DNA of 64,000 nucleotides from contig JAHGAU010000003.1 of assembly GCA_019925105.1 (NCBI GenBank), forward strand, positions 2,034,966-2,098,965. The letters run 5' to 3'. The notes below the pieces were generated by a model. The model searched no databases, was not told where the DNA came from, and saw nothing but the letters and a program-made list of their open reading frames with translations. Source of the stretch: Niebla homalea (Eukaryota; Ascomycota; Lecanoromycetes; Lecanorales; Ramalinaceae). The position numbers and the translations under genes were made by a program. Shown here piece by piece: positions 1 to 64,000 of the stretch (positions within the stretch are counted from its first letter, which is position 1; the number at the start of each line of letters is the position of its first letter).

Positions 1-327
1 AGCAAAATTGTTATGTGCAATGTGCGCATGCCAAGAGCTTGTCGGGCACTAGTACCAGAAGGGTATAGTGGCTTGGCGCGCACACTCATATTGCGCACCT
101 TCATAGCTAGGTAGACACTCATCATACATATTACACCCACATTTTACTTCAGTACTTCCAGTACCTGACAAATGGTAGCAATAGCACGAGTTCTTCTACT
201 CAGCAATTGATGCAGAGAGATCACTACACCACTGCCTTCCAGTTCCTCTACTGAAGTGTCAAGTGCAGCGTCACTCACCACCTAATACCTACCCTTCAGA
301 CCCATTCATTTGGACACCTGAATCACC

Positions 328-834
328 ATGTCTTCATCACGAGCAGCCTCGCCACTATCCTACTCCTCAGCTCTCAAATCGACTTTCTCACCAAAACCCT
401 ACCTCACTATCCACGACCTCTACATGAGATTTGCACCCCTCAAATCTCTCACCAAACCCTCATTCAAAGTGTCGCTACCAAGGGTTCTTCCCACCATGAC
501 ACTCAAAGACCTCTACCGCAAATTCGCACCACCACCACCGTCATTATCACCTCTACCTCAGAAAGAGCCTCTGGCCAATACCATCGCAGAAAACACCGCA
601 AAACTGCGGAGGTTTCTCACCTTCACGTCTATCTGGCCATATAACAAGCCTCTCTCACCTCTCTCACCCCTCACCATGGCAAAAGCAGGCTTTGAGCACG
701 CACCCAGTGCAGACAAAGACGCACCTGATGAAGTGACGTGTACCACTTGCAAAGTCACGCTTTGTGAATGGGCTACAACCGACAAAATCCGCTCCTATCA
801 TGAATCGACTTGCCCATACCACCGGCTTGAGTAA
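328..834 (+). CDS. Small P/S-rich protein with two DLYxxFAP motifs, copy 1
   Basis: A 168-residue single-exon ORF that I do not recognise as a known family. Residues about 24-45 contain TIHDLYMRFAP, and residues about 56-68 contain MTLKDLYRKFAP, so the protein carries an internal pair of related short motifs joined by a K/S/P-rich linker. The C-terminus (about 136-166) has a Cys-x2-Cys, Leu, Trp, Asp, His, Cys-Pro-Tyr order that loosely resembles the zinc-binding core of BIR-type domains. That tail is absent from the neighbouring copy. No signal peptide or membrane segment is visible. The coding status rests on the matching ORF in the next unit, where the DLYxxFAP block is conserved although flanking DNA has diverged. 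The first ATG of the frame follows a C/A-rich leader. Confidence 0.6.
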   Translation: MSSSRAASPLSYSSALKSTFSPKPYLTIHDLYMRFAPLKSLTKPSFKVSLPRVLPTMTLKDLYRKFAPPPPSLSPLPQKEPLANTIAENTAKLRRFLTFTSIWPYNKPLSPLSPLTMAKAGFEHAPSADKDAPDEVTCTTCKVTLCEWATTDKIRSYHESTCPYHRLE

Positions 835-1505
835 GCCGCACTGAAGGTCAAAACGCAGGGCTCGGACCACGAACCACGGACACTCACTCGGCTGAACCCC
901 GGAGATCACGGATTTGAGCGATTCAGCTCTCAAAAAACCCTCAAATCCACGACTATTTCCCGGGTGGATCACGGTAACTGCGGTTTTTTGACTGGTTTTT
1001 CGACATTACCGTCACCACACCCCCTCGATGCGCCGCCACAACGCATTCTTTTCACTTCTTCAACCTCCTCGGCGCTGGATACACTCATTCTCTAGCCCCG
1101 AAGCCGCTTTGATTCATGAGGCCATCGACCTCGCCGTCGCTACGTGGGCGTAGCATTTTTCCTTTTTTGGTGCATTTGTTATGTGCAAAGGCCATTGCCA
1201 AGACCTTTACGGGCACTAAGGCCTAAAGGGGTATAGCGGATGCCCGGTGCTTGGCATGCGCACCTACTTATTACTCTTGCATAGCACTTACATAGATGAT
1301 CATTCATACACTTACCACCCACTTTTACAGTGCATTTACTTATCACCACCTGGTGCATAACAAATGGTAGCAATAGCTTCAGTCATCTGAGCCTTTGATA
1401 CAGATGTTGTATAACCTCTAGCACCCTGTCATCAGCGGTGACTACGTTGTAGCTCATCCACCTAATACCTCATCACCGGAGTCTTTCACTAGACATCTTA
1501 CCGTT

Positions 1506-2045
1506 ATGCCTTCACTACCATCTGTATCAACAGCCTCAGCTGGCTCGATCACATCATCCTCACCCTCATCCCCATCCTTGACGTACGCGTCAGTACTCCA
1601 ATCGACTGGATCACTCTCACCTCAAACCTCACCTGCAAGATCCAGGACTTCATCACCAACTCCTTCATCAGCAAGCTCACCAGCAAGCTACTTCTCACCC
1701 AAATCCTACCTCACCATCCATGACCTCTACATGAGATTTGCACCTCTCAAATCTCTCACCAAATCAACACCCACAGTCAAAGTGTCACTACCACGGGTGT
1801 TACCCACCATGACACTCAAAGACCTCTACCGCAAATTTGCTCCATCACAAAAGCCATCGCATCAGAAAGAGCCTTCAGCCAAGCCACCTACAATTACTAT
1901 GGACAAGCTTCGAAGCGCTATCGAAGAAAATGGTAAAGAGATCCACAAGCTTATGGTAAGGATCGAACGAGAGGCTCAGGAGCAGGGAATACAAATAAGC
2001 ATTCCTTCAACAGAGGCACACACAAATCGGCTGGACAATAGCTGA
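1506..2045 (+). CDS. Small P/S-rich protein with two DLYxxFAP motifs, copy 2
   Basis: A 179-residue single-exon ORF, paralogous to the ORF in the preceding unit. The N-terminal 65 residues are almost all Ser, Pro, Thr and Ala and are longer than in copy 1. The shared core spans about residues 66-120 and contains TIHDLYMRFAP and MTLKDLYRKFAP with the same LPRVLPT spacer. The C-terminus differs: instead of the Cys/His tail it is a charged, probably helical stretch (about 130-165, rich in Glu, Lys and Arg). Conservation of the core between diverged units argues for selection on the protein. Function is unknown; the pattern suggests a short linear motif scaffold, which is inference. Confidence 0.6.
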   Translation: MPSLPSVSTASAGSITSSSPSSPSLTYASVLQSTGSLSPQTSPARSRTSSPTPSSASSPASYFSPKSYLTIHDLYMRFAPLKSLTKSTPTVKVSLPRVLPTMTLKDLYRKFAPSQKPSHQKEPSAKPPTITMDKLRSAIEENGKEIHKLMVRIEREAQEQGIQISIPSTEAHTNRLDNS

Positions 2046-2576
2046 AGCCTTGCCATGCTTACAAGGATCACCCACTCCGCACGGCTCAAGGCCAAGTGAG
2101 ACCCGACTCGGCAAAACCACGGACATCACGGTTTTGAGCGATTCAGCTCAATCACAACACCCTCAAATCCACGACTATGTCCCGGGTAGCTCACGATAAT
2201 TCCTCGGCTTGCACCTTTTGCGGTTTTTCGATTTTTCAACTTTCCCTCAGCAACAGGCCTTAATGCTCAACCACCACCACTTCTCTTTACTTCTTCAGCA
2301 TGCTCGGCGCGAGATACACCTAATCCCCGGCCCCGGAGCCGCTTTTCATGATGAGGAATTCTACCTTACCGTCGCAACGAGGGCGTTGCGGTCTTTCTTT
2401 TTGTGGTGCATTTGTTATGTGCAATGTGCGCATGCCAAGAGCTTGTCGGGCACTAGTACCAGAAGGGTATAGTGGCTTGGCGCGCACACTCATATTGCGC
2501 ACCTTCATAGCTAGGTAGACACTCATCATACATATTACACCCACATTTTACTTCAGTACTTCCAGTACCTGACAAA

Positions 2577-3845
2577 AATTTAAGAATAAAAATTATATTT
2601 TCTAAGATATAAAAAAGGATATATTTATGAAGTTATTACGATATCTGTGTAAGAATTTAGGGTTAAAGTAAAGTCGAAATGCCAAGGAAACGACATCGAA
2701 AATGAATACGCTAAAAGCCACTAACCCTGGCCTCACGAAACCTGCCCACGCTCTAACAGTCCTCGCCATAAGTATCACACTCTTCAAAGGCAAGCATTGG
2801 CTTCAGTATACCACTAGGAAGCGCCTTGCGGCAATTGTTCATAGGTCATGAACTTCGAATAGTAGAATTACTGAACATACTAGGAGCGGGAGAAGGGAGC
2901 TTGGGCACGAGCGATTGGAGACCAGAACAGTGCTTATGCCGAAGCCAAGGATCATTTGCATGGAGCTTGCTTCGGCTGGACTTGATTGCAGAGGACGGAA
3001 TTGATGACTTCATGTGATGAAGATTGTTGAGGCTTGTCATATTGTTCCTTTTGCTGAAGGGAAAAACAAGCACACATTGTGATAAAAGCTAGCTATCTAC
3101 TGACACCACACATCTCCCTTCCAGAGGTGATATCAAGGTTTCAGCCTGCATTTGATGGACTGATAGACGATCCAAGTGTGATTGGTAATTGCTATCTGGT
3201 CTAAATCGAACCTCAAAAGCTATCCTGCAGCTGGAATGAAGTGGGATATATGAGCAGACCTGGCAAACTCCGATTACGGCAAAGAGAAGCCCTCTGCATA
3301 CCTTTTTGAGGCAGTCAAGAATCGTGTCGGGCTTGACAATATCTTGAGAAGCACCTGCCACCAAACATTTGACAGTGTCAGACGTGAGGACGCATGAGAG
3401 TGGATGGGGTAGGTCTGGATTGAGTGTATTGAGTATGTCTGTCTGATCTATATAGGAAGCATGATGCTATCTGCATGAAATACCCGGGTGGTATGAGATG
3501 TACGGCCAGGTGATGATATCTACAGTATCATGAGATACCACCTACTACTATGCCTGCACCCAGGCTGACAGACAGAAAGCAACCTGAGAATATGTTTCCA
3601 CCAACTACCAGCACATAGACGGTGTCTCGTGACCCCGAAATCTGCAAAAGTTGAAACGCCGTGCGTGCAGTCCGGCGCAATTTGAGGGCACATGCTATGA
3701 AGGGTGAGGTAATGCAGTTGGAGGCGAGAAGAAAGCGGCCTGTGGAGGATTTATGTCCTAGAAGAGCCCAGTAGCGAGGCCTCAATCAGCGGCCCTCTTT
3801 CTATAAATGCATTGCGCAAGTGGGTGGAGCAGTGATGGAAGTCTG
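2577..3845. other. Intergenic, no gene recognised
   Basis: Positions 2577-2660 are a short AT-rich patch exactly where the tandem unit is cut off, as if another sequence inserted or recombined there. The rest has ordinary composition and only short ORFs with no conserved-looking content, so I see no supportable gene. Confidence 0.5.
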
Positions 3846-5417
3846 CTACCGAAAGCCTTCATGGCTGTAGACAGACAGTGTCAGATGACCAATTCTATGG
3901 CATCGGGTCCTCACTTCCTCCTCCGCAAGAAGGTCCTTCATACTGTCATCGTCATGAAAATCCTCCATTCTATTATCACCATGGAGGTTCTCAATTCTGT
4001 CATCGTCACGGAAATCCTCCTTTCCGTTATTGTCAGCTAATCCCTCCATTTCGTTATCGTCCAAGTCACCGATGAGTGTGAGCCCACGTAAGGAAGTCAA
4101 CTGAACTTTGGCCTGATCCGCAAAATTCTTCAACAACTCGCTGAAAGTGAGAATGTCAGGGACAGGAGCAAGCTTGATCCAGTGTAAGTCAAGCTGCTCA
4201 AGTCTTGCTGGTAGCATGAGCGCGAAGCTGCTCACATTGCTACCATCTTGAGCTAAAAGGATATTCGTAGTAATTTCCAATTGCCTCAAAGCACGGAAAT
4301 CACGAAAGTGCATAGAGGGATCGATGTGCTGCACCTCAAGACGATCCCAAGCAAGGAGCTCCAGGATCTCCAAGCTATGACTGATTGATCCGACCAGGGC
4401 TCCAATAACAGCGGGTGGGCCAAATTTCACCCAGTCATATGTATCCAAGTCTGTCGTTTGATCCCATGTATAAGCGAAGTGTCTGACGGCCGTGACGCTT
4501 TCAAGCAGTCCAGATAATCCCTCCATGTCAAGAATACAACGATTGAAGGTCAGCGACTCCATTGCCGAGGACTTGGCAAGCCTCCATATGGGAGTCGCTT
4601 TTCTCACAGCGCCGAGGGAAAGGTTCTGACAGCCAAAGGCTGAAAGTCGAGGTAGGGAGAGAAATGCTTTGATAAGGGCGCCATTTTCGAATCTTGGTTT
4701 GTCAAATGTAATGAACACATGGTCAAGGTATTGCATGGGCAATCCAGTAGAAACATGCGCTAAAGTCGGACGGGCGGATGCGGTGACGGCATGCTCGACA
4801 AGTTGAAGGAGGAAAGCATAGATGTCGGTCCATTCTCCAGAGCCAAGATCGAGGGTGATAGACTCTAGGGCGGGTAAATGCCATAGCAGCAGAACAGCTG
4901 CGAGCTCCTCGCTGCCTCCATATAGTTTCTTGAGCCATGTCTCCCTTTGACTCTGAGTAACAAGGGTGCACTGACAGACTGCTTGCTCGAGGATCTGGAT
5001 GGACGTTCTCAACGCACCCTTTGCCAGGCGTTGAGATTGGCGCAGGCCTGGCAAGGAGCCTGGGAATAGTTCGTCAGGACTCCAGGCTTTTTCGAGATCA
5101 ATGTCGGAGTCCAGTTTGTACGTTGACCAGATTCCTAAAGTCTCAACCATTTTGGCAAGTCGCCGGTCGGTAAAAATGGTACAAAGCAGACCAGCGCACA
5201 TGTGTCCGTCGTGATATAAAGGATCTTCAGGCGCTTCCACTATGTTGTCCCAAGTTCTGTACTGCTCCTCCAACACCTTACGATGCTGAACGAGTAATGA
5301 ATATGCTATAAGGTAAATCCGCTTAGAGATCAAGGTGGTTGACTCAAGGTCTTCCGGCGGGATCCGATCAAGAATGTCAAGGATCAGCTCCGTGGATAGG
5401 TCGTCCAATCGAGCCAT
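3846..5417 (-). CDS. F-box protein with leucine-rich tail
   Basis: A 523-residue uninterrupted ORF. The N-terminus (about 1-45) reads as an F-box: LSTELILDILDRIPPEDL followed by a helical LISKRIYLIAY segment. F-box proteins recruit substrates to SCF ubiquitin ligases through Skp1. Residues about 170-420 contain spaced leucine-rich strands (for example LPALESITLDL, LEILELLAWDR, LEQLDLHWIKL) consistent with a degenerate LRR-type substrate domain, as in many fungal F-box proteins. Near the C-terminus (about 455-500) is an acidic tandem repeat of roughly ten residues (variants of N/D-R/S-M-E-D-F-H-D-D-D). The start is the first Met and directly begins the F-box. No intron is needed. Target unknown. 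Confidence 0.85.
   Translation of the reverse strand: MARLDDLSTELILDILDRIPPEDLESTTLISKRIYLIAYSLLVQHRKVLEEQYRTWDNIVEAPEDPLYHDGHMCAGLLCTIFTDRRLAKMVETLGIWSTYKLDSDIDLEKAWSPDELFPGSLPGLRQSQRLAKGALRTSIQILEQAVCQCTLVTQSQRETWLKKLYGGSEELAAVLLLWHLPALESITLDLGSGEWTDIYAFLLQLVEHAVTASARPTLAHVSTGLPMQYLDHVFITFDKPRFENGALIKAFLSLPRLSAFGCQNLSLGAVRKATPIWRLAKSSAMESLTFNRCILDMEGLSGLLESVTAVRHFAYTWDQTTDLDTYDWVKFGPPAVIGALVGSISHSLEILELLAWDRLEVQHIDPSMHFRDFRALRQLEITTNILLAQDGSNVSSFALMLPARLEQLDLHWIKLAPVPDILTFSELLKNFADQAKVQLTSLRGLTLIGDLDDNEMEGLADNNGKEDFRDDDRIENLHGDNRMEDFHDDDSMKDLLAEEEVRTRCHRIGHLTLSVYSHEGFR
3900..4060 (-). repeat. Coding acidic minisatellite in the F-box gene
   Basis: Within the F-box reading frame about five imperfect copies of a roughly 30-bp unit encode DDDxMEDFHD-like blocks. 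On the plus strand the unit shows as repeated 'atcgtcatg' and 'aatcctcc' words. Such in-frame repeats change length easily, so copy number probably varies between strains. Confidence 0.6.
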
Positions 5418-6146
5418 CTTGAACGGAGTTGTATGATCGTAGCAGTCTCAACGCAATGTAATGTTGACCGGCAGTTGGTTTCTGGAAGGAGCAGAAGTCT
5501 CAGAAGTCTCAGAAGTCTGGGGATTGGATCAACGCGCCAAGCCGCTAAGGCTCGACACAGGAAATGACCAGATTCACGGCTCGTTGCTTCCAACACGGAC
5601 TTGTCTAGATGACCTCATGTGTTGACAGAATCCGTCTTTCGGATTGAATCATAATGATAACACAAATGCACTGTACTGAACGCAGGGGTAGGAATGAATG
5701 CTTTGCGCGGGCTAGCCATATTCAATCGTACCAGGGGAGCCATGCATTAAGGATGTGCCGCAAAGAAGCGAGCAGCTTGCTCACATCTAACGTAAACGTC
5801 AGCAAGACAGCATTAAAGTGACGCCTAGCCGTGGGAGCAAAAGCTCCCTCAATCTCCCCCATGTTGCCTGTGTCTGTGGATTGGACTTCGTTCCGATCCA
5901 AATTCGAGCCATGGAGCTGTGGAACTCGATTTCACTTCCCTCCACGTTGGTACTAGACACTTCTTCACAATGTTTGATTTCTTCCGCCTCGCCGGATGAG
6001 CAGAGGCAAACGTGCAGGATCGCGATGTGCTCAGCGTCTTCTTTCACGGATTGCCTGACCCGGTCATGAGAGAGAGCCCCGCATAACGACAGCGGTGGTG
6101 TATGGTGGCTTGCGAAGGATATGCCTGGCTCGAGGCCGCGGAGCTC
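5418..6146. other. Intergenic, no gene recognised
   Basis: Contains the upstream region of the F-box gene. A short triplication of 'cagaagtct' lies at about 5489-5518. Other ORFs here are short and composition-like only. Confidence 0.45.
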
Positions 6147-6716
6147 TCAGCGATAGATGTATGGAGCACCAACTGAAGAAGCGCCAACAACGTCAGCTGC
6201 GGCTGTCGAGTCGTAAAGAAAAAAGCGAAGGGATGGTGCTACCTTGAAATCCCAGCCAAGGTCGAAGCATCCCCAAGCCTGTACGGACGGCCACCGCAGC
6301 TTCACGTCGACCGCCGATTGCAGGATCAGAGGCACAAGGCTCGAACTGGCTGCTTTGGACTTATACTTTTGCAGCGCCTGAGGTCCTTGCGTTGTGTCTA
6401 TAGGGTAACAGGCCCGGTCTGTTGGATCATAATTCAGCAGGCCAGGCGCGACAACAAGGCATAGCTGTGAAGCGGCGTGGTAATCTGCGCCGCGATTGGT
6501 GTATGGCCGAAAGCCAAAAGTGTTAAAGGTGTCAATGATGGATCGGAGAGAGGAGTTGTCGCCAGTGATGTCTGTCATGAAGAGTGCAACGTCAGTCTCT
6601 GATTACCACATCCTCCACACGATAAGTGACAATGATCGGGTCAGCTTACAGTACTCCAGATCGCCCACCTTCTCATGCCTCCCAACAGACATACGATTGA
6701 CCACGGTCACTGCCAT
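6147..6716 (-). CDS. Hypothetical protein, two exons
   Basis: Proposed exons are 6716-6650 and 6571-6147, giving about 163 residues. The donor GTAAGC and acceptor GACAG, with a CTGAC branch-like site just after the donor, join phase 1 and keep the frame open. The protein starts MAVTVVNRMSVGRHEK and continues ITGDNSSLRSIIDTFNTFGF, then a stretch with PGLLNYDPTDRACYPID. No signal peptide or membrane helix is apparent. I do not recognise the family. Longer ORFs overlapping the first exon in other frames (6603-7208, 6673-6927) cannot be spliced to exon 2 in frame and were set aside. An extra intron near the 3' end (GTAGCA after ...WDFK) is possible. Confidence 0.5.
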
Positions 6717-7474
6717 TGTCGATCTTGTTGGTGCTCTCGTCCAGGTTCTTATCCGAAGAGTCGGAGCTTTTGAGGATAGCAAGACCGGCGCTGAATGGAG
6801 AGAATTGACGCGAGGCCGAGCACACGCCCGACAAGATGGTGTGGTATAGTGGCGTAGTTTGGGTTGCTTCTTCTGGGTCCGATTGAGATTGAGGATTGGA
6901 TGCTTCGTCGGGCGTTGTGATAGGCATGTTTCAATTCCACATTCACCGCCCGTGAAAGGGCAAGTTTCATTATTCTGAATCTTGATTGCGATTGGAGAAC
7001 GGAGAGGCTGTTGGTCGTCCGACTGTTTGGACTTGCGAATCTGGTCGAGATCTATCACCGCTGCATGAACATGAATAAGATACATTGGCGAACAGCCGGG
7101 CCAGTACCGATACAGCCCTTTCGCCGTGTATGGCCCTGTATCATACGATCGCTCGCGCAGCGTAGTCCTAGCGAACATTGGCACCTCGATTTTAGATACC
7201 GTATTCATTTAGACACAACAGTAATTTTGAGCAGTATCTTACATGCGCGGTATTGTAGGCCAACATTTGCCATTCTGCAACTCTCGCCCATCACCGGCCT
7301 TACAACGCACTGAGAATCCGTAAATGTTTGGGAGTAGGTAATACTGTCATTATTCTTGTCGGTGGTGTCTCTATCAAAAGTCACTCGTCACTTCAAGATT
7401 GACCATCCCTTCCCTATTCTGATCCGTCCAAGCTACAGCCTCAACAGTGATCCCAGCTTCTCCTTTCTACCAAC

Positions 7475-7807
7475 ATGCACTCTGACGCACCCTGGCTTCT
7501 TCATACCCCCTTGGGGGATGTAGGGCAACCGAACGGACGATCGATCGATGACCCTAATATATTGTCCTATGAGTATTTTGGAAGGCCCAAGAGAGGGAAT
7601 CACAGAGAATCTAGCCTATTGCCTGCTGGTGGAAGAGCAATGGCAGCCCCCAGGGAAAATGGCAGAGTAGAAGCAGAAAGACGGGCAACGATGCTATCTC
7701 GAGGTCGGAGAGGACAAGAAGACAGACAACGACGCCCAGCGCGGAGTTCAAACCCGCCATCCAGCTCGCATGCCTCTCTTCTCACTCCCAAATCAGACCC
7801 AACGTAA
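7475..7807 (+). CDS. Weak hypothetical ORF
   Basis: An open frame of 110 residues starting MHSDAPWLL, rich in Arg, Gly and Ser, with no recognisable domain, signal peptide or paralogue in the window. It is listed because it is the longest ORF in this gap; it may be chance. Confidence 0.2.
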   Translation: MHSDAPWLLHTPLGDVGQPNGRSIDDPNILSYEYFGRPKRGNHRESSLLPAGGRAMAAPRENGRVEAERRATMLSRGRRGQEDRQRRPARSSNPPSSSHASLLTPKSDPT

Positions 7808-9374
7808 GACGAATCAATATGGACCCCGCGTCCAAAGCTGTCCGATCGACATCTTCCTCAGCCAAAACGCAATGCCTACCCCTCAGTATTACGTTTGAAA
7901 GCTCCATGAACCTAGATGCAAGATCAATGTGACAATCAATATATAAATGATACGACTCCTCTAGTCCCTCGGAAAGGAGCGAGAGCCTATCTATATGATC
8001 TGCTTCAGCGCCTAAAATGGCGCAAAGGACGGTCTAGCCTTGCTGAAGAATCACTCACCAGTTCCATCACTTGTTGTTCGTTTGAAACCGAGTCCGAGAA
8101 CTAGTGAAGAGTCGTCCCTACCCACCCCGTTGCTTCTGATCTCGCCTCTCCGGTCAAAAGGGCATCCGCGTCTTCTTTGTACAGCACGGTCCTATATTTG
8201 GCCCAGTCTTTTCCACCCAAAAAAGACATTCTTGAACAACTTCAGGGCCGAGACAGCCACATCCCAAGTCCTCATAGTATTCTATAGGACTGTCTTTATG
8301 GAAGTCACTATTCCATACCTTGGGCTGGCATGCAAGAGCCTACATCGCGGGTGCCCGCGATCTGGAAGGACCAAACCTCAAAATCTCTCTCTTGACACTT
8401 TTCCTTGTTAGGTCGTTCTGCTCTTACATACTGCGCCGTCGAGACGTGTCAAAGTCTTTGACGTTGGCCTGACCACTCTTGGTGCCCCATAAAAGTTTTA
8501 AAGTTTGAAGCAGAGACTGCGCGGTGCTTCGATTGGAAGTGCAAATGCTGAGACTTATTGACATTGCAAACTGAACCAAGTCAACCAAGGGAATAACACG
8601 ACGGCTCTTGTTACAGGTTGAATCTTCTTTCTGTTTCTTTCATGGGAACGGAGGCTGTAAGCCAGGCTTGCCTACTATCACCACAGCGCCGAAGGTTTCC
8701 ACGTGCAACCATACACTAAATATTGCCATCGCCCCATCTATCAATTCCAGGATGCCCAGGCCAACACATACACATCCAATCACCTACGAGCTCTGCTGTC
8801 TACGAGGCAGAAGGCCGAATGTCGCAGCTTTGCGTCGAACGAGCTGAGCCACTTTTTCGTATATGGACGATGATTGGGACTTGCGATCTTCAAGTTATTC
8901 ACTTGTCTCAACCCAGTGGCTTGGTGGACTGAGGCAATCTAAATCGGACTCCCTAATTAGTGCATCAGGCAATAAACCCTTTCAGCTGAATCCTTCCACA
9001 TGCGACTCAGCCCTGCAGAGATGAAATTCTCCTCGCCGCTACTCTGCATATTGCAGTGTTGTTGGCAGCACCTTACTTAGCTACAGATACGCCCACACGA
9101 CGCGAAAGGCCGCTTTTTTTGGCCCTTCATATAGCTTAACTGGAGACCCTTGTCTTTCGACAAGATGTACAGGGTCTTGATCACCGAAAGTGGTACTCAA
9201 GGTACCGCGATGCATGCGATTGAGGGCGCTCCGCTGCGAGGTACCACAGTACGGAAAAGTCCATGGAGAGGCACAATGGGCGGTTCATTCTAGAGATTTT
9301 TTGCCTCAGTCCTCTTGATCGACCCCATGGTGGCGCTGGCCGTGGCTTTGATTTCTTTGGTTTTCAAGCATTGA
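7808..9374. other. Intergenic, no gene recognised
   Basis: About 1.5 kb of normal base composition with only short overlapping ORFs. I see no RNA gene, repeat or conserved protein signature. Confidence 0.45.
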
Positions 9375-11578
9375 ATGCAAGACAACAACTCCTCAATCTC
9401 ATATGACACTCAAAGGGCCGTACCATTAGGATCAGCCCACTATGTGGATCATTCGTCCACGACACTCGTGTACATAGCGTCGCTTTCATCGACGCTGGCC
9501 ACCCTCTTGATATCAGCGGCGATGTTGCTGTTCTTGTTCTCGCTAGCGCAAGATGTTGGGACCAATTCTGATCGAGCTTCGGCATCGCATTTGCCGTCCC
9601 CGTATCAACTGGAAATGCTGATTAGGATGATTGACGGTCGACTGATGGTCCCTTGGATTATACCTGCTTTACGCGTGTGGATTGCAGAACCGGAGAACTC
9701 GCATTGGTCCAATTCTGTGGCATGCCGTTTCGGTGTTGCTGGCGTATGTGTTGCTCGCGTGAGTCTTCGGCAAACTAGCTCCCTTTGTCTGCCAAGTCAT
9801 GAGATGTTGACAACGGCATACAGAGTCCTCATCTCACTAGCTGACTTGAGGCTGCATTTGGTACAGGTTCTGCATATCCTTGATCCTTACATGTCTGACT
9901 GTCTGCGAAGGGCACAAAATCCGTGCAGTATCTTGAGCTAAGACCTCAACCATCCTCACAAGACTTTGCCCCAGCGCGAGATGTCACTCCGTCTTGCTTG
10001 GGACATCCAGACGAGACTTACTATCTTGGGACACCCCCAAGGTACCCCCAGAATTTGGTATTGTGCAATTGTCAGATGACGGAAATGGCCCACAGCAGAA
10101 TTCTCAACCGCACCAAATTCTGAAGACTTCCGGAGATTCTTCAAACCTCAATCAGCTTTATCTGAGCGACGAATATGCCGTTCTGGGCCCTGCTGAGCCC
10201 CTGTAGACTTGGACTTTCAAGTGACGAGTTTCGGCTCAAGTCATGGTGCCGACCTGTCACTGTTCTCTATGGTGCTGTGTTTTTTGACGACCAGAAAAGT
10301 TCAGCAATGGGCCAAATAACTGCGTATCCAACTCCTCCGCAGCAGGGTTGACAACTTTCAAAATGTGCTTGCGCCAATCAATGAAATTACTGGCCGAACT
10401 ACAGGAGCGAAAGTAGACAATGGAACCACGGGCTCCGATGACCGTGACTACCCTAATTTGGTGGTTCTTGGAGGAAATAAAATTGCTGCGAACAGCTTCG
10501 ACATCGGTTTCCCATCATTCAATGATGCCCAAAATCACCATCAACTCCCCAAGCCAGGCATATCTTTTGGATTCGGATGGGATCATGAAGTCCATGTTGG
10601 TAATCGAATACACTGGGCTTTGGTTTGGCATGCGCTCTTTTCCTCTCTACTAGCTTCCGATAATGAGAATGAGACTGCAGCAGTAGAGGTGAATGGCCAG
10701 AGAAAGTCAGCGTCTTTTGGGATACTTTCCTCTGGAACAGAGATATTCGAATTAGTAAGTCAACTTTGTGGCAATTTCTATAGACCGCTATTCGCATCGA
10801 TACAGAGCTACAATCTCGCTCAAGGTTCGAGGAAAGTCATTTCGTCTCGTATACCGGAACCAAAGGCCTCAGTCCCTTTCATGGTCAGCGCCAATGCCCC
10901 TAAGTGACTTCAATTCCTCCCTGGCCCTCCCTCACTTCCTGCGAATAAGATACCCGGGACACGATAGAAAGCGCCTCCATGATGAACTCCTGTAATAGAC
11001 TGTGTAACGCCATTCTCGAATCGCACCCTGCCCCACATCAGTCATGCTGACTCAACCTTCTGTGCAGAATGGAGCTACGACCAGCTTCACTTGGGACTTC
11101 AGCAAAGCTTTGCAGCAGCCAAAACATCCAAAGTCTCCGCCGCGAGCTTCGCCACGTATTATGACCAAGTCCCCGTATCCGTACCAGTCGGAGTTTGCTT
11201 CCCCTGCCGGCCTTGAGCGCGTCTCGTTGGGTGGAGACGCTGGTGACCCGTGTGCCCACGGCGCCCTTCTTGGCTGTCGTACTCCTCAATCTGCTCTATG
11301 CCCCAGTCGGCATAATGTTGACCGTTACCGCATTCTTGGCCAACGTTCGTGGTCAAGGCGTCCGGGATGCGCAGGTCCGGCTAAGCCTGGCAGCGGTAGT
11401 GGCTGAGAGCTTCGAGAGCCCAGCATTCGGGGAGGTTGCTATACGAGTAGATGAGCTCTACGCGGACAGACAAGGCTTAGCCACAAGAAAGGTGGCGATC
11501 AGCAAGAGGGTTGATGGTGGGCGGCGTTATAGGCTGCTTGATGAGAAGGAAGTGGGTGATGATCAACCAGGAAAGTAG
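9375..11578 (+). pseudogene. Fungal multi-TM protein, interrupted or multi-exon
   Basis: Three separated open blocks look like one protein. The first (9375 on) has a long hydrophobic segment (TLATLLISAAMLLFLFSL) followed by LPSPYQLEMLIRMIDG. The middle (10365-10907) is a Gly/Asn-rich extracellular-like block. The last (about 11195-11578) has TAPFLAVVLLNLLYAPVGIM, then RDAQVRLSLAAVVAESFESPAFG. This order (TM, PxPYQL box, long ectodomain, TM, RDAQxRLSxAAVVAExFE) is one I associate with a widespread family of uncharacterised fungal surface proteins. I could not connect the blocks with in-frame introns: the obvious GTGAGT intron near 9758 breaks the frame, and a frame change occurs near 11200. 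So it is either a poorly resolved gene or a pseudogene. Confidence 0.4.
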
Positions 11579-11819
11579 GATGGATACAATACGGCCTGAA
11601 CAATGACAATCGGCTACAATGAATGCGTGTAATCCGAGCACGCAATTGGGTTCTTCTCTGCTTGCATGCTCTTCAGCCCAATCTGCGTTATTACCCCTGA
11701 ACCTCCAGACCTTTCTCATCTCTCACCATGCCCTTCCACCCCACGCGCAAACACGGTATTGTTGAGAGGAGGGCGAGCAGTCGGTGGCCAAGCGTGCTAC
11801 TTAGTTGGTACGCCATAAG

Positions 11820-12250
11820 CTCACTTCCAAGCCAATCTAAAGAATTACTTTTATCTTATTTAATATAAAGTATCAAATAAAATTCACGTTAAATCTTTAT
11901 ACTATGAAGATAGAATTTACCTATTGTAATGATACCTACAATGTGCGAAATTGTGTGAAATCTCTTGGCATTACAATCTTTTCCAGTACAGGTATTGACC
12001 TTCTAATAATATATCCTTCTTTATTCTCAAGAATCATAAGTTATAGTCAATATTGTTGACTACGTAGGTATAAATTCTATGATTTATTATTCAAGGGCTC
12101 ATAAACCATATCGTAGTGTACAATCTCAAGAGCGGATGGGCGGGTGGGAAATATTTTCTCAATGCCAAGGAATTCTAGAGAGTTTCGCACATGAGAGGTA
12201 AAGTATGAGATTTTAATTTGATTTTACCAATGGAATGGACCTTCTCAACA
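11820..12250. other. AT-rich patch upstream of the P450
   Basis: A roughly 430-bp stretch that is markedly more AT-rich than its flanks, with many TA steps and no ORF. It may be a short RIP-mutated repeat relic or part of the P450 promoter region; nothing in it resolves which. Confidence 0.4.
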
Positions 12251-12408
12251 CGGCAGGGAATCTCTCCACTCAACCGCTAAAATGGCTAGCGAGGGACGGG
12301 CTTTCTTGAGGAGTGTGATCCACTCGTCGTCTGTGCGCTCCTTCGCATTCTGAAACGCAGGCACCAAAACCCTCTGCAATGCTCGTTTCTTATTAGGCTT
12401 TGGGAACG

Positions 12409-14295
12409 ATGATTTCTATCCAGACGGCGGCTTCAGCTGCTGTTGTCTATCTGGTGAGCTGGATCGTTTATTGTCGGTACCTCCATCCTTTGCGCGCTAT
12501 CCCTGGGCCATTCATTGCATCCACCAGTCGAGTATGGCTCGTCTTCAAGACCGCGAAAGGGGACATGGAGTATACGCAGCGTGCATTACACGAAGAATAT
12601 GGTAATGCCGACCTCTAATGGTGCCAAGGGGGAGTTTCGAGAAAATCTTACAGGTCAGGCCCTCTCGTTCGCATTGCACCCAATGAGATCTCTTGCTCCG
12701 ATCCGGAATCCATCAAGGTTAGTCTTCTTCAATGCTTGCTTGGCTTCGAGCTATCTATTGACCGAATCACACAGACAATCTATGGTACTAAGCCAGTCTT
12801 TACCAAGGTATTCTCTGCCAATTCATGTGCTCGCAGCAAAGCTCATTTCACCAGACCGATTACTATGATGCCTGGGCTCCCCCAAACAACGGCTACGTCG
12901 GACACTTCCCTACCCGTGACGAGAAAGAGCACGCGGAGCGCAGACGTATCGTCAACAATATCTATTCAATGTCAAGTGTACTCGAGTCAGAAAAGGCGAT
13001 CGACTCGTGCACCCATATATTTTGCGATACTATGCGGCACTTTGCCGAACACAGCACCACGGTCGATCTCAGCTCCTGGACTAACATGTATTTCACCCCT
13101 TGCTTCACCTCTTCGCTCAATAGAGACCCCTATCCCACAAGTAGTTGGAGCACAGGCCAAGCAAACTAACTTGCTTTGCAGGTACGCTTTTGACGTCCTC
13201 GGAGAACTCTTCTACGGCAAGATGTTTGGGTTCATGAGTGAGCGCACGGACGTTGGTAATTACATGAAAGCCATAGACTCGCTGCTTCCCGTTTTCACCA
13301 TCGGTGGCACTTTACCCTCCTATCTGACAAAAGTCTACTTCATTTCCACCATGCTTTTCTCACCCTCGCTTCGTGGAGCCCTGGGTGCCGTCAAGCATGT
13401 CGAGAACGCTTCCAGGACAGCTGTGAAGAAGCGTCAACAGGAATTGGTGGACGACCAGGGCACGGACAACAATCACGATATGCTTCGTAAGATGCTTGAG
13501 GTCAGCGACGAGCGAGGGGGAAGCATCAACTTTTCATATGAACACATTGTTGTCGAATCCCACAGCTCAATGTACGTATTCGGTCCACCCTCGAGAACTC
13601 CTGCAATTGAGATCTCAACCTCTGACAATGATTACACGGATTAGCTTCGCCGGCGCTGATACGACCGCCATTGCAATGAACAGTATCCTCTACCATCTGA
13701 TGAAAAATCCAGCTAGCTACCAAAATTTGTCTGCAGAGATCGACGCAGCTGTGGCTAATGGCACACTCTCCATGCCCATCGCTTACACCCAAGCGATCAA
13801 GCTTCCTTACTTGAAGGCATGTATCAATGAGGGAATGCGTCTTCATCCAAGCGTCGGACTCCCGATGTCGCGCCTCGTACCAGCAGGCGGAACGACGATT
13901 TCGGGCACATACGTTCCTGAGGGATACCGAGTGGGGGTGAGTCCCGCCGTTGTGCAGTATGACACGAAAGTGTTCGGCCGGGATGCCTACTCCTTCAACC
14001 CGGACCGCTGGCTCGAAGGCGATGCTACCAAGATGGACAAAGCTATGATTCAATTTGGTGCTGGACCGCGCACCTGCATTGGGAAGAACGTGAGTTCTCA
14101 GCAAATTTTCGTATGGCCCAACACCACGCTAATGAACCATAGATCTCTCTCAGCGCGATCTACAAGCTGATACCCCAGCTCTTGTATCTTTTTCGCATCC
14201 GCCTTGAAGATCCGGGTAAAACATGGACAACGCGTAACTATTGGTTCAACAAACAGAGTGACATGCAAGTTTACATAGAGGAGAGGAGGCGTTGA
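12409..14295 (+). CDS. Cytochrome P450 monooxygenase
   Basis: Seven exons (12409-12601, 12659-12717, 12775-12807, 12855-13087, 13182-13571, 13645-14089, 14143-14295) give 501 residues with all junctions in frame. An N-terminal hydrophobic anchor (about 5-22) is followed by the proline hinge LRAIPGPF. The I-helix AGADT is at 305-309, the ExxR pair is E365/R368, the PERF-like FNPDRW is at 420-425, and the haem loop FGAGPRTCIG places the ligand at Cys447. Length and motif order match ER-anchored class II fungal P450s. The text around IAPNEISCSDP and TDYYDAWAPP resembles pisatin-demethylase-like fungal P450s from memory, so substrate oxidation in secondary metabolism or detoxification is plausible but unproven. 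No lesion seen; neighbours are a broken NmrA-like gene and a Zn2Cys6 regulator. Confidence 0.93.
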
Positions 14296-14736
14296 TCGGA
14301 TTAATGGGGCATACCAGTGATTTCAGAAGGCAAAATCAGGACACGATCATGGCATGAAGACGTTAGGAGTGTACCGGATTTGCCAGTTCATTTACCACCT
14401 GCTGCCTCGCAGAACAAGCAAAATACTCAAAGGGAGAAAAAGCTGGGCGCACGAGAGATAGAGACTTTGCAGGCTGCGAAGCGGAAAGGAAGATGGCTTT
14501 TTATCGTAATGGAAAGGCAGATAAGCTTCGAAGAGCATGCTGGTATCTACACACGGATTCCATCATTTCAGAGACCTTGCAGTAAGCTGCTTGGGTGTCA
14601 TAGCGAAAGGGCTTATGGGTAAAACTGTGAATCGCCCTCTACTGGGCATTGCTGTCAATTGTTACTGGTGTATAATACATGGCGTGCATGAAAACCGACT
14701 CTTGTCTCATGCCTGTCTATGCGCGAAGCCGCTTTC

Positions 14737-15670
14737 TTAAGCAATCCATTTCTCAAGGCTCGTCACTTCAGGATGTAACCTCTTCACCTCCGCTAGATCT
14801 GCTTTCGGCCCCACTGACCCAAACCATCGGAACATGGCGCCGAAGTCCGAAAGCGCCCACATCATAAGCCAGGCAAAGAAGTCGAACGTCTTGGGCGCCG
14901 ACTGACCCGTGACCAGGTTCTTGAAGGTGGTATCGTACTGCGCAAAGGTCATCTCATCCCCCGCGAGGCCAATTGCTCGATTCCTGTAAGCTTCCGGCTT
15001 GACCAGTGCCTCGGCGCCAAACCACCCGATATCCCTCGTCGAAACCAACTGCAACGGGGCCTGCCCCACGCTATACCGCCACACGGTATTGAACATCTTG
15101 TTGACGAACCCCGGCACGGTATTCTGATAGAACGCCGTCGGTCGCAGTATCGTCCACGTCATGCCTTCACCCTCATGTTGCGACCTACTGTTGCGCAAGT
15201 CATGTTCGATCCGGTGTTTTACTGACGAAGTGCGGCACGTTGGTTGGGTTGTCCCAACTCCGCTCGTCGCCCCCCGCGTTCCACGCTCGCGTAGACGAAA
15301 TGCCGTACGCCCCGCCTCAGACTTTCGTCCACGAGCACTTTGCCCTGCGCTTCTTCGCCCTCCACGCTGGCGCCTTTGCCGAAGAAGGTTTGGACGGAGA
15401 AGACGCCCCAAATGGGCTCACCACCCGTGGCGGCGAGGGCGTGGTCGAATAACGTGGGGAGATGGTCGAGGTTGCCTTCGACCAGTTTGATGGTGGGAGA
15501 CTTTTGGGTGAGTTGTTGCGCTCGTCCGGAGGAGGCATTGCGGGTCACGGCGAGGATGGTGGTGATTGAGGGGAGGGTAGGGGATGCGACAAGGGCGTCG
15601 ATGACGCTGCCGCCTTGTTCGCCTGTGGCGCCGGTGATGAGGAGGGGCTTGGAGATCTTTTGTTGCCGAA
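14737..15670 (-). pseudogene. NmrA-like NAD(P)-binding protein, frameshifted
   Basis: The reading begins near 15665 with KPLLITGATGEQGGSV, the glycine-rich Rossmann motif (GATGxxG) of NmrA-like atypical short-chain dehydrogenases, which sense NAD(P) or act as regulators. It continues with WGVFSVQTFF and HFVYASVERGG, then the frame is lost. Family-like text resumes through a middle frame (ERSWDNPTNVPHFVS) and a third frame (KHRIEHDLRN, MTWTILRPTAFYQNT) to the stop. The two shifts coincide with homopolymers: six C at 15270-15275 and four T at 15217-15220 on the plus strand, one base more than the frame needs in each. No in-frame ATG lies before the Rossmann motif. It is therefore a pseudogene or holds two assembly errors. 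It sits convergently after the P450. Confidence 0.8.
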
Positions 15671-16452
15671 AGTGAAAGATTCAATGGGTGTTTGGAATTG
15701 GAGGAATGGACAGGTGGATCATGCTACGATTGCACCAGATTGTGTCAAGTATGGAGGCAACTGGTCGTGGCTATATACGCTATTTGTAATAGCTACCGTA
15801 CTCGTTCCTATGCCATTACTCAGCTCGACGATCAAGATGACTCATGCGGGACATGGGTGTTCTCAATGGCAGCGAAACCTGGATTCAAGGCCGTCATGAC
15901 TCGGCCAAGGATATCAAGACTGTGACGTCACGACGACTGGTTTTTGAATCATCTCTCCGCGGTGAGTCTGCTGGTCTCGTACAACTAACATGTACAGATC
16001 AAACGAAGGCTCTTGAGGAACAAGATGCGTATGACAGCCCTTGACGGCCTTGAGCCTTCACGCCGCGACGTACCGCAATGAAAGCCCATGAAACGTTCGA
16101 GACCACAAGGTCCAGCACCTGCCATTGGCCTTCTGATCGCCTCGGAGGGCATTGACCGAGCTTGCACTGCTGCACACAGACCCATGGATAGCCCACTCAT
16201 AGGCAACATTTTTGGTTCGTGGTTGAGCCTCGCCCATCTGTTAAAAATTTCCGCTATAGTCAGCTCTTTTCTTGTTTCCCAACTTGACATCAGATCCAGC
16301 AACGCGGCATGAGCCTTTCGCATGACCAAAACGGTGTAGGCTATTGCTTAGAATGTTCGAAATGCGTCGAGATCGTATGGGAGCAACGGTGACAATGCGA
16401 AGCTGCTTCTATCGAGGCTTGAATACCGGCGGAATGAGGATGCCAGGTAGGC
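15671..16452. other. Gap between NmrA relic and small gene, no gene recognised
   Basis: Short ORFs only. A 114-residue frame at 15985-16329 on the minus strand has no domain, no signal sequence and no convincing splice partner. Confidence 0.4.
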
Positions 16453-16724
16453 TCATGCTAGGGTAGCGAAGACGGTGAAGCCAGAGGCTATTGGCTTGAG
16501 CCGGTCAATGACAGACTGAAGATTCTGGAGACCGAAAGCATATCGGCTGGGAAGGAGGGTTGGGTTAACAGCCACGGATACGACGAGAAGGATGCCTGTC
16601 CAGCAATGAGTAGCCTAGGGAGCTCAAAAGGTCAAGGGTAGTCTCAGATAGACGGTAAGGCCGAGGGCTCACCAGATAGAGTGCTCGTCTCTCTGAAGAC
16701 GACCATTTGACAAGCTGGCTTCAT
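16453..16724 (-). CDS. 64-residue putative membrane protein
   Basis: Exons 16724-16673 and 16595-16453 are joined by a 77-nt GTGAGC...CAG intron in phase 1. The product starts MKPACQMVVFRETSTLS and has one hydrophobic segment (about 18-30, GILLVVSVAVNPT) followed by a short amphipathic tail. Too short to read from ORF length alone: the support is that splicing converts two short frames into one open frame with canonical signals. Family unknown. It could be the 3' part of a longer gene. Confidence 0.4.
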
Positions 16725-17511
16725 GGCAATGACTGCAGACTCGAAGGAACAGGAGCAGCGTGCATTTCAGCTTGAGGAGAATCCTAAACGAGCTGAAAGC
16801 GCAAAGCTGCGAAGAGCACTGGAATCCCTGTCAACGCGAAATGAGGGCTTTCCGTCCTGTAGATTGGGCATTCTCAGGGTAAAAGCAGTCTGATAGGCAT
16901 AGGCATGCCCCATACATGGTCACAGCCGGGTTTCCCACTCCATGACAGCGAGAAGCCCGTTGTGGGATCCACAATTTGCCATGAAGGCATGTGCAACCTG
17001 CATGCGATAATATGCAACGCCAGGGTAACACGGTCAGAAGTGTACGCTCACATGGACATATAACGACATTGATAAATGATGCTGGATGAGGTTGGTGAGA
17101 TTCTCCAGAACCCGCTCGCGTCGCGCAAAAGCCGTCGCCCTTGATTATTAGCCCTACGAAGCTAATATGCTGAATGATCATCGCTCCTTCTGAGAGTCAG
17201 CTCTGGCGGTGTAGAGCTGAAAGGATGGCGACCCATGTTGACGTCTGTAGTCATCTTTGCTCCTACTGTCCACGTACATACTCTACATCCGTATAAGATG
17301 TACATCAACAAAGGTCCGAGGGGTCCAGGTGCGTGTCGGAAAAAATTGGTGCTTCTAACCGTTCAAGGCTTAGCACTCGGCATCTACCACGTGTACAGCA
17401 TGTTTATGTCAGCACCTACGAAGCCACCCGCACCAACCGCCCTTTCAGTACGGATCCGTAATTCCTAAATAACAAGTTGATTAATAAGATCCTACTCCGT
17501 CCATGCATTAG

Positions 17512-17539
17512 CATTCGTCATTCGTCATTCGTCATTCGT
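17512..17539 (+). repeat. CATTCGT heptamer microsatellite
   Basis: Four perfect copies of CATTCGT lie about 120 bp upstream of the Zn2Cys6 gene start, inside its probable promoter or leader. Confidence 0.9.
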
Positions 17540-17659
17540 CACTCTGATCTCCTACATAGTTCAAGCGATTGCTCGGTGTAGGATGGACCCATCCTCCGTA
17601 ACAGAGGTGCCTTCTTCACGTAAACTATACCGACACCTTACGCGCGAGACTGCGCCGCC

Positions 17660-19930
17660 ATGGACAGCGTCAACCTCAGAAAACCTGATGTACCCCTTAC
17701 GTGCTTGCGATGTCAACAGCGCAAGATCAAATGCGACAAGAAGGACCCGTGCTCTGCTTGCTGGCGTCAAGGTTTCACTTGTACCTCCATTCGCCGCCCA
17801 CGTCTCCCAAGAGGCCGTACCGGTCGAAGGAGAGACGGCGACATTCAGCGACGCGTTGCTAGACTCGAGGGTCTCTTGACCGAGCTCAAACCTACGAATG
17901 CTTCTGAATCCCCCCTTCGAAAGCCTGCTGCTCGACAACCGAGGGGCAAAACAATCCATCAAGAATCACAGATTAATAACAACGCCCATGGAGGAGATGA
18001 TCAGCATGGTGGAGAGCTTGTTCCTAATGCTGCACACGGTAGTTCACAACCCAGCCTCTGGGCTGCAGTCGATGATGAGGTCTTCCAAACGTCCCTTGCA
18101 ATTTATGCCGTTGCTTATTGAGCCGTCAGGTCCATGGCATCCGCGAGGTTCTCACAGACTTCCTGGGTGAGGAGTCGGAGATAGTATTTGCTGCTCCTCC
18201 GGCAAGTATAGAGCCTTATGCCGACTCTGAAGATACCAACACTCTTCTTTTCAATACCAGCTCTTCCTCGATTGAACCGCTCCTACCAGGTTGTATATCA
18301 GAGTCTATCGCAGCAGCGCTATTAGAAACCTATATACACCGCGTTGATCCCATCTTCAAATTGACTCATGTCCCAACGCTACGCCATCAGGTGCTCGACA
18401 CGGGTTATCAGTCTGGACCCGTCCCCCCTGGGATTGAAGCTTTCAAAGCCGCAGTATATTTTCTTTCGGTCTGCTCTTACAATGAAAATGAAATCTATGA
18501 CCTCTTCTCTCATACCAAGGCAGAGATTGTTTGTAGACTTCGTCTTGCTGCAGAGATCATGCTTTCCAGGGCAAACCTACTGCTGACTTCGGACATTTTG
18601 GTGCTTCAATCATTTGTGATGTACCTTGTACGTGGCCCCTTCTTGGATCTATACATCCTCCATACCTCCCAAAACAGCGGTAAAACAATCCATCTGACTG
18701 TACTCTATCATACAGGCAGCACTTCGTTGCAGTAGTGGCTTCCACAAGCCATGGACCTTGACTGCCATTGCGGTTCGCATCGCTCAAGGACTAGGGTTAG
18801 ATTCTGACGGCGCACATCTCACAGACCCTTTACAGCGGGAGCTTCACAGGCGCACATGGTATGCCATCGCTCTGCTTGACATGCACGCGGCTTTGGATGG
18901 AGCATCGCGCCCATTGATTGCTGGTCAGGCCATTGGAGGTCCCTTGCCACTCTGTGTCAACGACGTGGACATCTCTTCACTAGTCGAGCCTACAGACGAG
19001 CCACTGGAGTTTACGGACATGTCATTTTCGTCGATGGCAAATGAGTTTGTGCTGTGTATGGCAAGCCTGACCTTTTGTCGCCTCGTAAGGGATAGTCGAC
19101 TTTGCAGCTGCAAGCAACAGTGGACGGAGAGGCAAAAGATAGCCACTGACTGCGAGGCACGGGTACAAAGGAGGTATCTGCAATACTGCAATAGTGAGGT
19201 GCCGTTCCAGCGATACACGACGCGGGTGGGCGAGAAAATGTTCGCAACCCTGCGACTCATGGTGTATCGTCCAATACAGCCGTTTTCCAGTGCCGGGCCC
19301 CCTCCTCAAGACGACCACGATATCCTGGAGATGGCAACAGACGTACTCGAAGGCTCCATCATGCAAGCCACGGACCCAACTTTTGGCCCATGGAGATGGT
19401 GGGGCTGGGTCAAGTGGTATTCCCTAGCTATCCTTCTGACCGAGCTGTGTTCGCACCCAGAGTTGAAGCAATTAGATCGGCCCTGGATCGTTGCCGAAAC
19501 TGGTTTCGCCATGTTTTCTGAGCTCATCGGCGATGGTGCAATATGGAGGTCAATTGGAAAACTTAGGCGTAAGGCACGAACTGTAAGCAGCGATTGCCAG
19601 AACCTCTTGACCGACCCGCAGTTTGGAGTAAATATGGTCGACAATTCGTTTCCAACTGAGGCACGTCACTCTTCGACTTCGACTGGGCATCGTGGGCGCG
19701 GCGCTAGTGACAACGTGCTCGTCACAAGGGGTTTTCAGACTACGGCCTGGAATGTCAACGCATCGGACACTGCGACGCAGCAAAATACGTTGCCCGAATT
19801 GAAGGATCTGAACATGGATGGCTGGGCAGCCGATGGGTCAGATTCCATGTCCTGGACGAATTGGGAGGCTTTTCTTCAAGATGCTGGTAGCTCCAACATA
19901 TCACAAGCAATAAGTCCCTCATGCTGGTAA
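17660..19930 (+). CDS. Zn2Cys6 transcription factor
   Basis: Exons 17660-18079, 18130-18627 and 18716-19930 (introns of 50 and 88 nt, both phase 0) give 710 residues. The binuclear zinc cluster is complete: Cys 15, 18, 25, 31, 34 and 41, with the basic run QQRKIK between the second and third. It is followed by a basic linker (RPRLPRGRTGRRRDG) and a helix that could dimerise (RRVARLEGLLTEL). The central part, from LLPGCISESIAAALLETYIHR through FKAAVYFLSVCSYNENEIYDL and RTWYAIALLDMHAALDGASR, is typical of the fungal-specific transcription factor domain (PF04082-like). The Ser/Thr/Asn-rich C-terminus fits an activation region. It is nuclear by family. With the nearby P450 it is a candidate pathway regulator, by position only. 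Confidence 0.92.
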
Positions 19931-20002
19931 TATAACTGAGGGCCATTACATGCCCGAGTTCACTCCATTGACTTTCATTCCCTCCCAATCCATCTCAAAG
20001 AT

Positions 20003-20095
20003 TGGCTATCTAGAAGGCCCTCCTGTAGTACACTGTCAGCCATACGCTGGCAATTCAAAGCCTGACTGGCTCACGCTCCTGGAGGCTCCGCAATT
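20003..20095 (+). repeat. Diverged short repeat, also at 21475-21565
   Basis: A segment around TATCTAGAAGG...TGTCAGCC recurs about 1.47 kb away in the same orientation with perhaps two-thirds identity by eye. The pair flanks array gene H, so it may mark a duplicated or transposed segment. Nothing else in it is recognisable. Confidence 0.4.
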
Positions 20096-20351
20096 GTCAA
20101 GCCATCTATCCAGCGTTGTTCAAAAGGTTCAAGTTTCAGAACAGGGCAAGCTCATTGATTGATTCTAGCTGCTATGCTATGACCTTGAAGTCACTGCGCT
20201 ATATCGCACGCGCAATTTGGGAATCATGACTCTTCCTGTGTTCTTCCTGGTTGCTTCTACCACCAAATCCTCTCAGCATGACCGCCGTCAGATTGCAAAC
20301 CAATGCACGTGTAGAGATATCGTGACACAGATCGCTGAATTGCAGTCGACT

Positions 20352-21064
20352 TCACGTACTAGCTTGTGCTGCGGGTGTCGTGCTACGGGTGGAATGATCT
20401 GTTTTGTAGATTAAGTGAACGGTACAAAGCTTCAGACAATGCTCTCACTTTGAAACCCGTCCTCATCTAACCCATCAAAGATCTCCACCACGTTCCCGGT
20501 ACGAGTGTCAATGGTTTTCACCTTTTTTATCTTATCGCTTGGATGACAATCAGACCTTAATAGATACCTTAGCTGCTGCCGTAGCAGGGACATACCTGGT
20601 GAAACATTCGATCTCTTGACGCTTGAGATCGAAATAGGTCTTGGCGGCTGCAGTGTTCGGGTCTGAACCGAGATTAAGGTCGATCCACATGCCACCTCGA
20701 GCGATATTCCAATCTTTATCGGTTTGCGCGCCCGGATCCGCACTCTTTCTTGCTTCGCTCTCATATTCGGGCTGGAAGATCCATTGATTCCCAAGCTAGA
20801 AAGCTAAGTCAATAAAGAGTTGTCGAAAGCAGGTACGTCGCAAGTGCTTGTACAAAGCATCATGCTCACTTTGGTGAAATAGTCCCCGGTTGGCTCGGAT
20901 TGTGCCAGCAAATGAGCACACAGGTGCCCCACTATACCTGGAGCGTGACGGGCGTGTGTCGGAAGTATCCTGTGGAAGCTTTAGCTTGCAGGTTACTTTG
21001 ACAACCGGCATGCGTAGAGTTCTTACAGAACGGTGAGACGAGTGGGGCTAGTAGGTACTGTCAT
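20352..21064 (-). CDS. Array gene H
   Basis: Exons 21064-21027, 20978-20870, 20795-20596, 20537-20449 and 20398-20352 give 160 residues with phases 2-0-2-1. Exon 1 encodes a short start ending in TRLTVL. Exon 3 holds GGMWIDLNLGSDPNT, the counterpart of NAFIID in other copies, and exon 4 encodes KIKKVKTIDT and ends at GLDEDGFQ. Exons 3 (200 nt) and 4 (89 nt) have exactly the lengths of those in array gene C, making H and C a subfamily although they lie at opposite ends and strands. All introns are 48-74 nt with GT-AG ends. It appears intact. Function unknown. Confidence 0.65.
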
Positions 21065-22530
21065 CAACTTCCTTGGTCCCTCGACAAGCATCTTGCTTCA
21101 GCTTGTAGATTTAGCAGATTTTTTGACTTGACACCTGCTAGAGCTGTATCTGTTGTGTGTGAAGAGTTCAAGAATCAGTCCAGATGCTCCACCTTTAAGT
21201 AGTCCACGCTCAGCGCACGTCCCTCTCTGTATAACTTCACGTAAAACTCCAACTGCATTAGTTGATGCACAACATATAGATTGAATCCACTTTACCGCCC
21301 AAGAATTCTTGCAGTATCTCGAGATACCTCCAGTGAAATTGAACGGAGATGTTGGACATCGTACGCTAAGGCCCGCCAGGTATGATATCGCTTGCTGAAA
21401 GTGTATCAGACACATCCAGGCCACCTGTTAAGCAAAAGCATCAATTAATCCCTGCAGATCCACCTGCAATACTCGTTTATCTAGAAGGTCATTCCGCAGT
21501 CCAGTGTCAGCCCCACACTAGCAGCTCAAAGCTTGCCCGAGTGACGTATCTGAAGGGTTCACAATAATAAGGTCACAATCACAACGACCGTCATGTGAAG
21601 AGATGCTGACGTTGCAGACCATGCAATACTGCCGTGATCCGGCTTCACTGGGACTGCTTAGTACCCTTGGGGGAGACTTGAGACTCCTTATGCGTAGTAC
21701 AACATCAACGCCAGGCCTGTATGGTCAACATGGAAAGGGTCCGATTCTGAGACAGCAAGCAAGCGCCCAAGGATCCGGTAGCGCCTCATTGGTAGCTTGA
21801 CTTTGGGACGGTTACGGATCATGCAGTCATGACGGCGCTGCATACCGAGATTGTCAAAGAGTGGGGACAAGAGAAAATTACAGCTATCCTATTGCTCAAA
21901 AAGAAAAGGGGCCATTCCCGCCTGGTAAGCCACGGCGTCAAGCATTCCACTTCGGCGTCCAATGAGTGTCAGGGTATTAGCTGGCAGCCAGATGCCTGGA
22001 AGGTACAAGAATTTTGTACGAATATTCCGGTTGTATATTTGTTCCGCTGACCCGCAGTGTCCACTGGCAGCGCTAGCGTGACTTCAGCTCTGGAAACACT
22101 CTGCAAGAAACTAATGATGTTTGAGATCCCGGGCCAAAGCGTACCAGGGAGTTGTTTCCACGCAATGACGAAGCGTTGAGCTCGCGACTCGGTAGTACAA
22201 GACCTCATGTTTAGGTATCTGCTCCAGTCTTTGAGGGTATCTATGAGGGATCACCGGGCTGGCGGATAGGGAGATCGCAACTTACTTCTGCGCTGCTGGT
22301 CACTTTTCTCAGGCGGTCTTTTGTCATAGAGACACCGTATTCTAAGGCGAGGGAAGAGGCTTGCAAGTTCATTTAGGAAGGTGGATTTGCAGAGCCAGAG
22401 TGCGGATTAGGGCCAGTAGGGCAACCCAGGCTTACCTGATATGCATATAGCAGGTGAAGCCAGTAGATAAGAGGGCTATGCGGACCATGTCCTATATGTT
22501 TCATTGATTTTACTGGAGGAACCTGGAGAC

Positions 22531-23132
22531 TCAATGGAGATTCCATGTCCGTGGATCCAATATCCCTGCACGGTGTATGACAGCTTCCATATAGGAGGTT
22601 TCATGTCTGGAGGTACAGAAGAGATTGGGCAGGAAAATCAAAAATTTAAACGTGCAATACGCGCACTGAGTTCTTCTTTCTTCATACAGATCTTTCACCA
22701 TCCCAACATTATTCTGTCTAGTCTGAATATTACAATCAAGCAAGTGCAAAGCGTAATAGGAGAAATCTTTGTTAAGATGCCGTTCCCAGATTTCCCAATG
22801 AAATATCACCAGGGCCCTGCCATTCCTAAGAAGGAGGCTCGAATTCTCGTCGAGTGAGACCAACTGCTGGGATTTGCACTTGATAAGGCGTCAAGCTGAA
22901 TGCTAGTAGGATGAAGCCAACGAAAGCGAAGGTCGGCGACATGGATGTAGCGCGGTTTGGTGACTTCCTGATTGTGATGAAGGAGGTATTGAAGGATACA
23001 GATGTCGACGATACCTGGGGCGTAGGTCTTCCATCTACTTGACTCGATGAAGGGTCCGGTAATAGAACGACCCGGACCTAGCCAAAGCTTGCATGTAGAA
23101 GCCTGCTGATTCCTATTTCCTATACACATCAC
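22531..23132 (-). pseudogene. Possible decayed array copy
   Basis: On the minus strand a frame with LHPTSIQLDALSSANP resembles the start of exon 3 in array gene A (GSPEQIQLNSN). About 80 bp on, in another frame, GRALVIFHWEIW precedes a phase-2 donor, followed by a short exon ending ILDPRTWNL. The order fits the array pattern but needs a frameshift, so this is at best a relic. It could be chance. Confidence 0.25.
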
Positions 23133-23297
23133 AGATCACGCAGTTCCAACTCGATGACAGTAACACCAACCTGTTCATGCTCGATATTGGCAGCACAAGC
23201 AGGTATTACGAGCATCATACGGCACTTATGGACATAATTGAGACGGAGAAAACATTGCATGTCTACCAACAGCATGCCTGATGTATGACGAGCTGAC

Positions 23298-23660
23298 GTG
23301 CTTTTCAGTTTGGGGACTCGAGGATTGCACACCTATGATGAGTGCACCAAATGGAATGTCACGACGAGTGCGTATCCTGACCCCAATTCAGGCCGTTTGA
23401 GTAAGACTGTGCTTCTCCGTGCACTTTGCGACTCTAGACTTACTCCTGATCTAGAGTTCGTGAGCTTCTTCACAAAGGAGGAAAAAGAAGCAACTGTTTA
23501 AGTCCGCGTCAAGTCAAGTCTGGCCACCTCAGATTTTGCTTTCACTGGTCGCACAATCTGATGGGAATAAAGCTGAAGAAGTATGATGGTGATGGAGATA
23601 GATCAATGGGTTGTATCAAAGTGTCAAAGCTCATCTCTCGCGCATATGGCACCGTCAACT
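23298..23660 (+). pseudogene. Possible decayed array copy
   Basis: The frame WNVTTSAYPDPNSG resembles exon 3 of H, a GTGAGC donor follows, and beyond a CTCAG acceptor lies KKYDGDGDRSM, which recalls the exon-4 end. The intron phases do not match the rest of the array, so the assignment is weak. Confidence 0.22.
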
Positions 23661-24601
23661 CCGACGTCCATAGACAGCACAGGATTTCAATGAATGAATC
23701 AGGCCTAATCCGAAGCTAGAACTCTTCGATCAACCTTGGGTGACTAGGTTTTCCCGTCACACCGAGCGCCTCTGCGAATCAATGCAAGTCTCTATAAACT
23801 GTAAAATGCACCTTCAATTCACCTATAGCCCTCTTCTTATCTCACACCGTAGTATCTAATGTAGTCAGATGACACGAAAATGGGAGAGTAGGACTGGGGT
23901 CCGGAACGAGTTTGAGAATAGGAGTTTGCCTCTGTATCCTTGTGCAGTGGAGGTACCGACCGGACAATTGTCATATTTACTCTTTAGGGGCGCAGCTGCC
24001 GTCCAAATTGACCAAATTTGCCACGGGTGATGTTTTGCTACACACAGACTACCAAGATTCCATTTCAAGGGTACTCAACAGTCTCAAGTCTCCACGTGTG
24101 CACTTCCGACGTGCCAGGACCTGCAACGTTGATTATTGTCACGCACCTGTTGTCCGGCTAGTCACCGTAGCCCTAGCAATCGGCGGGGCTAAGTATAACC
24201 AGTCAAGTGAGAGAAGGTGGGTCCGGGACAAATCCATGTTTCGCGCATCCTCGCGTGCAGTCCACGTGGGAGGTTTGCAGTCACATTGGCTCCGCTCATA
24301 CTCAACAGTTTCAACCGGGCTGATCTGCTACCCATCAGAATACTGGAGCAATATCTTTGGAGGCCTGTACGTACAATGTCCTACGTCTTTAATTAACCTT
24401 ATTGGAGAAATGCCGAGACTTAAGGATCCGCTAGTCCCTGTACGCCATACGTCAGCGTCCATGATTTGGGTTATTAAGATATGCTTCCACGGCGGAGTTC
24501 CTTCTTCCATACCAACTTCTAGTTGTCTCGACCATATTTTATCTGAACATAACATTGCTTGCGATCAAAACTCACAATCTGCTTGTTCAAGTCAAGTCGA
24601 T

Positions 24602-25400
24602 ATGGTCCAAAAAGACACCATCCAAGGCGTAGTGCCTCAGAATTGGAATCGTCTTATGATCCTGTAAGTCTCTAATGGGATGGCATACTCGATGTTAGAG
24701 ACTAAGGTGTTGATAGTATGAGGACCTACAAGGCAGACACTTTCGAAAAGATTGACGTCGAACTTATTGAAGCCATGTTCACCAGATTGAAATTCCCCGA
24801 TCGTTGGCAGGTACGTGGGGCAATTGTTCAGCGTGTGGGCAGAATTCTTCTAGGCCTACTTGATCTGACGGCATAGTGGCACCCTATCAAACGCGCCGAC
24901 GGGGCAGAAACCAACGTTATCGCCCTCGACACTGACACTCAAAGTCCGGGATGGGAGAATATACCTGGAACAACCACGAAAGCCAGGGTTACTATGATGG
25001 TCAGTGCTTATGAAGGAGGGTAAGTTTCAACATTCAGGGAAAGATTATAGCAGAATGTTCACTGATTTATCATTCATGTCCTTAAGCGCGCCTTCAGTTA
25101 ACGCCGTGCCTATCTTCATCACCCCGCACGCTATCGACAGTATCTTTGGGGACAACAAGATCTCTATCTTCAAGGTCAAAGTCGATGATCGATCCACCAA
25201 GAACGATGTGAAGGTTAGCGAAGGAATGGAAGATGGCTACAATGGTATAAGCTCCAGTTTTATCACACACAACCTGCGTCTTACCAAGTTCTGTGTAGTG
25301 CTTGAGGTTGCGTAAGATTCGGACGCCGCTTCCGCCTGGTCCTCGAGGTTTGAACTTCTCCACTGTCCAGCTTAACCTTCAGTCGATGGATGACAATTGA
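24602..25400 (+). CDS. Array gene F
   Basis: Exons 24602-24663, 24717-24810, 24877-25019 and 25141-25244 follow phases 2-0-2-1. The last exon is uncertain: splicing from GTATAA at 25245 to an acceptor at 25348 ends at 25400, while reading through ends at 25315. Exon 1 encodes MVQKDTIQGVVPQNWNRLMI, strikingly like exon 1 of gene E in its P-x-x-x-NRLxIL end. Exon 2 ends in KFPDRWQ, exon 3 contains NVIALDTDT, and exon 4 encodes KISIFKVKVDDRS and ends EGMEDGYNG. No lesion is seen. A long open frame (23912-24667) runs through exon 1 but shows no domain. Unknown function. Confidence 0.65.
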
Positions 25401-26469
25401 TGAGAGGCGATCAGGAAAGAAATACGAAATGTCATGATTCTCTTGCTGCGTCTACAACCAGCGCGGTGACCCAACCTTCTAGTATAGCAGCTAGAACTAA
25501 TCAATGGCTTTTCCCTGACTTTAAATTACTCCGTATCACAGTAACTTTGACACATGTCCCTGCGAAAATGCATGCCCTATACTGAATCTTCAAAAAAGGC
25601 TGTCAAAGAAGGGGTGGAAAGACGACGCCATACTTGAGTCTGCCTCATCTAGAGATGGCCTGCGTGGATCCTTCTACGATCCAGGTCTACGATACAGTGA
25701 CCGGGCTGGGCTATCAGATGACTTCTGGTGCGAGACCGGAACTATGGAGTTTAATCGAGAGCACGATTTAATGGCATGTGGTCATCACATGTGTACCACA
25801 ATACTGGCATGAGTGTCCATGGATTAGCGGTCAGAATAGACTGAACGAAGAGTCTCAACTGGGCTTGTTTCAACTATACTTGCGTTTTAACTGTAAAGGA
25901 AATCAATTGTGTCATGCAAGGTAGCATTTTCGGGTCAGGAGACTTTCTGCATCTCATGAAACGAGAAGCCCATTTGTTGTATACGTCAGCTCGGTCTTTG
26001 CTAACATTTGCAAAATAAAAGAATGTTATAGGCTTATGATACTTGGAGACACAAGCCGCCCACATTCAGCTCTCTTTCTGACGTTTTTCATTGGTTTCCC
26101 TTGACGGAGAATCAGAGTAGGTCAAGAGACTCTATCTGACGCTGTTATTGAAACTGAAAAAGCTAGTGCATCACGTGAAATGAGATACCCAATCGAGAGG
26201 AGCCTGCGTGTTACACCAGACTGTTTCTAAATAGCCGACTTCATCGTACAGGACGGGGCCTTAGGATCAGCAGATCTCCATATGAAACAAATTCTCCCGT
26301 GCGTCTCAGACGTCAGATGATGCAATCTCATGCTCCACTGCAGCTGTACGGCGTGTCGGGTTGAAGAGACTCAGAGGCTGGAGTATATAAAGCCCACGAT
26401 TGCTGGCTTATGATGAGTTCTCTCAATACTTCTTAACAGTCGTAAAGATAGCCTAGAAGTCCAAGCACT

Positions 26470-26553
26470 ACGATTTTGTGCAAACGATTTTGTGCAAACG
26501 ATTTTGTGCAAACGATTTTGTGCAAACGATTTTGTGCAAACGATTTTGTGCAA
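26470..26553 (+). repeat. 14-bp minisatellite before array gene G
   Basis: Six perfect tandem copies of ACGATTTTGTGCAA. The array ends 36 bp before the start codon of array gene G, so it lies in its promoter or 5' leader. No other copy of the repeat is seen in the window. Confidence 0.95.
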
Positions 26554-26589
26554 AGTGCGTGCCGTGAACACCTAGGTCTTCTCGGTAGG

Positions 26590-27271
26590 ATGCCAAAAAT
26601 ATATGCCAGCAGGACAGAAGAACTTGAGAGCACCAAGGACACTCTCATTATTCGGTAGAACCGCTTATGCTTACTTCATCCCCAAGCCTGACGTACTCAA
26701 AACTTCTTAGGATTAGGCCAAGGCTCTTAGGCCAATTTCCGAATGTCGCAAAGATGTTGGATGAAAGCGAGATACCGCGGGGCTGGCTGGTGAGTCAGAA
26801 TTGCGCATCTAAGCTCGCATGATTTATGCTTTCAGTGTCACGAGCGCGTGAAGACATCTAATTTCTCTTATGTACACTGCAGTTAGTACCTAGGCTCCTG
26901 GAATCTGGCAGCACGAGCATGAACCAGAACCAGAACTTCTATGTACTTTCGTGCCACAAGATCGACACTGAGTGGCTTAAGTTCGATTGGATAAACAGGG
27001 CCGAGAATCTAGTCGAGGCGACAGCACAAAACCTGAGATCATACGATAAGTAAGTGTTTTCTCTAGTCTATGAGTATAGCGGTCGAAGACTCATGACCTA
27101 CAAAGCGAGCAGATTGGGGAGGTAGACTGCACCATTTACGGAGTTGGATACTTCTACATCACCGATGAGGACGATGGCAAGGGTCTCAATGGTTAGTCTT
27201 GCCTCGACAACTCATTACATTGTGGAGAGAAACTGACATCCAGATCAGCCATCAAGAAGGCATACAAATAA
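26590..27271 (+). CDS. Array gene G
   Basis: Exons 26590-26654, 26711-26789, 26883-27049, 27106-27191 and 27249-27271 give 139 residues with phases 2-0-2-1. Exon 1 encodes MPKIYASRTEELESTKDTLI and is 65 nt, the same as in gene E. Exon 2 ends IPRGWL, close to DRWQ in F and WFWN in E. Exon 3 contains NQNFYVLSCHKID. Exon 4 encodes IGEVDCTIYG and ends TDEDDGKGLN, and exon 5 adds only AIKKAYK. All acceptors and donors are canonical. It is intact and is the most diverged member at the NAFI position. Unknown function; no secretion signal. Confidence 0.65.
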
Positions 27272-28114
27272 AGTGCACATGGGATCTGGGCTCTCGACAT
27301 GGGTCTGTTAGGACGGTATCTCAAGTGACAAACACGTGGCTGATTCGATAGAAATTGTCTACTATTCAGGGGAGGCCTGTCTAGCTTGCGTATCTATTCA
27401 TATAGCTCTCACTACAGATATGCAAGTTAAAACAAATACTCATTGATGTCTCTCGCCACAGATGTGCCTTTATTTTACACGCTACTGAATGGTGCGGATC
27501 GACCATATTATAGGTGATGTTTAAGTCGTTGGAACTGTATGTATATCTTGGTGACTCGCATACCACAGCGTGGTATTAACCCCGATCAAGTTCCAGTTAA
27601 GGTAACATAAATGATCTGGCGAAGGGAAAACGGGAGCACGGGAGGTTACATTCAACGGATCGTCAGAGCCGTTATCCACATAGAATCTGTGATTTATTCT
27701 TCGGTTTCGTGTCTGTGTGAACATTAGTGAGCGTAGTACTTCTTTTGAAAACGGTGAAACAGACCAGAGTGGCGAAGAAGACGGGCAGGCATTGGCGCTT
27801 AAATCTCAGGAAGTATTAGACTTGCCCGTCCTTACAGGGCAGGGCCATGGAGCGCCCTAGACTCCATGTGGCGCACGCCTTTTGGCAAGTTGTTCTTTTC
27901 GTGTTTCGGCAGACGCTGTCGTACAGCAAGGAGTGGCGAAAGAGGAAGCAAAGTATGGAGGGGCAAACAAAAGCACGATACATAAAGCCATGAAACTCCT
28001 CAGAAGTAGAGCTTTTCGAGCACAGTCTGAATCGTAGAAAGGTACCCTCTTCTCTTATACCTATTTTCATAGTTTCTGAACGCTTAACCAGTCGGAGTCT
28101 GAAGCTTATTCAAT

Positions 28115-28866
28115 ATGGGGGATCTCAACAGTGACTTACAGCACTGGGCGCCCAGGACGCCCAACCGTCTTTACATCTTGTAGGCACCTCCTGGCAGAAC
28201 TTGTATCTTATTGACATGTCAGCTAAGCTCTGAAAAGCTTGAAGCCTACTGATAAAAGGAATCCTTTGGTCAAGGGTGATTGCGATCGTGTGTTCAGGTC
28301 TTTTGGAATTTGCAAAGAGAAGTGGTTCTGGAATGTAAGTCGCGCTTGTTTTCGGAGTATAGCCTTTGAATCCTGTTTCAGTCATAAAATCCGGGAATTT
28401 TGCTTGTGAGATGCGACTTACATCTATCCGCAGACGGAGAAGATCATTCTTTCGAAGCGTGGCGCAGCCAGCAAAGAGCTATTCAACGTCGCCTCAATCT
28501 TAGTCGACTGTAGCGGCAATGTGCAGTATCCTTGGATGGAGGGTTTTCGGCATACTACCATAGGCAAGGTCGAAGCGACGCAAATTCTATTTGAAGGGTT
28601 CCAGGAGTAAGAACTATCATAGGATCCAGCAAGGTTGCTCAAAGTTGACGTGATTTCTAGTCCTGAGGGCAGGATCGGAGAAGTCAAGTGCGAGGATTCG
28701 GCAACTGTCTTTAACATGCTGATCAAAGATGGGTTGGACGAAGAAGGCTACCAAGGTCAGGAAACAAGTGTAGCGGGTCTAGCCGGATGCGTTGCTAAAT
28801 TTTCGAATAGTCTTTGATACCCACACAGGGCCAAGAGCTCCCGATCACCATTGGGGCCCTGTGTAG
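28115..28866 (+). CDS. Array gene E
   Basis: Exons 28115-28179, 28238-28334, 28434-28606, 28661-28755 and 28829-28866 give 155 residues, phases 2-0-2-1. Exon 1 encodes a start ending in RTPNRLYIL. Exon 2 ends KEKWFWN. Exon 3 begins TEKIILSKRGA and holds FNVASILVDC, the NAFIID counterpart. Exon 4 encodes RIGEVKCED, then IKDGLDEEGYQ, with the last intron cutting the codon after the motif as in every other copy. Introns are 54-99 nt. No lesion is visible. It pairs by sequence most clearly with F in exon 1 and with G in exon 4. Confidence 0.65.
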
Positions 28867-30133
28867 AGCGGGCATATTTGCGAATGACCATTGAAAATTT
28901 TGGAGATGTCTGCCTGCATAATATGGTCAATGAATGAGATGAAAGAGTTGGTGCTAGGCTCAAGAGGAAAGATCGCTTTGTCACGGATACTTACATGGCA
29001 TGTCAAAAAGATGTTATAGCAAGTTCAATGTCTGCTGATCTTAGAACACATTCATGCAATCATTTCACCGATTTTTGCGCCTGAGAAGAGCTTGTTGTCA
29101 GCGGGAATATAATTTTGATTGGAAGAGTAATGCGTGGTACATTTCGCCAGCTTTTCGTTGAGATCCATTGGTGAGTGGTTTCACTTTGCATGGCGTCACG
29201 CGGTAGTCGGCGTTTGGGTATTATGTTCCACAATAACGAATCGAGTGATAATGTACCCTCACTTTTTTACATTTTTTGGAAAGTTAGTGACTATACTAAT
29301 CCTTTTGTGATGCCTGGGAGTAGCACAAGTGGGAGTCTTGAGGTTAGAGACTGTGAATAAAAGAGTTGTCGAGTCATTGTTAAAGCGTCTGGCACTTTTT
29401 CGAAGCTGCTATTGGGCGTAACAGGAGGTTTAACGTGAAGGAGAAGACTCCCTGCCAGGAGGCATTCGTGAACCAAGGCCGCGAAATGCACCGTTTCAAA
29501 ATTTACGCTCCGCGCTAGACAATGCTTCTCTTCACTCTACGTCGCTTGAATTAGCTGCACCGTCACTCGTTACAACCATTAGACGACTGTGGGAGAAGCA
29601 TTTGAAGTCGGAACTTGTGTCATCATGGCAGCCGGTGTGTTGCGGCAGAGAGTGCGGGCAAGGAGTATAACATGGAGGTACATCTGGTACCAGCTCGGGT
29701 ATATCATGCAGAATAATTGCACCCACATTCTGTGTTACACATCATATCTCTGTGGAATAATGCCGTAGAAGGGAAAGTGTCAGACGCCAGCACTACAACA
29801 TAGAAGACTTATTTCCGTTTCCAGTGACGCGGGTTCCACCCTTTCACAAAGCCGACTGAGATATAGAAGAAGAGAAGCCGAAACCCTAAGCCTGCTAAGT
29901 GGTAGAACAAAACAACATGGTACCTTGGGACGTCGTCAATGACCTATCCCTGGAGACACCTGCAGGACCATCACGCGCGATGACATAAACGTTTCGATTT
30001 AATGGGTTAATGGAAGGCTAAAGGAGAAATGGATACTTAAGAAGCAAAAGCCCACAGCTCGAGCTCTCTTCCCACAATCAAAGCATCCCCTATTCTTAGA
30101 CACAAGCTCACGGACAACAGTTAATAACCAATC
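28867..30133. other. Gap in the array, no intact gene
   Basis: Short ORFs only. At 29190-29225 a frame MASRGSRRLGIM followed by GT in phase 2 recalls an array exon 1, but no matching exon 2 follows. The motif CTGGAGACACCTGCAG lies at 29950-29965, about 170 bp before array copy D. Confidence 0.35.
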
Positions 30134-30804
30134 ATGGCTACCGCCTACCGACACGGGGTGCAGGAAAAGGAGCGCCAACTCGTTGCTGCATAAGACTTAT
30201 ACACGCGATCAATCCACTGCTAGAAGCTAACGTTCTATTTAAGGGCAAGCCAATCGGACAAGACCTCATGGCGATTTGCCGAGATGCGAGAGCTGCCTTT
30301 GGTACATGTCGTCAATACACTGCACATAATATGTGAGAGTGAGGACGTAAGTGTATTGCGGTCCGCGACGTTTTATCGATGATTTCATCGCTTGTCAGAG
30401 TTCCTGGAACTCATCAACGACCATCGTTGAGCCATCATTACAGCAGACCCTGAACGAATAAATCTCACGACCAGGAGTAATGAAGATAGTACAGTCAAGC
30501 CAACCAACGCTTTTATCTTGGATGTGATTGTGCAGTCCGTACGAGGTCTTGCGCTCCAAGAGGTACAAAATCTGCTGAATATAAATACGGACGTGGGGTA
30601 GGCTCTTGCTTATCGATGTGGTCCATAATCGATGACTAGAATTCGATGGAAAGCCCATATGCTCGCCTTCATATTGACGACAGCCAATCTCTTAATATGA
30701 TGGTTGACGATGCCATCGATGCCCGCGGCTTGAGTATTGCTGCCCCTGCAGCGCTATCCATGCTATGTCTAACTAATTGTTCTCTAGGGGTCAGACCTTG
30801 TGAG
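30134..30804 (+). pseudogene. Array copy D, broken
   Basis: Inferred exons are 30134-30189, 30244-30346, about 30444-30597, 30654-30733 and 30788-30804. Exon 1 is 56 nt as in A and B and encodes MATAYRHGVQEKERQLVAA, but the expected intron donor reads ATAAGA instead of GTAAGA at 30190, a G-to-A change. Exon 2 ends in HIICESED. At the start of exon 3 one base is missing relative to A and B, so the frame into DPERINL is lost. Exon 3 then has KPTNAFILDV and exon 4 has LHIDDSQS and DAIDARGLS. The two lesions together make a functional product unlikely. Confidence 0.6.
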
Positions 30805-31578
30805 GATTAGGCGATGGGAAGACCTCTTTCGACCCATTTTTTTCGTATCCTCAACTGCTTCGTTTGAATCAGGCCACTTCGCAATATCAGTCAAAAGTGA
30901 GGACTTGATCGCGGCGATCAATCGAAAGCAAACGCCAATAGTAACATTACGGTGTCTATAGATAGGATGGAGAGCCCTTTATGCAAACTTTTCAAGTACA
31001 TCATCCGTATGTTGATTCGATTATTGTAAAACTCGCAGTCAACATAGAAATTAAGTTTCCGTTGATTTGCCAATTGACAAGCTGATTTTGATTATTATGA
31101 GGTCGCTCAGTTGAGAAGGTCCTTTGCATTTCCTGTCCTGCTTCGCATAATGGCCTCCGAGCCCACTCGATATGAAGGGCGTAAATGGTAATCATTCGCT
31201 ACTTAACACGAGTCTCTGGATAGACACATCATTACATTGGTTGCTGACTTTATCCTGTCCAATGCTTCGGGAGCAAGACTAACCGAGCAGCGTAATTCGC
31301 GGACTCACTTACCAGTAAGCGCCGAAAATCGCACGTGAGGTATCAGCTGCGGCGTACCGAGTTGCGAAGCGCACACTACTGTATTTCGAAACGTTTCAGC
31401 ATCTTCCACGTGGTAATACTGGCAAAACCTTGCCTGAAAATGACGTGAGCTCTTATCATCCCTTGTCACATGCGGGGTGGAGATTGGGCGACTGATCTCT
31501 AAAGTCAAACTTCACTAAATTTACGCGCTTTCTCGATGTTCGCTTAGCTGTTCCAACGAATAGGCGGGCGACATAGTA

Positions 31579-31773
31579 ATGATGGGTCTGCTGAGGGGGT
31601 GTTTTAGCCAGGAGACACTACGTGGTGGGACGCCGCAGCTTCACGTCGCATATCATGCCCGCAGAGTTTCACGATATGGCGTAAATTACGGTGTACTTTT
31701 TCATGTTAAAGGAGGAGCAGTAATTGATTCTGAAGGAGCAAACATGCAGCTCAGTATCCTGATTTCATTCTAA
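31579..31773 (+). pseudogene. Array exon-4 relic K
   Basis: The frame GVLFHVKGGAVIDSEGANM matches the exon-4 end of the array (strand, then ID-E-G) and pairs closely with the minus-strand relic near 36.6 kb (LLHIKGSAAIDQLHFANI). No complete set of upstream exons was found, so it is likely a truncated copy just before gene A. Confidence 0.35.
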
Positions 31774-31816
31774 TATGTCCTTGAGCACTAGCTCAGATAA
31801 CACTTCTTATCGAATA

Positions 31817-32527
31817 ATGGCGGTCAGGTATGAAACGATCGTAGACGTTGGATATCGCCGGCTTGTTGTTGTGTGAGCCCAGTGTCATGGAAAGAGTGCT
31901 GATTTCGTGAGGGGCCTAATAATCTTAAAACAGAGGCAAACCGAAAAGCGGCAATCCTGGTGAGGTTTATGCGGACGTGGAGGATCGATTCGGGGCATGG
32001 TTCAGTAATAAGGTTCGAGTGGCGATTCCATGTGAAAGTGCACGCGTAAGCAGAAAATAACCCCATTTCCTGACAATCCTGAGCTGCCCACCTAGGATGA
32101 TTAAACTGAATCAATTTGGCAGGGCTCCCCCGAACAAATCCAGCTCAACAGCAACCACGGCTCGGACGATCGTCGACCAACCAACGCCTTCATCATAGAC
32201 GTGCTGAACGGCGTGGGACTGAACGTCGATAATGTAATCAAGATTCTCATCGAGAGCAAAAGAGAGTTGTAAGTTTCCTCAAATATCCAATCTCTGCATC
32301 AGTAGCTGATTAATTCGCATGCTTTAAGCCCTGATTTTGCCGACCTACGTATAATCGATTGTCGTCAGGGTGGCGCCAAAATCACACATGCCATCGATAA
32401 CAATGGGTTTCTGAGTACTGCAGCCTTTACCAATTTGCTCGTCATATTCGACTGATGATTACCAGGTGTGTCGGCTTACAGTCAACAAACAGCGGTAAAA
32501 ACACTTGACCCTGAACACCCCTCCTAG
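31817..32527 (+). CDS. Array gene A
   Basis: Exons 31817-31872, 31934-32045, 32123-32268, 32329-32414 and 32466-32527 give 153 residues, phases 2-0-2-1. Exon 1 encodes MAVRYETIVDVGYRRLVVV. Exon 2 encodes DRFGAWFSNKVRVAIPC. Exon 3 begins GSPEQIQLNSN and holds RPTNAFIIDV followed by a helix (VDNVIKILIESKRE). Exon 4 encodes LRIIDCRQGGAKITHAIDNN, then GFLS across the last intron. Exon lengths 1, 2 and 4 (56, 112, 86 nt) equal those of gene B exactly, so A and B are the closest pair. Intact. The strand-strand-helix-strand order in exons 3-4 suggests a compact alpha/beta domain, an inference. Confidence 0.68.
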
Positions 32528-33806
32528 CTTTCACTGGAGATACCTCCAGTGTTCGCGCACAATGGAGTGCGCCACAAAAGATGACGTAGAGGCCGCTGTT
32601 CGCTGCACCAAAGACTATTGAGATAGATCAAGAGACCGCTAGATAGTTCAGATTGTAACCCTAGCGACTGTCTGTTTATCCAAATCTCCATAGTTGAAAG
32701 TGACCGCTCGTTTATATCTTATGGCTTTTTCTCAAGCTGTGCATAATTAAGTAGTCACGGCATTTTGCAGCTCAATTCAGCTATCATAGCCATCAAAAAG
32801 CATCCTAGCAGTTCTCGATTGTCGCAAAGCATCAAGACGTGTCGGGTTAGGACGTGCCAATAGTGATACGTATTATCGTTGATTGCTGAGTCGTATCAGA
32901 GAAATCCTTAGATTGAGTGGATGACCAAGATTGCGTTTGCGGAAGTAATATATGTGTGAATCGATCCAAGAACCCTGCGCATTGGTCAGTAGATCCGCTG
33001 TCCGTTTAGTAAAGCGTCTACATAGCAGATCTTGTTTCCAAGCTAAACGTTCATTCCTCACAGGCGTTCTTCAGAACAAATCTTGCTGGTGGATGTAAGG
33101 TTCTATCCTGCACTCACTCTCGAGCTTTACGTGTTAGGTGACTTGCCTATTTAATGCCGCTCTCAAGAAATGGCCATCAAGTATTATCTTGAGTATGTGT
33201 GTAAAGCTCCCGCAAAGAATCTGCGGCGGCGCGATTTGTCGCAGTACATGTACGACTACGTCCGATACCGTCCTGAACTTTGACCTCAGACATGTTTTAT
33301 GTTTCGCAGGGAATGGGGGGGGCCCGGTGTGAATGCGGATGCTTTTACACAGAGTTTTCCAAACCGGTACTTAAGGCTTCGAGATGGCGCCTCATTGGCT
33401 TGAGAAGTCGTATCATTTCTTATTGCGTCGCCATGGCTTTTGAGTACGAAACAAGGAAGCAGTAACTTCACTTCTAGTAATGTGAGATCCTGACGTATCT
33501 GCAACCCTGCAGCGTGAATTGTTTCAAGGCTGCATGTGAAGTCCTTGTAGACAGGTAAGTGGCTCCTTGAGCTGTACGACAACTTACTGCAACTTCGCAG
33601 CCCTTAATATTTAAAAAACCTTTGCAAGCCTCAAAGCCAATTTTTGAGCTTCCAAACTTTCCGTTACCGATAGAGGGCTGGAAAAAGATACTGAAAAAGC
33701 GAAGCCTGCTGCCTGAATTGTATTAGTGACCGTTTTCATTCTTCAAAACCGATTTTAAAGTTTTTCATGCCTTTTAAAACCCAGAAATACCAGCTCGCAT
33801 CCCTCT
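32528..33806. other. Gap between array genes A and B
   Basis: An imperfect palindrome (CACTGGAGATACCTCCAGTG, 32532-32551) directly follows gene A. Around 33064-33100 a frame RSSEQILLVD recalls exon 3 of A but leads nowhere, so a decayed copy is possible. Otherwise nothing is recognised. Confidence 0.35.
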
Positions 33807-34548
33807 ATGGCAAACGGTCACCACTATGTTGTGCCGAAAAAACACCGCCGGCTGATTATTGTGTAAGGCGCATCCTTGAAAGTTTGCTTCTCAGGCAGTC
33901 ATACTAAGATAGGACTTCAGGGGCCGGGCGCATGGGAAAGACGCGAAGAACGTGCCTAAGAGCGCGGAACGTATTTTTGGTCCATGGATTGTTAATCATG
34001 ATAGCCTAGGGATCAGATGTGGCGGTGAGGTGGTAAGTAAGACCCAAGCTCAAAAGGCTTGTCCCAATGGCACTACTTATTGTTGCCAGCTCCGTCGCTT
34101 TTCGTACTATGCTGAGCCTTTGTAATAGGGACACCCCGACCAGATTGTGCTAAGGACTGGGGGCGGAGGCAAAAACGATAAACGAATGCTGAACAACGCT
34201 TTCATTGTGGAGGTGGCCCAAGACGCCGGGTTGGAAGTCGAAGAAGCAATAGACAGGATCAGGTCGCGCATGAGTGAATGGTGAGGCCTGGGTTAGCTCC
34301 ATCACTTCTGCAGCGACTCTGACTGGATTTTAGTGAGCTGTACAACGGATTGCTTATTGTTGACTGCCGCAAGAAGGAACATATAGTTTGCAACAGCATC
34401 GATGATAACGGATTCTTGAGTATGAATTCGCCAAAGCCCTTTTTGTTTCGCAGCTAAATGATCGTCAATGATTGGTGAAGCCGAACACAGGATAGGTGCC
34501 AAACATGATGGCCATACTAATGACAGCTTGGTGCATCATACTGGATAG
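33807..34548 (+). CDS. Array gene B
   Basis: Exons 33807-33862, 33921-34032, 34129-34280 and 34334-34419 keep phases 2-0-2-1. The fifth exon is uncertain: a likely acceptor at 34480 gives an end at 34548, but earlier stops are possible. Exon 1 encodes MANGHHYVVPKKHRRLIIV. Exon 2 holds ERIFGPWI and LGIRCGGEV. Exon 3 begins GHPDQIVLRTGGGG and holds NNAFIVEV with a helix (VEEAIDRIRSRMSE). Exon 4 encodes LLIVDCRKKEHIVCNSIDDN, then GFLS. Lengths of exons 1, 2 and 4 equal those of gene A, while the DNA between them is unalignable by eye. No lesion seen. Confidence 0.65.
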
Positions 34549-34559
34549 TCAAGACAGTT

Positions 34560-35340
34560 GCAAGTGAGGGGCTGACTATACTGATTGACGGCAAGGCAAT
34601 CTGTCCCGTACAGGTGTCGGTAATGTGTCCACTCATACACAAAGCGTGTATTTGTTAATGTAAATCATGGACTTCACTTTCTGGGCCACTGTGCTTGAAA
34701 GTCCAGTGGATTGTCTATTATCGCACCAACCAGGACCTGCCCACACTTTAAGACCTGCTTGCCTCGTCAGAAGCAGAAAAAGTTGCAATTCCACCAAGAT
34801 CACCACCTTTCTTACCTTTCACTTGATCCAGATCCGGCCAACTGAGGAAGCTGAAAGTCGCTACCTTTGACTGGAATTACAAAATTGACATCAAGGTCCC
34901 TGTCGCAGAGAATATATTTGGTGTGGGACAAGTAGTCCGGCGTAGCCTACGTTGCAGTTGTGTTTGCTCCTTCAGAGATTGGGACGACGCGTTTTCAACA
35001 CAATGTTGGAAGTTGCCTATGGTTGGAAAATTGCGTAACAGAACGTCCCAGCCGCTGAACAGCAAACAAAGTATGAATAGCTTCACTTGCACCGACCCAA
35101 GGACCTTAATCTTAATATTGTGTAACTTACCTGATTCAAGGCTGCACGTGAGAACTTGAAAGACCTGCGATTGGATCTACGGACGCGCGCTCCGGTGTCG
35201 GAGCCCCTGCATTCCAAACAAGATGGTAGCAGCTTCCCTTATAATGACTATACACACGAGACAATGCGTTTTGAAGAAAGTCATATCAAGAATAGAGCCG
35301 GCAGTTGCAGCTTGCTTTCTTGATCATCCAAAGGCTTTCT
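34560..35340. other. Gap with a coding-like block, unresolved
   Basis: A continuous frame at about 34851-35065 reads LKVATFDWNYKIDIKVPVAE and onward, and a second open block (35145-35322) follows a plausible GTATGA...TTCAAG intron, but the frames do not join without a stop. It may be part of another small gene or a relic. No family recognised. Confidence 0.25.
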
Positions 35341-35435
35341 CTGAGTTAGACTGGTTCACAATTCTTTCACTGGCTTGATCCGTTCTCAAGAATGATTGCC
35401 ATTATTCGCACGTGATTCGCTCAGCCAAAGACAGA

Positions 35436-36158
35436 ATGTCACACCCGAGAGCGCTCGCAAGTGTCCGCACACGCCGCATAAAGAAGGCTGAGAACCGTGT
35501 TGTCGCTGGGTAAGCACTCCATGCTGGGTTATACATGGATGTAACAAGGAGGCTGACAGAATCCATGAGATGTTTACCAAGGACCAAGAATGCAGTGATC
35601 TCGGAGGTTCAATTCAAGACGATTTTGGATCAGCGAGAAATCTGATGCACAAGAGTAAGCTAGTAGTCATCCAGATGCATACTTTACCGTCACGTCAATC
35701 GATCCAAGATTTATATTTATGAGCTCTTGACATCGTTGCAGGTCGAACAAGTCAAACTCAAGGCGCCTGATTTCAGCAATTCTCCATCTAAATCGGTCAA
35801 TGCCTTCATTCTGGACCTCGAGACAGTCCAGCCTGAATGGACAGACTCTGATTCCGATAGGCCGAAGCCTGCCGCCAAGGGTCTTGGTGTAGTACAAAGA
35901 GTGTTGGATAGGCTTGATGAGACCGAACTCGATGACGGACGGTATGGTTTCTATTGGAGCCTCGATCCACGAGTTCAGTGCTTACAAGAGTGCACAGGTC
36001 AGAAATTGAATATATTCAATGCTATGAGATTTGTCTTGGTGCCGACACGGTAGCGACGGACCGCATCGACGAGGAGGGTTATCCGGGTACACTTGCTCCA
36101 AGACGCCTGCTGAATAAGTCTTGCTGCTTCAGGGTTGAAGATACTCACACCACCTTAG
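35436..36158 (+). pseudogene. Array copy C, in-frame TGA in exon 2
   Basis: Exons 35436-35509, about 35549-35653, 35742-35941, 35998-36086 and 36133-36158 follow phases 2-0-2-1. Exon 1 encodes MSHPRALASVRTRRIKKAEN and ends VVA. In exon 2 the frame that joins both introns reads QREI-stop-CTR, where A, B and D have IPC, IRC and IIC, so TGA (possibly from CGA) interrupts it. Exon 3 has SVNAFILDLE and exon 4 encodes IEYIQCYEICLG and ends DRIDEEGYPG. Exon 3 and 4 lengths (200 and 89 nt) match gene H. An alternative acceptor inside exon 3 (after GAACAAG) could bypass the stop with a different phase, so loss of function is likely but not certain. Intron 1 is unusually short (39-42 nt). Confidence 0.58.
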
Positions 36159-36469
36159 AAGAAGGAGCGGAATGTAGAATCTTTAAAGGGTCTTGCGTAA
36201 AGGGAAAACGGACCCATTGAGCACAGGCTTCTGCAGTCCTCCGATTGTGATAGGATGTCAATACGTCTAATATCGACAAGTTGGTCGAGGAGGCAGTCGG
36301 GACAGTCAGTACATGACTTCATGGGGCTGAGGTTAGAATAGAATTGTTCAATCGGGCTTTCTCAATCTGGCGCTCTGTCAATTGCATTTGGGCTCTTGGC
36401 AGACTCGATGTACTTATGACATGGAAGGAGCTTAGCGATTTCAGAAACAAGCAATTGCCATGTCTTGAG

Positions 36470-36800
36470 TTACAGACGCCACCAGGCAAGCGCTTCTGCT
36501 AATACCGTGTGGAGTATCACCATGATGGCAGAGAAATAGAAGTCGTGGATATTGGCGAAATGCAGTTGATCGATCGCAGCGCTGCCCTTGATGTGCAGTA
36601 GCGTACCCAGCCTGCAGTTGCTACACCGGAGCTCCAGAAAGATCAGTGACTTGTCGACTGCTCTTACCCCTCCGATTGTCGCCTGGTCTGTATGACGTGC
36701 TTGAAAGCGTCCGTTTTCAGCGCTGTCTTGGAACACTTCTCGGGTAAACCTCGGGAAGTACCCTTGAGGAGCCATCACAGCTGCTCATGCTTTTAGATCG
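36470..36800 (-). pseudogene. Array relic L
   Basis: On the minus strand an exon-3-like frame GLPEKCSKTALKTDAFKHVI (TDAF in the NAFI position) ends in phase 2 at a GTAAGA donor. After an acceptor CTGCAG the next block reads LGTLLHIKGSAAIDQLHF, the exon-4 counterpart. Earlier exons were not found, and the GxF/Y motif is degraded. It marks the right edge of the array in inverted orientation. Confidence 0.4.
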
Positions 36801-37050
36801 AAGGCTTTCATTCGCCAGGAAGATGACTTCTGCTTCGCTACTCCAGATAAGCTTGCTTGTGTGACGTCGATGATGGGTTCGCTTCAGTAAGAACCATACG
36901 TGCCTGAACCGTCTTGTTTTATTATGAGCTCCTGCTTCCCAGAGCCTTTCACTTATCGCCTTTGGTCTCCATCTTCAATCACCAACACTTGACGTCTCAG
37001 CTCACAGCCTACGTAGCCTTTCTGTAGACAAGCTAAGATCCACAAACGCC

Positions 37051-39473
37051 ATGCCTGGACTTGAAGTGGCATCCCGCCATTGCGGCCCCCTGCATGCTGA
37101 CTTGTACGATCTCTACGTCCAATACAAGCAAGACACCCGTGCTGTTATTAGATGGCTCATCAGTCATGGTACGATTGAGCAACAAAACTCGCGGGCCTTG
37201 TCCATCAATGATTTGTTCAATCTCTCCCAAACTGCGTGCGCGAAGAAGGTTGAGATGCCTGACACAGTCGGATTCCTCTTTCGCAAGGTGATCGAAGCGC
37301 GTCAACAGCTCAGCAGTTTCTTCAAGACATCCAGCGCCGATGGCCAACCAGACCAGGATACTCAGAACCACGAGCACTTCACTGGCAGGTATGGGAAGCA
37401 CTTCCGCAACATAGTCGCCACCATGGTGCTCACTACCTGCTTCTAGCTTGACAGTGATGTATCAGGATCTATGCAAGTGCTGTGCTAAGCCGAAAGACAA
37501 TTGCACGAAAGCGAAACGACGGCGCTCATCGACTCGCAGCTTGGGAGCTCCTGGGAATCGGTTTGCTGATTTGAAGCTCGAGGAGACGCCAGTTGTCGAG
37601 CAGCACTCAAGCAGTAAGCCTGATTCGTCCGGTCAGAGACCACTAGAAAAAGTTAAATATGTCGACAAGTCCGACATCGCCACCCCCTTGCTCACCGACG
37701 ACTCCTTGGGTGAAATGCTGGAGTTGCGAGAGGCGGTCCAGGTACAGTATTCTGCCCGCCCGCTTAGCGTTCCACATGACAGCTGACAGATTCGCGCAGG
37801 ATATTGATGGTCTCTTGAAGACAGTCTCACAGACATGGGAGCAGGCAGCTCGAGACGAGATTCCGCTGCAGGTCGCAACCACTTTGACAAACGTAGCCTC
37901 TACGGCGTTCGAAGGCATCGAGCAACGACTGAAGCTATCATGCAACGTGCATGATCCGCACGAGCTACGAAGCAGAATTGCCCGATCAAGCGGTCTTTTC
38001 AAGGAGGTCATCCCCCGAGGAAGTGAAATTGACCATTTACCGGAAGAAGCCGTAGAGATGCTCTCACGGTCCTGGGATCTGCTTTTGCATTGCAAGAAAG
38101 AATACGAGACGCATGGGGGGGTTGCCACACATTCTCAGAATACTTCATCCACTTCCATCGTGTTTCGAAAGAATCCGGAGTCGGCGGCCGAGCACTATGA
38201 TCAGCTTCAGGTGATGCTTAGGAATATTAAGCAACACATCGTGCCTGGCTACCTCACCTCAAGCATTGTCAGTATACGATCCCCTGTATACGCAGAGGTT
38301 GGCTATCTGTTAGCTCATGAGGACCCATCATCGAATAGCCTACGCTGCTGTTTCGGTCTGCAGCTTCTCCTGCAGATCTGTCGCAGATTTTTTTTTGAGT
38401 CAAGACCCTCGCGCTTACCGTCAAGCTGCCGGCTCGAGGCTCTGCGAACGGCACAAACCGCCCTCAAAAGCATTCGTAAGGTGTTGAAAAGCCCGACAAT
38501 GCCTTGCAGGTGCCATGGAACGTTGGCATACCACCTGGAGAATGTCCAGATGGACTTGGAAGGGTTCCTGCGCGCACGTGTCTTTGACCTTTACTTCCAA
38601 TCACCGTGGGTTTCCGGTTCTCATATATTGGAAATTTATGACATCCTGTTCTACTATGGACTGCGTCTGTTCAGCTACAAGACCTATGTTGGATCGGTCC
38701 TTCACGTATACAACATTCTCAGGCAACTTACCGACATGGCAGCTATTCCATTGTGCGATCGCCTGATTGCAACCTTTGCCCACGCCCTCTTCCCTGGAGG
38801 CGTCCCCAGTCGCAATTTCAGAACATGCTATATTCGGTACCTCGGAGGGAGGCTGAGATTCAACACCCACAAGTCAAAGCATAGATCTGGCTGCCATTCG
38901 ATGGCCATTCCTGCTCACGCCGCAAGCGCGACCGCTGGGTTTGGAAAGCGCAGTGAGATCGATGATCCAATCCTCAAATACAGAAAGGTATCTCTGCTGT
39001 ATCACATCAAAAGTACGGGCAGCCATATCGACAATGGAACGTGGGAAAATATCCGTGATTGCGCGGAAGCCGGACATTCTCCACCAAGCCCCCAAAGGGG
39101 TTGTATCCATCATACTGGGGCCAGTTCAATCTTGCAATGTCCGCTAAACCAACTTCGCAACGTGCAACAAGCGCTGTGCTCGGAATTCAAGGGTGATTTG
39201 CCGATTGCCAAGGTCAATCTTCTCGAGGTGTACCTTGCATTTGAGCAGGTGGTAGCCAATCTCAGTGACAAGTCTCATGGGGAGCACTCACGTCCAGACC
39301 AGTACTGTCTCTGCTTCGTTGATTCGATCCTGTCGGCTGCCGACCGTTACAGAGACTCCAAGGCTCACCACCCCATATTAGGTCACAAGGAGCTAGTCAA
39401 CACCTGTCGTGAAGCCATGATGAAGCATCTGGGGAGCCAAGATCTGAAAAGCTTTTGGTGGGACAGTGCTTGA
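37051..39473 (+). CDS. DUF6604-domain protein
   Basis: Three exons are proposed: 37051 to about 37400, about 37470-37709, and 37768-39473. The second intron (37710-37767) is well supported, in phase 1; the first junction is unclear because the candidate introns are short. The N-terminus (LHADLYDLYVQYKQDT, then VIRWLISHG) and the later SINDLFNLSQ, GFLFRKVIEARQQLSSFF and LAFHMTADRFAQDIDGLLKTV segments match, from memory, the DUF6604 domain at the start of many long fungal proteins. The remaining ~570 residues are mixed helical without a motif I can name. The molecular role of the family is not known to me. Length near 770-800 residues is usual for it. If the first intron is absent, a frame change near 37400 would make it a pseudogene. 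Confidence 0.65.
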
Positions 39474-41254
39474 TGCAAGACCTAGATCGCAAACTTGTGA
39501 TAGGACATGGCGCAAGCATTGTCCAGTACTATAACCTTTATGAGTCTTCAGAGAACTTGGACCATGACAGATACCATCCGTCTGAATCCACTGTAGTCAA
39601 GGTAATAATGCTATCATCTTTTGAACCGCTTATCGCATCCACTCATTTCGTCCAAAGATGAGATCAGCCCTCGCCTCCCACGCTCACCATTGATTGGGCT
39701 TGGACACAGGCCTTAGTGTTCCTGTGAGATAGCATGATGTTTTACTGTGTTCCGCATGAGGCATATTAATGGTGACAATCATCACGTTGTTTGGGACTTC
39801 AGTCTTGGCGCATCCTAATAAAGTTGCGGAAGAGGCAGCACACCGGCGCCTACAACCTGCTTCAGGCGATGATCTCTATGCATTGATAGCGGCATTCTCG
39901 AGCCGTCATCACCCACTAAATGCAACACATTTTTGGGTTCTTGACATGATTGTCGAATTTGAGACAACGCTGCAGAGCCAGTAGGCGGCTTCAATTCTTG
40001 TCAGCTAGTCATCTCAAGCTACGAGGGCCTTGTGCCCTGCATGCGTCCTTCTGCCGTCAAGGCTGCCCAGAAAAAGGCCTCACAGGCCCACGATATGTTC
40101 ATCACAGTTTCGTCGAATGACTGAGCGACAGAGAACCACATACTGAAGAATTGCGGAACCTGTTTGGTCCTCGATCCCAGTTGAGTCCAAGTCAGATCTG
40201 GGTCAAGACTTCCTGAGGAGGTATACACTGATTGACAGCAGTTCTAGCCAGATGGTGCAATGAACGTAGGGCTCGGATGGATGTATGGTGGCTAGGAAAG
40301 TTGTCTTCAGTGAGGGTGATGAATGTGTGTACCCAGCTACACGGCAGTCAATGTTCACATATAAAAAACAATCATGGCCTCCTGGGCAGATAATTACCCA
40401 TTCATAAAATCGGTTCACAATGCAATTGCTCACTGACTTATTGCATCCAGCGCGCCCACACATCAAGCAGAAGCTGTGGGACGAGAGCAAGCCAAGGCCA
40501 TGGTGGAAGGATTTGAATAATGGTGATTCCGACTCTACAGCCACATAGGCTGGTCTGGTCATTATGCGAGGTCGCAGATAGCCATTACTCCGAGAGTGCG
40601 CGCTCTATCAAAGCCATCACCCTAGCAATGTGATCCTCTAGTCCCTTACTTTCTTCGTCCTGCTCTTGTGGTCTTTATATTTGAAGTCTTTCATAATGAC
40701 ATAGCAACCAGATACCCCACATACATACAGGATCTGCAAAATGCTACTACCCCCTAATAGAAGTGTGGATACTCATGTGAAATCCTCGTGACAGATGCCG
40801 TGAATCGACTTTTGCAGGCGAGAGCAGGAATGCAAAGAAGATTCGAGCTTAAGAGGATGGTCCCGTCTGAAAGTGGCAGATCGGTATTCATTATAACCAG
40901 TAAAACATCTACGAAGCGTTCGCTTTATTCGGTGGTATATTCGCTAAAATTAAGCATCAAGCAGCGAGGCACGATCCTTGAGTCTAGATACCAGCAGGAG
41001 CGCCTCATTATTTGATGAACGTATTGCGCTCATATTTATTTCTGAGACTCCCTGGTTCTTGTCTCTCAAATGTTGGGACGCGTCCAGTCTGGCGGAATTG
41101 AGCGTCTGACTATGGAAGACATCGAGTGTAGGAGGGTGTCACTGCCCCTAACCATGCGCTTACGTTGTATAACGAGACGGAGTCGATCCTGCAGGATAAG
41201 ACAACATCTGCCAGGACATTGCATTTCCCCAACTGCGTTCTGTTTGGTTAAGAT
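39474..41254. other. Intergenic, no gene recognised
   Basis: Scattered ORFs under 120 codons on both strands with no recognisable content. Confidence 0.4.
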
Positions 41255-41613
41255 CGATCACTCAGGTCTGCGGAGGCCTGCTCTCACCATATCAACTCTT
41301 CAAAACGAACGAGGGGCCTCCATGGTGGCCAGTCATTTACAGACCGGCGAGATTCGTCTTCTGTCTCGATGACATCGCTTGGCAAAAGCTCATAATGGAT
41401 CGATCCGGACATCCTTCAAGCTTTGCCCTCATCGACTGGGAATACTCACACTTCTTCACTCTCGGGTTCGAGTATGTGTTTTGGAGGGATGAGTTGCCCC
41501 TTGCGACCACGGGCGAAGAAAAACTGCGATCATCACTCCAAATGCGGGACGCGTCTGATGACCCATTTCCTCATCCTACAATAAACTCATGTTCCGACTT
41601 ACGCCGTGAATGA
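41255..41613 (+). pseudogene. Phosphotransferase-like (APH family) fragment
   Basis: A frame reading GLLSPYQLFKTNEG, ARFVFCLDDIAWQKLIMDRS and ALIDWEYSHFFTLGFEYVF resembles the catalytic end of aminoglycoside-phosphotransferase-like kinases, which normally have HxDL-x-x-x-NI-(I/L)VD and I-I-DWE-x-A-G. Here the catalytic His-x-Asp is LDD and the Asn is replaced by Lys, so key residues are missing. No N-lobe was found upstream. Best read as a degenerate fragment. Confidence 0.4.
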
Positions 41614-42471
41614 GAACCTAAGCCGCGCAGCCTTATCTTTTATCCGCTTTTCGTCTCTCTATCAGATGGCTCAGGATCCAGGGCTCATGTTTTCATTTGA
41701 TGGTCTAGATAAAGAATAAGCTCAAAAATCTATGAATGCAGAAGTCACCAATGGTCAATGTCAAGGCACAATGCTGAGCGTGCTGCAATAAGGTCGCAGG
41801 CATTGAGCGTTGCAGCCCATTGCTAGTTTAAAGGCACACGCTCCTGTAACAGGATCAACCATGCCATGTATCAGGAATGCTCAATCCAACACTAGGCCCA
41901 GCTGCTACGCATCGAGCATATGGGGACCTGCTTATCAGTCGCATTATTCTGACTTGAAAAGTGGATGCCAACGAATACAGCGGAATGTAGCCAGCTGATG
42001 CGCAGTCATTTGCCTCATCAAGAACCCCGAAGATGGACAAGGCTATGCTAGCATAAAGTGATAGACGATAGACACGACAGTGAAAAGAGGGTTTCCAGCA
42101 ATAAGCAGGTACTTGTACCATCAGCCTATCGATCGGCCCAATCCTCGCATCCAAAGCAGAGACAACTTCAAGAAGCCCATCAGACCCGCGTTGGCAGCGG
42201 AGCCTCATGGCGACCACAGAGCATATCTGATCAATGTCGTAAATGTTGGGGTTTGAGGAGAAGTGAAAGGAGAAGGACGCATTGCTAGTAGTGATGTGAC
42301 GCCGATCAACTCTGGAGCCGGATTTGAAGTTTCATCCAGTCTCCGACGCTAGAATCTGACTCCAATATTGTGAGGAATAAGATCAGCAGTCGAACGCTTA
42401 CCAAGACGGCTTCTACGGCTGATATAAATCTGCGGCTTTGCGACTGTTGGGTTTTGTTCAAGCCTGTTGAA

Positions 42472-44126
42472 ATGAGTCTGTCCTGCATAAAAGGTCTTGC
42501 CTCCACTGCACACACCGACACCACTCAAGGGCTCTCTGCGAATTTCACCACGCCTTCGCCTAACGGTTCGGCCTCATCAGACGAGCATGCTTTGAGGGAT
42601 AAGTCGAAAGAGCCATCTGACAACGGGGAAACGGACAAGGTGACTCGAGAGCACAGGGATCTACTCGTCGCCACCATGCCATCCAATCTGTCATCACCGT
42701 TGCAAGAAGCGTTCTTCATACTTGTGATAGGCTCATCTCAGCTCTTTCCCGAGGGAGTCTTAGGTAATACTGGATACTCGGTGCAGGAAATTGGCCTTGC
42801 TCTCAATACGACAAGCAACGGCCAACCGTCAAGGTTCCTCGCAGCACACGCTGTGTGCGGTGGCGTCTTTGTCCTAGTCACCGGACGGCTGGGGGACCCC
42901 TTCGGTCACAAATATGTCTTGATATTTGGCTGGGTGTGGATGGCCATATGGTCTCTCGTCAGCGGCTTCGCGCACAACCTTGTCCTCTCCGACTTTGCTC
43001 GAGCAATGACTGGTGTGGGCAATGGCGCCCTGGTACCCAATTCTTTTGCACTTTTGGCTCGAGCCTTTCCTCCTTTCTCGGTGAAGAAGAACATCGCTTT
43101 TGCCTTCCTAGGCTTTTGCACACCTGCAGGCTACATCTTTGGTGGCCTCATTGGTGCTGCTTTCGCGGAGAACGTCACTCGGAAATGGGCTACTGGTTCT
43201 GGGCGATTGGCTCGCTGATGCTCGGCCTGGCAAGCTTCTTCGTTATTCCACACACCATCGGATCCCCTCTTCCAGGCCTCAGTCTCAAGCAATACGACTA
43301 CATTGGCACTTTTCCTGGCGTTGCCGGTCTCATCTTCTTCGCGTTTGCATGGAACCAAGCATCCCTGGATGGATGGCAAGAGCCTTACACTTACGGCATT
43401 TTTATATTTGTATACTCTCAGTCTCATGTTCCGGCGCCGGTCCTACCAAACTCGCTCTGGACACGTAAGGGTTTCTCTGCTGTGGCAACACCAATGGCGT
43501 TTAGCTGGATGTCCTTCGGCATCTTCCTCTACTACACGACCGTCTTCATTCTTACAATCCGGAAGGATTCTCCCCTCGCTGCCGTAGCAAAGATGGTACC
43601 GCTCGTCAGTGGTGGTCTCTTTGCCACGGCTTCAATGGGCGTTTTCATTCCCAAGGTTCGCGCCGAGTACATCTTTGGCGTATCAATGTTCTCGTTCTTT
43701 GTTGGCAACCTCTTGATGAGCTTCGCTAACTTTTCAAATAAATACTGCGCCTTCATCTTCCCAGCCTGTCTCCTCGCCGTTTGCGGTCCGAACCTGTCGT
43801 TTGGGTCATCCAGTATTATCATTTCCATTGCGATATTGCCAGAAGAGCAAGGCATCGCCGGACTGTTCATCGCGACAGTGGTGCAGTACTTGATCGCAAG
43901 TGGCCTAAGTATCGCAGCTACTGTGGAATTACACGTCAACGACGGCGGTCGTGACATGGTCCTAGGATATCGTGGGGCATATTGGCTCGCCATTGGCTTT
44001 GCATCTATTGATGCTTCGCGGTGGTGCTCTTTGTCCGCGATCATCGTTTGGACACCAGGGTGGATGAGGAAAGCCAGTACTGAAGAGCCGACAGTGGATC
44101 AGCGTACGGCCGATGGCCATGTCTAG
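42472..44126 (+). pseudogene. MFS transporter with frameshifts
   Basis: The start MSLSCIKGLAS leads into a hydrophilic tail and then transmembrane segments of a DHA-type drug:H+ antiporter, including GRLGDPFGHK (the conserved loop 2-3 motif) and LGFCTPAGYIFGGLIGA (motif C-like). At 43187-43189 a run of three G should be four: one frame ends KW and the other resumes GYWFWAIGSLMLG. Near 44010-44012 a second single-base loss separates GYRGAYWLAIGFASID from CFAVVLFVRDHR, the family-like C-terminal text. The loop after WQEPYTYGIFIF also looks shortened. The family exports small molecules at the plasma membrane. With two shifts the gene is probably dead, unless they are assembly errors. Confidence 0.8.
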
Positions 44127-44434
44127 AATTGAGTAGATCGGGGCATTGGTATCATTTTGTCGAATGGGATACTCCTGATCTGATCTATTTGGGAAAAAGA
44201 TGAGAAACGCCCCGGATATCCTATATAAGAAGGCTGCTTGCTTGACGAACATTATTGTACCTAGTGCTGTGGCATTCTAGACATACTTGGCATCTGCCTC
44301 TATTTGGTGAAGGTGAGCTCTTCTATTACTGGTGTCGTTTATATGCACAATGTCAGAGCAATTGTACCGAGCCTGGCCTGAGGACGCACCAACACATGGT
44401 CTGACTCGAGTAGCATAGGAACAAGAAATTTTTA

Positions 44435-46218
44435 TCATACTGCAGCCCCAAAGAATCCATCCTGCCCAGAAGAAAAAGATAGAGGACACGATTCCAAGAA
44501 TTGCCAACAGTCATGGCCCGGATCACTGGAGAGCACGGGTAGCACATCAAGGGCTCTAAATCCATGACCATCAGTCACTGGAGGCGTAGAAGCGTCTGGG
44601 AACTGAGATCTGTTCCTATCTGCCTGCCCCGTTAGTTCTCCAGCGGTGCTCTCTTTGTTTGCTTGAAAAGGTTTCAGAATATTTGTGATCCTGTCCTTGA
44701 GCGAGAGTGTGGCACTCCTATCGGCTCTCACTGGTGGAAAGTCTGCGCTGTCTCTGGGCTTGTCATTTGCATGCTCATCTTCCTCCAGATTCAACAATGT
44801 CTCGAGAATGGCGATACTTCGCTGCGCAGGTATCATGACCTAAGCTTGACCAGCAAGCTTAGAAGAGGATCACTGCGCTCGCGTCTGGTTTCCCAACAGC
44901 TCAACAGCCTCCCCGACCTTTTCCCTTGTCATCAGCCGATTGAGCTATGCACTCGATGCCTTCGCATCCTGGTTCTGGGGCGGGAATAACAGACCAACGA
45001 GCAAGGCGATCGCTGCATTAAGCACTTGCGCTTCGTTGCTGGGTAGTGAGCCACACACCGCACAGCGCACGTGTATTTGTGATTGTGTGTTGATGATGTT
45101 ATGAGCTAGTACTTGAGAGGTTGCGAGATTGTCATAAGACAACGGGCTAGCACGGTGGAGGCGCAGGAACACGGACCAGAGCTGCTGATGTAACAACCAT
45201 CGGTGCACTGGTATCGCGGCTGCGGGTCTTGAAGAATGAATACCGTTGTTGCTGCCTAGTTGGAAGTGCGAGGGCAGGTTGGCGAGGAAATCTTCGTATC
45301 TTGTCGCAAGGTGACATCGTGATGCATCAACTTTGCTGATTCGTTCTTTTTGCCGTACGTTGCAATGAGCAACGGCCAAATCCTTGGATTCGCGTACGAA
45401 AGTGGCAATCTCTATGGCACGGACCGTATACGACATCATTATGAACTCGGATAGCGGCCGCTCAACGATACACACGCGGCCATTCGCTCTCAATGTTGGA
45501 GCGCAGAGATCGTGCTCGTTAATATGTAACGGTCTACGCGTACTGAGGGACGAAGGATGAACGCTGTAGTAGCCATTCGTGTCTGCCCGCAACCAGTCTT
45601 CATCACGAGTGCCCACCTTCAAGTCAAATGAGTCAAAGTCCAAGCTTTCAGTAATGTTATCAAACCTAATTTGCCGCTTACCAAATGCGAATGCCAATCT
45701 CAATCCACACATTGAATGGGTACTTATCTGGGACTGAACCATCTTTATTTACGGGAGTATCAGATACTTTCAACATTGCATCGCCCAGTTGATGTAGACA
45801 AAACTTCTGTGCCCCGGAGATAACACTGACAGATCGCATCCAATGCTAACAGCTCATCTTGCCCAGTGAGTAGGGTCATAATGGCAGCCTGTAAAGCAGC
45901 GAACGAGCCACAGAAGGCCGTCACTTCCCCCCAGAGGCAGCGCAGGGTGAGCGATCTCCAAGTCTTGGAAGGACATGTGAGGCTCGAAGCTCTTGTGCCT
46001 GTAGAGAAAGATCTGTGGGTGACCAGCCATGTGTCCAAGGCGTAGGATGGAACGCGAGCGCAAGGACACGCTACAACAACGTTAAAATAACCTTGAGTTG
46101 AGACCGGATCAAGGGGAGCGCACGTATGGCGAGAAGATGACAGGCAAACGTGTCCATGGAGATCATGCTTGACAATATCATGACTTGCTGTTCTAGGTCT
46201 CTGCCACAGGTCAAGCAA
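44435..46218 (-). pseudogene. Fungal transcription factor domain protein, broken
   Basis: The minus strand carries fungal-specific TF domain text: LGHMAGHPQIFLY and FQDLEIAHPAL, WGEVTAFCGSFAAL with GQDELLALDAICQCY, then INEHDL, YEDFLANLPSHF, HRWLLHQQLWSVFLRLHRAS and a C-terminal PAQRSIAILETLL. No Zn2Cys6 cluster is seen upstream. A TAG at 44945-44947 interrupts the frame between ASSA and LNRLMTREKVGEA, fitting a CAG-to-TAG change. A frame change near 45,940 separates the first two blocks, and the join into the last block has no proper donor. It is most likely a dead gene, adjacent and convergent to the broken MFS gene. Confidence 0.65.
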
Positions 46219-47977
46219 AGATACAACTTCTCTGCTTGGTTCAAGAAATTCGAAATGGATATGAGCTTAGCCAGAGGCCCCTGACAGCGTGTGGAAAAGA
46301 CGTCCTAAAGGTGCCGTATCATGTGTGGTTTGGGCAGCGCGTTGACGATTTCGTGGACCAATGCAGACCTTTCATGTTGTCATTGTGCGCCATTCGAGAC
46401 GGACCAGTAATCATTTCCATAACCTGAAGCCACCGTGCGGGGACTGTACTCAGCGGGCCCATACAAGTGTGCATCTTTACGAGACGTCACATTAGCGAAC
46501 TTCTCGATTGCCTATGCAGACTCTTCTGCGTCTGACTGCTTGCTTATTGGTATATCGCTAGGACCTCGTAACGAATGTGAGTCGCACGTATGACCAAGAT
46601 ATAGTTTGTTGAACAAGCTTACACGTGCGTACCGGGTCATTGATCATTATTCGTCCTTGCTCTTTTCGCTCGTGGCTGACGTAAATCTTTGGTACAAGGA
46701 GCGTCGACGTTACGCTTGAGACAATCTATCTACCTCACGAGATCAGCGGCAACTCTAGAAGATGCTTGGGAGTACAGAGGTACACAGGGTTCTTTCTGAT
46801 CGCATTTGAGCTTCGATGCTCTGCATCTCGAGCAAGACAAGGTGAACTTTTGTGCATTTCTAGAGGCGTTTCTGTTCATTGTCAAACGTCCTTCTGGGGT
46901 GCTCAAAGTATCGAACAGTGATAATCAAAGTCCAATCGTATGGTCTATACAATTAGAGTGGCGGGCTTGTCTACGCATCCGGTCCCTGTGACCGTTGGCT
47001 GTGTACCCAAGCGGGCAAGGTAAGCTTTACAACAACGAGGAAAGAGCCCAGCCGAGCGGGTGAGCGATGCTTCGAGGGACAAGGTTGGCAGAGTGTGCTG
47101 GCAATGCCTCTTTCAGGGCAGACCGAGCTCAGAATCAAGGCGGCGAGCTCCTGGAAATGGGATTTCGTGGCTTGACAGGCTGAGATGAGATATTTCGCTG
47201 CTATGTTCCTGACGGAACCCGTGGACAAGTGAGGAATTAAGGATGGCCGTGATGACTATTTATTCTCAGATTCTTGCGCGGCAGATGACGCTTGGCGCCT
47301 CAACGGCCGTAAAAGTCTGACTGTCGAAGGTGGGTAGGGGCATCGTGCTCATTCGGGGATCCACACTGCCAGAACAATCATGGCTCACACATTTTCAATG
47401 GTGTGTTAGGTTTGGGAGTTGCACACTCATCTAGACTATGTGGTAGCGCATCCACAATCTATCTGGGTACCCCCAGCAGACAAGCTTGACACTTAATACC
47501 ACGGAGACAGGGTCACCCGAAACCGAGAATTGTGGTAATAGGTCTACCTTAACAGGGAGAGCTACGCCGAGACTACGGCGCCGTGAAGAATACATAGAAG
47601 GTGCCAGTCAATTCCATGTTATCAGTCCTCACCCCTACGAGACAAATATGTACGGAGTAGCTCGGGGAAGATTTGGTAATGCAGTGGAAACGTAATATCG
47701 ATTACCATTCTGGAACCTCAGTCAACATCTCGACGACATTAACCGAAGAATTATAGACTCCAAAACCTGCTGCTTCACAAAATGAGTCTGCCTCACATAC
47801 TGAACGCCATAATTCATATCAGCCATCGCTGACTATAGGATGTACCCCACAGCTCTCAACGTGGCGTCGATGCCTGGTTTTGCGTGAAGAGTACTAGTGC
47901 TTTACCACTACATCGCTGTAATGCATACATCTCATGGTTAGAAAGCATGATTCTCAAGCATCCACACAGGACTCACG
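46219..47977. other. Intergenic, no gene recognised
   Basis: About 1.7 kb of ordinary composition with only short ORFs. Confidence 0.45.
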
Positions 47978-48799
47978 TCACTTGGTAGTGTCAACCCGAT
48001 TGAGACACCCAGCAGATTGGCAAGCCTGCTGACCCCCAGGCAGTGTCCCATTGAATAGCTCCAAGCTCACTGAGTTGCCTCGGAACACATCGATAACGGC
48101 TAACGGCAGATCCCTGTTCGTGCCAATCCTCACGACATGCAATTGCACCTCTTGATACGACCTTGAAGACACTGAGAAGTGCTCAATGTTGTCCCTCAAC
48201 ACTATTCCGGCTGATCGCAGGTCTCCATAAGTCGGCCTACGACCTGCTTGACCGCTCACGATGGACAGCACGAAGACCCCGAAGTGGGCGTCATCCTCAT
48301 CAAACTCCCACGTAGCCTCAGCGCCCTCTGACCTAATGCCGTACTCTATTCCTGCAATGTATCTGTTCATCTGTCTTTGGAAATCCTCTTTCGGCATGTA
48401 ATTGGTACGATGAGGGTCGATCTCTTCCATCATAATGACCTGGGTGTTTGTCTCAGCAACATTAATGACTAAAGGCGTGAAGGCATCCGAATGTTGCGGA
48501 AGATTGGCGACAAGTCGCTTGTTGATGATATCTTGAGAGGGGACCATCTGCTGGTTGGTACCAAGAACCTTGACAGCGGCATGAGGACTGAATAGATCAC
48601 GAATGGACGCCGAAAGATCGGTCAAGACTTGATCACCCGTCGAAGTCAGCAACCCTAGAGAAGGAGGTAGTGCTGCGCTTTGACATAATGACAGGATGGA
48701 AACCAAAAAAGTCACCATATCTAACATGATAGACGAAGACAGCATGGTGAGCCTGATGATGACGCTGGAGACCGTCACATATTGATAATCTCCCACCAA
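47978..48799 (-). CDS. Putative secreted protein
   Basis: The frame is open for 273 residues, but the best start is internal: a Met at 48727 (or 48745 or 48718) begins a signal-peptide-like segment (MLDMVTFLVSILSLCQSA) followed by AALPPS, which fits cleavage. The mature part (~225 residues) is mixed, with a strand-rich centre (HFGVFVLSIVSGQ, LHVVRIGTNRDLPLAVIDVF) and two Cys near the C-terminus (CQSAGC). I do not recognise the family. The stop is followed by no obvious further exon. Confidence 0.6.
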   Translation of the reverse strand: MVGDYQYVTVSSVIIRLTMLSSSIMLDMVTFLVSILSLCQSAALPPSLGLLTSTGDQVLTDLSASIRDLFSPHAAVKVLGTNQQMVPSQDIINKRLVANLPQHSDAFTPLVINVAETNTQVIMMEEIDPHRTNYMPKEDFQRQMNRYIAGIEYGIRSEGAEATWEFDEDDAHFGVFVLSIVSGQAGRRPTYGDLRSAGIVLRDNIEHFSVSSRSYQEVQLHVVRIGTNRDLPLAVIDVFRGNSVSLELFNGTLPGGQQACQSAGCLNRVDTTK

Positions 48800-49456
48800 A
48801 GCCCATTTTACGTTCTGGTGAGGTTACTATATAAGGTGCAGTTGATCCAGTCCGCATCAGAGAGACGACTTGAAGAAAAACAACAATGACATTCTAAGTA
48901 GATGGTGTATCAATCTATAATAACGATGCGCAAGACCCCCACCAAGACATACGCATCCCGCGTCGATCCTACGAAAGGTCCTGAACTTTTGTATGGCCGA
49001 TGGACGATCAACTGACATGCATGTCTGGCGCATGGTCCGCGACCTTGCTCGCATGCGCGAGCTAATCCAATCACGGTAGACATGTCGCACCAAGTCGCTA
49101 TAGCCGACCCACTCTTGGCTGGATCGATCCCTACCTTTGATTGAAGGGCGCCCAAAAATTCCAGCCCCAAAATTTTGTCTGAGACTGTCTCTTGATGTGG
49201 AGGCAAATCAGTCGATCCGGCCAAGTGTGGCCGATCCTGGCTTGCTTTCAAAATATCACATTCGCTAAAACAGAGGGTCACCAATGACCGTTGCATTAAG
49301 AATAGTCGGCATGTGATACAGAATTACAGAATATCACGGAGGTATTTCAAACAGGTATCCACAGAAAGGCCCAAAAACGAACAATGGATGCAGAAGCAGA
49401 CACCATATCTCATATGGTCCCCTTATATACCCTTGCGTTGGATATTCACGTAGGTA

Positions 49457-50970
49457 TCATTGCACGGCGCACCCCCCTCCCGCTCCAGCAGGATGCGCTT
49501 CATCCAATGAATCTTCCAGCTGATGAAGTGGTTGTAGCTCCAACTCTGAAGAAGCCATATTTTGAACATTTCCCGCAGCGCTTGTTGCCTCATCAGCCGT
49601 AAGGCAGGACTCAATATCTCCATTAGCCGAGTGATAGTCCTCATCCGTGGTGCTCAGCGGTGTGTTGAATAGTTCACTGGCAATTTCGCTCAAAGCTTCA
49701 TCCACGGCTTCCTGAACTGCCCCGCGGACAATGCGGTGAAGGTTCCTTCTGAACCATGCAACGAAGACATTCTGTGCCACGGCTTCCCGCCCACCAGGGG
49801 CCACAGCTTCTAGGACTTGCGCGGGATTCGGTAATGCGGCTGCTGCTGCGCCTGCGGCTACTGCCACTGGTTGCCCAACACGATTGGCGACACGTTCGGC
49901 AGATCTGTCGAGGCGTCCCGCAGTGTGCAAGCGGTAAAGAACACCCCCCAGCATTCCTGTACCGCCAACGACGATCCCAGTCTGAATGACGTTGAGCTCT
50001 GTAATATTGACCTGGAGTATGGCTGATAAAGCTGCAGCTGCACCTGCAGCGGCAAGCCCACCTCCAAGGGAAACACCAATGACGGCGAGCCAATATGCGC
50101 CGGCACTTTGCCGCTTGCCAAGTTTCTGGAGAGACTGTGAAAGCAAAGGAGTTTCGGAGAAGTCATACCCGGGAGTAGTGACGGTGGCCGCCGTCGCGTT
50201 CCGACAAAGCAATACGAGTAGCGCCTCGTTCGCTTCCTTCATGGCAAGTTTGGCCAAGGCGAGTGTGTGATTCGCGTATCTGGTATTTACAGCCTGATAA
50301 CGCCTCGTCCGATACTATACAATTTGGATCAGTATCTTCACCTGCGCCAGGAATGAACATTATGCTGGGTTGAAAGGCCGTGTAAGATCTGAAAGGAAAG
50401 GTAGAGAGTGCTTACATTGGCGCGGCTTGCGTGAAGACTATAAATATCTTCAATCATATCCTTGAAGCTTGTACTAGTCGTCGTTCGACCTATAAGTCTA
50501 GCATCAGTCAAGACTAGAATACGCCGCTCTGCCCGAAAAGTCATACCATCAGTAAACGTGTAGACGCCAATATCAGTACTATAGTTGAGGCCCGTGGCGC
50601 AGGGCGAAGTGTCCACACGAATCTCATACGACTCGTTTGTGGTGTCGTTGGTCCACTTAGAGGTGATGATACCACTACTTTCAGTGTAATTGCGTTTCAT
50701 CATTTTCACCTTAGACGTTAATTGGGGCCCTTCAACCGGAGGGGTCGACGTGGCATTCTGGGAACCCAACTCGTCTGATACCAAAGCAGTGGCAGCAAAT
50801 AAGGAGTCAATCCATTGCCCGGGGGACACGCCAGCCTCTGGCGGTGGCGCAACCTGGGGATGTATACTATTCGTATTGCCAGTAGACCCAACAGGAGGAG
50901 TTGCACTGAAAGCACGGGGGCCGAGGAGTGTGAGTAAGAGGATGAGATAAGAAATGTTGAGGACTGCCAT
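49457..50970 (-). CDS. Putative secreted or membrane protein, four exons
   Basis: Exons 50970-50547, 50489-50416, 50364-50342 and 50279-49457 (phases 1, 0, 2) give 447 residues. The N-terminus is a clear signal peptide (about 1-22, ISYLILLLTLLGPRAFSA). The first ~140 residues form an Asn-rich ectodomain with several N-x-T/S sites. After the 23-nt micro-exon the protein continues with two hydrophobic, glycine/alanine-rich segments (YWLAVIGVSLGGGLAAAGAA and IVVGGTGMLGGVLY), then a helical acidic C-terminal tail. Membrane anchoring with an extracellular N-terminus is likely. Family not recognised. It is the last ordinary gene before the AT-rich block. Confidence 0.7.
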
Positions 50971-51540
50971 TCTGTATTTCTAGGAACGGGCTGAAGCAAT
51001 AAGACTTTTCGGAAAAGGAGATACCTTGCATCCCTTTGAATGATATATATGTTCATCAAATCAATTCAAACCCGGTGATGACGAGGATCATTATTATACT
51101 AGTGTTGCAGAGTGAGGCTGCCGAAGGCAACCCAGCGAAATCTACAATCATTTACCTAATCAGCCGTTACGATGGCAACGATAATAAGAATACTGCGATC
51201 CTAAAGGTCTCGGGCGAGAACCTATGTGGTCAGGGTAATGATAATAATATGGGGCTGGGGGTAAGGGGCCGAGACGGCGCTTCCACGTCGTCACGTTACA
51301 GGACGTCACAGGACGCAAAAATAGACTTGCTAGAGGGTTTTAGCCCCCATCATTAACACGCGACGCAGTAATACTTGGCCAAGCGTACCCAAAATGTTTC
51401 GGGGATCCCTGTACTCGGAAACGATCCACCAATAATCTAACCAACCATTGAGTCGGAAGACGGATAATAACTGAAGGCGTTATGAGCGTACAGGCTTATA
51501 GGCAATCGGGAACTGGGTATTACCCACAAAACGGCCCTGA
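50971..51540. other. Boundary zone into the AT-rich block
   Basis: Sequence of mixed composition upstream of the last gene. A 106-codon ORF (51036-51356) has no recognisable feature. Repeated 'caggacg' words occur near 51300-51316. The LTR element starts immediately after this zone. Confidence 0.35.
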
Positions 51541-51545
51541 CGGTA

Positions 51546-51892
51546 TGTTAGACTGACTCCGCTGGCGGCACGCCGGCGGGACTAGTAAAGGTGGGTATAG
51601 AAGACGTAACGTTACGGTCTGGATACTTAGGTACCACTTTAATAAGTAGATTAATAATAAGATTAATTCTTAAGGAACTCAGAAAAAACTGGGGTATAAC
51701 CTTTATTTAAGGTAAAGGTAATAATTACCCCGCTTTACGCTTATTAAGCTACGGCTTATAAATAACGTATACTAAGGCTTTTTATTAAGGCCCTTTACCA
51801 AAACCCTTTATTAAGGCTTAACGGCTTATTTTAGCGTAATAATATGGCGTACCATTATAACGTTAACGCAGAGATAACGTTAGCTATTAATA
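51546..51892 (-). repeat. 3' LTR of the chromovirus
   Basis: 347 bp, running from TGTTAG to CTATTAATA on the plus strand, an imperfect TG...CA-type end pair after mutation. It is the partner of 58855-59201 and keeps some GC-rich words (GGCGGCACGCCGGCGGGACT) better than the other copy at this end. Confidence 0.88.
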
Positions 51893-54049
51893 ATTATCTC
51901 CCTTTTTATACGTTAATCTTTAGGGCATAAAGAAATATATTTAAGAAGCTGGTGTAAAACCGGTTAAATATAAAGCTTATTAAAAACCTATTATTAAACC
52001 CAATAAGAAAAAGGTAAAAAGAAAAAAAGTCTTTAAGTATATACGTAAGTATAATAGTATTTATTTAATAATAATATAATAAAGGTATTTTACGTTAATA
52101 AATAACTGGTATAACTTATAAAGCTTATTAAAAACCTTTTTATAAAATTTAATAAGAAAAAATAAATAAAAAAAGAGTTTCTATAGTATTAATTAATAAT
52201 TATTTAAAGCTTTATTATTAATTTATTATGTTATAATAAAGATAAACATTATTATAAAAATAACGTACGATTATAATAAGGCTTTTATTTAATTTTAAAT
52301 TTTTCTTTTTTCTCCTTAATAGTTTTAATTATTTTTATAAATATAATATATTAAGGGTTTATATAAGTATTTATAAGTTAATACGTATATAGCTATATAC
52401 CCTTATTATCTATATTATTATTATAATAAGTAACGTTAACGTTATTTAAGCGTTTTATTTACGTTAATAATCCGCTTATTTTATTTATTAATACTATATA
52501 TAAGTTAATTAATTTTAAATAACGTAATTTACGTTAACGTATTATTAATATAAACGTAAATATAATATTAATAATAAATATAATAACGCTTTATTCTATT
52601 TGCTTTTTATAGGGTAAGTTACGTTACGTACGTAACCCGTTATTTTACTTATAATATCGCTATAAACGATACTTTTCCCGTTATTTCCTTATAAGTTTCC
52701 TTACGCCGTTAAACCGCCGTTATTCTAATATATATATAGTTCCCGGATTAATTATAGTCCCGGGTAATTTAATAAATACGTAAGTATCCTTTAATCGGTA
52801 CGCGGTTTATTAAAGCGTAAGCCCGGTATATATAAAAATATAATAAAATCCTTCGGGATTTTAAAGCCTTCCGGTTAAATATTAATTAAACGTTAATTAC
52901 CGCCGGTTAAGTAAAATATACGTTTTATTAAGTTACTTTAAAAGTTAAAAAGGAAGTATTAATTTTTTAAATTAAGAAAAAGGCACTTACCGCCCGCGTT
53001 AAAATAACGGAAAGAAAAGTTATCCGGCTTAAAAAGCAAATAAATAAATTATAATATAATAATAAAATAACGGTATTAACGTTTAATAGCTAAATCGGTT
53101 TAATATAGAAAATCCGGGCCCTTTATAAGAGTCGATTCCGTCGGGAAGTTATTCTTTATTTTCCGACTTTATATCCGGGGTAAAGAGATAGGACCTTAAG
53201 CTTATAATATCCGGTAACTTAAGAAATAAAAAGAAGGAGGAAAATATAGGCTTTAACCTATTTAAAAAAGAAGGAGAAAAAGTTATACCCTCCTTAATAA
53301 CGTTATTAAGGGGGTTAACCTTAACTTTTAAGAGTAATATTTTAAAATTAAATTAAAAAGCCTCTTTAATAAATAATATTAAGAAAATACCTTTAATTAA
53401 AAGTTAAAGGAAAAGGAAGGTAATATAATACCTTTATATTTAATTTAAATATTATTAACTTATATATAAAAAAAGGTAAGGAAAAAAAAGGTAATTTACG
53501 TTAATATAAAATTATAGATTATTCTTTTATTTTTATATATTAATATTATTAGAATTTAGTATTAAGCGTTAAAATTAATAACGTTAAACGTTAAATACTT
53601 ATAATCTATATATTATTAAAAATAATATAACGGATAATATTATTAAAGTTACCGGAGCGTTAATATAGCCTTAATAAATATATTTATTAATTTCTTATTA
53701 CCTTAATAACTTTATTTACTTAATATCTTTAACTTAATAACGCATTAAACGCTTATAATTTAATATTTACGCTTTTTCGCTTTTAATATTATTGCGGTTA
53801 TTATTAAAATTATTTTTATTAATTATAATATTATAATAAAGATAATTATTTTTGTTATACCGGCTTATCCGTACGTATAATACCTATAATAAATAAAGTT
53901 ATTAATTAAAGCTTAAACTCTAATAATCTTACGGAAGGATAATATATAAGGGTTAAATAATTATAATATTAATTATATATATAATTATTAATTATATATA
54001 TAACCTTCGTTATCGCAACGTTATAACCTTATTTATATTTCCTTTTATT

Positions 54050-54240
54050 CCGTATTATCTTGTTATATTATTTTTATAGTTCTTAAAAGTATTTTAAGTC
54101 CGTTTCCGGTATTTATTAATTATATTTAGGGTTTTAATTAACCTATTTAACTTAATATTAAACGCCCTTTTTACTTTTAACCTTATTAATAATTTCTTTA
54201 ATTATTTATTCCTTTTTATTATTAATTAATTCGGATATTT
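54050..54240 (-). pseudogene. Chromodomain relic
   Basis: On the minus strand a decayed frame shows the pattern of a retroelement chromodomain: a K-K-G-V...Y-x-V-K block, aromatic positions partly turned to stops, then PETDLKYF. It follows the integrase C-terminus directly, as in chromoviruses, whose chromodomain steers insertion to heterochromatin. Confidence 0.6.
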
Positions 54241-54359
54241 ATATTATAGTTTTTATCGTTTAATCATTAACGTAAATATAATAAGGCTTTAAAAGAAAAA
54301 TATAAATAATAAAATAAATTTAATAAATAATAAAGAAGAATAAACGGTATATTTACGTT

Positions 54360-54930
54360 TTAATTTTATTATTAATTTTAAAGGGTCCTATAAATCGGGG
54401 TATAAGCTTTTTACTTAATTATTTTAACTTAAGGTTTTTAATATTTAATATTATTAAATTATTAATATTATATAATTTTAATTTATATTTCTTATTATAT
54501 ATTTTTTAAATTAATTTAATAATATAATATTATCGGTCCGTTAATATTAATTATATTTTATATAATATTTTAACTTTATTTTTTATTATAAATATCTCCT
54601 TTTTTATAGGCTTATTCTTAAGTTTAAAATAAATATTTAAATTATAATTATATATCGTTATAAAAAGACTATAATTTAAAGTTAAGTATTCTAAGTTTAT
54701 ATAAGTAAATTTAATTAAAAGGAATAACCTTACTTAATTTATTTACTCGGAGTTAATAAAGGTCCTTAAATATTATTTAAAACTTTAATTTTAACGCTTT
54801 ATTTAATTATTTATTTATAAATAGAAAATAATATTTAATTTACGCTTTATCTTTATATAATAATATATTAAACCCCAGAATTTATTAGTAAATAAAGATT
54901 TTCAGTTAATTACGATTTTAGCCGGCGTAT
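54360..54930 (-). pseudogene. Integrase relic
   Basis: Minus-strand reading from about 54925 gives PAKIVIN, stop, KSLFTNKFWG and, further on, IKRKLNII, which align by pattern with the second catalytic-Asp region of gypsy integrases (DR-x-S-x-FTS-x-FW). At about 54380-54410 KLIPRFIGPFKI matches the conserved GPF/Y module at the integrase C-terminus. Stops fall where CAA, CAG or CGA codons are expected. Confidence 0.75.
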
Positions 54931-56589
54931 TATAGCGTAATACGATTTCTTTAAAGAAAAAATCCGTTAATATAATAATATCGATTTATTTTATAACGGG
55001 AAGATATCTATATATCTTTATATATTTATTTATAATTATTAAAATTAAATTATAAACGCTATTTTTAACCTTACTTATAAATAAGCCGGTAATAAAATCT
55101 ATATTAAATTCTTTTTAAGATATAGCCGGTTAAAAAAGTAAAATAAGCTTACCGTAAGGGTGGTAACGTAATACCTTAATCCTTTAATAAATATCGTACG
55201 TTTTAATATAATTATTAACTTAAGCCTTTAAACCGTTTTAATAATATTTATAAGCTAAAAGTTTATAAGTTTTTTTAGCTTTAAAATAGCCCGTTAACGG
55301 GTTATTATAATATTTATTAATTAACTTTTTTTTAACCGCTTTATCCCGGGGGATATATATATAGTTTTTATAGGTAATAAGGTTATTAAGATTAAGTTTT
55401 TAAGTATTATTATAACCTTAATAAGAATACGTTAATATTATATTATCGTCCTTAATTTTATATATAAATATATCGTTAACCTATAAATCCTTAATAAGTA
55501 ATTTAATCGGTTTAAATTCTTTATAAGGCTTTTTAAGTAGTTATTAAATCTTTTTTTACGGAATAATAACCTAAATATTTCTTAAAGTAAATAATAATTA
55601 ATAATTAATAACCGCCGTCCGCCGGTATTCTATTAATTTATTAAATTAAAATATAAGTTTATTCTATAAAATAAATAATAAAATAATATTAAAAGGTAAA
55701 ATTCCTTTATAGTTTAAACGTCTTAATAAAGGATTAATAAGGTTTATTTTACTTTAATAATAAAATACTTTAAAGTTATAATTAATAAGTTTTAAGGCTT
55801 ATTTAATTTAATGCAGGCTTAACGTTAATTATTTTATAAATTTTTAAAGGTTATTATAATTTATTTATATTTAAATAGCTTTAAGGCTCCTTTTTAAGTA
55901 ATACCGTTATTATTTAAACGTTATAACGATAATAAAAAACTTTTAATTATATATTTTATAATTCTATTTAATAAGGGTTATTTTTCTAGATTAATACGTA
56001 ATTAAATATTAATAACTTTCTTTAAATTATTAAGATAAAATACTTATAATAATAAAGTTAAATATATTAATCTTTATTTATACCTTTTATTTTAAGTTAA
56101 AATAACGGAATAATAACGCGTTAATAAATATTTTACGGAGTTAACGGAACGTTATATTAACCGTATTATTCTACTTTAACGGGTTAACCTTCTTCCCTTT
56201 TTTATTACCTTTAAATAGATTAATTAAGGGCTTAATTATCCTTAAATATTTATAAATAAAATAATAATAAAAATTTATAAAGTTTAAAAAGATTTATACT
56301 TCCTGGTAAATTTTCGGGATAAGTTAATCCTTAATAATTTAAATACGTTCTTGGTTTATCTGAATCTTTTTAATAAAAACGATAAACCTTAAGAACTTTA
56401 CTTAAGTAATATTAAATTAATATTTTTTAAAATTAACGTAAAGCTAGAATTAATAAAATTACTTAAAAACCTATTAAATATAACGTTAATAATCCGCCGG
56501 ATTTTTATTAAATATTAAAATATTATTTAAGTAAATTATATAAGTAAATTAATAAAAATATAATTAATATAAGTTTAAAAAGTTATTAA

Positions 56590-56655
56590 AACGTTAATTA
56601 ACTTAAACGGTATAATAAGATACTTAAAGTAACCGTAATACGTACGGAACGCCGT
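56590..56655 (-). pseudogene. Reverse transcriptase relic
   Basis: Minus-strand frame at 56649-56593 reads FRTYYGYFKYLIIPFKLIN, a RIP-altered version of the highly conserved palm segment of Ty3/gypsy reverse transcriptase (FRT-x-YG-x-F-x-(Y/F)LVMPFGL-x-N). Arg-to-Tyr, Glu-to-Lys, Met-to-Ile and Gly-to-Lys replacements all follow from C-to-T or G-to-A. The frame continues into TF-stop, where a Gln is expected. Confidence 0.85.
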
Positions 56656-58854
56656 TTTTTATTTATTATTAAACTTAATCCGTAATTAATAATAAGTATC
56701 CTTAAGGTTTAACTTAATAAACCATTTAAAGTTATTTAATTAATTAAAGGTTTTAATAATTAAAAATAATAAATATCGATTTTTAATTATAACCGTATTT
56801 AATTTACGGTAATTAATATAAAAATGAAAATTATTGTCCTTTTTAAATATAAAAAAAATTAAAACGTTTACGGGCGATATTAAATAATAAATTTAACTTT
56901 AAATTATAATATTTTTAAGATATTACCGGAATTCCGTTAATTTTACTTAAGATAAATTATATAAGGGATTATATAATAATTCTTTATTATTTAAGTTAAT
57001 AACGTAATCCCCTTATTTTAATTTAAATAAGGTATTAATTATATTATTAAAAAAAATATCTATATACTTACTTAACTCCCTTAAAACGTTCCGGTTAATA
57101 AAGTTTTTTATAGTATTTATATGCGTTAAATTATTTTAAAGGATTTATAATACTTTTAAGCGTTCCGTTATTACGTTAACGTAAACGATTATAAAGACTT
57201 TATTAATCTCCGTTAAACTTTAATTAAAGTTATAAACGTTATTAATCTATAATTTATAAAAATTAACTTTAAAGCGCTATTTATCCGCCGCCGGATTAAT
57301 CGTTATTTATAAAACGTATAAGGTTAATAAATTAAGGATTACGTTTAAACTTTTTTAATTAATAATATAAAAAAGTATTTTATATTACTTTTATTGCTTT
57401 TAGTTATTAACCAGATAATACTATAATTAATAAACGTTATAATAAAAGATTTACTTATTATTAAGAAAAGCCGTTTATAATAAAATGGCGGGGGTTAATT
57501 ATAAGTTTTATTAAACCGTATATACTTATAAAATTAAATTTATTTAAACTTTAATATTAATTAATATACTTAATAATTAAGGATTATCCTAAAAATTCGT
57601 TTAGCCCTTAATAATAAAAGCCGGGTATACTTTTAATTATTTTTTTATTAACTTTAACCTTAAAACGCCGCCGGAGTTTTATCGTTTTTTAATATATTAT
57701 TTTTTTTACGGGATTTTACGCTTATTATTAAGACCTTATTTTATAAAACGGTAAGGTAATCGGATATATAATAGCTTTTTCCGTGGTATATATAATATTT
57801 AACGTTTTTATTTATTTTAAGGGTAACGTTAAACTTTTCGGGTATAATTTTACGCTTTTAACCGTAAAAATTAATTTTAATAAAGGTACGTGTTAACTTT
57901 AAGCCGTTAAAATCAGGTTTAAATACCCTATTTTTAAAGGATTTACCTTTATTAACTTTTTAATTATTATTAATAATATATTTTAAGTTATTTTCTTATA
58001 TAATTACCGTTATTATAATATTGTCCCGGGTTTTTAATACTTTATTAATTATAAAAATTTTAATTTTAAACTCCGGTAAAAGCTTTATAAAAAATATATA
58101 AGTATAAAATTTATTTAATAATAATAATAAATCTTTTTTTATAATCTTTAAAATATTACGGAATTACGTTATTTTTTAATTAAAACGTTATTTAATATCC
58201 TTAAACCGCTTATAATAAGTAAGCCAGCGGTTTTCTAGATTAATTATTAAGTTTAAAAGCTTATCTTTAAGTTTTTAATAATTTATTTTATTGATTTCTT
58301 TATTTAATAAGTTAAAAATTTTATAAAAGATAAACCTTAAATAAAAAATTACCTTTTTTCTTTTAGTAAAAAAGTACTTAAGATAAAGTATAAATTATCT
58401 TTTTAAGTTAATAAATCACATTTAATATTTATTTTTAAATTTATTTTAATATAACTTAAGCTTTTCCGGATAAAAGGACTTACCCTTATAGGGTAAAATA
58501 AAAGCCGCCAACGGTATATTATCGGTATAAAAGTTTATAATAAAGTTAACGCGGGGGAGAATCCCGGAGCATAAACTTTTATATTACGTATTAACGCAAT
58601 TAAATATATACTTTTAATAAGTATAATTTTTAGCTTTAAGTCGGTTAATTTTAAATTATAATTTTAAAAGTTAAGTTTATTAAATTATAATATTATAACG
58701 GCGTTCCGCCGCTTTAATTTACTTAACTATAATAAAAGGGTTCTTAATTAAAAAGTAAATATCGTTTTCTTATTTTAAGGTTTATTAAGTTAATTAAGTA
58801 TTTATTATAACGGTAATATCGGGCTTTCTCCTTAATAAGGAAGAAGAATTAAAA

Positions 58855-59201
58855 TATTAAATTAACTCCGTTAACGGTATGCCGGCGGGACTAATAAAGG
58901 TAAATATAGAAAACGTAACGTTACGGTTTAAATACTTAAGTATTACTTTAATAAGTAAATTAATAATAAAATTAATTCTTAAGGAACTTAGAAAAAATTA
59001 AAGCATAACCTTTACTTAAGGTAAAAATAATAATTACTTTGCTTTACGCCTGTTAAGCTACGGCTTATAAATAACGTATACCAAGGCCCTTTGCCAAAGC
59101 CCTTTGCCAAGGCCCTTTATTAAGGCCTAACGGCCTACCTTAACGCAGCAGTATGGCGCACCACTATGGCGCCGGCGCAGAGATGGCGCTAGCTGCTAAT
59201 A
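58855..59201 (-). repeat. 5' LTR of the chromovirus
   Basis: 347 bp matching 51546-51892 without length change; differences are mainly transitions. Its right half keeps unmutated GC-rich sequence (for example GGCGCCGGCGCAGAGATGGCGC), while the other LTR has AT there, so the two copies were mutated differently after insertion. Confidence 0.88.
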
Positions 59202-59234
59202 CGGTAGGCTTACATAATCAGACGCTAGCCTACC

Positions 59235-59830
59235 GGGGCACGTTGCCTCAGTCCCTCAGACGCTTCGGGTTAGTAGTGGCTGATAAATCGCCCCTTCTTC
59301 TACGCGTCTAAGCTTAGAACTCTGAATTCTTATTAAATCCGCTTTATTTCCTATTTTTTTTATAAAAAATCTTTACGTTAAAGCTTAAAGAATTATAATA
59401 AAAAGTAAAAATCTATAATATAAAGTATTTTAAAGCGAATAATTTATTAAATTTTATATTAAAAATAATTTTAAATAAAAATTTTAAAATATTTATAATT
59501 AAATTATATTCCGATTAAAAAGATAAAAGTTTCTATATTTTATAAAATAAAATAATAGGAATTATATATAAAATCTTAAAATTCTTAAATTTATTCTTAA
59601 TTAATTAATAAAGATTTTAAAGTATTATCTATATAAAATATACTTAATTTTATTTAAACATTATACTTAAAATTTAAAATTAAGCGGGGCGAAATATTTA
59701 AATAAAATACTATAAACCTAATAAAAATACGGGGCTCTGCGCTCAGACGTAAGGGAGCCTCTACAGCCCGCTGTGGCTAAGGCGTGGCAAAGCTATACCC
59801 ACGTCTTAAGGGACTGAGGCAAGGGGCACG
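59235..59830. mobile_element. 580-bp hAT-like MITE
   Basis: Terminal inverted repeats begin TTGCCTCAGTCCCT (14 bp perfect) at 59243 and end with the reverse complement at 59822. The element is flanked by an exact 8-bp direct repeat GGGGCACG (59235-59242 and 59823-59830), the target duplication length of hAT transposons. The interior is AT-rich with no ORF. It is therefore a non-autonomous element; the superfamily is inferred from the duplication length only. Confidence 0.82.
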
Positions 59831-60341
59831 TTTTAAGGGGGACTCTGAGCTCAAAAGTCAAAAAGGATGGTAGTATAATGTGAAAGGAAAAGCAAAGAAA
59901 CGATTAAGTATAATGGGAGAAGGGCCGTAACCCTCCTATATATTCTGAGCGTGCTGGCTTATAGGGGCAACTGGGTGCCGTACCTGGTGGGTGGTGGGTG
60001 GATTATAGGTGTCAGGGAACTGATCGAGGTCGAACTATAAACGGAATAGCTATAAGGGTATCTATGGTATAAGTGGCTATACTTATCCCTCGCTTTGCTG
60101 CAATGGCAGCACTTACCTATTCATACTTACTCCGGGAAGCGGGACGGGATAGGACGGTTTTTTGATTCACTTATCCTATCCCGCGTGGGACGGGATAAGG
60201 CTGTATCCTATCCCATCCCATCCCTATCCGGGCGGGATGGGATCGGGATATGCCAAGATCCCGCCAAGACGCGGGGTAATAGTGAATTAATAAGGGTATA
60301 GGTAAGGGTAAGGTTATTAAGGGTGCAGGTGAGGGTGAGGT

Positions 60342-60516
60342 TAATGAGGGTGATAAGGGTAATAAGGGTAATAAGGGTGATAAGGGTGATAAGGGTAATG
60401 AGGGTGATAAGGGTAATAAGGGTGAAAAGGGTGATAAGGGTAATAAGGGTGATAAGGGTGATAAGGGTGATAAGGGTGATAAGGGTGATAAGGGTGATAA
60501 GGGTATTGAGGGTGGT
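60342..60516 (+). repeat. 9-bp minisatellite (GTRATAAGG)
   Basis: About 18 tandem copies of a 9-bp unit, mostly GTGATAAGG or GTAATAAGG. It contains TAAGGG words but not the TTAGGG telomere unit. A related GGTAAGGGT-rich stretch continues on both sides (60290-60610). The apparent protein of Arg-Val-Ile repeats across it is a by-product of the repeat. Confidence 0.9.
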
Positions 60517-60607
60517 GGTGCAGGTAAGGGTGGTGGTAAGGGTGGTGGTAGTGATAATTAGAGGGTTATTTAAGCCGGGTAGCGTAAGGGTAAGGGTGCG
60601 GGTAAGG

Positions 60608-60756
60608 GTGAATTCAGGGGTAAATTATTATAAAGATTATTATAAATATTTTTTTAGTGGTTTATCGATAACCGGATTATGGTTTTTCCGGTTATTGATA
60701 AACTACCAAAAAAAATATTTCTGGTAATCTTTATAATAATCTACCCCTGAATTCAC
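60608..60756. repeat. 149-bp fold-back element
   Basis: A near-perfect inverted repeat: GTGAATTCAGGGGTA at the left is matched by its reverse complement at the right, and the pairing continues through about 48 bp per arm with a few transition mismatches. A second, inner hairpin (CGATAACCGG ... CCGGTTATTG) lies in the loop. No clear target duplication was found. It may be a MITE or a hairpin formed by inverted duplication. Confidence 0.85.
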
Positions 60757-62570
60757 TGTTTTAACCAGGTTTTCCCTTATCTTATCCGCCACCGGGATCT
60801 TAATATATCCCGATCCCATCCCGTCTACCATCTAGTTTTGAATGGTTGCAGCCTCCACCCATTCATTCCCTCCGCCGGGGGGAATTCCGTTTTACCCCTG
60901 CTATATCCTTAAATTATTCATTTTTAAAAATAAATAATTTAAGGTATTTTCCAGACCGGATCCCTTAACTTTATATAATAAAGGTATAAAGCTTAATACG
61001 GGCTATAAAACGAGCCCCGTTTAACCCGGATCGGGTAAAAGGCGATTTAATTATCGATTTTATTAAGTATGGGAATTCTGGAGGTTTAAGTTTAAGTTTA
61101 CTTCCTGACGTTAAAACTTACTTTTTCCCCCGCCGTTCCCCGCTAAAATATAATAATTGAACTTTTTAGCTTAAAATTAAGGCTTTTTAATAGTATTGGA
61201 AAAATAAAATTCCGTTTATTAATACTTATAATAATATTAAGGTAAATATTTAGCCATTTGATTTTTAAGGTTTAATAAAATATATTTAAATTATTTTTAA
61301 TTATTAATTATATTTATTAAACTTAAAAAGATTTTTATTAAAATAGTATTAATTTAACCCGGATATACTATAATCCGGGTATTATTAATACTTATATTAT
61401 TAAATACCTTATTAAATATTCAGAATTTTTAATAATTAAATTATATAATTATTATATTAAAGTATTCTTAATATAAGATAATAATATTAAAGTCTTAATT
61501 ATTATCTTATATTAAGCTTTTTATAATTTAAGGGTATTTTAAAAATATATTTATAATAAAGTTATTAAGTTTTAAGATAAAATTATTAAAACTTTATTTA
61601 TCTTATTACCTTATTTTTTACTTTATACCCTATAATGAAAACTTCTATAAAGAAAACGTAAATTTAAGTATAAGCTTTTAAACTTAGTTTATTTCGTATA
61701 ATTTAAGTAATTAATTATTAAATTATTATTATTATTAAATTCCTTTATTAAAACCGGTTAAATATAAAGTTACTTCCCGGCGTTAAAATCTTAAAAACCT
61801 TTAAAAAGGTATATTTTAAGGCTTATTTACCCTTTTACTTACCGGAAAAAATCAAATTATATAGAAAAAAAAAAGCTTTTAAATAAAGTTAAAATCAAAA
61901 AAATTTATTTATTATATTTAAATATATATTTAAAAAAGGTTTTTAACTTATAAAACCTTTACTTTATATTATTAATAACTTCCTTATTATTTATATTACC
62001 TTTTAATAATTTAATCCCGTAATAAAAGGTTTATTAATATATATAGTATTAAAATAAAGGCTTTAAAAAATTATATATTAAATAGGTAAATTGGAAAAAA
62101 CCGAAAAATAAGTAATAATTTTTATTAATATAATCCCCCCCCTTTTAATTATATAATAAAGGGCTATTTATAGATATATACCTTATTAACTTATACCTTT
62201 TAAGGTACTCTTATTTGCCGATTATAAAATTATTATAAATACGTTAATAAGCCCGGCTTAAACCGGTTTATTTTTAAATTATTATATTATTATTACCGTT
62301 ATTACCGCCATTAAGTATTAACCTTTATATAGCCCGGTTATTTTTAAATTATTAATAGACTTAGCTATTTTTAAGCCCTAGAATTCGTATTCATTTTAAA
62401 ATAATCGTTATAGGCTTGGTAAAGGCTTGGCCAATAATTTATCTATATAATACCCCTTCCCCCCCCTTAAATTTCTGTTTTTCTTATTATACTTAAATCA
62501 CTTAATCTACTTAATACCCAAGTAAACCAAATACCCTTTACCTATTACCTATTACTCGACTTATTACCTA
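60757..62570. other. AT-rich block without genes
   Basis: Extremely AT-rich, with all frames closed. Probably RIP-mutated repeat sequence; no terminal repeats were resolved. A few GC-richer islands (60780-60900) hold CCCATCCC-like words that also occur at 60130-60260. Confidence 0.5.
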
Positions 62571-62572
62571 TT

Positions 62573-62770
62573 ACTTCTACCTTTACCTTACCTTTACCTT
62601 TACCTTTATCTTACCCTTTACCCTTTACCCTTTATCTTACCCTTTACCCTTTACCCTTTACCCTTTACCCTTTACCCTTTACCTTGAACCTTTTACCTTT
62701 TACCTTTACTATACCTATTACCTTTATTACTACCTTATACCTTTACTCTTACCCTTTACCTTTACTCCTT
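62573..62770 (+). repeat. CCCTTTA-type microsatellite tract
   Basis: A degenerate run of six- and seven-base units (CTTTAC, CCCTTTA), with about eight consecutive CCCTTTA units in the centre (62630-62680). It is not the canonical TTAGGG telomere repeat. Confidence 0.85.
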
Positions 62771-63239
62771 TTTTTACCTTTTATTTATATCCATTTATAC
62801 AATAGACTCACCTTAAGCCCTTACCGAAAAGGCCTTCCTTTATTTATTTAATTATAAAATATTAATTTACCGTAATTATAAATACAATATAAGGATCGAC
62901 GAAATATACAATTACCTCCGATATTAGCACCCTTAACTTACCCTTTTAATAAAGGGTAAAATAATTAATTATATTAATAATAATTATTCCGGAGATATCT
63001 AAATCCCTAAGGAACCGATTACCGTTATATATTTATTACCGGTTTAATCCGGTTTTAAATATATAAATTACCTTTATATTTATTTAACATTAAACGGTAT
63101 TAAGGCTTATTATCGTACCGATTACCCGGATATTTATAAACCCGGAAAAAAAGGTGGTTTTTAATAAAAAACTTAACCTAAATTAAATACCCAATAAACG
63201 TCCGTTAAATATTAATAGTTATTTAACGCTGGATCCAAT

Positions 63240-63731
63240 CGTTATTTATTTAAAGTATTTAATACGGATAATAATAACGATAATAACGATTTATTTATGG
63301 ATATTCCGGCCTTTATTTATATTATTAAAATAAGGAAATTAACGGAACGGATTAAAACGGTTACCGAAAATTTAAATATAATAATTACGGAACCGGAAAA
63401 ATTCGAGGCTAATGCCTGGGTTGCCCGTACCGGGTAGGCCATTTATTTATTGAATTTTGATCTAGTTATAGCCCGGTTTTAATTAAAACCACCGGTAAAA
63501 CCGACTTTAAAATTAAACGATCCAGAGTAATTATTGATTTTATTATTATATTTAATAATAAAATTAATTAAAACTTTATTTAAAAAAACGGTTTTAATTA
63601 ATAAGCTAAGTACCATAAGCCGGAATTTACTAGAATATATAAATCGTAAAGAAACCGGTAACGTTATAAATAAAAAACCGTTTATAATATATATCGGTTT
63701 AAATACGATTTACTTTTATACCGAGGTTTAA
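63240..63731 (+). pseudogene. RIP-decayed ORF, probably of a repeat
   Basis: A single plus-strand frame stays readable with only a few stops for about 160 codons in DNA that is otherwise closed. It contains LFMDIPAFIYIIKIRKLTER, FEANAWVARTG, then stop, and ends in YIGLNTIYFYTEV. Stops sit where Gln, Trp or Arg codons would be expected after C-to-T or G-to-A. I do not recognise the protein; a transposable-element gene is the likeliest source. Confidence 0.4.
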
Positions 63732-63937
63732 CTTAATATATTTATTTATATATAGAATATTAAATTATTTACTTTAAGGAACCGTTTAAAATATAAATAT
63801 ATTAAATTATCTTTTATTTTATTTATTAAAGTATTAAGATTTATAAAAAATCAGTTAAAAAAATAAGTTATCTTTATTTTTTCTTTATTATTTATTATTT
63901 ATTATTTATATTTATTTTTTAACTTATAATTTTTACC

Positions 63938-63957
63938 ATTTTTTTTTTTTTTTTTTT
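63938..63957 (+). repeat. Poly-T run
   Basis: A run of about 20 T, within a T-rich stretch that continues to the window end. Confidence 0.85.
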
Positions 63958-64000
63958 ACCTTTTTTATATTTTACTTTACCCTTTTTTATTTTTATTTTT

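What the first reader, a model, noticed from the sequence alone, without database searches (positions are those of the whole stretch)
20352..36158. Array of small genes united by intron phases, not sequence
Eight genes (H, F, G, E, D, A, B, C) have exons joined in phases 2-0-2-1 at matching points of the protein. Exon 1 ends in RLxIL-like text, exon 3 has (T/N)NAF(I)xD, exon 4 ends at ID(E/D)xG(F/Y). Overall residue identity looks very low. A gene family that keeps its splice plan while the protein sequence is almost free to change suggests strong diversifying evolution, as in effector, allorecognition or conflict proteins. I recognise no known family.
Basis: partly seen in the sequence, partly recalled or inferred. 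Interest (0 to 1): 0.92.

Follow-up and report, generated by a model that had tools for sequence, protein, structure and literature searches.

The report
Fungal gene array sharing splice plan
A stretch of fungal DNA carries a row of small genes that have changed almost beyond recognition in their protein sequence but still split their coding sequence at the same points, so they form one old, unnamed gene family whose job is not known.

Summary
Eight small genes at 20.4-36.1 kb can be read with GT-AG introns in phases 2-0-2-1 at matching places. A scan for that plan without any motif finds 9 clusters in the 16 kb array; eight are the genes, and 0 of 2000 shuffles reach 9. Of all 81 phase plans it is the commonest in the array and ordinary elsewhere. 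I add a ninth, apparently decayed copy at 30.1 kb, and two members outside the window on contig C9, found through a genome-wide pattern and the same plan. No Pfam, NCBIfam, PHROG, PDB or protein-database relative was found in the searches made.

'Strong diversifying evolution' is not shown. Third codon positions are at or near saturation, introns and most upstream DNA have lost similarity too, and second positions in the closest pairs are constrained. There is no signal-peptide-like start and no HET match in the window. My reading: an old, lineage-restricted family of small, probably intracellular proteins, duplicated in tandem near AT-rich blocks and mostly kept by purifying selection. That they are partner-binding modules is only inferred. 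Whole proteins were not folded; two low-confidence exon-3 models did not agree.

The parts
20449..21091 (-). Gene H, exons 1-4: 21027-21091, 20870-20978, 20596-20795, 20449-20537; short exon 5 below 20449 uncertain
   Evidence: 2-0-2-1 scan; exon 4 ranks 1st of the non-training six-frame pieces with the profile of the others, but E is only 0.84
22777..23400 (+). Gene F, exons 1-4: 22777-22853, 22907-23021, 23135-23202, 23309-23400; exon 5 uncertain
24602..25315 (+). Gene G, exons 24602-24663, 24717-24810, 24877-25019, 25087-25244, possible exon 5 25299-25315 (stop)
26590..27182 (+). Gene E, exons 26590-26654, 26711-26789, 26883-27049, 27106-27182 (or to 27191); exon 5 uncertain
28115..28755 (+). 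Gene D, exons 28115-28179, 28259-28334 (or from 28238), 28434-28606, 28661-28755; exon 5 uncertain
   Evidence: exon 4 rank 1, E 0.003
30134..30733 (+). Ninth copy X30, apparently decayed: exon-like pieces 30134-30189, 30244-30301, 30444-30597, 30654-30733; no GT at the first donor, intron 2 read in phase 1
31817..32527 (+). Gene A, exons 31817-31872, 31934-32012, 32123-32268, 32329-32414, 32466-32527 (possible exon 5)
   Evidence: exons 3 and 4 rank 1, E 0.033 and 0.0051
33807..34419 (+). Gene B, exons 33807-33862, 33921-34032, 34129-34280, 34334-34419; exon 5 uncertain
35436..36086 (+). Gene C, exons 35436-35509, 35560-35662, 35742-35941, 35998-36086 (alternatives); exon 5 uncertain
1..51000 (.). 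Part of a GC-0.5 island of roughly 96 kb bounded by AT-rich blocks (mostly GC 0.14-0.30 upstream; 0.2-0.3 from 52 kb to the contig end)

Best explanation
The array is an old, lineage-restricted tandem family. Each gene makes one small, probably intracellular domain of about 115-155 residues from five short exons. Copies arose by tandem duplication, with starts every 1.5-2.0 kb, near AT-rich blocks; at least two more sit at the start of contig C9. They diverged until synonymous sites were at or near saturation. What was kept is the splice plan, the hydrophobic strand-like segments (exon 1 end, exon 3 NAFIxD, exon 4) and the D-x-G-F/Y turn before the last intron. The most likely working mode, inferred and not shown, is one shared core with a variable surface, each copy binding its own intracellular partner (protein, nucleic acid or ligand). 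Estimated likelihoods: one family by descent 0.93; same fold in all 0.6; partner-binding function 0.3.
Confidence: 0.6

Rival explanations
1. Host-directed effectors released without a classical signal peptide, diversified by a host arms race.
For: Small, very divergent, tandem, near AT-rich blocks; precedents for splice-plan families among effectors (PMC9168663, PMC3582587).
Against: No hydrophobic N-terminal start in any of the 9 (highest 12-residue mean 1.26); no measurable excess of amino-acid change; the host life style is unknown.
Confidence: 0.15
2. Allorecognition or conflict proteins, one specificity per copy.
For: Tandem repertoire near a contig end; lineage-specific genes cluster with HET genes near telomeres in Neurospora (PMC10684091).
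Against: No HET match in the window among 78 listed in the genome; no toxin-like or NLR domain among the Pfam matches of the array or of the 20 neighbouring frames scanned.
Confidence: 0.12
3. RNA-binding RRM-like (beta-alpha-beta-beta-alpha-beta) proteins; NNAFIVEV would be an RNP1-like strand (motif recalled).
For: By eye, the order of strand-like and helix-like segments in A, B and Y2; no call supports it.
Against: No RRM match in Pfam at E 10 for the nine window copies and two C9 genes; profile-profile of A, B, C and X30 against 17 RRMs of the same genome gives 0.3%.
Confidence: 0.06
4. Chance: open exon-like pieces picked to fit a pattern.
For: Motif-free 2-0-2-1 models also occur elsewhere (8 clusters in 35 kb of the window; 12 in 67.5 kb).
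Against: 0 of 2000 shuffles reach the array's 9; out-of-sample member Y1.
Confidence: 0.03

Closest known systems
Bicycle genes of aphids (Stern and Han 2022, PMC9168663)
   Same: Gene family recognised by exon sizes and phases where sequence search fails
   Different: Aphid genes, putatively secreted, many small exons nearly all in phase 2, CYC motifs; here a fungus, 5 exons, ordered phases 2-0-2-1, no signal-peptide-like start
RNase-like CSEP effector candidates of Blumeria (PMC3582587; also called RALPH effectors, name recalled)
   Same: Fungal, low identity, common ancestry argued from a shared intron position
   Different: Secreted, one shared intron, RNase T1-like; here four introns and no Pfam or PDB relative found
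Telomere-near lineage-specific genes of Neurospora (PMC10684091)
   Same: Clustered duplicates with few or no known domains near chromosome ends
   Different: Defined by phylostratigraphy and BLAST, not by splice plan; associated with HET genes, not seen here

Membership tests
RNase-like CSEP (RALPH) effectors | N-terminal signal peptide | tested here: not met
   No hydrophobic N-terminal stretch in 9 of 9 (simple hydropathy only)
RNase-like CSEP (RALPH) effectors | Single intron at a shared relative position | tested here: not met
   Four introns per gene model, phases 2-0-2-1
RNase-like CSEP (RALPH) effectors | RNase T1-like fold | not testable with these tools
RRM (PF00076) | Match to the RRM profile | tested here: not met
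   No hit at E 10 for 11 proteins; hhalign probability 0.3% with four of them
HET-domain allorecognition genes (PF06985) | HET domain in the gene or beside it | tested here: not met
   No match in the array proteins; 78 matches listed in the genome, none in the window
Bicycle genes | Internal exons nearly all of phase 2 | tested here: not met
   Mixed ordered phases
Bicycle genes | CYC motifs | not tested
   Motif seen only as a name in the paper
The family described here | Four introns in phases 2-0-2-1 | tested here: met
   8 of 9 window copies and the two C9 genes; X30 departs at its first two introns
The family described here | D-x(0-3)-G-[F/Y/L] before intron 4 | tested here: met
   10 of 11 copies; F ends DPNSGRL and E fits only in its longer reading

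The most novel reading that the evidence does not exclude
The genes are a fungal repertoire of intracellular recognition or immunity proteins: one new small fold, many specificities, built by tandem duplication at chromosome ends and detectable mainly by its splice plan.
Probability: 0.13. Interest if true: 0.85.

Novelty: new variant of a known kind. Interest (0 to 1): 0.55.

Why it matters
It is a worked case in which intron phase order still carries the homology signal where sequence has nearly lost it, and a genome-wide search guided by it found a further member. Ordinary protein searches would count most of these as unrelated orphan genes. If the family is common at AT-rich edges in other fungi, many 'orphans' there may be one family.

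Tried and rejected
Protein-database searches: 0 of 515 and 0 of 33 word-sharing candidates scored E <= 10. A control with a neighbouring single-frame LRR gene found 5 relatives, so the database does hold relatives of this genome's genes. Genes cut into 20-60-residue exons may be missed there (my inference), so the negative is weak.

Other genome-wide attempts: similarity search with six of the window genes joined in one query (H, G, E, A, C, F) found only those genes, 23 matches, all in C3:2055394-2071053; queries with B exons 3-4 and with D found only themselves; this search does not even find A from B, so it is insensitive. A looser NAF pattern gave 33 places: 4 array genes, Y1, the 2 already rejected, 18 that look like one dispersed repeat (14 identical), 7 others that I read and rejected, and 1 with the same letters as one of those that I did not read. 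In the promoter word search the best of 10,376 words (ACTTAA, p 5e-6) just misses significance after correction. RRM hypothesis rejected. No Rfam match at the gathering score. The 200 kb upstream control is mostly AT-rich (GC 0.29), so I added 67.5 kb of GC > 0.42 sequence. Hydropathy and Chou-Fasman estimates (scales recalled) are rough.

Full report
Setting. The window is the last 64 kb of contig C3 (2,098,965 bases) of a 50.6 Mb genome in 52 contigs. The array lies about 28-44 kb from the contig end, in a GC-0.5 island of roughly 96 kb between AT-rich blocks. The block from 52 kb on has a RIP-like dinucleotide signature (TpA/ApT 1.33, other index 0.24); the array does not (0.76, 1.24). A telomere is not shown: no run of two or more TTAGGG units was found in the window.

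Observation. Reading the DNA by hand and by script gives eight genes of four defined exons plus a short, mostly ambiguous last exon, with intron phases 2, 0, 2, 1. Seven run on the + strand; counting the ninth copy, starts are 1.5-2.0 kb apart. H is on the - strand. To test chance I wrote a gene-structure scan (exon and intron lengths, GT-AG, open frames). With a simple pattern at both ends it finds 7 clusters, all in the array, none in the rest of the first 51 kb and none in 200 kb upstream; F was missed because of its short exon 3. With exon 3 allowed to be short and no motif, it finds 9 clusters in 16 kb: the eight genes and one spurious. 2000 dinucleotide shuffles give 1.11 +/- 1.02, at most 6. 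Of all 81 phase plans 2-0-2-1 is first in the array (9; mean 2.54) and ordinary in the other 35 kb (8; mean 8.79).

Beyond the window. The NAFI pattern, made from the array, occurs at 6 places in the genome, 4 in the array; the other two showed no related frame. A pattern for the end of exon 4 plus donor gave 21 places (reversed control 5), 4 in the array. I read all 17 others; one, on C9 at 9.6-10.2 kb (Y1), is a complete 2-0-2-1 gene with NAFILHV in exon 3. My first scan missed it because of its last donor; with any GT allowed it fits and the remaining 16 do not. Next to it, C9:11861-12455 (Y2) holds another 2-0-2-1 model. Both lie just inside an AT-rich stretch at the start of contig C9. 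Out-of-sample profile ranks are 1 (Y1 exon 4, E 1.8) and 30 (Y2 exon 4); the other exons rank lower, 87 to 4341. A similarity query with Y1, Y2 and X30 found no further copies, 12 matches, all to the three query genes. More distant copies cannot be excluded.

What it encodes. The proteins have 116-155 residues before the tail, 0-4 cysteines, net charge +2 to -8 and no signal-like N-terminus. Rough propensities suggest, unevenly across copies, strand (end of exon 1), helix (exon 2), two strands and a helix (exon 3), two strands (exon 4). Two AlphaFold2 models of exon 3 alone are weak: B gives strand-strand-helix (pLDDT 59.9), H helix-strand-strand-strand (pLDDT 56.7). They do not settle whether A, E and H superpose, and the H model does not support it. 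No library gave a match worth naming: best E values 0.024-0.25 in Pfam for five of the eight proteins, no match for F, Y1 and Y2, 0.17 in NCBIfam, 0.088 in PHROGs, 0.22 or worse in PDB.

Neighbours. An LRR gene, P450, NmrA-like (below Pfam's cut-off) and Zn2Cys6 regulator upstream, DUF6604 and MFS downstream, most other frames without a match: ordinary fungal genes that give no clue to function.

Literature. I read the outline, passages and discussion of PMC9168663, and passages of PMC3582587 and PMC10684091; other papers were seen in search listings only. Searches on splice plan, orphan arrays and subtelomeres (20 of 99 listed; 10 of 68; 20 of 36; 12 of 16; 96 and 99, none) listed no paper that I recognised from title and abstract as describing this family; DUF6604 has no paper in the library.

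Noticed in passing
window 49457-50979, - strand: Two neighbouring frames look like one secreted pre-pro-protein: signal-like start, then a KR site followed by a glycine/alanine-rich hydrophobic stretch; no Pfam match for either frame.
   Followed up: no
window 20000-36200: CACGTG occurs 9 times here against 5 times in the other 34.8 kb of the first 51 kb, seven of them within about 0.5 kb upstream of G, E, A or C; post hoc.
   Followed up: partly
window 26470-26554: Six copies of a 14-base tandem repeat directly upstream of gene E.
   Followed up: no
window 322-834 and 1422-2045, + strand: Two frames share the text FSPKxYLTIHDLYMRFAPLKSLTK, another local duplicate.
   Followed up: no
window 36928-37446, + strand: DUF6604 gene beside the array; the genome search listed only two DUF6604 matches, both on C3.
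   Followed up: partly
genome, many contigs: AATGCTTTTATCCTTTAGGT, apparently part of a dispersed repeat, turned up at 14 places in the NAF pattern search.
   Followed up: no
window 29200-30133 and 30900-31816: DNA upstream of X30 and of gene A keeps a weak resemblance, more than other neighbours except F-G.
   Followed up: partly
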